Part shown: piece by piece, positions 1 to 34,688 of the stretch | Numbering within the stretch: the first letter of the stretch is position 1 | Layout of the letters: each line of letters starts with the position of its first letter | Assembly (NCBI GenBank): GCA_009839925.1 | Contig: VXOS01000066.1 | Span: 1 to 34,688 of the forward strand | DNA: 34,688 nt | Direction of reading: 5' to 3' | From: Chloroflexota bacterium | GTDB taxonomy: Bacteria > Chloroflexota > Dehalococcoidia > UBA2979 | Position numbers and translations under genes: made by a program | The notes under the pieces: generated by a model | Database searches by the model: none | Told to the model about the DNA's origin: nothing | What the model saw: the letters and a program-made list of their open reading frames with translations, nothing else

Positions 1-305
1 CGCTGCAGCGCTACAAGGACCTGCAGGACATCATCGCCATCCTCGGCATCGAGGAACTGACCGAGGACGACAAGCAGGCGGTGGCGCGGGCGCGCCGCAT
101 CCAGCGCTTCCTCACGCAGCCCTTCTTCGTCGCCGAGCAGTTCACCGGCCGCGGCGGCCGCTACGTGCCCGTCGCGGAGACGGTGCGCGGCTTCACCGAG
201 ATCCTCGAGGGCAAGCACGACGAGCTGCCGGAGAACGCGTTCTACATGGTCGGCACCATCGACGAGGCGGTCGAGAACGCCCGCGAGATGGCCGAGGAGG
301 ACTAG
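1..305 (+). CDS. atpD: ATP synthase F1 subunit beta, C-terminal fragment
   Basis: This is the 3' end of the catalytic beta subunit of F1Fo ATP synthase, cut by the window edge; the reading frame starts at base 3. The visible part begins [15 protein letters not shown] and continues through [20 protein letters not shown] and a C-terminal helical region ending AREMAEED, all typical of the beta subunit C-terminal domain. The nucleotide-binding Walker motifs would lie upstream of the window. It is followed after 3 nt by atpC, the standard order at the end of an atp operon, so both should be co-transcribed. Identity is secure; only the last 100 or so residues are visible. Confidence 0.97.
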
Positions 306-308
306 CGC

Positions 309-752
309 TTGGCCCCGCTCAGGCTCTCAATCGTCACGGCGGAGCAGCCCGTCCTCGACCGGGACGACGTGCAGCGCGTGATCGTGCCCACCACGGAGGG
401 CCAGATCACCGTGCTGCCGAGTCACGCCGCCCTCATGGCCAGCCTCGACATCGGCGAACTGATCGCCATTGGTAGCGACGGCGAGGAGGACATCGTCGTC
501 CACGGTGGCTTCATCCAGGTGCTGCACGACGAAGTGACCGTGCTCGCCGACGCGGCCGAGCGGGTCGACGAGATCGACGAGGAGCGGGCCGAGGCCGCCC
601 GCGAGCGCGCCCGTCACCGCCTCGAGGGCGACGTGGCCGCCGACGAGATCGTCGATCTCGCGCGCGCGCGGATCGCCCTCGCGCGCGCCGAAACGCGCAT
701 CCGCATCCGCCGCCGCCGGCGCGGCGCGGGAGCCCCGCCCGCTCCGCGCTAA
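309..752 (+). CDS. atpC: ATP synthase F1 subunit epsilon
   Basis: The 147-aa product is the epsilon subunit of the ATP synthase central stalk, which couples rotation to catalysis and can inhibit ATP hydrolysis. The N-terminal beta-sandwich is recognisable (LRLSIVTAEQPVL, VIVPTTEGQITVLPSHAALMA, GGFIQVLHDEVTVLADAAE). It is followed by a C-terminal helical hairpin rich in Glu, Ala and Arg. The C-terminus ends in a very Arg-rich tail (RIRIRRRRRG) that is slightly longer than usual. The start is TTG at 309, three bases after the atpD stop, and an upstream GAGGAGGA inside the atpD end can act as ribosome binding site. It is the last gene of the atp operon here. Confidence 0.95.
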   Translation: MAPLRLSIVTAEQPVLDRDDVQRVIVPTTEGQITVLPSHAALMASLDIGELIAIGSDGEEDIVVHGGFIQVLHDEVTVLADAAERVDEIDEERAEAARERARHRLEGDVAADEIVDLARARIALARAETRIRIRRRRRGAGAPPAPR

Positions 753-858
753 TCCCTCTGGACGGCCCAGCGAGCCGGCACATTCATCGACGGTCCGAAC
801 ATCTGCGGCAGAGCTCGCCGATTGGTCGGCTCGGGTCAACCGGGCGTTCGTACCGTGG

Positions 859-864
859 TAGGAT
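859..864 (+). promoter_or_regulatory. candidate -10 element upstream of vapB-like gene
   Basis: TAGGAT lies 6 nt before the ATG at 871. If it is a -10 hexamer, the transcript would start at or next to the ATG and be leaderless. The same bases (AGGATGAG) could instead be a weak ribosome binding site. No clear -35 is seen. Confidence 0.25.
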
Positions 865-870
865 GAGCCC

Positions 871-1116
871 ATGGGAGTGGACAAGATCAGCATCTCGCTC
901 GACGCCGAGCTGGGCGCCGCAGTCCGGCATGCCGCGCAGCGCGACGACATGGCCCTCTCCGCCTGGCTCGCCGAGGCGGCCGGGGCGAAGCTGCGCGCGG
1001 AGGCGCTGCGGGCGTTCCTCGACGCCTGGAAACGGGAGCACGGCCCCTTCACCGCCGAGGAGATGCGCCGTGCCCGCGCCGAGCTGGGACTCCTCGAGCA
1101 GACCCCCGCCCCGTGA
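871..1116 (+). CDS. ribbon-helix-helix antitoxin (VapB-like)
   Basis: This 81-aa protein has an N-terminal ribbon-helix-helix pattern: a short strand (VDKISISLD) then two helices (ELGAAVRHAAQRDDMALSAWLAEAA). Its C-terminal tail (FLDAWKREHGPFTAEEMRRARAELGL) resembles toxin-wrapping tails. The stop overlaps the GTG start of the downstream PIN-domain gene by 4 nt, the usual coupling of antitoxin and toxin. From the family it is expected to neutralise the toxin and repress its own promoter through the N-terminal domain. The exact antitoxin subfamily cannot be assigned from sequence reading alone. Confidence 0.8.
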   Translation: MGVDKISISLDAELGAAVRHAAQRDDMALSAWLAEAAGAKLRAEALRAFLDAWKREHGPFTAEEMRRARAELGLLEQTPAP

Positions 1117-1496
1117 GCGCGCTCGTACTCGACGCCGGCGCGTTCATCGCCGTCGACCGTGGTGATCGCGCCATGATGGCGCGCCTGGAAGCCGCCGAGG
1201 CAGAGGGGATCGAGCTGCGCACCAGCGCCATCGTCGTCGCTCAGGTGTGGCGCGATCCGGCTGGCCGCCAGGCGCGGCTGGCGCATCTGCTTCGCGCTGT
1301 CGACATCCGAGCCGTCGATGATCGGCTAGCGCGCGATGCCGGCGCCCTGCTCGGGCGCGCGGGCGCCGCCGACCCAATCGACGCAACCGTGGTCCTCGTC
1401 GCGGAGAGCGGCGATCACATTCTCACCAGCGATCCGGGCGATCTGCGCCATCTCGCCGAGACCGCCGACGTACGCGTTGCCGTGGTTCCCTGCTGA
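1113..1496 (+). CDS. PIN-domain ribonuclease toxin (VapC-like)
   Basis: The 127-aa product matches the PIN domain in length and layout. It has an N-terminal acidic motif (LVLDAGAFIAVDRGD), a central TSAIVVAQVWRDP, an Asp in the ADPIDATVVLVA segment and a C-terminal TSDPGDLRHLA. These acidic residues would hold the metal used to cleave RNA. The usual Glu of the second motif appears as Gln (VVAQVWRD); as I recall, a large actinobacterial-type PIN subgroup also has this, so it need not mean inactivity. The GTG start overlaps the antitoxin stop (GTGA). The pair sits between the atp operon and murA without any visible mobile element. Confidence 0.82.
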   Translation: MSALVLDAGAFIAVDRGDRAMMARLEAAEAEGIELRTSAIVVAQVWRDPAGRQARLAHLLRAVDIRAVDDRLARDAGALLGRAGAADPIDATVVLVAESGDHILTSDPGDLRHLAETADVRVAVVPC

Positions 1497-1653
1497 GCGG
1501 GCTGAGTGTGCCGCAGCGGAGAAACCCCCGGTGATGCCTACCCTTGGTGCCGGAGGGTCGGCCCGTAGTCGCGGCTTCGGAGCGTTGCTATGGCCACAGC
1601 CGCATCGCCGGGAGGATGACCGCTACGCCTCGCGGGCCGGACGCGATGCGTCG

Positions 1654-1659
1654 TATCCT
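1654..1659 (+). promoter_or_regulatory. candidate -10 element for murA
   Basis: TATCCT lies 25 nt before the murA ATG within the 10-mer GTCGTATCCT. The identical 10-mer occurs before the formate dehydrogenase gene, ending at 15291. No convincing -35 is visible. The rest of the 188-base gap between vapC and murA shows nothing recognisable. Confidence 0.3.
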
Positions 1660-1684
1660 TGAAGTTGGCGGGGCCGGAGGCCCC

Positions 1685-2941
1685 ATGGGTGAGCAACTGG
1701 TGATTCAGGGTGGGAAGGCGCTGAGCGGCCGCCTTCCCGCGTCCGGCTCCAAGAACGCCGCGCTCTACGCGCTGGCGGCTCCGCTCCTCACCTCCGATCC
1801 CGTCACGCTCCACAACGTCCCCGAGATCGCGGACATCGAGGGTATGGGCCGCGTCTTGCGCGCCCTCGGCGCCAGCTTCGAGGTCGACGGCGAGGACGTC
1901 TCGATCGACGCCTCGGGCGTGACGGAGACCGTGGCGCCGCAGGATCTCGCGATCGCGCTGCGCGCCTCCTTCCTCGTGATGGGGCCGCTGCTCGCCCGCT
2001 TCGGCGAGGCCGCCTCGCCATCGCCGGGCGGCGACGTGATCGGCGTGCGCCCGCTGGACGTGCACCTCGCCGGCTTCCGCGCACTGGGCGCGGACGTGCG
2101 CCGCGAGGGCCAGAACTTCGTCGCGCGCGGGCGCCTGCGCGGGGCGCGCATCTTCCTCGACTACCCGAGCGTGCTCGGCACGGTGAACGTGCTCTTCGCC
2201 GCCGCGCTCGCCGAGGGCGAGACTGTGATCGTCAACGCCGCGGCCGAGCCAGAGGTGGCGATGGCCGCCGAGATGCTCGTCGCGATGGGCGCGCGCATCA
2301 GCGGGCACGGCTCGAACACAATCACCGTCGACGGCGTCGAGCGCCTGCACGGCGTCGACTTCACGATCATCCCCGACCGCATCGAGAGCGGCACCTACCT
2401 GCTGGCCGGAGTCGCGACCGGTGGGGACGTCGCGATCGAGGGCGCGCGCGCGGACCACCTCGACTCGCTGCTCACGAAGCTCGCCGAGGCGGGCGCGGGC
2501 GTCGAGGTCACGCCGCAGTACGTGCGCGCCTGCCATCCGCCGGACGGCGCGCCGCTGCGGGCGGTGCAGCTTCAGGCCGTGCCATACCCCGGCTTCCCGA
2601 CCGACTTGCATGCGCCGATGGCCGCTGCCCTGACCCAGGCCGAGGGCGTCTCGACCATCCACGAGCGCGTCTTCGAGAACCGCCTGCTCTACCTCGGCGA
2701 GCTGCGCGCGATGGGCGCGCGGATGACGGCCGGGGGTCAGTCCGTGATCATCGAGGGGCCGACGCCGCTCGTTGGCGGCGCGGTTCGGGCGCTCGACGTG
2801 CGGGCCGCCGCGGCGGTCGTGATCGGCGGGCTCTGCGCCAGCGACGAGACGATCGTGCGCGACCTCGTGCACCTCGATCGCGGCTACCCGCGCATCGAGG
2901 AGCGGCTGACCGCGCTAGGCGCGACGGTGTTCAGGCGTTAA
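1685..2941 (+). CDS. murA: UDP-N-acetylglucosamine 1-carboxyvinyltransferase, Asp-type active site
   Basis: This 418-aa cytoplasmic enzyme transfers enolpyruvate from PEP to UDP-GlcNAc, the first committed step of peptidoglycan synthesis. The N-terminal SGSKNAALYALAAPLL motif carries the conserved Lys-Asn pair, and the EPSP-synthase-like repeats continue through FTIIPDRIESGTYL and YPGFPTDLHAPMAA. The catalytic loop reads SPGGDVIGVRPLDVHL, so the usual Cys (Cys115 in E. coli) is Asp at residue 117. Natural Cys-to-Asp MurA enzymes are known, for example in Mycobacterium, and are insensitive to fosfomycin. ATG at 1685 is chosen because GGAGG lies just upstream; the open frame extends further 5' but without family similarity. 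The presence of murA implies peptidoglycan synthesis in this organism. Confidence 0.96.
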   Translation: MGEQLVIQGGKALSGRLPASGSKNAALYALAAPLLTSDPVTLHNVPEIADIEGMGRVLRALGASFEVDGEDVSIDASGVTETVAPQDLAIALRASFLVMGPLLARFGEAASPSPGGDVIGVRPLDVHLAGFRALGADVRREGQNFVARGRLRGARIFLDYPSVLGTVNVLFAAALAEGETVIVNAAAEPEVAMAAEMLVAMGARISGHGSNTITVDGVERLHGVDFTIIPDRIESGTYLLAGVATGGDVAIEGARADHLDSLLTKLAEAGAGVEVTPQYVRACHPPDGAPLRAVQLQAVPYPGFPTDLHAPMAAALTQAEGVSTIHERVFENRLLYLGELRAMGARMTAGGQSVIIEGPTPLVGGAVRALDVRAAAAVVIGGLCASDETIVRDLVHLDRGYPRIEERLTALGATVFRR

Positions 2942-2998
2942 GGTCGAAAGTCGGAGGCGGCGGCGCCTCGGCAGTCGGGGGCGCGGGCGTCCGGGCGA

Positions 2999-4033
2999 AT
3001 GTTTACAAAGCGACTCGGCATCGATCTTGGTACGGCACGCGTGCTCGTCTCCGAACGAGGGCGCGGCATCGTGCTCGAGGAGCCCGCCGTCGTCGCGCTG
3101 ACCGAGCGCGAGAACGCCGTCGCCGCCGTCGGCAGCGAGGCATACGAGATGATCGGTCGCCACCCCGGCACGATCCGCGTCATTCGCCCGATGCGCGACG
3201 GCGCAATCGCCGACTACCTGATCACCGAGGCGCTGCTGCGCTACCTCATCGGCGAGGTGATGGGCCGCTTCCGGATCGTCCGTCCGGAGGTGATGGTCTC
3301 CACGCCGTACGGCGTGACGCGCGTCGAGCAGCGCGCCGTGCGCGACGCCGCCGAGGCGGCGGGCAGCCGCCGTCCGGCGCACCTCATCCCGGAGCCGCTG
3401 GCTGCCGCGATCGGCGCTGAGATTCCCGTCGGCTCGCCTCGCGGGCACATGCTGCTCAACATCGGCGGCGGCAGGGCGGAGGCCGCGGTCATCTCGATGT
3501 TCGGGATCGTCGCAGCGGAGTCGATCCGCGTGGCGGGCGACCGGCTGAACGAGGCGGTCGCGCTCTACGTGCGGAGACGACATAACCTGACGATCGGGGA
3601 GCGCTCCGCCGAGGAGCTGAAGATCGCCATCGGCTCGGCAATCCCGCTGGAGGACGACGAGACCGCCGCGGTGCGCGGCCGCGATCAGATCACGGGCCTG
3701 CCGCGCACCGTCACGGTGCGCTCCTCAGAGGTGACGCAGGCCATCCAGGAGCATCTCGACAGCATCGTGCAGACCGTGCGCTCGGTGCTGGAGCGCACCC
3801 CGCCGGAGCTGGCCTCGGACGTGATCGATCACGGTGTCGTGCTGACCGGCGGCGGTGCGCGGCTGCGCCACCTGGACTCGCTGCTGATGCACGAGGTCGG
3901 CGTGCCGGTGCACGTCGCCGACGAGCCGGACCGCTGCGTCGCGCGTGGCGCGGGCGTCGCGCTGGACTACCTCGACGTGATCGCACGAAGCATCCCCACC
4001 GAGGAAGAGTCCCTGATCGCCGACACGCCGTAG
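2999..4033 (+). CDS. mreB: MreB-like actin-fold cell shape protein, altered phosphate motif
   Basis: The 344-aa length and motifs fit MreB, the bacterial actin that directs lateral wall synthesis. Visible are phosphate-1 GIDLGTAR, connecting segment PEPLAAAIG with the conserved Glu, and adenosine motif VLTGGGARLRHLD. The phosphate-2 motif reads NIGGGRAEAAVIS where MreB normally has DIGGGTTEVAVIS, so the Asp is Asn154 and the Thr-Thr is Arg-Ala. This could weaken nucleotide hydrolysis or mark a divergent paralogue. It starts 57 nt after murA on the same strand, consistent with a cell-envelope transcription unit. No mreC or mreD follows; the next gene is on the opposite strand after a palindromic repeat. 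Confidence 0.88.
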   Translation: MFTKRLGIDLGTARVLVSERGRGIVLEEPAVVALTERENAVAAVGSEAYEMIGRHPGTIRVIRPMRDGAIADYLITEALLRYLIGEVMGRFRIVRPEVMVSTPYGVTRVEQRAVRDAAEAAGSRRPAHLIPEPLAAAIGAEIPVGSPRGHMLLNIGGGRAEAAVISMFGIVAAESIRVAGDRLNEAVALYVRRRHNLTIGERSAEELKIAIGSAIPLEDDETAAVRGRDQITGLPRTVTVRSSEVTQAIQEHLDSIVQTVRSVLERTPPELASDVIDHGVVLTGGGARLRHLDSLLMHEVGVPVHVADEPDRCVARGAGVALDYLDVIARSIPTEEESLIADTP

Positions 4034-4064
4034 GAGACCTTTGCGAAACTCGCACAAGCCCGAT

Positions 4065-4097
4065 CCGGCTCCCTCTCCCTCGGGGAGAGGGGACCGG
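4065..4097. repeat. palindromic intergenic repeat, possible bidirectional terminator
   Basis: A 9-bp perfect stem (4071-4079 CCCTCTCCC with 4083-4091 GGGAGAGGG) closes on a TCG loop. Outer CCGG arms (4065-4068 and 4094-4097) extend the pairing across a short mismatch. It lies between the convergent mreB-like and SUMF1-domain genes, where it could end transcription from both sides. No T-run follows. The same stem-loop core recurs at 34554-34574, so this is a dispersed repeat family. Confidence 0.75.
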
Positions 4098-4120
4098 AGG
4101 GGATGCGCGCGCCGCCCGGG

Positions 4121-4873
4121 TCAGTCCTCGATGTCGGCGTAGACGCGGAAGCCGTAGTCGTTGTAGCGCCGCTCGGGAGCGAGCGAGGAGCGCGCGGCGA
4201 TGCGCGTGACCTTGACCCGGTGCCGCCACGATCCACCTCGCGAGGCGCGGCGCTGGCCCTCGGCGGGGCCGCGCGGGTTAGCGAGGTCGTCGGCGTCGTA
4301 GCCGGCGGCGTACCAGTCGCTGCACCACTCGTGCACGTTCTCCGCCATGTGGTACAGGCCGAAGCCGTTCGGCGGCGAGGAGCCGACGGACTGCGGGCGG
4401 TCCATCCCCGCCGCGCCGAGGGCGAACGGCCCCTCCTCCCACTGCTCGTCGCCCCAGGGGAAGCGCACGCCCTCGACCCCGCCGCGCGCGGCGTACTCGC
4501 GCTCCGCCTCGGTGGGGAGGCGGCAGTGACGCGCGAGGATGCCGCCCAGCCACTCGCAGTAGGCGACGGCGTCGAACCAGGAGACGCCGACCACCGGGCA
4601 ATCCGGCGCGTTGAAGCGCGGGTCGTCCCAGAAGCGCGGCGCCTCGTGCCCGGTGGCTCCGAGGAAGGCGGCGTATCCGGCGTTCGTGACCGGGGCGAGG
4701 GCGACGGCGAACGGATCGAGCTGCACCACGCGGACGGGCTGCTCGTCGGGGCGCAGCAGCGAGCCCATGCGGAACGCGCCGCCGGGAAGGTCGACGAAGG
4801 CGGTCGAGGCAGGGTCCGCGCCCGGCGGGCGGAGGGAATCGCGGTCGTTCGCAGGGACGGCGGGGCTGGTCAC
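4121..4873 (-). CDS. SUMF1/formylglycine-generating-enzyme-like domain protein
   Basis: The 250-aa protein is almost entirely one SUMF1 domain. It shows FVDLPGGAFRMGS near the start, then PVTNAGYAAFLGATGH, PVVGVSWFDAVAYCEWLG, RLPTEAEREYAARGG, FPWGD, NGFGLYHMAENVHEWCSDWY, RGGSWRH and the terminal GFRVY. True formylglycine-generating enzymes have two copper-binding cysteines near the C-terminus; here that stretch (SWRHRVKVTRIAARSSLAPERR) has none. Sulfatase activation is therefore unlikely, and no sulfatase is nearby. The fold is also used in other oxidases and ligand-binding proteins, so the function is unknown. The start is GTG at 4873 with no strong ribosome binding site, so the N-terminus is uncertain. 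It is divergent from rex. Confidence 0.85.
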   Translation of the reverse strand: MTSPAVPANDRDSLRPPGADPASTAFVDLPGGAFRMGSLLRPDEQPVRVVQLDPFAVALAPVTNAGYAAFLGATGHEAPRFWDDPRFNAPDCPVVGVSWFDAVAYCEWLGGILARHCRLPTEAEREYAARGGVEGVRFPWGDEQWEEGPFALGAAGMDRPQSVGSSPPNGFGLYHMAENVHEWCSDWYAAGYDADDLANPRGPAEGQRRASRGGSWRHRVKVTRIAARSSLAPERRYNDYGFRVYADIED

Positions 4874-4998
4874 GCGGAGATGCTAGCAGCACCGTCCCGC
4901 ACCCGTTTCGCTGGACGCTAGTGCGTGCTTGTGCAAGCCTTCCCAATACGGATCGGGTTCGGAACCGATACGTTCGTAATACCCGGTGGAGAGCTGCC

Positions 4999-5667
4999 TT
5001 GCCGTTGCCGGCCGACATCCCCGAGGTGGTTATCGACCGCCTCCCCATCTACTACCGCTGGCTTGCCCGCATGGACGCGGAAGGGCGTTCGACGGTCTCC
5101 TCGCAGGAGCTGGGAGACGCCCTCGGCGTGACGCCCGCGCAGATCCGCAAGGATCTTGCCTACTTCGGGCGCTTCGGGAAGCAGGGCAGCGGGTACTCGG
5201 TCGTGCGGCTCGTCGAGGAGCTGCGGCTGATCCTGGGGCTGAACCGCCGCTGGCGCATGGTGCTCGTCGGCGTGGGTCGCCTCGGGCGCGCGATCGCCTC
5301 GTACCAGGGCTTCGGGCCGGACGGCTTCGACCTCGTCGGCGTCTTCGACGCCAGCGAGGAGGAGATCGGCGGCGAGGTCGGCGGAATCACCGTGCGCGAC
5401 GTGCGCGAAATGGAGTCCTCGCTTGGCGCGGAGCCGGCGGATATCGGCATCGTCGCGGTGCCCGCGGAGGCCGCGCAGGAGGTGATCGACGCCCTCGTGC
5501 GTGCGGGCGTGCGCTCGATCCTCAACTACGCGCCGATCACGGTGCAGGTGCCGCGCGGCGTGCGCATCCGGCGGATCGATCCGCTGCTCTCGCTGCAGAG
5601 CATGACCTACCACCTGAGCCTTGAGACGGACGAGCGGGAATCGGCGCCCCTGCAGGCCTCGGCCTAG
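4999..5667 (+). CDS. rex: redox-sensing transcriptional repressor Rex
   Basis: Rex senses the NADH/NAD+ ratio and represses fermentative and respiratory genes when NADH is low. The 222-aa product has an N-terminal winged helix with VSSQELGDALGVTPAQIRKD and LAYFGRFGKQGSGY, a hallmark of the family. A Rossmann domain follows with VLVGVGRLGRAI and a C-terminal domain-swap helix region (LSLQSMTYHLS). I chose TTG at 4999 because GGTGGAGAG stands just before it and the predicted protein then has the usual length; the frame is open upstream to 4921 without similarity. A clear Rex operator was not found upstream or before the formate dehydrogenase operon. The 3' end overlaps the convergent VanZ-like gene by 4 nt. 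Confidence 0.95.
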   Translation: MPLPADIPEVVIDRLPIYYRWLARMDAEGRSTVSSQELGDALGVTPAQIRKDLAYFGRFGKQGSGYSVVRLVEELRLILGLNRRWRMVLVGVGRLGRAIASYQGFGPDGFDLVGVFDASEEEIGGEVGGITVRDVREMESSLGAEPADIGIVAVPAEAAQEVIDALVRAGVRSILNYAPITVQVPRGVRIRRIDPLLSLQSMTYHLSLETDERESAPLQASA

Positions 5668-6062
5668 CGCGAACGCCTGAGGGCGAACCGCAGCAGCACG
5701 CTCCCGACCGCCAGGCCGATCAGCGCTCCGGCCATGTCCGCGAGCCAGTCCTCCAGCGAGGGCTCGCGTCCGTCGATCCAGCCCTGCGCCAGCTCATCGA
5801 GGGCGGCGAAGATCCAGAGCGCGAGGATCACCATCGCCAGCACCCGCAGCGGCGAGCGCGCGGCCGCGCGGCTCGTCGCGTAGCGCAGCGCAACGGGCAC
5901 CCCCAGCAACGCGAAGAGCAGTCCGTGCCAGAGCGCGCAGGGCATGCCGAGCGGACAGCCCGGAATGCCGCTGCCCGGCGGCAGGAGCGTGACCACGAGG
6001 ATCATCGCGCCCACCACCAGCACACCGAGCGAGGCCCACGCGCTCAACACCTCGCGGGTCAT
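5664..6062 (-). CDS. VanZ-like integral membrane protein
   Basis: The 132-aa product is hydrophobic with about four predicted membrane segments: residues near 8-27, LWHGLLFALLGVPVALRY, LRVLAMVILALWIFAAL and the final ALIGLAVGSVLLRFAL. The polar stretch DELAQGWIDGREPSLEDWLADMAGALIG fits the VanZ-like family signature (E..Q...R..s..D...N/D..G). The function of such proteins outside teicoplanin-resistance clusters is largely unknown. The ATG at 6062 is preceded by GAGAGGCG at a good distance. It is divergent from pabB across 74 nt. Confidence 0.75.
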   Translation of the reverse strand: MTREVLSAWASLGVLVVGAMILVVTLLPPGSGIPGCPLGMPCALWHGLLFALLGVPVALRYATSRAAARSPLRVLAMVILALWIFAALDELAQGWIDGREPSLEDWLADMAGALIGLAVGSVLLRFALRRSR

Positions 6063-6095
6063 CGGCCACGCCTCTCGCCAGCCGCCGGACGGTCG

Positions 6096-6101
6096 TACAA
6101 T
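6096..6101 (+). promoter_or_regulatory. candidate -10 element for pabB-pabC
   Basis: TACAAT, five of six matches to the sigma-70 -10 consensus, lies 36 nt before the pabB GTG in the gap between divergent vanZ-like and pabB genes. No -35 consensus was recognised at the expected distance. Confidence 0.4.
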
Positions 6102-6136
6102 CGCGGCATCCCCGGAGGATAGGGCAGGGCGACCCC

Positions 6137-7654
6137 GTGCGGCAGCGAGGCTGGACGATCGAGGCGTGGACGCCGCCGCCGGGCGGGGACGCGCCGGAGC
6201 GCGCCGCGCTGGCGCTGCGCCGCCTGCCGGGACTCGCCTGGCTGGACTCCGCGCTCCCGCACCCGCAGCGCGGGCGCTGGTCGATCCTCGCGGCGCGGCC
6301 GCGCTGGACGCTGAGCGCGCGCGGACGCCGCCTCCGCCGTACCTCGATGGACGGCGTCGAGGAGTTCGAGGGCGACCCCATCGCCGCCGCCGCCCGGGCG
6401 ATCGAGGCCGAGCAGCGCGCGTGGGGGTCCGCCACCGGGACTTCGCCCGCGTCGGCATCGCTGCCATTCGCCGGCGGCGCGATTGGCTACCTCGGGTTCG
6501 AGCTGGCGCGACACATCGAGCGCCTCCCGGCGACCACCTTCGACGACGTGGGCGCCCCGGACCTCGCGCTGGGCTGGTACGACGCCGCGATCCTCTGGGA
6601 CGGCGTCGCGCAGCGCGGCTGGCTCAGCGGCACGCCGGAAGGCGTCGCAGCGCTCCGGGCCGACCTCGCCTGTATCGAGGACGCCGGATGGATGGCGGAT
6701 GTCGCGGGCGCGGAGGCGCACACGCCGCTCGCCGCCGGCCAACTCGCTCGCTTCGAGCCGAACATGGAGCGCGGCGAATACCTCGACCGCGCGGAGGCGG
6801 CGCGGCGCTACATCGCGGCCGGCGACATCTACCAGGTCAACCTCTCGCAGCGCTTCTGCGCGGCGCTGCCGGTCCCCGGCTTCGAAGCCTACCGGCGGCT
6901 GCGGCGCGCCAGCCCCGCCCCCTTCGCCGCCTACCTCGATGCGGCCGCCGGGGCGGAAGGGGGAGTGGAGGTGCTCTCGTCGTCGCCGGAGCGGCTGCTG
7001 CTGGTCGACGGAGAGCGGCTGGAGACGCGGCCGATCAAGGGCACGCGCCCGCGCAGCCGCGACGCCGCCGAGGACGCCCGCCTGGCAGCCGAGCTGCGCG
7101 CGAGCGCCAAGGACGCCGCCGAGCACGTGATGATCGTCGACCTCGAGCGCAACGACCTCGGACGGATCGCGGAGGTCGGCAGCGTCGCCGTGCCGCAGCT
7201 CGCGCGGCTGGAGTCCTACTCGCACGTGCATCACCTGACCTCGTCGGTGACGGCGCGCAGGCGGCGCGGCGTGAGTCTCGCTGCGACGCTGCGGGCGATG
7301 TTGCCGGGCGGCTCGATCAGCGGCGCGCCGAAGATCCGCGCGCTCGAGATCATCGACGAGCTGGAGCCGACCGTTCGAGGCGTCTACACGGGCGCGATCG
7401 GCTACTTCTCGGCGCACGGCCGCAGCGATCTGAACGTCGCGATCCGCACGATCACCGTCGCCGGCGGCCGCGCCTACGCGCACGTCGGCGGCGCGATCGT
7501 GCATGACTCCGTCGTCGAGGCCGAGTACCAGGAGACGCTGGACAAGGCGCGCGGCATGGCGCGGGCGCTCGGGGTGCTGCTGCCCGACGAACTCCCGCCC
7601 GAGGAGCTGACGCCGCAGCGGCGTACTCCGGCAGCCGTCGCGGGCGTCGGCTAA
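6137..7654 (+). CDS. pabB: aminodeoxychorismate synthase component I
   Basis: This 505-aa enzyme converts chorismate and ammonia to 4-amino-4-deoxychorismate for p-aminobenzoate and folate synthesis. It belongs to the chorismate-binding family: GAIGYLGFELARHIE in the N-terminal part, then GDIYQVNLSQRF, SSSPERLLLV, HVMIVDLERNDLGRI, MLPGGSISGAPKIRALEII and AIVHDSVVEAEYQETLDKA. The motif RPIKGTRPR carries the Lys that separates PabB from anthranilate synthase TrpE, which has Ala there. The GTG start at 6137 gives the family length; AGGATAGGGC lies upstream. The partner glutaminase PabA is not in the window. pabC starts two bases after the stop, so the genes are almost certainly co-transcribed. 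Confidence 0.93.
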   Translation: MRQRGWTIEAWTPPPGGDAPERAALALRRLPGLAWLDSALPHPQRGRWSILAARPRWTLSARGRRLRRTSMDGVEEFEGDPIAAAARAIEAEQRAWGSATGTSPASASLPFAGGAIGYLGFELARHIERLPATTFDDVGAPDLALGWYDAAILWDGVAQRGWLSGTPEGVAALRADLACIEDAGWMADVAGAEAHTPLAAGQLARFEPNMERGEYLDRAEAARRYIAAGDIYQVNLSQRFCAALPVPGFEAYRRLRRASPAPFAAYLDAAAGAEGGVEVLSSSPERLLLVDGERLETRPIKGTRPRSRDAAEDARLAAELRASAKDAAEHVMIVDLERNDLGRIAEVGSVAVPQLARLESYSHVHHLTSSVTARRRRGVSLAATLRAMLPGGSISGAPKIRALEIIDELEPTVRGVYTGAIGYFSAHGRSDLNVAIRTITVAGGRAYAHVGGAIVHDSVVEAEYQETLDKARGMARALGVLLPDELPPEELTPQRRTPAAVAGVG

Positions 7655-7656
7655 GC

Positions 7657-8541
7657 GTGTCCGGCTACGTCTGGCTCAACGGCGCCCTGCTGCCGCCCTC
7701 CGAAGCGAGCGTGCCGATCGACGATCGCGGCTTCCTCTACGGCGCCGCCTGCTTCGAGACGCTGCGCGCCTTCGGAGGCGCCGCCTTCCGGCTCGGCCGC
7801 CACCTCGATCGCCTCGAGGCCGGACTGCGGGCGATGGGCGTGGAGCCGCCGCCGCGCGACGGGGGGGCGGGGGGCCCGCCCGTGAGGGTGCGGGCGCACG
7901 CGCGGCCCGGGCCGCGCGTGCCCCTCACCGTGAGCGCCGGCACGGGTGGCGCGCGGCCCGGCCTCGGGCCCGCGGGCGCGCCGCTCGTGCTCGTGACGGC
8001 GCAGCCCGTCCCGGAGAGCGTCGCCCCGGCTCGCGCCCTCGTGGCGCGGGGCACGCGCGTGACGGTGGACCGCCCGCTGCCGTTTGCGAAGACGGTGAAC
8101 TACCTCGGCCCGCTGCTCGCCCTCGAGGAGGCGCGCCGCGCCGGGCTGGACCAGGCACTGCTGCTCGACCTCGACGGCGACGTCGTCGAGGCCTCGACCG
8201 CCAACGTCTTCGCCGTGCTCGGCGGGGAGGACGGCGACAGCCTGCTCGTCACGCCGCCGCTCGAGGCTGGAGCGCTGCCCGGCGTGACGCGCGAGGCCGT
8301 GCTGGAGTGCGCGCGCGGCCTCCGCATCGAGGCCGCGGAACGGCGGCTGCCGCTCGCGGAGCTGCTCGCGGCGCGCGAGGCGTTGCTTACCAACAGCATC
8401 GTCGGCGTGCAGCCGCTCGCCGAGCTGCGCGACGGCGAGCGCAGCCACCACTTCGAGGCGCCGGGCCCGGTCACACGCGCCCTGGCGGCGGCCTACCGCG
8501 AGGCGGTGGCGCGGGAGTGCGGCGTCGCTCCGTCGGCCTGA
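7657..8541 (+). CDS. pabC: aminodeoxychorismate lyase (PLP class IV)
   Basis: PabC removes pyruvate from aminodeoxychorismate to give p-aminobenzoate. The 294-aa product has the fold-type IV aminotransferase-like layout: VWLNGALLPPSEASVPIDDRGFLYGAACFETLRAF, the PLP-lysine region PFAKTVNYLGPLLALEEAR, and EASTANVFAVLGG followed by ALPGVTREAVLECA. Its position directly after pabB supports lyase over branched-chain aminotransferase. Residues about 68-86, encoded around 7858-7915, are a low-complexity Gly/Pro/Arg stretch with a seven-G run, where relatives have an ordinary helix. This may be a sequencing or assembly artefact with compensating frameshifts, or a divergent loop. Confidence 0.88.
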   Translation: MSGYVWLNGALLPPSEASVPIDDRGFLYGAACFETLRAFGGAAFRLGRHLDRLEAGLRAMGVEPPPRDGGAGGPPVRVRAHARPGPRVPLTVSAGTGGARPGLGPAGAPLVLVTAQPVPESVAPARALVARGTRVTVDRPLPFAKTVNYLGPLLALEEARRAGLDQALLLDLDGDVVEASTANVFAVLGGEDGDSLLVTPPLEAGALPGVTREAVLECARGLRIEAAERRLPLAELLAAREALLTNSIVGVQPLAELRDGERSHHFEAPGPVTRALAAAYREAVARECGVAPSA

Positions 8542-8580
8542 ACGGGCGTCAGCGGCCGGTTGCGCCCCCACGCCACGACG

Positions 8581-8598
8581 CGGCGAGTATCCTCGCCG
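8581..8598. promoter_or_regulatory. perfect inverted repeat overlapping a candidate -10
   Basis: CGGCGAG (8581-8587) and CTCGCCG (8592-8598) are perfect inverted arms around TATC. The candidate -10 TATCCT (8588-8593), 33 nt before the ATG at 8627, lies inside it. It could be an operator for the small downstream gene or the remains of a pabC terminator; there is no T-run. Confidence 0.4.
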
Positions 8599-8626
8599 GA
8601 AACCGGAGTGACGAGGGGAGACAGCG

Positions 8627-8935
8627 ATGACAGCGCCGCGCGACGCGATGGGTGAGGTAGCGCCACATCTGCGCAAGATCACGGACGAGTTGGTGTTCGG
8701 GGAGATCTGGGAGCGGCCCCAGCTCTCGAAGCGCGATCGCAGCCTGATCACGGTCGCCGTGCTGACCGCGCTCTACCGCACGGGGCAGCTGCCCGGCCAC
8801 TTCCGGCGCGCCCTCGACAACGGGCTGAGCAAGGAGGAGATCGGCGAGCTGCTGACGCACGTCGCCTTCTATGCCGGCTGGCCGACCGTCGCGCAGGCGG
8901 TGCGCATCGCGCAGGAGGCGTTCGACGAGGAATAG
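8627..8935 (+). CDS. carboxymuconolactone decarboxylase family protein
   Basis: The 102-aa product is a single CMD-like domain: KRDRSLITVAVLTALYRTGQLPGHFRRALDNGLSKEEIGELLTHVAFYAGWPTVAQAVRIAQEAF. It lacks the CxxC pair of the AhpD branch and resembles the gamma-carboxymuconolactone decarboxylase branch (HVAFYAGWP). Decarboxylation of a lactone is possible but cannot be assigned, because many such small proteins have other or unknown roles. A good ribosome binding site (GAGGGGAG) precedes the ATG. The neighbouring CaiB gene begins 60 nt downstream on the same strand, so the two may form one unit with the nearby catabolic genes. Confidence 0.87.
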   Translation: MTAPRDAMGEVAPHLRKITDELVFGEIWERPQLSKRDRSLITVAVLTALYRTGQLPGHFRRALDNGLSKEEIGELLTHVAFYAGWPTVAQAVRIAQEAFDEE

Positions 8936-8951
8936 CGGACCTGGAGTACGC

Positions 8952-8957
8952 TAGGCT
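8952..8957 (+). promoter_or_regulatory. candidate -10 element before CaiB gene
   Basis: TAGGCT lies 38 nt before the ATG at 8996, in the 60-nt gap after the CMD-like gene. It is a weak match and no -35 is obvious; read-through from the upstream gene is equally possible. Confidence 0.2.
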
Positions 8958-8995
8958 GCAACACGCGTGATATCGGCGCGAGAACGGGAGGAGCC

Positions 8996-10279
8996 ATGCC
9001 TGCGCTCGACGGCATGAGAGTGCTGGACATGACCCAGTACGAGGCAGGCACGTCCTGCACGCAGGCCCTCGCCTGGCTTGGAGCCGACGTGGTCAAGATC
9101 GAGCGGCCGGGCATGGGGGATCCCGGCCGCGGAGTCGCGCGCGGCATCGATCCGCGCCCCTACTTCCTCAACTGGAACTCGAACAAGCGCAGCGTCGCAA
9201 TGGATCTGAGCAAGCCAGAGGGTCGCGAGCTGTTCCTGCGCATGGTGCCTCGCTTCGATGTGTTCGTGGAGAACTACGGCCCCGGCGTAATCGAGAAGCT
9301 GGACATCGACTACCCCGTGCTGCGCGAGCTGCACCCCCCGCTGATTTACGCACGCATCAAGGGCTTCGGCCTCGAGGGTCCCTACGCGCACTTCAAGTCA
9401 TACGACATGGTCGCCCAGGCGATGGGTGGCGCCTTCTCCGTCACCGGGTTCCCGGGCGGCCCGCCGACCCGCCCCGGCCTGACCATCGGCGACGCGGGGA
9501 CGGGCGTGCAGACGGCGCTCGCGATCACGGCCGCCTTCGTCCAGCGTCAGCGCACCGGCGAGGGGCAGTTCATCGAGATCTCGATGCAGGAGGCGATGAC
9601 CTACTACATGCGCACGGTCATCGCGAACGGGTCGGAGTGGGGCGCCTCGGCCGCCCCGCGCCGCGGCAACAGCAGCGGTCCCGGCACGGACCTCTACCCC
9701 TGCAAGCCCTTCGGCCCCAACGACTATGTCTACCTGATGGTCGTCACCACGCGGCAGTGGGACACGCTCTGCGCCGCGATCGACCGCACGGACATGCTCA
9801 CCGACACGCGCTTCGCCACCGAGCAGGCGCGGCTGGAGCACGCCGAGGAGCTGCGCGAGGAGATCACGAAGTGGACCAGCCAGCACACCAAGCACGAGGC
9901 GATGCAGATTCTCGGCGACGGGGACGTGCCGGCCGGCGCCACCCTCGACACCTACGAGCTGCATCACGATCCGCACCTCGTCTCGCGCGGCTTCGTGCAG
10001 GAGGCGGAGCACCCGGAGGCGGGGACGCTGCGCTTCATGGGCTGGCCGCCCCGCATGTCGGAGAGCAACGTGCCGATCATCTCCGCCCCGCTGCTCGGCG
10101 AGCACACCGTCGAGGTGCTGGGCGAGGAGCTCGGCCTCGCTGACGCCGATCTCGCGCCGCTGCTCGAAGGCGGCGTGATCGCGCAGTCGGACGGGCCGCC
10201 CCGCTCAACGAATGGCGGCGCCCCGGCGGGCGAGGCTCAGGAGGATGCGCGCAGCGCCGCGGCCAGCCGCTCGCGGTAG
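8996..10279 (+). CDS. class III CoA-transferase (CaiB/BaiF family)
   Basis: Family III CoA-transferases move CoA between carboxylic acids through an aspartyl-CoA intermediate. The 427-aa protein begins LDGMRVLDMTQYEAGTSCTQALAWLGADVVKIERPG and contains WNSNKRSVAMDLSKPEGRELF, GFGLEGPYA and GEGQFIEISMQEAM. The expected catalytic Asp is D166 in LTIGDAGTG, aligned with Asp169 of formyl-CoA transferase. The start has an excellent ribosome binding site (GGGAGGAG). The last 30 or so residues after GGVIAQSDGPP go beyond the family domain, are low-complexity, and overlap the convergent CaiB-CaiB gene by 43 nt. The substrate is unknown. Confidence 0.93.
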   Translation: MPALDGMRVLDMTQYEAGTSCTQALAWLGADVVKIERPGMGDPGRGVARGIDPRPYFLNWNSNKRSVAMDLSKPEGRELFLRMVPRFDVFVENYGPGVIEKLDIDYPVLRELHPPLIYARIKGFGLEGPYAHFKSYDMVAQAMGGAFSVTGFPGGPPTRPGLTIGDAGTGVQTALAITAAFVQRQRTGEGQFIEISMQEAMTYYMRTVIANGSEWGASAAPRRGNSSGPGTDLYPCKPFGPNDYVYLMVVTTRQWDTLCAAIDRTDMLTDTRFATEQARLEHAEELREEITKWTSQHTKHEAMQILGDGDVPAGATLDTYELHHDPHLVSRGFVQEAEHPEAGTLRFMGWPPRMSESNVPIISAPLLGEHTVEVLGEELGLADADLAPLLEGGVIAQSDGPPRSTNGGAPAGEAQEDARSAAASRSR

Positions 10280-12726
10280 TCCTCGTCGATCCGCAGCACC
10301 GAGCCCTGCTCCACGTACGCCTCGAGGTCCATGGTGCGCGTCGCGCGCATGGCGTCGGATTGCAGCACGCTGAGGTCCGGCGCGGTGATGCCGGCGTCGA
10401 ACAGCCGCTCGCGCTCCTCGGCTGACAGGCCCGCCTCGGTCAGCACGGCCTCGGTGTGCTCGTCGACGATCGGGGCGCGGCCGGGAGGCGGGTAGGGCGC
10501 GCCGTCGAAGAGGGCGGGGATGTAGCGCTGCAGCGGGATCTCACCGAAGTCCCGCAGCTCGACCGGCTCGAAGAAGCGCCGCGCGAGCAGCTGCTCGTTC
10601 GTGAAGACCTCGTCGGGGCGCAGCGCCGCGCCGGCGGGCACGCCCGCCGCCTGCAGCGTCTTCATCGCCTCGACGTTGGTCCGGCCGCTCGCCCACTCGC
10701 CGAGGATTGCGTCGATCGCGTCGTGTGCGGCATCGCGGGCGGCGTCGTCTCGGAAGCGCTCGTCGCGCGCGAGTTCGGGGCGGCCGATCGCCTCGCAGAG
10801 CGCCTGCCACTCGCCGTCGCCGCGGGCGCTGATCGCGACGAAGGCGTCGTCGCCCTCGCAGCGGTAGGCGCCGCGCACCATGCCGGGGCGGCGGTTGCCG
10901 GTGGGGGCGTGCACGCGCCCGTTGAGCAGCGCGTCCATCACATGCGCCCCGCTGAGCTGGATCATCGCCTCCTGCATCGCGACGTCGACGTGCTGGCCGC
11001 GGCCGCTTTGCTCGCGCGCCAGCAGCGCCGTCAGCACGCCGGCCACGGCGTGCATCCCGGAGAAGGCGTCGCCGAGCGTGTTGCCCGCGAGGATCGGCGG
11101 CTCGCCCTCGTAGCCCGTGACCGCCGAGATGCCGGCGGCCGGCTCGATCGTCTGGCCGAGCGCGGGGTTGTCGCTGTTCGGCCCGGTCTGCCCGTAGCCG
11201 CAGACCGAGACCATCACGAGATGCGGGTGGCGCTCCTGCAGCGAGGCGTAGTCCAGCGAGTAGCGGCGCAGCACCGGCGGCGTGAAGTTCTCGATCAGCA
11301 CGTCCGCCTCGGCGAGCAGGCGGTGCATCACCTCCTGCCCCTCCTCGGTGGCGTAGTCGAGCGTGAGCGCGCGCTTGCCCGCGTTGCGCGCGAGGAAGTA
11401 GGTCGAGCGGTTCCAGTACGCGCCGTTCGCGTCGTTGCCGGCGATGAAGCCGCTGCGCAGCGTGCCGGGCAGGTGCGGGCGCTCGACCTTCACCACGTCT
11501 GCGCCGAGGTCGGCGAGCGAGCGGCCGATGTGCGGCCCCGCCCAGACGCGGGAGAGGTCGATCACCTTCAGGCCGTCGAGGGCGCCGCGACGCCCCCGCA
11601 CTCCCTCGCTCGCCTCGCGGGGTGCGGGCCAGGGCTGCGCGTCATGCTCGCCGAGTGCCGGCGGGGCGCCGGAGCGCATCGGCGTCCCGGTCAGGCGGAA
11701 GGGTGGGCCGAGCGTGCGCTCTCCGCCCGGCGGCGGGTCGAAGAAGCCGCGCACGTTGAGGTGTTCGTCCTCAAGCAGCTCGGGCGCCCGCAGCACGTAC
11801 CCGAAGGGCAGCCGCAGCTCGCGGGCGCGCTCCACCACCTCGTTCGCGCTGTGTTCGGCGAGCCAGGGGAGGATCAGGGCGTCGAAGTCCCGCCAGTTCA
11901 GCACGCGCTCGCGCATCTGGGCGAGGATCGGCGCCTCGGCCAGTTCGGGCCTGCCGATCAGCTCAGCGAGCGGCGGGGCGGAGTTGGCCTGCATGATGAA
12001 GGCGACCGCGCCGTCCTTGCAGGGCAGCACGTCCATCGGATAGGCGATCAGCACGCGCGAGTAGTAGCGGCGGCGGATCGCGCCCGTGCCGGCGTAGACC
12101 GCCAGCGTGTGATCGTCCGCCAGCGCGAGCGCTTCGAGGGACGAGACGTCGACGAAGCCTCGTCCGCCGTCGAGCAGCGCCGCCGTCGCGGCGATGTAGC
12201 CGTTGACCCCCGCGAAGTAGTCGGCGATGTCGACGCCCATCGCGAGCGGCTCGCGGTCCGGGTTGCCGGTCACGTAGGAGAAGCCGGACAGCGCCTCGAT
12301 GATCTGGCTGTCCGCCCGGTACGAGGCGTACGGCCCGGTCGCGCCGAACGGGCTGATCGAGGTGTACGTCACGCCGGGGAACCGCCGCTCGAACTCCTCA
12401 GGGTCGTCGAGCGGCAGCGCCGACTCCGCCTGGTGCGAGCCAAGCAGCAGGTCGCAGTCCGCGACCAGCGCCTCGACGGCCGCCGCGCCCCCCGCGCTGA
12501 CGCTGCGCTTGCCGCCGTTGAGCACGCGGTGCATGCCCCCGTCGTCGAGGCCGAAGCGGTCGCCCGGGAACGGGCCCTGCAGGCGCACGTCGTCGCCCTC
12601 GGGAGGTTCGACGCGCACGATGTCGGCGCCGGCCTGGGCGAGCAGCTGCCCGCAGTAGGCGACGGCCGTGCCGGCCGCGACCTCGACGACGCGCAGGCCC
12701 GTCAGCGGGCCGGGAGCTTCAGACAT
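10237..12726 (-). CDS. tandem-fused class III CoA-transferase (CaiB-CaiB)
   Basis: At 829 aa this is twice the usual length because two CaiB/BaiF domains are fused. The N-half starts LTGLRVVEVAAGTAVAYCGQLLAQAGADIVRVEPP; the C-half starts near residue 385 with LDGLKVIDLSRVWAGPHIGRSLADLGADVVKVERP. Both keep an Asp at the nucleophile position: VDIADYFAGVNGY in the N-half and NTLGDAFSGMHA in the C-half. Family III enzymes are interlocked dimers, so the fusion may encode an intramolecular pair. ATG at 12726 is preceded by GGGAGGG at 7 nt, preferred over an ATG 7 codons upstream. It is divergent from the amidohydrolase, which hints at shared control. The substrate is unknown. Confidence 0.9.
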   Translation of the reverse strand: MSEAPGPLTGLRVVEVAAGTAVAYCGQLLAQAGADIVRVEPPEGDDVRLQGPFPGDRFGLDDGGMHRVLNGGKRSVSAGGAAAVEALVADCDLLLGSHQAESALPLDDPEEFERRFPGVTYTSISPFGATGPYASYRADSQIIEALSGFSYVTGNPDREPLAMGVDIADYFAGVNGYIAATAALLDGGRGFVDVSSLEALALADDHTLAVYAGTGAIRRRYYSRVLIAYPMDVLPCKDGAVAFIMQANSAPPLAELIGRPELAEAPILAQMRERVLNWRDFDALILPWLAEHSANEVVERARELRLPFGYVLRAPELLEDEHLNVRGFFDPPPGGERTLGPPFRLTGTPMRSGAPPALGEHDAQPWPAPREASEGVRGRRGALDGLKVIDLSRVWAGPHIGRSLADLGADVVKVERPHLPGTLRSGFIAGNDANGAYWNRSTYFLARNAGKRALTLDYATEEGQEVMHRLLAEADVLIENFTPPVLRRYSLDYASLQERHPHLVMVSVCGYGQTGPNSDNPALGQTIEPAAGISAVTGYEGEPPILAGNTLGDAFSGMHAVAGVLTALLAREQSGRGQHVDVAMQEAMIQLSGAHVMDALLNGRVHAPTGNRRPGMVRGAYRCEGDDAFVAISARGDGEWQALCEAIGRPELARDERFRDDAARDAAHDAIDAILGEWASGRTNVEAMKTLQAAGVPAGAALRPDEVFTNEQLLARRFFEPVELRDFGEIPLQRYIPALFDGAPYPPPGRAPIVDEHTEAVLTEAGLSAEERERLFDAGITAPDLSVLQSDAMRATRTMDLEAYVEQGSVLRIDEDYRERLAAALRASS

Positions 12727-12849
12727 CCGATCGCCCTCCCATGCCATCGCGTCCGGCGGGACGCCGCGAGCATGGCACAGACCGCACGGCCTGAGCGACC
12801 CGCCGCCCTCGCTGGCGTCGCGGGCACTGGCGCGAGAGCGCCGATCGGC

Positions 12850-12855
12850 TACCAT
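12850..12855 (+). promoter_or_regulatory. candidate -10 element for amidohydrolase
   Basis: TACCAT lies 54 nt before the ATG at 12910 in the 183-nt divergent gap. A clear -35 is not visible. The remainder of the gap is GC-rich with no other recognised element. Confidence 0.2.
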
Positions 12856-12909
12856 GCGGCGCGCCGCCCGGGGGCGGCCTGTCGAGACTTCATGAAAGGG
12901 GACGAAGCA

Positions 12910-13923
12910 ATGGAGATCCGCGAGGACTGGCTCGCGCTGGTGCAAGAAGAGATCGTCGAGCCGGAGCGGCCGATCGTCGATCCGCATCACCACTTCTTCT
13001 ACAACAGCGAGCACGGGTTCGAGGACTACCTGCTCTCGCACTACTGGGCGGACACGGACACTCACAACGTGGAGCAGACCGTCTTCGTCGAGTGCGGAGC
13101 GATGTTCCGCGAGGACGGCCCGGAGGACCTCAAGCCCGTCGGGCAGACCGAGTGGGTGGCCGGGCTCGCCGCCGAGGCGGAGCAGGCCGAGGCCGGCAAG
13201 GCGCGGGTGCGCGCCATCGTCGGCACCGCCGACCTGTTCCTCGGCTCGGGCGTGCGCCGCTGCCTGGAGACGCAGCTGGAGGTCTCCCCGCTGTTCAAGG
13301 GGATCCGCCAGATCGTCGCCTGGGACGAGAGCGACACCGTTCCGAGCATGCCGCACCTCGAGAGCGCCGAGGCCTACCGCGACTCGCGCTTCCGCGAGGG
13401 CTTCGCGGAGCTGGCCTCGCTGGGGCTGATGTTCGACGGCTGGCACTACCACCCGCAGACCCCGTACCTCACGGAGCTGGCGAGCGACTTCCCGGACACG
13501 AAGATCGTGCTCGACCACCTCGGGACGCCGCTCAACACCGGCCCCTACGCCAGCCAGGCGGATGAGATCTTCGAGGTCTGGAAGCAGGGCATCTCGGAAC
13601 TCGCCGCGCTTCCGAACACCTACATCAAGCTCGGCGGGATGCTGATGCCGTGGAACGGCTTCGGCTGGGAGGCGCGCGAGCGGCCGGGCACCTCGGACGA
13701 GCTGGTCGCGCTGCAGAGCCGCTACTACCTGCACGCGATCGAGGCGTTCGGGCCGGCGCGCGCGATGTTCGAGAGCAACTTCCCGGCGGACAAGCCCTCG
13801 GTCTCGTACCACGTCGTCTGGAACGCCTTCAAGAAGCTGGTGGCGGACTTCTCCGAGTCGGAGAAGGACCGCATGTTCCGTGGGACCGCGATGGAGGTCT
13901 ACGGCCTCGAGCCGATGGAGTAG
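12910..13923 (+). CDS. amidohydrolase family 2 protein (COG3618/LigI-like)
   Basis: This 337-aa TIM-barrel protein belongs to the amidohydrolase-2 group that includes 2-pyrone-4,6-dicarboxylate lactonase and related sugar or aromatic lactonases. The strand-1 metal motif is IVDPHHHFF. Further signature pieces are QTVFVECGAMF, FKGIRQIVAWD, LMFDGWHYHPQ, KIVLDHLGTPLN, TYIKLGGMLMPWNGFGW and MFESNFPADK. The enzyme would hydrolyse a lactone or similar bond in the cytoplasm; no signal peptide is seen. ATG at 12910 is chosen over 12892 because AAAGGGG stands 8 nt before it. The neighbouring CoA-transferases suggest a role in catabolism of a cyclic organic acid, but the substrate cannot be named. Confidence 0.88.
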   Translation: MEIREDWLALVQEEIVEPERPIVDPHHHFFYNSEHGFEDYLLSHYWADTDTHNVEQTVFVECGAMFREDGPEDLKPVGQTEWVAGLAAEAEQAEAGKARVRAIVGTADLFLGSGVRRCLETQLEVSPLFKGIRQIVAWDESDTVPSMPHLESAEAYRDSRFREGFAELASLGLMFDGWHYHPQTPYLTELASDFPDTKIVLDHLGTPLNTGPYASQADEIFEVWKQGISELAALPNTYIKLGGMLMPWNGFGWEARERPGTSDELVALQSRYYLHAIEAFGPARAMFESNFPADKPSVSYHVVWNAFKKLVADFSESEKDRMFRGTAMEVYGLEPME

Positions 13924-13972
13924 GCGCGGGAGCGAGCGCGGCGGGCCGCCCTCGCGAGCCGGGGGCGGCCGC

Positions 13973-15196
13973 TCAGTCCGCCGCGGTCAGCGCCAGCCTG
14001 CCGCGAATCGAGGCGGCGAGCAGCGCGACGGTCGCGGCCAGCACGATCAGGCCCGCCGCCCAGAACACGGAGACGACGCCAAGCAGCGTCGCGACGACGC
14101 CGAGCGTGATCGCGCCGCTCAACCCGCCGAGGTCCCAGGCGAGCTGGAGCACAGCCGTCGCGCGCCCCTTCTCAGAAACCGGCACGCGGTCGACGGCGAG
14201 CGAGAGCAGGCTGGTGTGCGATGCGCCGAGGCCGAGCCCGACCAGCGCCGCGCCGAACCAGAGTATCGGCGGTGACTGCGCGACGGCGACGAGCCACATC
14301 CCGGAGCACGTGAGAAGCAGCCCGGGCACGGCCACCGGCACGCGCCCCAGCCGGTCCGAGACTCGCCCGGCAACGGGCCGGACCACGATCGCGCCCGCGC
14401 CGGAGACGAGGAAGAACAGCCCGACGTTGCCGAGCCCTCGGTCGTCGCCGTGCAGCGGCAGGAAGGCCGAGGCGGCGACGATCGAGAAGGTGACCGAGAG
14501 GAAGATCAGCATCGGGAAGATCGCGCGCCTCGCAATGAGCGCGGAGCCCTCGCCGCCCTGCGCCTCGCTGGCGGGCTCGTCGATCGGTTGGACCACCAGC
14601 AGCGTCACCAGCGAGGTGCCGCTCGCGATGACGAAGACCGCATCGAAGCCCCACAGCCCGGCGATCGCTACGCCCAGCGCAGGCGTGATCATCTGCGCGG
14701 AGCTCGTCGCCATCCCGAAGTAACCCAGGCCCTCGCCGCGCCGGGCGGGCGGAGCGAGCTCGGCGGCCAGCGACGCCGCGGCGGTGGGGAACAGCGCCAT
14801 GCCGACGCCCTGCGCGAGCCGCAGCACGAAGAGCGAGATCACGTCCTCCGACAGAACCATCAGCACCGTCGCGACGGCCATGGTCAGGATGCCGATGCGC
14901 TGCAGGCGCTTGCGGTGCCCCCGATCGCTCCAGCGGCCCACGAAGGGCCGCAGCACCAGCGGCACGAACCCGAAGCCGCCGACGATCACGCCGATCTGCC
15001 ACTTCTCCCCACCGATCGAGTCGATGTACTCGGGCAGCACGGAAAGCAGGTAGAAGAAGCTCCCGAAGAAGCCGACCGTGCCGAGGGCGTTGAGGGTGAA
15101 GTCGCGTGTCCAGAGCGAGGGTGTGGGGCCCGCCCCCCGCGCTCGCGGGTCCGGCGAGACGCCTGCTTCCGTGCGCGGTGCGCCGGGGTTCGTCAT
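13973..15196 (-). CDS. major facilitator superfamily transporter
   Basis: The 407-aa product has about twelve hydrophobic segments in two sixes, the MFS layout. The loop 2-3 signature is clear (RPFVGRWSDRGHRKRLQRIG), and the equivalent loop in the second half reads RPVAGRVSDRLGRVPV. SLAAELAPPARRGEGLGYFGMA and DRVPVSEKGRATAVLQLAWDLGG are typical of drug or metabolite exporters. The substrate is not predictable. ATG at 15196 gives a short cytoplasmic N-terminus before the first membrane segment (NALGTVGFFGSFFYLLSVLP); a GAAAGGTG lies upstream. It is divergent from the formate dehydrogenase operon. It could carry formate, but classical formate carriers are FocA/OxlT-like, so I would not assign that. 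Confidence 0.9.
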   Translation of the reverse strand: MTNPGAPRTEAGVSPDPRARGAGPTPSLWTRDFTLNALGTVGFFGSFFYLLSVLPEYIDSIGGEKWQIGVIVGGFGFVPLVLRPFVGRWSDRGHRKRLQRIGILTMAVATVLMVLSEDVISLFVLRLAQGVGMALFPTAAASLAAELAPPARRGEGLGYFGMATSSAQMITPALGVAIAGLWGFDAVFVIASGTSLVTLLVVQPIDEPASEAQGGEGSALIARRAIFPMLIFLSVTFSIVAASAFLPLHGDDRGLGNVGLFFLVSGAGAIVVRPVAGRVSDRLGRVPVAVPGLLLTCSGMWLVAVAQSPPILWFGAALVGLGLGASHTSLLSLAVDRVPVSEKGRATAVLQLAWDLGGLSGAITLGVVATLLGVVSVFWAAGLIVLAATVALLAASIRGRLALTAAD

Positions 15197-15224
15197 CGAC
15201 TCGGCGCACCTTTCGCCCGCGCTC

Positions 15225-15238
15225 GCGCCCGCGGGCGC
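15225..15238. promoter_or_regulatory. 14-bp perfect palindrome in divergent MFS/fdh gap
   Basis: GCGCCCGCGGGCGC is a perfect 14-bp palindrome in the 123-nt gap between the MFS gene and the formate dehydrogenase gene. It could be an operator for either. In such GC-rich DNA chance palindromes are frequent, so the call is tentative. Confidence 0.25.
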
Positions 15239-15285
15239 CGTGCGCATGATACCGCTGAGGGGCGGCATGGCCTCCCCCGGAGTCG

Positions 15286-15291
15286 TATCCT
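15286..15291 (+). promoter_or_regulatory. candidate -10 element for formate dehydrogenase operon
   Basis: TATCCT lies 28 nt before the ATG at 15320 within GTCGTATCCT, the same 10-mer found before murA. No convincing -35 or Rex operator was found nearby. Confidence 0.3.
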
Positions 15292-15319
15292 GAGCGGTCC
15301 GAGCGACCGGAGGGTTGCG

Positions 15320-17212
15320 ATGGGCCGCCGTTACACCCGCCTGACGCATCCACTCGTCCGCGAGGGCGGCGAGCTGCGCCGTGCCTCCTGGGACGAAGCG
15401 CTCGACCGCGCCGCCGAGGGCATCCGCCGCACGACTGAGGCGTACGGCCCCACGTCGTTTGGCCTGTTCAGCTGCTCGAAGGGCACGAACGAGCTGAACT
15501 ACGCCGCCCAGAAGCTCGCCCGCGCCGTAATCGGCAGCAACAACATCGACAGCTGCAATCGCACCTGACACGCGCCCAGCGTCGCCGGTCTGGCGATGGT
15601 GTTTGGCCTGGGAGGCGGAACCAGCTCCTACGAGGAGGCCGAGGACACCGAGCTGATCGTGCTCTGGGGATCGAACGCCCGGGAGACGCACCCGATCTAC
15701 TTCCACCACGTCCTCGCGGGCATCCGCAACGGCGCGCGGCTGATCGTCGTCGACCCGCGCCGGACGACTACCTCGGAGTGGGCGGACCTCTGGCTCGGCC
15801 TCGACGTCGGCTCGGACATCGCGCTCGCGAACGCCGTCGGGCGCGAGATCATCCACGCCGGCCTCGCGCACCGCGAGTTCATCGAGCGGGCGACCGAGCA
15901 CTTCGAGGCGTACCGCGAGTCCGTCGAGCCGTACACGCTGGAGCGGGCCGAGGCGATCTCGGGTGTGCCCGCCGAGGCGATCCGCGAGCTGGCGCACGCC
16001 TACGGCAGCGCCGGAACGGCGCAGCTCTGCTGGACGCTCGGCATCACCGAGCACCACAACGCGACGGACCACGTGCTGGCGCTGATCAACCTCGCGCTGC
16101 TCACCGGCCACGTCGGCCGCGAGGGCTCCGGCGTCAATCCGCTCCGAGGCCAGAACAACGTCCAGGGCGGCGGCGACATGGGCGCGGTGCCGACCCGCCT
16201 GCCCGGCTTCCAGGACGTCGAGGACGACGAGGCGCGCGCCCGCTTTGAGGAGGCGTGGGGCGCCGCGGTGCCGCCGCGCGACGGCTGGCACCTCACGCAG
16301 ATGTTCGAGGCGATGGAGCGCGGCGAGCTGCGCTCGCTCTACGTGATCGGCGAGAACCCCGCGCAGTCCGAGGCCGACGTGCAGCGCGCGCGGCGGCTGC
16401 TGGAGGGTCTCGATCACCTGGTCGTGCAGGACATCGTGCTGACGAAGACCGCCAAAATGGCCGACGTGGTGCTCCCGGCCGCCGCCGCCTGGGCGGAGAC
16501 CGAGGGCACCGTCACGAACAGCGAGCGCCGCGTGCAGCGCGTGCGCAAGGCGCTCGACCCACCCGGCGAGGCGCGCGACGACCTCGCCGCCGTCTTCGCG
16601 CTCGCCGAACGCCTCGGAGCGGACTGGGGCGCCCCGGACGCCGAGCAAGTCTGGGACGAGCTGCGCGGCCTCTCGCCGCTGCACGGCGGGATGAGCTACG
16701 CGCGCCTCGATGAGCTGGGCGGCATCCAGTGGCCCTGCGCCGACGAGCAGGACCCCGGATCGCTGTTCCTCCACGGGCGGCTCTGGCGCGAACCCCTTGA
16801 GGGCCCGCGCGTCCCCTTCCACCCCGTCGAGCACGTCCCTCCGGTCGATGAGCTGACCGAGGACTATCCGATCCGCCTGACTACGGGTCGCCGGCTCGAC
16901 TCCTACAACACGGGCGTGCAGAGCGCCGACTACGGATCGCCGCTGCGCCAGCCGGAGACGCTCGACATCTCGCCCGAGGACGGCGCGCGACTCGGCGTGG
17001 CGGACGGCGAGCGCGTGCGCGTCTGCTCGCGGCGCGGCGAGCTGGAGGCGCCGGTGCGCTACGCCGAAGAGCTTCGCCCCGGGCTCGCCTTCATGACGCT
17101 GCACTTCCCGGACGATGTCGACACCAACCGCCTGACGATCGAGGCGTGGGATCCGAAGTCCGGCACGTCGGAGTTCAAGGCCTCGGCGATTCGCATCGAG
17201 AAGATCGGCTGA
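15320..17212 (+). CDS. fdhA: formate dehydrogenase catalytic subunit, selenocysteine-containing, lacking N-terminal Fe-S lobe
   Basis: This 630-residue molybdenum/tungsten bis-MGD enzyme oxidises formate to CO2 (or the reverse). TGA at 15566-15568 is in frame and is read as selenocysteine 83, in NIDSCNRT-U-HAPSVAGLAMVF; E. coli FdhF has the same arrangement around its Sec140. After the TGA the frame stays open to 17212 with strong family similarity: GVNPLRGQNNVQGGGDMGA (conserved active-site Arg), QDIVLTKTAKMADVVLPAAA, EGTVTNSERRVQRV and the C-terminal cofactor domain beginning RLTTGRRLDSYNTG. The N-terminal CxxCxxxC iron-sulfur lobe of the family is missing; the protein begins just after where it would end and the lobe is encoded at 19050-19982. 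The ATG is preceded by CGGAGGG at 6 nt. An automatic annotation would break it at the TGA. Confidence 0.93.
15566..15598 (+). promoter_or_regulatory. bacterial SECIS element with UGA selenocysteine codon
   Basis: The UGA (15566-15568) is followed by exactly 11 nt and then a perfect 7-bp stem, CGUCGCC (15580-15586) with GGCGAUG (15592-15598, including one G-U pair), closing a GGUCU loop. In E. coli fdhF the SelB-binding mini-helix also starts 11 nt after UGA and displays a GGUCU-type loop. This would recruit SelB and Sec-tRNA. The selenocysteine genes (selA, selB, selC, selD) are not in the window. The bulged U of the E. coli element is not evident. Confidence 0.88.
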
Positions 17213-17217
17213 CGAGC

Positions 17218-19053
17218 GTGGAAGTCCACCGTCTCCCCACTCCCGCCTCGGCGGAGGAGCGCGCCGCCGTCGACGCGCTGCTCGGTCCGCCGCCCGCCCC
17301 GGACGCCGAGGGCGGGCCCGGTCGCAGCGAGACCGGCCGCCCGCAACAGGCCCGTGAGGAGCGGCAGCTGCTGCTGCCCGCTCTGCACGCCGTGCAGGAT
17401 GCGATCGGCTGGATCAGCGCGGGCGCGCTCGGCTACGTCTGCGAGCGCCTGCGCGTCCCACCGGCCGAGGCCTACGGCGTGGCCGAGTCCTACGCGCTGC
17501 TCTCCACGCGCGAGCGCCCGCCGCGCGTCGCGCATCTCTGCGACGACATCGTCTGCCGCAACGCCGGCGCGGACGCACTGACCGCCGAGGTCGCGCGCGC
17601 CCTCGAGGGCGACGAGGGCGCGACCTGGGAGCCGAGCCCCTGCCTCGGCGTCTGTGAGCGTGCGCCGACGGCGCTGCTGCAGATCGCCGCTGGCGAGGAT
17701 CGCGTGCTCGCGGCCGCCGAGGCGCCCGCCGTGCTGGCCGGACTGCGCGACGAGGCGGGCGGCGAGGCCTCGGAGGCGGCCGCCTCGGCCCCGCAGACCG
17801 CCGAGCCACGCGCGGACGGGCTGCGCCTGCTGAGCCGCGTCGGCCTCGTGGACCCGGCGAGCCTTGAGGACTACCGCGCGCACGGCGGCTATGAGGCGCT
17901 GCGCGTGGCGCTCGAGCGCGGGCCGCGGTGGGTGATCGACGAACTGAATGCCTCGCGGCTGCTCGGGCGCGGCGGGGCGGCGTTCCCGGCGGGCCGCAAG
18001 TGGGCCGACGTGGCGAGCGCCGAGGCGCGCCCTCGCTACATCGTCTGCAACGCCGACGAGTCCGAGCCGGGCACGTTCAAGGACCGCGTGCTGATGGAGC
18101 ACGACCCGTTCGCGCTGATCGAGGCGATGACGATCGCCGGTGTGACCACGGGCGCGGAGCACGGCTACCTCTACATCCGCCGCGAGTACCCGCTGGCGAC
18201 CGCGCGCCTCGAGGGCGCGATCGCGCGGGCGGAGGCGGCCGGCATGCTCGGCGAGGACGTGCTGGGCAGCGGCCTGCGCTTCACGGTCGAGATCCGGCGC
18301 GGCGCGGGCGCCTACATCTGCGGCGAGGAGACCGCGCTCTTCAACTCGATCGAGGGCTACCGCGGCGAGCCGCGCAACAAGCCGCCCTACCCGACGCAGG
18401 CCGGCCTCTTCGGCAAGCCGACCCTCGTCAACAACGTCGAGACGTTCGTCAACGTGCCCTCGATCGTCCTCGAGGGCGGCGCGGCCTTCGCCGCGACGGG
18501 CACCGAGGGCTCGACCGGCACGAAGCTGTTCTGCCTCGCGGGCAGCGTCGCGCGGCCAGGCGTCTACGAGGTCCCGTTCGGCGCGACGCTGCGCGAGCTG
18601 ATCGCGCTTGCCGGCGGCGTGGACGGCGGCGGCGAGCCGCAGGCGGTGCTGCTGGGCGGCGCGGCCGGCTCCTTCGTGACCGTCGCGCAGCTCGACCTGC
18701 CGCTCACCTTCGAGGATGCGCGAGGCGCGGACGTCTCGCTCGGCTCGGGCGCGGTCACGGTCTTCGGCGAGTCCGTGGACCTCGCGGACGCGACGCGGCG
18801 TATCGCGGCTTTCTTCCGTGACGAGTCCTGCGGCCAGTGCGTACCCTGCCGCATCGGCACCGTCCGCCAGGAGGAGGCGCTGCACCGCCTCGCCGGCGCG
18901 AACGGCAACGCGGGCGAAGAGATCGCCATCCTCGGCGATGTCGCGAGGGCGATGACCGACGCCTCGATCTGCGGGCTCGGACAGACGGCGGGCATCGCCG
19001 TCCAGTCGGCGATCGACCTCGGGCTGCTCGAGCGCGAGGGGAGTACGCCGTGA
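17218..19053 (+). CDS. NuoE-NuoF fusion, NADH-binding flavoprotein subunit of formate dehydrogenase
   Basis: The 611-aa protein fuses two complex-I-like modules. Residues about 50-165 are a NuoE-type thioredoxin-like [2Fe-2S] domain with cysteines 108, 113, 142 and 146 (CDDIVC, PCLGVC). From about 200 on is NuoF: LGRGGAAFPAGRKW and the segment containing CNADESEPGTFKDR for NADH and FMN binding, GAGAYICGEETALFNSIEG, and a [4Fe-4S] motif ESCGQCVPCRIGT with the later SICGLGQ cysteine. It would pass electrons from formate oxidation through the Fe-S chain to FMN and NAD+, like FdsB/FdsG of soluble formate dehydrogenases. The start is GTG at 17218, five bases after the fdhA stop. Its stop overlaps the next gene, so the three genes form one operon. 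Confidence 0.93.
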   Translation: MEVHRLPTPASAEERAAVDALLGPPPAPDAEGGPGRSETGRPQQAREERQLLLPALHAVQDAIGWISAGALGYVCERLRVPPAEAYGVAESYALLSTRERPPRVAHLCDDIVCRNAGADALTAEVARALEGDEGATWEPSPCLGVCERAPTALLQIAAGEDRVLAAAEAPAVLAGLRDEAGGEASEAAASAPQTAEPRADGLRLLSRVGLVDPASLEDYRAHGGYEALRVALERGPRWVIDELNASRLLGRGGAAFPAGRKWADVASAEARPRYIVCNADESEPGTFKDRVLMEHDPFALIEAMTIAGVTTGAEHGYLYIRREYPLATARLEGAIARAEAAGMLGEDVLGSGLRFTVEIRRGAGAYICGEETALFNSIEGYRGEPRNKPPYPTQAGLFGKPTLVNNVETFVNVPSIVLEGGAAFAATGTEGSTGTKLFCLAGSVARPGVYEVPFGATLRELIALAGGVDGGGEPQAVLLGGAAGSFVTVAQLDLPLTFEDARGADVSLGSGAVTVFGESVDLADATRRIAAFFRDESCGQCVPCRIGTVRQEEALHRLAGANGNAGEEIAILGDVARAMTDASICGLGQTAGIAVQSAIDLGLLEREGSTP

Positions 19054-19982
19054 CGAGCGAGCCCCGGCCGCTGGTCGAGCTGACCGTCGACGGCACGCCC
19101 GTCTGGGTGCCCGAGGGCGCGAGCCTGCTCGAGGCCTGTCGCGCCGCCGGCGTCGGCCCGCCGACGCTCTGCTACCTCGACGGCCTCACGCCCGCCAACG
19201 CCTGCCGCGCCTGCGTCGTCGAGCTCGACGGCTCCCGCCCGCTGGTCGCCTCCTGCTCGCGGCAGGCCGAGGACGGCATGGTGGTGACAGCGACCTCGGA
19301 GCGCGTCGAGCACAGCCGGCGGCTCGTGCTCGAACTGCTCGCCTCGGCCGTCGATCTCTCGACGGCGGAGCCGCAGCTGCGGCGCTGGCTGGAGGAGTAC
19401 GGCGTGGCGCCGGAGCGCTACGGGCCTCCCGCCCCGGCGGTCGACGGCACGGCGGAGCGCCCTCGGCCGGGCCACCACGCGCAGCCGGACGGCGAGCACG
19501 CGGCGACGCAGGCGCAACCCGCGAAGCTCGACAACGACCTCTACGTGCGCGACTTCTCGAAGTGCATCCTCTGCTACCGCTGCGTCGAGGCCTGCGGCGT
19601 CGACGCCCAGCACACCTTCGCGATCGCCGTCGCCGGGCGCGGCTTCGACGCCACGATCGCGACCGAGTACGACGCGCCGCTGCCGGACTCGGCCTGCGTC
19701 TTCTGCGGCAACTGCATCGCCGTCTGCCCCACCGGGGCGCTGATGTTCAAGAGCGAGCACGAGCTGCGCGCCGCCGGCGAGTGGGACGAGGAGCGCCAGA
19801 CCATCACGACGACCGTCTGCCCCTACTGCGGCGTCGGCTGTAACCTCGAGTTGCACGTCCAGGACAACGAGATCGTGAAGGTCACCTCGCCCTCCGACCA
19901 CTCCGTGACCGGCGGCCACCTCTGCATCAAGGGCCGCTTCGGCTTCCAGCACGTGCAGGCCCTCGAGGACGGTGAGGAGTGA
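19050..19982 (+). CDS. iron-sulfur subunit: 2Fe-2S ferredoxin + 2x4Fe-4S + displaced molybdopterin-oxidoreductase Fe4S4 lobe
   Basis: The 310-aa protein corresponds to the N-terminal third of FdsA-type formate dehydrogenases. Order: a 2Fe-2S ferredoxin domain (residues about 8-85; TLCYLDGLTPANACRACVVE and ASC), a linker, two 4Fe-4S motifs (KCILCYRCVEAC and ACVFCGNCIAVCPTG), and a final Fe4S4 lobe with VCPYCGVGCNLELHV and HLCIKGRFGF. In relatives that last lobe continues directly into the catalytic chain; here the protein stops (QALEDGEE) and the catalytic chain is the separate gene at 15320. The His/Cys 4Fe-4S segment of NuoG is represented only by a cysteine-free remnant (VEHSRRLVLELLAS). 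GTG at 19050 overlaps the upstream stop by 4 nt. It should supply the electron wire from the Mo/W site to the flavin subunit. Confidence 0.92.
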   Translation: MTSEPRPLVELTVDGTPVWVPEGASLLEACRAAGVGPPTLCYLDGLTPANACRACVVELDGSRPLVASCSRQAEDGMVVTATSERVEHSRRLVLELLASAVDLSTAEPQLRRWLEEYGVAPERYGPPAPAVDGTAERPRPGHHAQPDGEHAATQAQPAKLDNDLYVRDFSKCILCYRCVEACGVDAQHTFAIAVAGRGFDATIATEYDAPLPDSACVFCGNCIAVCPTGALMFKSEHELRAAGEWDEERQTITTTVCPYCGVGCNLELHVQDNEIVKVTSPSDHSVTGGHLCIKGRFGFQHVQALEDGEE

Positions 19983-19986
19983 GCCG

Positions 19987-20802
19987 GTGAGCGAGACCAG
20001 CGACGACGGTGGCATTCCGTTCCCCGACTATGCGCTGCTCGACCGCGCGGGCGCCTCGCAGTGGATGTTCTTCCCGCGCCCGGACCCCGGGCCGCCGCCG
20101 CCCGGCGCGAGTGACCACGAGATCGAGGTCGAGCCGGGCATCAGCATCTCCGCCCGCCTCTACACCGGGACGGACGACGCCCCGCCGCGGCCGCTGGTGC
20201 TCTACTTCCACGGCAACGGCGAGGTGGTGAGCGACCACGACGGCATCGACCGCCTCTACCGCGAGATCGGCCTTGACCTGTTCGTCACCGAGTTCCGCGG
20301 CTACGGCAAGAGCGGCGGCCGGCCCTCGGCGGCCGCGCTCGTCGGCGACGCGATGCCCGCGCTGGAGTACGCGGCGGCGCTGCAGGAGGAACGCGGCGGC
20401 GGGCCGCTGTTCGTAATGGGCCGCAGCATGGGCACGCAACCCGCCCTCGAGGTGGCCGCGCGCGCGGGCGACCGGGTGCGCGGGCTGATCATCGAGAGCG
20501 GCGCGGCCAGCGCGCGCCGCTCGGTCGCGCGCTTCGGCCTCGAGGATGAGCCGGGCGCCGCCGAGCTGATCGAGGCGCACGAGGCGAAGGTCCGCTCGAT
20601 CCGCATCCCCTCGCTGCAGATCCACGGCGCGGCCGACGACCTCGCCCCGATCGAGCTGGCGGCGGAGCTGTACGACCTGCTCGAAAACGAGCAGCGCGAG
20701 TTCGTCCCGATCGAGGGCGCCGGCCACAACGACATCCTCTGGATCGGCCGCCACGAGTACTTCGCCGCGATCAGCGCCTTCGTCGCCTCTGTGCTGGAGT
20801 AG
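19987..20802 (+). CDS. alpha/beta hydrolase
   Basis: The 271-aa product has the alpha/beta-hydrolase pattern: LVLYFHGNGEVVSDHDG (oxyanion region), VTEFRGYGKSGG, nucleophile elbow MGRSMGTQPAL (Ser), an acidic residue in LQIHGAADDLAPIELA, and a C-terminal His in GAGHNDILW. No signal peptide is present. The substrate is unknown; it resembles the BAAT/BEM46-like group of cytoplasmic hydrolases. GTG at 19987 is favoured because GAGGAG lies just before it; an in-frame GTG at 19972 is also possible. It is four bases from the end of the formate dehydrogenase operon and could be co-transcribed with it, though no functional link is evident. Confidence 0.88.
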   Translation: MSETSDDGGIPFPDYALLDRAGASQWMFFPRPDPGPPPPGASDHEIEVEPGISISARLYTGTDDAPPRPLVLYFHGNGEVVSDHDGIDRLYREIGLDLFVTEFRGYGKSGGRPSAAALVGDAMPALEYAAALQEERGGGPLFVMGRSMGTQPALEVAARAGDRVRGLIIESGAASARRSVARFGLEDEPGAAELIEAHEAKVRSIRIPSLQIHGAADDLAPIELAAELYDLLENEQREFVPIEGAGHNDILWIGRHEYFAAISAFVASVLE

Positions 20803-20811
20803 CAGGGCTGG

Positions 20812-23800
20812 TCAGGGAATCGGCCGCAGTTCGGAAAGGGGCGATGGCAGCCGGATCACGATGTCAGTGACGTCGGCTTCGTCAACCTCGATCACGGTGA
20901 TGCTGCCGGTGGAGAAGCCCGTGGGCCCGCCGTACTGGCCATAGGTGACCCAGTCCCCGTCAAAGTACTCCATAAGCGTCAGGCGGTAGGATCCGTCTCT
21001 CGCAGCGAATCTGAATGTGCCGTCCGCCTCCGTGCGTGCGAACTCGATGTAGGCCCCCGTCGCCGAGTGCCACCGAAGCCACAGCCCGGCGCCCTCGACC
21101 GGCTCACCGTCGGGGCCGAGCACGACGCCGCGGACCTGGGGCAGTACCGGCGCGATATCCGCCTGGTGGACCTCGAAGTCCTCGTAGAAGTCGTCGACGG
21201 TGAGGCCGAACGCGCCCTCGAACGCCTCCCGCCAACTCGTACTGGAGGGGAGGAGGCGGAAGTACTCGAAAACCGCTTCGTCGCCGGCGAGTTCGGCGAG
21301 GCGTTCCACTGCGAGGAAGCTAAGCGCCCAGCCGCTCTGGTCCGCCTCGTTGGCCGCGTTCCAGCCCTCGGCTGTCTCGAGGCTGCGCGGGTCGGCAGGG
21401 TTCGCCTGCGCCGATTTAATCCGAGTGGCGCGCTCATCTCCGTAGTCTGCGATCCCAGCTGCGTCCCCGGAGAGCAGTTCGGCGTACAAGTAAGTCCCGC
21501 GGTCCAGCCACTGTGGGCCCCGGCGGCTGTAGCCATCGTCGGCTCCGGGGAGCTCGCTCCATGGGGCCAGCTTGTCGCGCGCGAGGATGAAGTAGAAGCC
21601 GCTGAGGTGTCGCGCCAGCGGGTCGTCGCAGGACGCCGCATAGACGAACGCGGGCCCGTGCCGACCGCTGCAGAAGTTCGTGTGCGGCGCGTCCTCGAAC
21701 AGCATCCAGTGAATCGGCTCCAGCGACTCGACGTCCGCGCCGACGAAGACGGTGGACTCCACGCTTTCGACTCCGAACCGCTCGGAGAACAGCGCCTCCA
21801 CCTTCCCGACCGCGGACTCGTGGGCAGCCTGGCCGCTTGAGTCGATGTCGCCGAGGAACACGACGACTGGGCCTTCGCGATCGTCTGCGAGATGCGGCAG
21901 CAGCGGCTCGATCTCAGGCCAGTAGTCCTCGAACGTCGTATAGAAATCGTCGACTGTGAGGTCGAACGCGCCCTCGAACGCCTCTTCCCAGTTCTCCGAT
22001 GAGGGCAGCCGCTGGTAGAAAACAGCGAGCGCCTCCACTCCGGCATGTCCGGCGAGCCAATCAGCGGCGATGAAGCCGAGGTGATAGTGGGAGCGCTCGT
22101 TGGGGTCATCGACGGTTTCGAGGTTGGAGAGCGTGGGAACATCGCCCTCGAGCATGACGCGCGCCAGCTCCCAGCGGCGCCTGAGCTCAAATCCTTCGCC
22201 TGTCGGCAGCCGTTGCCCTATGAGCGCGCGGTGCAGGGCCTCGCCATAGACGGCGACCCCCTCGGCCAGCCAGGCCGGGTCCCCGGAGGCCCCCTCCGCG
22301 AGTTCGTTCTGCAGGACGTGGACGTACTCGTGGGCGAGGACGAGCTCGGGGTTCTTGCAACTGATGATCTGGAAGATGGCTCCGTGGGCATAGTCTCCGC
22401 AGAGTGCCGGATCCTCGTATCCGCGAACCGCGAGGTAGACAGGCCTGATCGCTCTGAGGTCCGAACCGATGTAGACCGTGAAGGCGGACGCCCTGCCGTC
22501 GAACTGCGTTTCGAAGAGATCGCGCGTCGCGTTCAGCGAGACGCGTAACTCATCCTGCAGGTCCGCGGCGATGTCCCCGACGAACACGAAGACCGGCTCA
22601 TCGGGGGCATCGGCGAGTTGCGGGAGGTGACGGGCCGTGTCGGGGTGGTCGGCTCCGAAGGACAGACGGAAGTTGGTGACTGAAATCCCGAAGGCGCGCT
22701 CGAATGCGTCCTGCCAACTGGTGCTGGACGGGAGGAGCCGGTAGTACTCAAAGAACGCCCCATCGCCGGCGTGTCCGGCAAGCCACGTCGCGGCGACGAA
22801 CGCCAGCGCAGCGGTACCCGCTTGCCCCACCGGCTGCGACTCGTCACCGAACGTCTCGCGGTACGCTGCGTCCATGTAGGCATCCGTGCCGAGGAGCAGC
22901 CAGATCGGTCCATAGGGGGAATAGCCTGCCTCCGCCGCCGGCACTTGCGTCCGGGGTGCGATGTGCTGGGTCGCGGCGCCGAAGTATCTCTGTCCGATCC
23001 GCGACTCGGGCTCCCCATAGCAGGATGCGGAGTGATGCAGCTCGCTCCCAACCCTGTAGACACATCGCCCAGGAGCGAGATTGCGACCGTGACGTTCGTG
23101 GTACGCCACACCCAGGGATTCCTCGTCAGCGTAGACGTGGGCGGTGATCTCCGCGGTCTCAGGGATGCCGAAGCGCGCCGTGAACAGGCCGCGGGCCCGC
23201 TGGTAGGCAGTGGCGATCGCGAACGCCGTCTCCGAGTCCAGGTCGTCCGCGAACACGACCGGGGGCGCGGCCGCACCTTGCTGCCACCAGCGGGCCGTCT
23301 CGTTGACCTCGATCCGCAGCCCATCGCCCGGTGCGACGGCGTCCAACACGCTGGCGCTGCTCGCCCGGCCAGGATCGTGGGTCTCGTAGCGCTGGGCTTG
23401 CGGATTCCAGCGGCTTGCGCGCACCAGGTCGTCGCCAAGACGTGCGAGCCCATCCTCAAGGCTGTCCGGGCCGCCGAGCCAGGCCACGAGGTTGAAGCCT
23501 CGGTAGAGTTGGAGCAGCGCGCTCTCCGCCGCTCCCGGGCGCGTCCACTCGATGGTCTCGTTGCCGCCCACCAGGAACCAGAGGCCCATGCCGGGCGTCA
23601 GCAGCCTCAAGGCGCCGGTCGCCGAGCCGCCACTGCGACGGGCCCGCAAGTAGGCGCCGGCCCGGGCGTCTCGAGCCGACACCCGCTGGAGCGCCGGGAT
23701 CTCCCCGAAGAGGTCCGCGACGGGTGTCTCCGGCCCGACCCAGCCGATCAGGTTCCAGCCGGGGTGCAGTGTCGTGGTGATCGTCGCGGAGTCGTCCGCC

Positions 23801-23946
23801 GTGGACTCGTCCGCCGATTCGGCGGCCGCGGTCTCGCTGCCCGAGGCAAGCCCCGCGCCGATCGCGAGCGCGAGGGCCAGTGCGGCAAGCAACGAACGGC
23901 TGGCGAGGTTCTGAAGCACGACTCCCACCGGACACAAAGGCGTCAT
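20812..23946 (-). CDS. exported multi-repeat protein with one intact and two degenerate gluzincin-like peptidase repeats
   Basis: The 1044-aa protein starts with an apparent signal peptide (LASRSLLAALALALAIGAGLASG). Residues about 45-225 hold two related modules beginning GWNLIGWVG and GFNLVAWLG. Three repeats of about 230 residues follow, each ending in a version of FRLLPSSTSWREAFEGAFG. Only the middle repeat has the zinc motif HEYVH (539-543) with WLAEGVAVY (Glu562), the gluzincin pattern; the others read TQHIA and RDKLA at that place. A C-terminal beta-sandwich like the carboxypeptidase regulatory domain begins VRGVVLGPDGEPVEGAG. A secreted metallopeptidase or surface binding protein is inferred. 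Base composition is somewhat less GC-rich than neighbours. The ATG at 23946 lacks a strong ribosome binding site; in-frame GTG codons shortly downstream are alternatives. Confidence 0.85.
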   Translation of the reverse strand: MTPLCPVGVVLQNLASRSLLAALALALAIGAGLASGSETAAAESADESTADDSATITTTLHPGWNLIGWVGPETPVADLFGEIPALQRVSARDARAGAYLRARRSGGSATGALRLLTPGMGLWFLVGGNETIEWTRPGAAESALLQLYRGFNLVAWLGGPDSLEDGLARLGDDLVRASRWNPQAQRYETHDPGRASSASVLDAVAPGDGLRIEVNETARWWQQGAAAPPVVFADDLDSETAFAIATAYQRARGLFTARFGIPETAEITAHVYADEESLGVAYHERHGRNLAPGRCVYRVGSELHHSASCYGEPESRIGQRYFGAATQHIAPRTQVPAAEAGYSPYGPIWLLLGTDAYMDAAYRETFGDESQPVGQAGTAALAFVAATWLAGHAGDGAFFEYYRLLPSSTSWQDAFERAFGISVTNFRLSFGADHPDTARHLPQLADAPDEPVFVFVGDIAADLQDELRVSLNATRDLFETQFDGRASAFTVYIGSDLRAIRPVYLAVRGYEDPALCGDYAHGAIFQIISCKNPELVLAHEYVHVLQNELAEGASGDPAWLAEGVAVYGEALHRALIGQRLPTGEGFELRRRWELARVMLEGDVPTLSNLETVDDPNERSHYHLGFIAADWLAGHAGVEALAVFYQRLPSSENWEEAFEGAFDLTVDDFYTTFEDYWPEIEPLLPHLADDREGPVVVFLGDIDSSGQAAHESAVGKVEALFSERFGVESVESTVFVGADVESLEPIHWMLFEDAPHTNFCSGRHGPAFVYAASCDDPLARHLSGFYFILARDKLAPWSELPGADDGYSRRGPQWLDRGTYLYAELLSGDAAGIADYGDERATRIKSAQANPADPRSLETAEGWNAANEADQSGWALSFLAVERLAELAGDEAVFEYFRLLPSSTSWREAFEGAFGLTVDDFYEDFEVHQADIAPVLPQVRGVVLGPDGEPVEGAGLWLRWHSATGAYIEFARTEADGTFRFAARDGSYRLTLMEYFDGDWVTYGQYGGPTGFSTGSITVIEVDEADVTDIVIRLPSPLSELRPIP

Positions 23947-23995
23947 GGGAGCTTACATCAAGCGCGACGGACTCCGGGGCCCGGTGGTCAGCGGC

Positions 23996-26506
23996 TCAGT
24001 GGGCGATGCCCTCGGCGACGAGCTGGGACAACTCCTCGGCGCTCACGCCGAGCAGGTCGCCGTAGACGTACTCGTTGTGCTGGCCGAGCGTCGGGGCGGC
24101 CTCCGTGGCGATGCGCGATCCATTGACGAGCCAGGGCAGGGCGATCACCTCGAGGTGGCCCATGCGCGGGTGCTCGACGCTGCTCCAGAGGCCGCGCGCG
24201 CGGACGTGCTGGTCCTCGTAGAGGTCGCGCGCGGTCGCGCTCGGCGCCGAGGGCACACCGAGGCCCTGCAGCTCCCCGACCAGCTCGTCGCGCTCGCGCT
24301 CGCGCGTCCAGTCGGCGATCGCCTCGTCGATGGTGTGCTCCTGCGCCTTGCGCGCGCGGGCGTCCCAGCGGGGGTCGAGCCGCCAGTCTCCGAGGTGCTC
24401 GGCGAGCCGCATCCACTGCTCGTCCGTCTCGACCGCGATCACGAGGTAGGCCTGCTCGCCCTCGATCGGCAGGCACTGGTAGACGTTGTGCGGGGCGAGC
24501 TGCTCGTGGCGGTTGCCGAGCGGCTCGGCGACGCAGCCGCGCAGCTGCCATTCGAGCAGCTGGTCGCCGACCAACGCGGCGCCCGCCTCCTGGGCCGCGA
24601 CGTCGACGTGGATGGCGCTGTCGCTGCGATCGCGGGCGTGCAGCCCGGCCAACGTAGCCATCGCGACGGCGGTGCCGACGCGCTGGTCGAGCGGGCCGCG
24701 GTACTCAGCGGGGACGCTGCGGTCGTAGCCGCTGAGGCCGGACAGCCCGGAGGTCGCGCCGAAGACGGCGGCGTAGCCGCTCATGTGCCCGTCCGGCGGC
24801 GTCCCGCCGTTGGCCGAGAGCGAGACCATGACCAGCCGCGGGTTGACCTCGATCAGCCGGTCGAAGCCGAGGCCGAGGCGGTCGATCGTGCCGGGGCGGA
24901 AGCCCTCGATCAGCACGTCGGCGTCGGCGACGAGCCCGCGCAGGAAGTCGCGCCCGCGCTCCTGCGAGATGTCCATCGCGACGCTGCGCTTGCCCATGTT
25001 GTCTTCGTTGAAGCGGTAGCCCTTGTCGATCCAGTCGTCCGTCTTGCGATCGGCGAGCGAGACGGACTGGTGACGTCGCGAGTGGCGGAACGGGTCGATC
25101 CGGCGGTGGCTCTCGATCTTCAGGATCTCCGCCCCGAAGGCGCAGAGGATCATGTTGGCGTAGGGCCCCGCCTGGTACCACGTCAGGTCCAGCACGCGCG
25201 TGCCGCGCAGCCAGTCGAGCGGGCGCTGCGAATCGGCGGTCGCGCGAATCGAGGGCGCGGTGCTCATCGCGGGCGCGTCGGGCAGGTCGCGCAGCGCCTC
25301 CTCGTTGTGCTGGCCCGCCGAGGGCGTCGCGGCCGCCTCGGCGCCGTTTGCGGGGCCGGGCCGCCAGGCGGGGCCGCGCGCCTCGCGCACGATGTAGGGC
25401 TGGGCGGGGATCTCGGCGGTCGTGCCGTCCGCGAGGGCTACCGTCTGGAGGAACTCGCGCAGGCGCATCTGCTCGCAGGTCAGGAGATCGCCCATCAGCC
25501 GCACCGGGCCGCCGGGCACGTCGAAGTCGCGAAGCGCGTCGAAGATCTCGTGGCGGGTGCGCTCGCGCAGCCAGGGCTCGAAGAGCTGGTTCAGCTCCTC
25601 GGTATGCGCGATCCGGTGGTCGGCGGTCTCGCCGAGTTCGGTCGCCCAGGGCGGGTTGCCGGCAGCCTCGACGAGCCGCTCCCACATGTGCTGCTGCGCG
25701 GGCAGCACCTCGGCCCAGCCGTCCTTGCACTCGACCAGGCCGAGCACGGCGACCTCGCGCAGCGCGCGCGTGTCGAGGTAGCGGTCGTTCGGCCACTTCA
25801 CGATGTCCTGGCGGCAGAGTGACATCGCCGCCTCCTGCCACGAGAGATCGAGGTGCGTCGGCTCGCGCTCGGCGTCCGGCCAGCCCGCCAGCCAGCCGAG
25901 CATCCCGACCACCGCCGCCGAGCCCGCATCAAGCTCGGCGATGCTCGCGGGCACGCGCAGGGGCGGGCCGTCGGGGTAGCGGTCGTAGCCGATGCCGCCG
26001 TGGAAGAAGTAGGCCTCGCCGCCGGCGTGGTGCGCCGTCAGGTGCGTCGCGGCCCACTCCGCGCGCGGGCCGAAGCGCCCGAACGGCGTGATCGAGACGG
26101 CCAGCGCGCAGCGCCCGCTGCCCGGCAGCGCCTCGAAGTCGACGCCGAGTTCCTGCCAGTGCGAGCCGCGGTGCGAGTCGACCAGCACGTCGCAGTCGGC
26201 GATCAGCCGCAGCAGCGTCTCCCTGCCCTGGGCGGTCGTGTCGTCGAGGGTGACGCTGCGCTTGCCGGCGCTGGTGTAGGCGAACAGCGCCGAGGCGTCG
26301 CCGCCGTCCGGCGTGTAGCCCTCGCGGCGCAGCGGGCTGCCGCCGGGCGGTTCGATCTTCGTGACGGTCGCGCCGAGGTCGCCGAGCATGCGGGCGGCGA
26401 AGGCGGAGGCCGCGCTCTCGCCGTACTCAAGCACGCGCAGCCCGCCGAGCAGTGCGGGCGCGGGGACGAGCGCTTCGCCCGGCTGGCCGTTGCGCTGCGC
26501 GCTCAC
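23996..26506 (-). CDS. tandem-fused class III CoA-transferase (CaiB-CaiB), N-half with Asp-to-Glu change
   Basis: At 836 aa this is a second double CaiB/BaiF protein. The N-half starts LLGGLRVLEYGESAASAFAARMLGDLGATVTKIEPPGG. The C-half starts near residue 410 with RGTRVLDLTWYQAGPYANMILCAFGAEILKIES. At the nucleophile position the C-half has Asp (GPLDQRVGTAVAMA) but the N-half reads SIAELDAGSAAVVG, placing Glu where formyl-CoA transferase has Asp169. The fused protein may thus have one catalytic and one structural or altered half. The GTG start overlaps the stop of the upstream CaiB gene by 4 nt (GTGA). It is the last gene of a four-gene reverse operon starting at 30323. Confidence 0.9.
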   Translation of the reverse strand: MSAQRNGQPGEALVPAPALLGGLRVLEYGESAASAFAARMLGDLGATVTKIEPPGGSPLRREGYTPDGGDASALFAYTSAGKRSVTLDDTTAQGRETLLRLIADCDVLVDSHRGSHWQELGVDFEALPGSGRCALAVSITPFGRFGPRAEWAATHLTAHHAGGEAYFFHGGIGYDRYPDGPPLRVPASIAELDAGSAAVVGMLGWLAGWPDAEREPTHLDLSWQEAAMSLCRQDIVKWPNDRYLDTRALREVAVLGLVECKDGWAEVLPAQQHMWERLVEAAGNPPWATELGETADHRIAHTEELNQLFEPWLRERTRHEIFDALRDFDVPGGPVRLMGDLLTCEQMRLREFLQTVALADGTTAEIPAQPYIVREARGPAWRPGPANGAEAAATPSAGQHNEEALRDLPDAPAMSTAPSIRATADSQRPLDWLRGTRVLDLTWYQAGPYANMILCAFGAEILKIESHRRIDPFRHSRRHQSVSLADRKTDDWIDKGYRFNEDNMGKRSVAMDISQERGRDFLRGLVADADVLIEGFRPGTIDRLGLGFDRLIEVNPRLVMVSLSANGGTPPDGHMSGYAAVFGATSGLSGLSGYDRSVPAEYRGPLDQRVGTAVAMATLAGLHARDRSDSAIHVDVAAQEAGAALVGDQLLEWQLRGCVAEPLGNRHEQLAPHNVYQCLPIEGEQAYLVIAVETDEQWMRLAEHLGDWRLDPRWDARARKAQEHTIDEAIADWTRERERDELVGELQGLGVPSAPSATARDLYEDQHVRARGLWSSVEHPRMGHLEVIALPWLVNGSRIATEAAPTLGQHNEYVYGDLLGVSAEELSQLVAEGIAH

Positions 26507-27744
26507 CGCAGCACCCCGGCCTCGTCGAGCGCCTCGATCTCCTCATCGCTCATGTCGAGCAGCTCGCGCAGCACCTCCGCGCTGTGCTGGCCGAGCATCG
26601 GCGCGGGCTCACGCACGTAGCCGGGCGTCTCGCTGAGCCGGATCGCCTGCCCGTAGACGGGTTCGCGTCCGAGCACGGGGTTCTCGACCCAGGTGAAGCC
26701 CTCGCGCGCCAGCAGGTGGTCGTCGAAGAGCCGCTCGCTGACGGCGAGGCAGGGCGCGGCGATCACGCCGTGGCCCTGCAACAGCTCGGCCAGCTCGTCG
26801 CGGTCGCGCGGAGCGGTCCAGGCGCGCACGTGCTCGTTCAGCTCCTCGCGGGCCGCGAGGCGGCCCTCGGCGCTGGCGAAGCGCTCGTCCGCGGCCCAGT
26901 CCGGGTGCGCCATCGCCTCCACGATGCCTGCCCAGTCGGCGTCGTCGTGGACCTCGAGGACCAGCCAGTGGTCGTCGCCGGCGCAGGCGAAGACGCCGGC
27001 GGGGGCGCCCGGTATCGCGTCGTCGCCGAGCGGGCCGGCGACGCGGCCGTTCAGCTCGCAGTCGAGCAGCGGCGTCGCGAGCGCCGCGACCATCGCCTCC
27101 CACATCGAGACGTCGATGTAGGCGCCCTCGCCGGTGAGGCGGCGGCGTTCGAGAGCGCTCAGGGCGAGCAGCGCGGAGTGCAGCCCCACGTTGGGGTCCG
27201 CGTAGGCATGGCCCATCCCGAGCGGCGCCTCGCCCTGGTAGCCGACGAGGCTGTCGAGGCCGGTGATGCCGCCGACGGTGGGGCCGTAGGCGCGCAGCCG
27301 GGCGTCGATCCCGTCCTGGCCGGCGAGCGTCTGCGAGATCATGATGATGTCCGGCCGCAGCTTGCGCAGTTCCTCGTAGCCGAAGCCGAGCCGGGGCAGC
27401 GCCCCGGGCCGCCAGTTCTCGATCAGGATGTCGGCGTGCGGCACGATCCGGCGCAGCACGTCGCGGCCCTCCTCGGTCTTGAGGTTGAGCGCGAGGCTGC
27501 GCTTGTTGCGCGAGGTGTTGTGGAAGAGCGGGTTCTGGTTCGGGTCGTACTCCGTCCCGATGATCGGCCGCCCGCGGCGCGCGATGTCGAGGTTCGAGCG
27601 CGACTCGACCTTGACCACGTCCGCCCCGAAGTCGGACAGCACCTGCCCGCAGATCGAGCCGGCCCAGACCATGCCCAGGTCGAGCACGCGGACGCCCTCG
27701 AGGATGTCGGGCGTGGCGGGGCGCTCGCCGTTAGATGACGTCAT
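26503..27744 (-). CDS. class III CoA-transferase (CaiB/BaiF family)
   Basis: The 413-aa product is a normal-length family III CoA-transferase. It begins LEGVRVLDLGMVWAGSICGQVLSDFGADVVKVESRS and contains NKRSLALNLKTEEGRDVLRR, ADILIENWRPGALPRLGFGY and GEGAYIDVSMWEAMVAAL. The expected nucleophile is the Asp of HAYADPNVGLHSA. Its start overlaps the end of the upstream CaiB gene by 14 nt and its stop overlaps the fused CaiB-CaiB start, so translation is likely coupled. With its Asp-lacking upstream neighbour it could form a two-subunit transferase. The substrate is unknown. Confidence 0.92.
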   Translation of the reverse strand: MTSSNGERPATPDILEGVRVLDLGMVWAGSICGQVLSDFGADVVKVESRSNLDIARRGRPIIGTEYDPNQNPLFHNTSRNKRSLALNLKTEEGRDVLRRIVPHADILIENWRPGALPRLGFGYEELRKLRPDIIMISQTLAGQDGIDARLRAYGPTVGGITGLDSLVGYQGEAPLGMGHAYADPNVGLHSALLALSALERRRLTGEGAYIDVSMWEAMVAALATPLLDCELNGRVAGPLGDDAIPGAPAGVFACAGDDHWLVLEVHDDADWAGIVEAMAHPDWAADERFASAEGRLAAREELNEHVRAWTAPRDRDELAELLQGHGVIAAPCLAVSERLFDDHLLAREGFTWVENPVLGREPVYGQAIRLSETPGYVREPAPMLGQHSAEVLRELLDMSDEEIEALDEAGVLR

Positions 27745-29011
27745 CGCCTCGCAGCCTTTCGATCTCGGCAGCGTCGAGGCCGAGCAGGTCGCCGTAGACC
27801 TCGTCGTTGTGCTCGCCGAGGCGGGGGGCGCGCAGCAAGGCGGCGCCGGTCGGGTCGGTCTCGGGCGGGGCGTCGTCCTCGGCGTTGCGCCAGCGGAAGG
27901 GAGAGCCGGCGGCAGTGAACTGCTCGCCGTTGGGGTGCGCGAGCTCGCGGAAGAGGCCGAGGTGCAACAGCTGCTCCTCCTCCAGCACCTCGTGCATCTG
28001 GCGCACGGGCGAGAAGGGCAGTTGCCGCTCGCGCGTCTGCTCGAACAGCTCGTTCTTGGTGTGCTGCATCAGGTAGCTCTCGATGTAGGTGTCGAGCAGG
28101 TCCGCGTACCTGTCGCCGTTGACGATGCGGTCCTGGTACTCCGGGTCGTCGCCCCAGGCGGGGCTGCCCATCATCTCGAGCAGGCCGCGCCACTCCTTCT
28201 GCGACATCGCGTGGACGCGGAAGAAGCCGTCCTTGCAGCGCAGCATCGCGTTCGGATAGAGGCCGCCCTGGCTGCGCCGGCCGTGGCGCTGGAACTGGCG
28301 GCTGTCGAACACCCAGTGCGTCGCCGCCAGCCCCGTGTGCACCGAGGAGAGCACGTCCACGATCGAGATGTCGGCGACCTGCCCGCGGCCGGGCTGTCCG
28401 CCCCGCCCGAGCACCGTGTACAGGGTGGCGATCGCGACCGCGAGGCCGCCCTGCGTCAGCGCGAGGTCCTGCGGCGGCGGGATCGGCGCGCGGTCCGCCT
28501 CGCCGAAGTAGAGCGTGAGCCCTCCGTAGGCGCTGATCGTCGCCGGGCTGCCGCGCCAGTGGGCGCGCGGCCCGGTCAGGCCGAACGGCGTGATCGAGAC
28601 CACGCTGAGGGCGCGCTCACCGCCGCCGTGCTCCTCGCAGAGCGCGAGCAGCTCGTCGTGGCTCGCGCCGAAGCGCTCGTCGACGATCAGCACGTCGCTC
28701 TCGTCGAGCAGTTGGCCCAGCAGGTCGCGTCCCCGCGGTTGCGTCCAGTCGAGGGTGACCGAGCGCTTGCCGCGATTGAAGTAGCTGAACAGCCCGCTCG
28801 CCTCGGGGTCCGGCTCGTCGTCGCGGAAGGGGCCGGTATGCCTCGAGGAGTCGCCGCTGCCGGGCCGCTCGACCTTGGTGACCGCCGCGCCGAGGTCGTG
28901 CAGCAGGCGCCCGGCGAAGGGGCCCGGCACGTCCTCCGCGATCTCGAGGATGCGCAGGTGCGAGAGGGGCCCCGCGACCGTCGGCTGCAACGCCGCGTGC
29001 GCTTCGGTCAC
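27731..29011 (-). CDS. class III CoA-transferase homologue lacking the catalytic Asp
   Basis: The 426-aa product is CaiB/BaiF-like: LSHLRILEIAEDVPGPFAGRLLHDLGAAVTKVERPG, FNRGKRSVTLDWTQPRGRDLL, SITPFGLTGPRAHWRG and LGEHNDEVYGDLLGL. At the nucleophile site it reads DLALTQGGLAVAIA, where the catalytic Asp would be Leu or Ala by alignment. It is therefore probably a non-catalytic partner. The GTG at 29011 has GGAGG at a good distance and is chosen although the frame is open further upstream into the dehydratase gene. It lies 13 nt behind that gene and overlaps the next CaiB by 14 nt. Confidence 0.88.
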   Translation of the reverse strand: MTEAHAALQPTVAGPLSHLRILEIAEDVPGPFAGRLLHDLGAAVTKVERPGSGDSSRHTGPFRDDEPDPEASGLFSYFNRGKRSVTLDWTQPRGRDLLGQLLDESDVLIVDERFGASHDELLALCEEHGGGERALSVVSITPFGLTGPRAHWRGSPATISAYGGLTLYFGEADRAPIPPPQDLALTQGGLAVAIATLYTVLGRGGQPGRGQVADISIVDVLSSVHTGLAATHWVFDSRQFQRHGRRSQGGLYPNAMLRCKDGFFRVHAMSQKEWRGLLEMMGSPAWGDDPEYQDRIVNGDRYADLLDTYIESYLMQHTKNELFEQTRERQLPFSPVRQMHEVLEEEQLLHLGLFRELAHPNGEQFTAAGSPFRWRNAEDDAPPETDPTGAALLRAPRLGEHNDEVYGDLLGLDAAEIERLRGDDVI

Positions 29012-29024
29012 CGGCTGCCTCCGG

Positions 29025-30323
29025 TTACTGGTCCGGGACGCCGACGTGCTTGTAGTCGTGCGCCTGCGGACCCGGCTCGACGGGTGGCAGGCCGAGCGGC
29101 TCGAGCACCGTCTCCGGACCCCACGTCGGGTACGCCGGCTGGCCGCTTGCCGGCAGCTTCGGCATCCCGCCCTCGCGCGAGGGCAGCACGACGATCGCCT
29201 GGCCGGGCGCGGTGATCTCGCCGATCTGGTTCGTCGCCCAGAAATCGCAGACAACCTGGTGCTCGCCGTCCTCGACGCGCTTGTCGATGACGCGGCCCTG
29301 GTAGGTCTGGAGGTCGCCGATGATGCCGAACCTGCGGATCTGGACCCAGAGGCGCTTCAGCCACGCGTCGTCGCCCATCCAGTTGGTCATGAAGCTGGCG
29401 CTCCAGGCGATGCGCTGCGCGCCGTAGTCGTAGGCCGCCGGGACGCCGACCTCGCGCGCGAAGTCGTCCTCCCAGTGCACGCGCTCGACGATGTCCCAGA
29501 CGCGCTGCTTGTCGCGGGCGTAGGCGCCGAAGTGGCGCTGGCGGAACTCGTAGTCGGAGCGGCCGGTGCGCGCGTAGGGACCGCCCGCGCCGGTCTCCCA
29601 GGAGACGGCGTCGGTGATGCGGAAGGGCCCGCGCACCATCTCGCCCATCTCGTCGCCGACGTTCACGTCCTCCCAGTAGCGAGGTTCCGCGCCGCGCGGG
29701 ATCTCGTTCGCGTAGGCCTCGTCGATGCGGGCGAGCTCCTCGTCGGACCAGACAGTCGGCTCGCGGAAGACGCTCTTGCGCCGGGCGGCGGTGTTGCGCT
29801 CGGTGCGGAAGCGCCAGTGCACGGCCTTGCAGACCACCTCGTGGTTCTGGTTGCGGTAGAGGGTTTCCATGTGCTGGAGCACCTGGCGTCCGGCGAACTG
29901 ACCCTGCTTGAGGGAGAAGCCCGCCTCGTACTGGACGCGGTAGATGCGGTCGCCCTCGACCATCGGTTGGTACCACTCCCAGTCGTGGCCGGAGTACATG
30001 CCGTGGACGCCGGGGAGGCCGCCGCCGCGCCCGGACTCGCGCTCGGCGGCCGTCAGGTCGCGGCCCTCCTGGATCCCGGTCCCGAGGAGGATGCAGGGGG
30101 GCGCGACGATCGTGCCCCAGCTTGAGTTCCGGGCGTACTCCTCGTTCGTGTAGAGGGGGTTGGTGTCGCCCGCGCCGAGCGAGAAGCCGCGCACGGCGTC
30201 GGCGTTGATCTGCGTGTACTTCTGGCGGTCGCCGCGCATCGCGGGGATGCCTCGCCGTGCGCGCAGGCCGGCCAGGCCCTCATCGGTGATCTTGGGAAAC
30301 TGCCGTTCCTCGGTGCTCGTCAT
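29025..30323 (-). CDS. FAS1-like/MaoC-type double hot-dog acyl-CoA dehydratase
   Basis: The 432-aa protein looks like a fusion of an N-terminal FAS1-like dehydratase hot-dog domain and a C-terminal MaoC-type hot-dog domain. The first contains FSLGAGDTNPLYTNEEYARNSSWGTIVAPP, close to the MaoC pattern GDxNPxH but with Tyr instead of His. The second runs from about residue 225 (YWEDVNVGDEMGEMVRGPF) through GAYARDKQRVWD to FWATNQIGEITAPGQAIVVLP. Such proteins hydrate or dehydrate 2-enoyl-CoA thioesters. It is first in an operon with three CoA-transferase genes, so it probably acts on the CoA esters they make. ATG at 30323 has AAAGGGG upstream. The substrate is not predictable. Confidence 0.82.
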   Translation of the reverse strand: MTSTEERQFPKITDEGLAGLRARRGIPAMRGDRQKYTQINADAVRGFSLGAGDTNPLYTNEEYARNSSWGTIVAPPCILLGTGIQEGRDLTAAERESGRGGGLPGVHGMYSGHDWEWYQPMVEGDRIYRVQYEAGFSLKQGQFAGRQVLQHMETLYRNQNHEVVCKAVHWRFRTERNTAARRKSVFREPTVWSDEELARIDEAYANEIPRGAEPRYWEDVNVGDEMGEMVRGPFRITDAVSWETGAGGPYARTGRSDYEFRQRHFGAYARDKQRVWDIVERVHWEDDFAREVGVPAAYDYGAQRIAWSASFMTNWMGDDAWLKRLWVQIRRFGIIGDLQTYQGRVIDKRVEDGEHQVVCDFWATNQIGEITAPGQAIVVLPSREGGMPKLPASGQPAYPTWGPETVLEPLGLPPVEPGPQAHDYKHVGVPDQ

Positions 30324-30373
30324 TGCTGCTGGGGTCCCCTTTCGGCGAGCGCGCGCCTCGCGCGCCACGATGG

Positions 30374-30379
30374 TTTATA
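30374..30379 (-). promoter_or_regulatory. candidate -10 element for dehydratase/CoA-transferase operon
   Basis: On the reverse strand TATAAA lies 50 nt upstream of the dehydratase ATG and is the most AT-rich hexamer in this gap, a five-of-six match to TATAAT. The -35 region is not convincing. Confidence 0.4.
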
Positions 30380-30518
30380 CCACCTGACCGCGCTGGTCGC
30401 GGGCACGGCTCGCGGGCCGTCCGGTCCGGGAACCTGCTCCCGTTACGATTTGACTCGCATGCACGTGAGTGATACAGCGTCGCGGTAGAGGCCTCGCCGA
30501 CCGCGAGCCGCCTGCGCG

Positions 30519-31040
30519 GTGGGTCGCTACGACGAAAGTGCAGCAACGACCGTGACCGACATGATGAGAGGCGACGGCGCAGCGGGAGGGCTGCGGGCGG
30601 GGTTGCTCCTGCTGGTGGTGCTGGGCGTGGTTGGCAGCGCCCTGGCGCTCGCCTACGAACGACACTGGCTCAGCCCGTGGCAGCTGGCGCCGTGGATCAC
30701 CCTGGGCATCATCAGCGCAGCCACGCTGGCCCTCATCGTGCGCCAGACGACGGCGACGATCCGGCTGGCGCGGGCGGTGGCCATCCTCGCCATCGTCAGC
30801 GCTGCTCTCGGGGTCTGGCAGCACATCGACGCGAACCTCGGCGAGGACTCGGCCGCACACGACCACTCCCACCACTCGCATGGCGACGAGGAGGAGCAGG
30901 CCGACGCGAGCATGGTCGACGTGATGACCGGCTCGGCCGGCCATGCGCCGGTGCCCGCCGCGCTGGCGATCGCGCCGGTCGGGCTGGCGCTGGGCCTGGC
31001 GACGATCGGCCTCGGCGGGCGACGACCGGCGCGGGAGTAG
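30519..31040 (+). CDS. small membrane protein with His-rich loop, unknown function
   Basis: I do not recognise this 173-aa protein. It has about four hydrophobic segments: LRAGLLLLVVLGVVGSALALAY, WITLGIISAATLALIV, LARAVAILAIVSAALGVW and a final APVPAALAIAPVGLALGLATIGLGG. Between the third and fourth lies an acidic, His-rich stretch HDHSHHSHGDEEEQ (residues 114-127) that could bind metal such as Zn, Ni or Cu. It stands alone on the forward strand between two reverse operons. GTG at 30519 is the longest start; GTG at 30552 and ATG at 30561 or 30564 are also possible because no start has a strong ribosome binding site. The stop is 10 nt from the end of the convergent alcohol dehydrogenase gene. 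Confidence 0.7.
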   Translation: MGRYDESAATTVTDMMRGDGAAGGLRAGLLLLVVLGVVGSALALAYERHWLSPWQLAPWITLGIISAATLALIVRQTTATIRLARAVAILAIVSAALGVWQHIDANLGEDSAAHDHSHHSHGDEEEQADASMVDVMTGSAGHAPVPAALAIAPVGLALGLATIGLGGRRPARE

Positions 31041-31050
31041 CCGGCGATCG

Positions 31051-32166
31051 CTAGTCCGGGAAGGTGATCGCGGGCTTGATCTCCTCCCAGCGCTGCATCC
31101 CGATCATCGCCTCGTTGATCCGCTCCAGCGGGTAGTGGTTGGAGATCATCTCCATCCAGTCGAAGCGGTCGCGGTGGCGGCGCACGAACTCCAGCGCGCG
31201 GTGGTAGTGCTGCACCGCCGCCGAGGACGTCCCGATGATGTGCGCGTGCTTGCGCACGATGTCCGAGGGCGCGAACGGGAACGTCTCGCCGTGCAGCTGG
31301 CCGATCACCAGGTAGCGCCCACCGCGCCGCAGCATCTCGAAGCCCTCGGGGAAGGCGCTCTTCGCGCCGGAGACCTCGATCACCACGTCCGCGCCGAGCC
31401 CGTCCGTCCACTCCATCACCTGCGCGTGGCGCTCGGCCGGGTCGGGAACGTCGTCGATGTCGAGCGTGTGGCCCGCGCCCCACTTGCGCGCGAGCTCGAG
31501 GCGCCGCGCCGGCCCGCCGATCACGATCGGGTCGGGCGGTCCACCCGTGACGACGCGGGCGAGGGTGAAGAGGCCGAGCGGGCCGGAGCCCTGGATGACG
31601 ACGCGATGGCGGTCGTCCAGATCGCCGACCCGGTCGAGGCCGTGGATCACCGTGCGCAGCGCGCAGGAGACGGCGGCGGCGACCTCGTCCGGCACGTCGT
31701 CCGGCACGCGCACGCAGCCCGAGGTGGGGAAGACGTAGCCGTACTCGGCGAAGCCGCCGGTGAGGTAGGGGAACTCCTCGGTCGAGCCGTGCCAGCGGCG
31801 GCGGTTGAGGCAGAGCGTGCGCTCGTGCTCCACGATGCAGTTGAGGCAGCTCCCGCAGAAGCCGTGCGTCCAGACGATGCGGTCGCCCTCGCGCAGCGGC
31901 GTGCCGATCGAGTCGTGGGTGCGGCCCTCGCTGCGCGCGATGCGCCCCGTCATCTCGTGGCCGAGGATGCTCGGGAACTCGTCCTCGGCGAAGGAGGAGG
32001 AGCCCTCCCAGGCGTGCACGTCGGTCGCGCAGATCGAGGCCATCGACATCTTGACGAGGATGCCGCCGGGCTCCAGCTTCTGCGGCACGCGCACATCGAT
32101 CAGCTCCATCGGCTTGCCCGCGCCGACCATCGCGGCCGCCTTGCAGGTGGTCGGGATCTCTGCCAT
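31051..32166 (-). CDS. zinc-containing medium-chain alcohol dehydrogenase
   Basis: The 371-aa enzyme is a Zn-dependent MDR dehydrogenase oxidising an alcohol with NAD(P). Catalytic zinc ligands are visible in SICATDVHAWEG (Cys) and LGHEMTG (His-Glu). The structural zinc loop FCGSCLNCIVEHERTLC has four cysteines. The cofactor motif is VIQGSGPLGLFTLA followed by VIGGPARRLELARKWGAG. It is closest in style to the threonine dehydrogenase/sorbitol dehydrogenase branch, but the substrate is unknown. It is third in a reverse operon after an SDR and a SnoaL-like gene; its ATG shares one base with the preceding stop (TGATG). Confidence 0.92.
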   Translation of the reverse strand: MAEIPTTCKAAAMVGAGKPMELIDVRVPQKLEPGGILVKMSMASICATDVHAWEGSSSFAEDEFPSILGHEMTGRIARSEGRTHDSIGTPLREGDRIVWTHGFCGSCLNCIVEHERTLCLNRRRWHGSTEEFPYLTGGFAEYGYVFPTSGCVRVPDDVPDEVAAAVSCALRTVIHGLDRVGDLDDRHRVVIQGSGPLGLFTLARVVTGGPPDPIVIGGPARRLELARKWGAGHTLDIDDVPDPAERHAQVMEWTDGLGADVVIEVSGAKSAFPEGFEMLRRGGRYLVIGQLHGETFPFAPSDIVRKHAHIIGTSSAAVQHYHRALEFVRRHRDRFDWMEMISNHYPLERINEAMIGMQRWEEIKPAITFPD

Positions 32167-32756
32167 CAGGCGCTCCCCTCCTTCGTTGCTGCCTCCGGGT
32201 TGTAACCGCGATCGTGGCCGATCTCGGTGTCGACGACCATCTTGCTGATCCGCCAACCATCATCGAGGCGCACGAACGTGAACGTGTAGGTGCCCTCGTG
32301 GACGTGGCGCTCGAAGCCGTCCGCGCTCGCGACGCTGCGCACGAGCGTGAAGTAGGAAGTGAGCCAGCCCGTGTCGCCGTCGTCGGAAAGCCGGATCAGC
32401 GGCGCGGCGAACATATGCCGGACGGTCGTCCGGCGCCCGCGCCGGTAGCGCGAGGCCTCGCCGAGCGACTTCCCGTCGCGCGTCGGCAGCACGGGGTTGC
32501 GATACAGCTCGCGCAGCGTGTCCTTGCCCCGCACGCGCTCGTCGAGGGTGCCCGTGAGCACGCGCTCCACGTCGTCGGTGTAAAGCGCGAGCACGCCCTC
32601 CGTATCGCGCGCGTCGGAGAAGTGGCCGTAGCGCATCATCAGGTCGTGGATTGCCTCCTTCGCCTCGAGGCGCGCGACGCGCTCCTCGAGGCTGGCGGGC
32701 TCGCGCTCGACCATGCGGATCACGTCGTCGCGGAGGATGTCGGTTTCGCTGGTCAT
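32166..32756 (-). CDS. SnoaL-like (NTF2-fold) protein
   Basis: The 196-aa product matches the SnoaL_4/NTF2-like fold: helix SLEERVARLEAKEAIHDLMMRYGHFSDARDTEGVLALYTDDVE, strand GTLDERVRGKDTLRELY, then strands TVRHMFAAPLIRLSDDGDTGWLTSYFTLVRS, YTFTFVRLDDGWRISKMVVD. Proteins of this fold include small hydroxylases, dehydratases and isomerases as well as binding proteins. Co-transcription with an SDR and a zinc dehydrogenase suggests an auxiliary catabolic enzyme for a cyclic substrate, but this is inference. GGAGGGGCGGGG lies before the ATG, 19 nt behind the SDR stop. Confidence 0.83.
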   Translation of the reverse strand: MTSETDILRDDVIRMVEREPASLEERVARLEAKEAIHDLMMRYGHFSDARDTEGVLALYTDDVERVLTGTLDERVRGKDTLRELYRNPVLPTRDGKSLGEASRYRRGRRTTVRHMFAAPLIRLSDDGDTGWLTSYFTLVRSVASADGFERHVHEGTYTFTFVRLDDGWRISKMVVDTEIGHDRGYNPEAATKEGSA

Positions 32757-32775
32757 CGCTGCCCCGCCCCTCCGC

Positions 32776-33528
32776 TCAACGGTTCACTCCGCCGTCGACG
32801 TTCACGGTCTGCCCCGTGATGAACGAGGCCTGATCGGAGGCGAGGTAGGTGATGGCGTCCGCCAACTCCTCGGGCAGGCCGACGCGCCCGAGCGGGTTGA
32901 GCCGCCCGAAGCCCTCGATCTCCTCGGGCGTGCGGTTGCGGCGCATCAGCGGCGTCAGCACCGGTCCCGGCGCGACGCAGTTCACGCGGATGTTCTGGGC
33001 GGCGTGGTCGAGGGCCATGCCCTTGGTCAGCGCGATCACCCCGCCCTTGGCTGCGACGTAGCCGGGGTTGAGCGGCTGCCCGGACACGCCCGAGCCGGAC
33101 GAGACGTTGACGATCGCCCCGCCGCCCGCATCGGCGATGTGCGGCAGCGCGTACTTCGACATCAGGAAGACGCTTGTCAGGTTCATCTCGAGCAGGTCGC
33201 GCCACTCCTCCTCCGGCAGGTCGACGACGCTGAACTGTGGCAGGCTGCCGCCGACCACGTTGGCGAGGATGTCCAGCCGCCCGAACGCCGCGACGGTCTC
33301 GGCGACGATCCGCTCGGCATCGGCGGCGACCGTCACGTCGCCCTCGCTGGCGATCGCCGTGCCGCCCTGCTCCTCGATCGTCTGTACCGTCGCGGCGGCG
33401 GCGTCCGGGTCGATGTCGGCGACGGCTACGCCGGCGCCATCGGCGGCGAAGCGCAGGCAGACCGCCTGCGCGATCCCGGAGCCGCCGCCGGTGACCAGCG
33501 CTGCCTTGCCCTCGAGCCGAGCCGTCAT
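32776..33528 (-). CDS. short-chain dehydrogenase/reductase
   Basis: The 250-aa protein is a classical SDR oxidoreductase. The cofactor motif is ALVTGGGSGIAQAV (the last Gly of TGxxxGxG is Ala), with an Asp in VAVADID that favours NAD. ANVVGG replaces the usual NNAG segment. The catalytic residues lie in IVNVSSGSGVSG and NPGYVAAKGG, and the end is FITGQTVNVDGG. It is the first gene of a reverse operon with SnoaL-like and zinc dehydrogenase genes. ATG at 33528 has GGAGG at 5 nt, which decides against a GTG two codons upstream. Confidence 0.93.
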   Translation of the reverse strand: MTARLEGKAALVTGGGSGIAQAVCLRFAADGAGVAVADIDPDAAAATVQTIEEQGGTAIASEGDVTVAADAERIVAETVAAFGRLDILANVVGGSLPQFSVVDLPEEEWRDLLEMNLTSVFLMSKYALPHIADAGGGAIVNVSSGSGVSGQPLNPGYVAAKGGVIALTKGMALDHAAQNIRVNCVAPGPVLTPLMRRNRTPEEIEGFGRLNPLGRVGLPEELADAITYLASDQASFITGQTVNVDGGVNR

Positions 33529-33552
33529 CGCCACCTCCGGGCCGCGAGCGGC

Positions 33553-33558
33553 AGTATA
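33553..33558 (-). promoter_or_regulatory. candidate -10 element for SDR operon
   Basis: On the reverse strand TATACT lies 24 nt before the SDR ATG, a five-of-six match to the -10 consensus. The -35 region is not convincing. A forward TATGGT at 33578-33583 is the comparable candidate for the divergent SDR. Confidence 0.45.
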
Positions 33559-33608
33559 GCCGTGCGCCGCGGCGCGCTATGGTGACGAGCGCTGCGAGGG
33601 GGCGAGGC

Positions 33609-34385
33609 ATGGGCTACGTAATGGACGGCATCCGCATGGACGGCCGGGTCGCAGTCGTGACCGGCGCGGGCGAGGGCATCGGCCGCGCGATCGCGATCGG
33701 CGCCGCCGACGTCGGCGCGAGCGTCGTGATCGGCGAGATCAACGAGGAGACTGGGGCGCGCACCGCCGCCGAGATCATCGAGGCCGGCGGCGAGGCGCTG
33801 TTTATCCATACGGACGTGCGCCAGCCGGACTCGATTCGCGCGCTCGTCGCCGGGGCACGCGAGCGCTTCGGCCGCATCGACGCGATGTTCAACAACGCCG
33901 GAGGCAACTTCCAGCTCTCCGCCCTCGACATCTCCGAGAATGGCTTCGAGGCCGTCCTGCGCATGAACCTGAAGGCGGCCTTCATCGGCAGCCAGGCGGC
34001 CGCGCGGGCGATGATCGAGGAGGGCCACGGCGGCAGCATCGTCAACACCTCCTCCAACGCCGCCTTCAAGTCGACCGGCATCGGCATCGCCGCCTACACG
34101 GCGGCGAAGGCGGGCATCCTCGGGCTGACGCGGGAGCTGGCGGCGGAGTGGGCGCCGCACGGCATCCGGGTCAACGCGATCGCCCCCGGCGGCGTCGACA
34201 GCGCCGGCCGGACGAAGAACATGGACCCGGACCGCGAGAGCGAGCGCGTGTCGGACTACGGCCTGCTGAAGCGACTCGCCCCGCCCGAGGAGTTCGGCGC
34301 GGGCGCGGTCTTCCTCGCCTCGGACCTGGCGAACCACATCACGGGGCACACGCTCTCGATCGACGGAGGAGGGGGTATCTCCTGA
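33609..34385 (+). CDS. short-chain dehydrogenase/reductase
   Basis: The 258-aa product is a second classical SDR: VAVVTGAGEGIGRAIAIG (cofactor), HTDVRQPDSI, MFNNAGGNFQ, IVNTSSNAAFKSTG with the catalytic Ser, AAYTAAKAG with Tyr-xxx-Lys, and HITGHTLSIDGGGG at the end. Its start motif GEINEETG after the second strand leaves Glu where an Asp often selects NAD. It is divergent from the other SDR across 80 nt, and the pair may work on related hydroxy or keto acids. ATG at 33609 follows GGGGCGAGGC. It is the last gene in the window. Confidence 0.93.
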   Translation: MGYVMDGIRMDGRVAVVTGAGEGIGRAIAIGAADVGASVVIGEINEETGARTAAEIIEAGGEALFIHTDVRQPDSIRALVAGARERFGRIDAMFNNAGGNFQLSALDISENGFEAVLRMNLKAAFIGSQAAARAMIEEGHGGSIVNTSSNAAFKSTGIGIAAYTAAKAGILGLTRELAAEWAPHGIRVNAIAPGGVDSAGRTKNMDPDRESERVSDYGLLKRLAPPEEFGAGAVFLASDLANHITGHTLSIDGGGGIS

Positions 34386-34447
34386 AGCTCGCTCACCCGC
34401 AGAAGACCCCTGGCAACTCCGCCTGGGCGCTCCGTCTGCCTCCGGCC

Positions 34448-34467
34448 CCCTCTCCTTGGGGAGAGGG
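34448..34467. repeat. palindromic repeat, variant copy
   Basis: CCCTCTCC (34448-34455) pairs with GGAGAGGG (34460-34467) around TTGG. It is a variant of the repeat core at 4071-4091 and 34554-34574. It starts 62 nt after the SDR stop and could also serve as terminator. Confidence 0.7.
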
Positions 34468-34543
34468 CGGGGGTGAGGGGGAGGACTCCCGCGCGCCTCC
34501 GAACGCCCCGATGGTGCAACCCAATTCCGGAGGCGGACCCTCC

Positions 34544-34584
34544 CTCACCCTAACCCTCTCCCTCGGGGAGAGGGTTAGGGTGAG
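34544..34584. repeat. long perfect palindrome, 19-bp stem
   Basis: A 19-bp perfect inverted repeat, 34544-34562 against 34566-34584, encloses TCG. The inner arms read CCCTCTCCC and GGGAGAGGG, the same as at 4071-4091, and the outer arms add CTCACCCTAA and TTAGGGTGAG. This is one of the strongest hairpins in the window and appears to be the fuller form of the repeat. Confidence 0.85.
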
Positions 34585-34597
34585 CCCCCCTTTCGTC

Positions 34598-34617
34598 ATT
34601 CCGGCGAACGCCGGAAT
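34598..34617. repeat. palindromic repeat of the CGTCATTCCGGCG type
   Basis: ATTCCGGCG (34598-34606) and CGCCGGAAT (34609-34617) are perfect 9-bp arms around AA, flanked by CGTC and CCAG. Repeats of the form GTCATTCC-(G/C arm)-GGAATCCAG occur as dispersed elements in many bacterial genomes. Only one copy is in this window. Confidence 0.75.
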
Positions 34618-34688
34618 CCAGGCGCGCCGGCGGGACTCACCACCTCGATGGGTTGTTGCGCCTTCGGGGGTTGGGCGCCATCCGTAGC

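Follow-up and report, generated by a model that had tools for sequence, protein, structure and literature searches.

The window, meaning the whole 34,688-nucleotide stretch analysed (contig VXOS01000066.1 of the Chloroflexota bacterium assembly GCA_009839925.1), carries on its minus strand an operon at 23996-30368 with genes for a MaoC-like protein and for four domains of the CaiB (class III CoA-transferase) type. The first gene, 29025-30368, encodes a MaoC-like (hot-dog) protein of the hydratase/dehydratase type (PF13452 FAS1_DH_region, E 1.9e-15) and ends 13 bases ahead of the next start. It is followed by a separate partner-type subunit at 27731-29011 (426 aa from a GTG), which overlaps by 14 bases with the separate catalytic-type subunit at 26503-27744 (413 aa). 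The latter in turn shares four bases with the start of a fused CoA-transferase at 23996-26506 (836 aa, GTG start, TGA stop), in which PF02515 is found in both halves. The N-half domain of the fusion (25340-26449) is of the partner type and retains the Pro, Gly, and Arg of the PxGDxxR motif, and the C-half domain (24074-25210) is of the catalytic type, with the GNxH and APHNVY loop present.

The four domains score 206 to 324 bits against PF02515 (cut-off 23.3), and the predicted fold of the fusion matches class III (CaiB/BaiF) structures (Foldseek, VIA). None of the three proteins reaches the 504.2-bit cut-off of TIGR03253 (oxalate_frc, the formyl-CoA transferase equivalog), the scores being 251.3 bits for the fusion, 208 for the separate catalytic subunit, and 135.1 for the separate partner. 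Outside the operon, the window has a second fused CoA-transferase at about 10240-12705 (minus strand), whose partner-clade N-half and catalytic-type C-half both carry the Asp, and an unpaired solo CaiB protein with the Asp at 8996-10279 (plus strand), which is the row nearest to YfdW in the tree.

The catalytic aspartate position

The Asp column was anchored on the Asp of Escherichia coli YfdW, and residue 178 of the BbsEF chain 9fn0_B sits in the same column. The four domains of the operon have Leu, Asp, Glu, and Asp there, namely Leu185 of LALTQGG in 27731-29011 (codon 28457-28459, CTG), Asp183 of YADPNVG in 26503-27744 (27196-27198, GAC), Glu191 of IAELDAG in the N-half of the fusion (25934-25936, GAG), and Asp607 of PLDQRVG in its C-half (24686-24688, GAC). 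The class III catalytic Asp is thus present in 26503-27744 and the fusion C-half, and absent from 27731-29011 and the fusion N-half. The original prediction had read the first of these motifs as having no Asp, the second as having Asp, the third Glu, and the fourth Asp, and each of them lies in the sequence, in frame, and where it had been placed; the alignments put Leu185 and Glu191, and no Asp, at the column of the two Asp-less domains. The glycine four residues past the column is retained in all four motifs, so that Asp193 of IAELDAG lies two residues off register. A re-alignment of 180 rows gave the identical Asp or not-Asp call in every row.

Both Asp-less domains find their best PDB sequence match in 9fn0_A, which has a Tyr in the Asp column, and both Asp domains find theirs in 9fn0_B, which has D178 there; the title of entry 9fol describes BbsEF with a 'D178-CoA adduct'. 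The matches are the best in the PDB for 27731-29011 with 9fn0_A (E 1.3e-32) and for 26503-27744 with 9fn0_B (E 3.8e-67). The whole fusion chain matches 9fn0_B best, through its C-half, and its N-half alone matches 9fn0_A. Each pair of the operon thus has, like BbsEF, one subunit with the adduct Asp and one without it. The PDB records name neither chain, and the reading of chain A as BbsE and chain B as BbsF is our own.

Pairing across genomes

In the source genome, 32 of the 109 near-full-length CaiB domains lack the Asp. The Asp-less state is not due to chance, since the other 77 carry the Asp and 30 of the 32 lie in same-strand CaiB runs (gap of at most 300 bases). The isolated two-domain runs (n = 33, leaving out one six-, one four-, and one three-domain run) comprise 25 mixed, 8 Asp/Asp, and no Asp-less/Asp-less runs, and label shuffles, which ignore relatedness, gave at least 25 mixed runs in 37 of 100,000. 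In two other genomes, all 19 isolated pairs have the Asp-less domain first and the Asp domain second, a count that leaves out a five-domain run in L142. The mixed arrangement is therefore the commonest among isolated pairs of the source genome and the only one among those of the two others. Eleven of the 120 CaiB matches were too short for the main alignment and are left out of these counts; scored apart, they have five Asp, one Glu, one Ser, and four without the column, and their inclusion would add mixed pairs on contigs C27 and C70 and Asp/Asp pairs on C87 and C188.

Asp-less/Asp pairs also turn up in records whose names span several phyla, and Asp/Asp pairs are found in 5 of 25 loci from relatives (L161, L162, L164, L165, and L182). 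Plasmid records contain fused and paired relatives; four of six are annotated, all as "CoA transferase", and L184 and L188 have no annotation. The distances among partners correlate with those among their mates (Mantel r 0.835, 44 pairs), with none of 5,000 permutations as high. No title on Asp-less/Asp pairing was among the matches listed for the open PMC literature.

Phylogeny of the partner subunits

Both Asp-less domains of the operon fall in one clade with 9fn0_A (FastTree support 99, clade of 61; L091 was left out of the domain tree). A quick IQ-TREE run (LG+G4) on a smaller set, in which 31 rows of this clade were present, recovered those 31 exactly (SH-aLRT 99). The original prediction of two catalytic/non-catalytic pairs, one of separate genes and one fused, is supported by the reciprocal BbsEF matches, by this clade, and by the pairing in genomes.

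This main partner clade holds 53 of the 63 Asp-less domains in the tree. FastTree groups the remaining ten, all from the source genome, in one clade of their own; in the quick IQ-TREE run a clade (SH-aLRT 99) unites five of them and leaves out the rest. A single loss of the Asp for all Asp-less domains is thus not borne out. The source genome has 40 partner-type domains, and eight of its partner-clade domains, one of them in this window, retain the Asp; the use of the Asp as a label for catalytic subunits was rejected on account of these eight. The fused pair at about 10240-12705 illustrates that the Asp by itself is no mark of a catalytic role, because by phylogeny it consists of a partner and a catalytic half and has the Asp in both.

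Reciprocal motifs and the proposed shared pocket

Asp-less partners retain PxGDxxR, which is absent from their mates, and the mates retain the Asp and a GN...APHxVY loop. Gly44 is present in 53/53 Asp-less main-clade partners compared with 1/50 mates, Arg48 in 53/53 of these partners, and Asn246 in 2/53 partners compared with 45/50 mates. The motif differences run in the same direction in the 19 new pairs of the two other genomes. Solo domains of the set have the Asp in 37/37, Gly44 in 27/37, and Asn246 in 9/37. The separate catalytic subunit of the window is without Asn246 and His254, and the fused catalytic half has Gly at the Asn98 position. The reciprocal loss was not seen in the ten outlying Asp-less domains.

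Each pocket of the published class III dimers is built from the large domain of one subunit and the small domain of the other, as described in PMC3720670 and PMC9196870. An Asp-less subunit should therefore contribute one half of the single pocket in its pair that has the Asp, and by this geometry it is probably no bystander. The Asp-less/Asp pairing behind the predicted split into catalytic and non-catalytic subunits holds, but the partner probably has more than a passive part, and the Asp alone does not label the roles.

By the same geometry, two motifs would line the Asp-less pocket, namely PxGDxxR...GPF of the partner large domain and GN...APHxVY of the catalytic small domain, the latter loop being conserved on the side that faces this pocket. 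A purely dead pocket would leave the conservation of the loop unexplained, a point against the preferred explanation given below; the loop is also less common in solo enzymes. The motifs that would line the Asp-less pocket are kept, whereas their counterparts towards the Asp pocket are missing, and on this basis the Asp-less pocket may be a retained second ligand site; the pairs would then be asymmetric, with one catalytic site and one regulatory or donor-holding site, and partners would have more than one origin, in the main clade and in one or two further Asp-less lineages. This account is unlikely as a whole.

Proposed mechanism

The preferred reading, to which we give a probability of about 80%, is that two heteromeric class III CoA-transferases like BbsEF are encoded in the operon, each pair with one working site whose pocket the partner's small domain closes. 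The first enzyme would be made from the two overlapping genes, partner 27731-29011 and catalytic 26503-27744, and the second would have partner and catalytic subunit in one chain, 23996-26506. Each pair would assemble as an interlocked class III dimer. The covalent aspartate intermediate would form only on the Asp of the catalytic subunit, giving one working site per pair, and the partner, presumably incapable of Asp chemistry, would close the working pocket with its small domain and thereby should help to set the choice of substrate. The reciprocal pocket, composed of the partner large domain and the catalytic-subunit small domain, would have lost the Asp and kept its other conserved residues, and should therefore be structural or bind a ligand that is not turned over. 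The presence of a MaoC-like protein at the head of the operon suggests CoA-thioester activation of an acid followed by hydration, and the substrate class is a guess.

The separate pair and the fusion could instead form one mixed assembly of all four domains. The CoA-transferase genes of the operon overlap; contig C83 has, in another order, a fusion and a separate pair whose nearest tree neighbours lie in this operon; and chains A, B, C, and D occur across the BbsEF entries 9fn0 and 9fol, so that BbsEF may be a tetramer. However, the paralogous fusion on contig C182 follows a MaoC-like copy (66% identity) with no further CaiB match on its contig in a PF02515 search, and 20 fused pairs of the source genome occur as isolated two-domain runs, which makes such an assembly quite improbable.

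Constraint on both halves

The fusion compared with its close copy L091 gives dN/dS values of 0.225 for the N-half and 0.190 for the C-half, the former in favour of the preferred explanation. Compared with the paralogue on C182, the values are 0.588 and 0.774, respectively, and these count against the preferred explanation, as do the partner-clade domains with Asp, the Asp/Asp loci of relatives, the motif residues missing from the window's catalytic subunits, and the outlying Asp-less domains. The predicted structure of the fusion has a pTM of 0.86, with confidence below 50 at residues 593-597 and 601-604, which adjoin Asp607; its input comprised 11 fused rows only, a mixed alignment having put single-domain rows on the C-half.

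Glu serves as the nucleophile in class I CoA-transferases, and Glu191 of the N-half might likewise be a working nucleophile, giving a fusion with two active sites. Glu is the commonest residue among the Asp-less main-clade partners (12/53) and is retained in all three close fusion copies examined (its own, L091/L160, and C182), and the conserved Glu might still do something. A working nucleophile is nevertheless very improbable. The same column in the same clade also has Tyr, Leu, Ser, Gly, Gln, Ala, Trp, Phe, His, Thr, and Pro, and with Asn246 in only 2/53 partners, no more than 2 of the 12 Glu-bearing ones can have it. The Asp169-to-Glu mutant of formyl-CoA transferase is reportedly inactive. 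This mutant has been crystallised, according to the title of entry 1vgr. The view of the Asp-less domains as non-functional or decaying remnants, which the missing nucleophile might suggest, is scarcely credible given the similar dN/dS of the two halves against L091, the invariant Gly44 and Arg48 of the main-clade partners, and the spread of the pairs over records of several phyla.

Comparison with known systems

Frc, YfdW, and YfdE: These homodimeric class III enzymes of the formyl-CoA transferase family share with the operon's enzymes the fold, the Asp column, and, as proposed here, the interlocked dimer with inter-subunit pockets. Unlike the pairs of the window, they have one kind of subunit, which carries the Asp.

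DddD: The DMSP CoA-transferase/lyase DddD has two CaiB domains in one chain, and its catalytic Asp is Asp602 of the C-half. The fused two-domain architecture of 23996-26506 is similar; the term Asp602 for DddD was not found in papers among the matches listed. PMC5395668 describes proteins of SAR202 whose top Swiss-Prot hits are to DddD.

SAR202 and sponge Chloroflexi: The CaiB expansion in these groups, with many paralogues as in the source genome, is described in PMC5395668 and PMC6306507, and the former takes the many SAR202 copies as a sign of handling many different acyl compounds. The portions of these two texts on the expansion make no mention of pairing, Asp-less partners, or heteromers. 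If the paired copies are half-site heteromers, the count of CaiB genes and domains would exceed that of enzymes, and an entry annotated "CoA transferase" would conceal which subunit does the chemistry. Within the main clade, solo, catalytic, and partner subunits can be distinguished by a simple sequence rule, the reciprocal loss of motifs, which also makes it testable why a nucleophile-less pocket seems to retain its other residues. The interest lies in the scale, with dozens of pairs in one genome, and in the reciprocity of the subunits.

BbsEF: Heteromeric class III CoA-transferases are already known, and the operon enzymes would add to them. Succinyl-CoA:(R)-benzylsuccinate CoA-transferase (PDB 9fn0, 9fol, and 9fun) has two different CaiB subunits, one with Asp and one with Tyr. 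The identity of the window enzymes to BbsEF is about 30% in structural alignment, and unlike in BbsEF, one of the two enzymes is a fusion.

Operon structure and catalytic residue

The CaiB operon is on the minus strand, on a contig of a 2.86-Mb assembly that is 95% complete. In transcription order, it encodes a MaoC-like protein (29025-30368), the separate CaiB proteins E (27731-29011) and F (26503-27744), and a two-domain CaiB fusion (23996-26506). The junctions are tight (13 bases apart, a 14-base overlap, and a 4-base overlap), and the reading frames agree with GC by codon position. Genes for a zinc alcohol dehydrogenase, a SnoaL-like protein, and a short-chain dehydrogenase lie 5' of the operon (31051-33534, minus strand), with about 680 bases between the MaoC-like gene and the first gene of that group. 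About 50 bases 3' of the operon begins the gene for a 1044-aa protein (20812-23946, minus strand). Visual inspection indicated a signal peptide and repeats in this protein, which gives a carboxypeptidase-regulatory-like match below cut-off.

With YfdW, SUGCT, 4ed9, and both BbsEF chains as reference rows, the column of the catalytic Asp holds Leu in E, Asp in F, Glu in the fusion N-half, and Asp in the fusion C-half. The mixture of Asp-less and Asp-bearing domains claimed in the original prediction is thus upheld, as the class III references place no Asp in the column for E or the fusion N-half. Residue 178 of 9fn0_B sits in this column, 9fn0_A has Tyr there, and the PDB title of 9fol is "BbsEF, D178-CoA adduct". 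The records name both chains "subunit of benzylsuccinate CoA-transferase"; we take chain A to be BbsE and chain B to be BbsF. In a PDB sequence search, 9fn0_A was the best match of E and of the fusion N-half, and 9fn0_B that of F and, via the C-half, of the whole fusion. None of the three CaiB proteins E, F, and the fusion reached an NCBIfam cut-off, and thus none receives a substrate assignment.

Pairing across the genome

The genome has 120 CaiB matches, and 109 domains were long enough to score: 77 with Asp and 32 without (8 Glu, 5 Ser, 4 Leu, 3 Gly, 3 Thr, 2 Ala, 2 Trp, and one each of Gln, His, Phe, Tyr, and Pro). Runs were defined as CaiB domains on the same strand with gaps of at most 300 bases. 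Asp was present in 26 of 28 scored singletons and missing in 30 of 81 scored run domains (Fisher p 0.003), and the 33 isolated two-domain runs with both members scored comprised 25 mixed, 8 Asp/Asp, and no Asp-less/Asp-less pairs, at least 25 mixed pairs arising in 37 of 100,000 label shuffles; both tests ignore kinship among paralogues. The Asp-less half came first in 12 fused pairs and second in 3, with 5 Asp/Asp, and the corresponding numbers for separate pairs were 4, 6, and 3. Each of the two Asp-less singletons (C47 and C94) shares its contig with an Asp domain encoded on the other strand; among the tree rows closest to that domain are mates of those closest to the singleton.

Phylogeny and reciprocal motifs

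In a FastTree phylogeny of 180 domains, built with the Asp column left out of the alignment, the Asp/not-Asp state changes 7 times, against a minimum of 42 in 300 shuffles. The main partner clade (61 domains, support 99) contains 53 Asp-less domains, including 9fn0_A, and 8 Asp-bearing domains, which are the first members of the genome's 8 Asp/Asp pairs. When the set was this genome and the references, a quick IQ-TREE run (LG+G4) reproduced the partner clade without difference for the 31 of its rows included (SH-aLRT 99), and the state changed 8 times. Ten Asp-less domains fall outside the main clade; the genome itself has 30 main-clade domains, 10 outlying Asp-less domains, and 69 others. The distances of 44 partners and those of their mates are correlated (Mantel r 0.835; none of 5,000 permutations as high), for which descent of whole pairs from a common ancestor is enough. 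Elsewhere in the window, a second fused CaiB protein (10240-12705, minus strand) has Asp in both halves. Its N-half is in the partner clade with otherwise partner-type motif residues, so Asp alone is insufficient to separate the roles.

Motif positions are numbered on the YfdW chain used. Main-clade Asp-less partners have Gly44 and Arg48 (motif ExPxGDxxR..GPF) in 53/53 and Asn246 in 2/53, and their mates have Gly44 in 1/50, Arg48 in 31/50, Asp in 50/50, Asn246 in 45/50, and His or Tyr254 in 39/50. Solo domains have Gly44 in 27/37, Asp in 37/37, and Asn246 in 9/37. In 19 pairs from G210 and G212, two genomes of the same class, Gly44 is found in 15 partners versus 4 mates, and Asn246 in 1 partner versus 16 mates; the 4 partners lacking Gly44 have no residues at that position. 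The ten outlying Asp-less domains show no reciprocal loss, and 9 of their 10 mates have Gly44. F lacks Asn246 and His254, and the fusion C-half has Gly at Asn98.

Proposed dimer and constraint

Excerpts of PMC3720670 and PMC9196870 describe class III dimers in which each pocket joins one subunit's large domain to the other's small domain. With this geometry, the partner's small domain would close the Asp pocket of a partner-catalytic dimer and the reciprocal pocket would have no Asp, so that each pair would have one working site, with the Asp-less subunit shaping one side. The model of the fusion has a pTM of 0.86 and a mean pLDDT of 77.2, with values below 50 at 593-597 and 601-604, near Asp607. 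Against L091, a close copy of the fusion, dN/dS is 0.225 in the N-half, 0.190 in the C-half, and 0.552 in the linker; against the paralogue on contig C182 it is 0.588 and 0.774 in the N- and C-half, and is thus higher in the Asp-bearing half. Therefore, constraint on the Asp-less half is not clearly weaker than on the other.

Other genomes and records

Isolated pairs in G210 and G212 are Asp-less first and Asp second in 19/19, and solo domains there have Asp in 17/19; of the two Asp-less solo domains, L156 has a truncated neighbour and L125 none. A row of five CaiB domains in G212 (L142, C249, 6442-12631), one split in two pieces, includes two adjoining Asp-less domains (Tyr, Trp). In a scan of named genomes, 27 of 31 loci had one or more mixed pairs, adjacent or fused, in a set biased by the query, itself a mixed fusion; L105, L111, and L121 have no mixed pair, and the two domains of L117 are about 2 kb apart. 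The same query gave 25 loci from relatives: the window, 17 mixed, 5 Asp/Asp (L161, L162, L164, L165, L182), and 2 without a scorable pair (L180, L181). Six plasmid loci, hand-picked from more than 1,100 records (Neorhizobium, Variovorax, two Rhodococcus, two Cupriavidus), are all mixed, one in reversed order. In the Chloroflexi-type records L094, L100, and L120, two divergently oriented mixed pairs adjoin; therefore, two pairs at one place recur.

Among the CaiB candidates listed at first look for 201 genomes (this one and its phylum), this genome has 125, followed by 55, 53, and 44, and no other genome listed in that sample is of the same family. In a sample of relatives, G201 (same genus) has 132 candidates and G208 (same family) has 100.

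Gene context and known transferases

The C182 paralogue has 63% identity to the fusion, and the gene before it likewise encodes a MaoC-like protein (66% identity to that of the window). In Cupriavidus pinatubonensis, a CaiB pair is clustered with a MaoC-type gene and a gene for a CoA ester lyase. The MaoC genes beside these CaiB pairs suggest acid activation followed by hydration. Contig C83 of the window's genome (L043, about 9993-15826) combines separate partner and catalytic subunits with a fusion, in an order unlike that of the operon. The separate subunits have E and F as their closest neighbours in the tree, and the fused catalytic half is close to that of the window; the fused partner half was matched as two pieces, with Ser in the column. 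This locus is flanked by a CaiB domain with Asp before and a flavin amine-oxidase-like gene after.

A CaiB expansion in SAR202 is reported in an excerpt of PMC5395668, and no description of the pairing or of the reciprocal motif loss was among the matches listed from the open PMC literature. Public records contain fused two-domain forms, each annotated as a single gene. Chloroflexi bacterium SB0661_bin_43 is the nearest named record among the matches listed for the fused protein (94% identity). Heteromeric class III transferases are already known from BbsEF, in which the adduct Asp is in one chain and Tyr in the other; the partner domains of the operon match the Tyr chain best and the catalytic domains the Asp chain.
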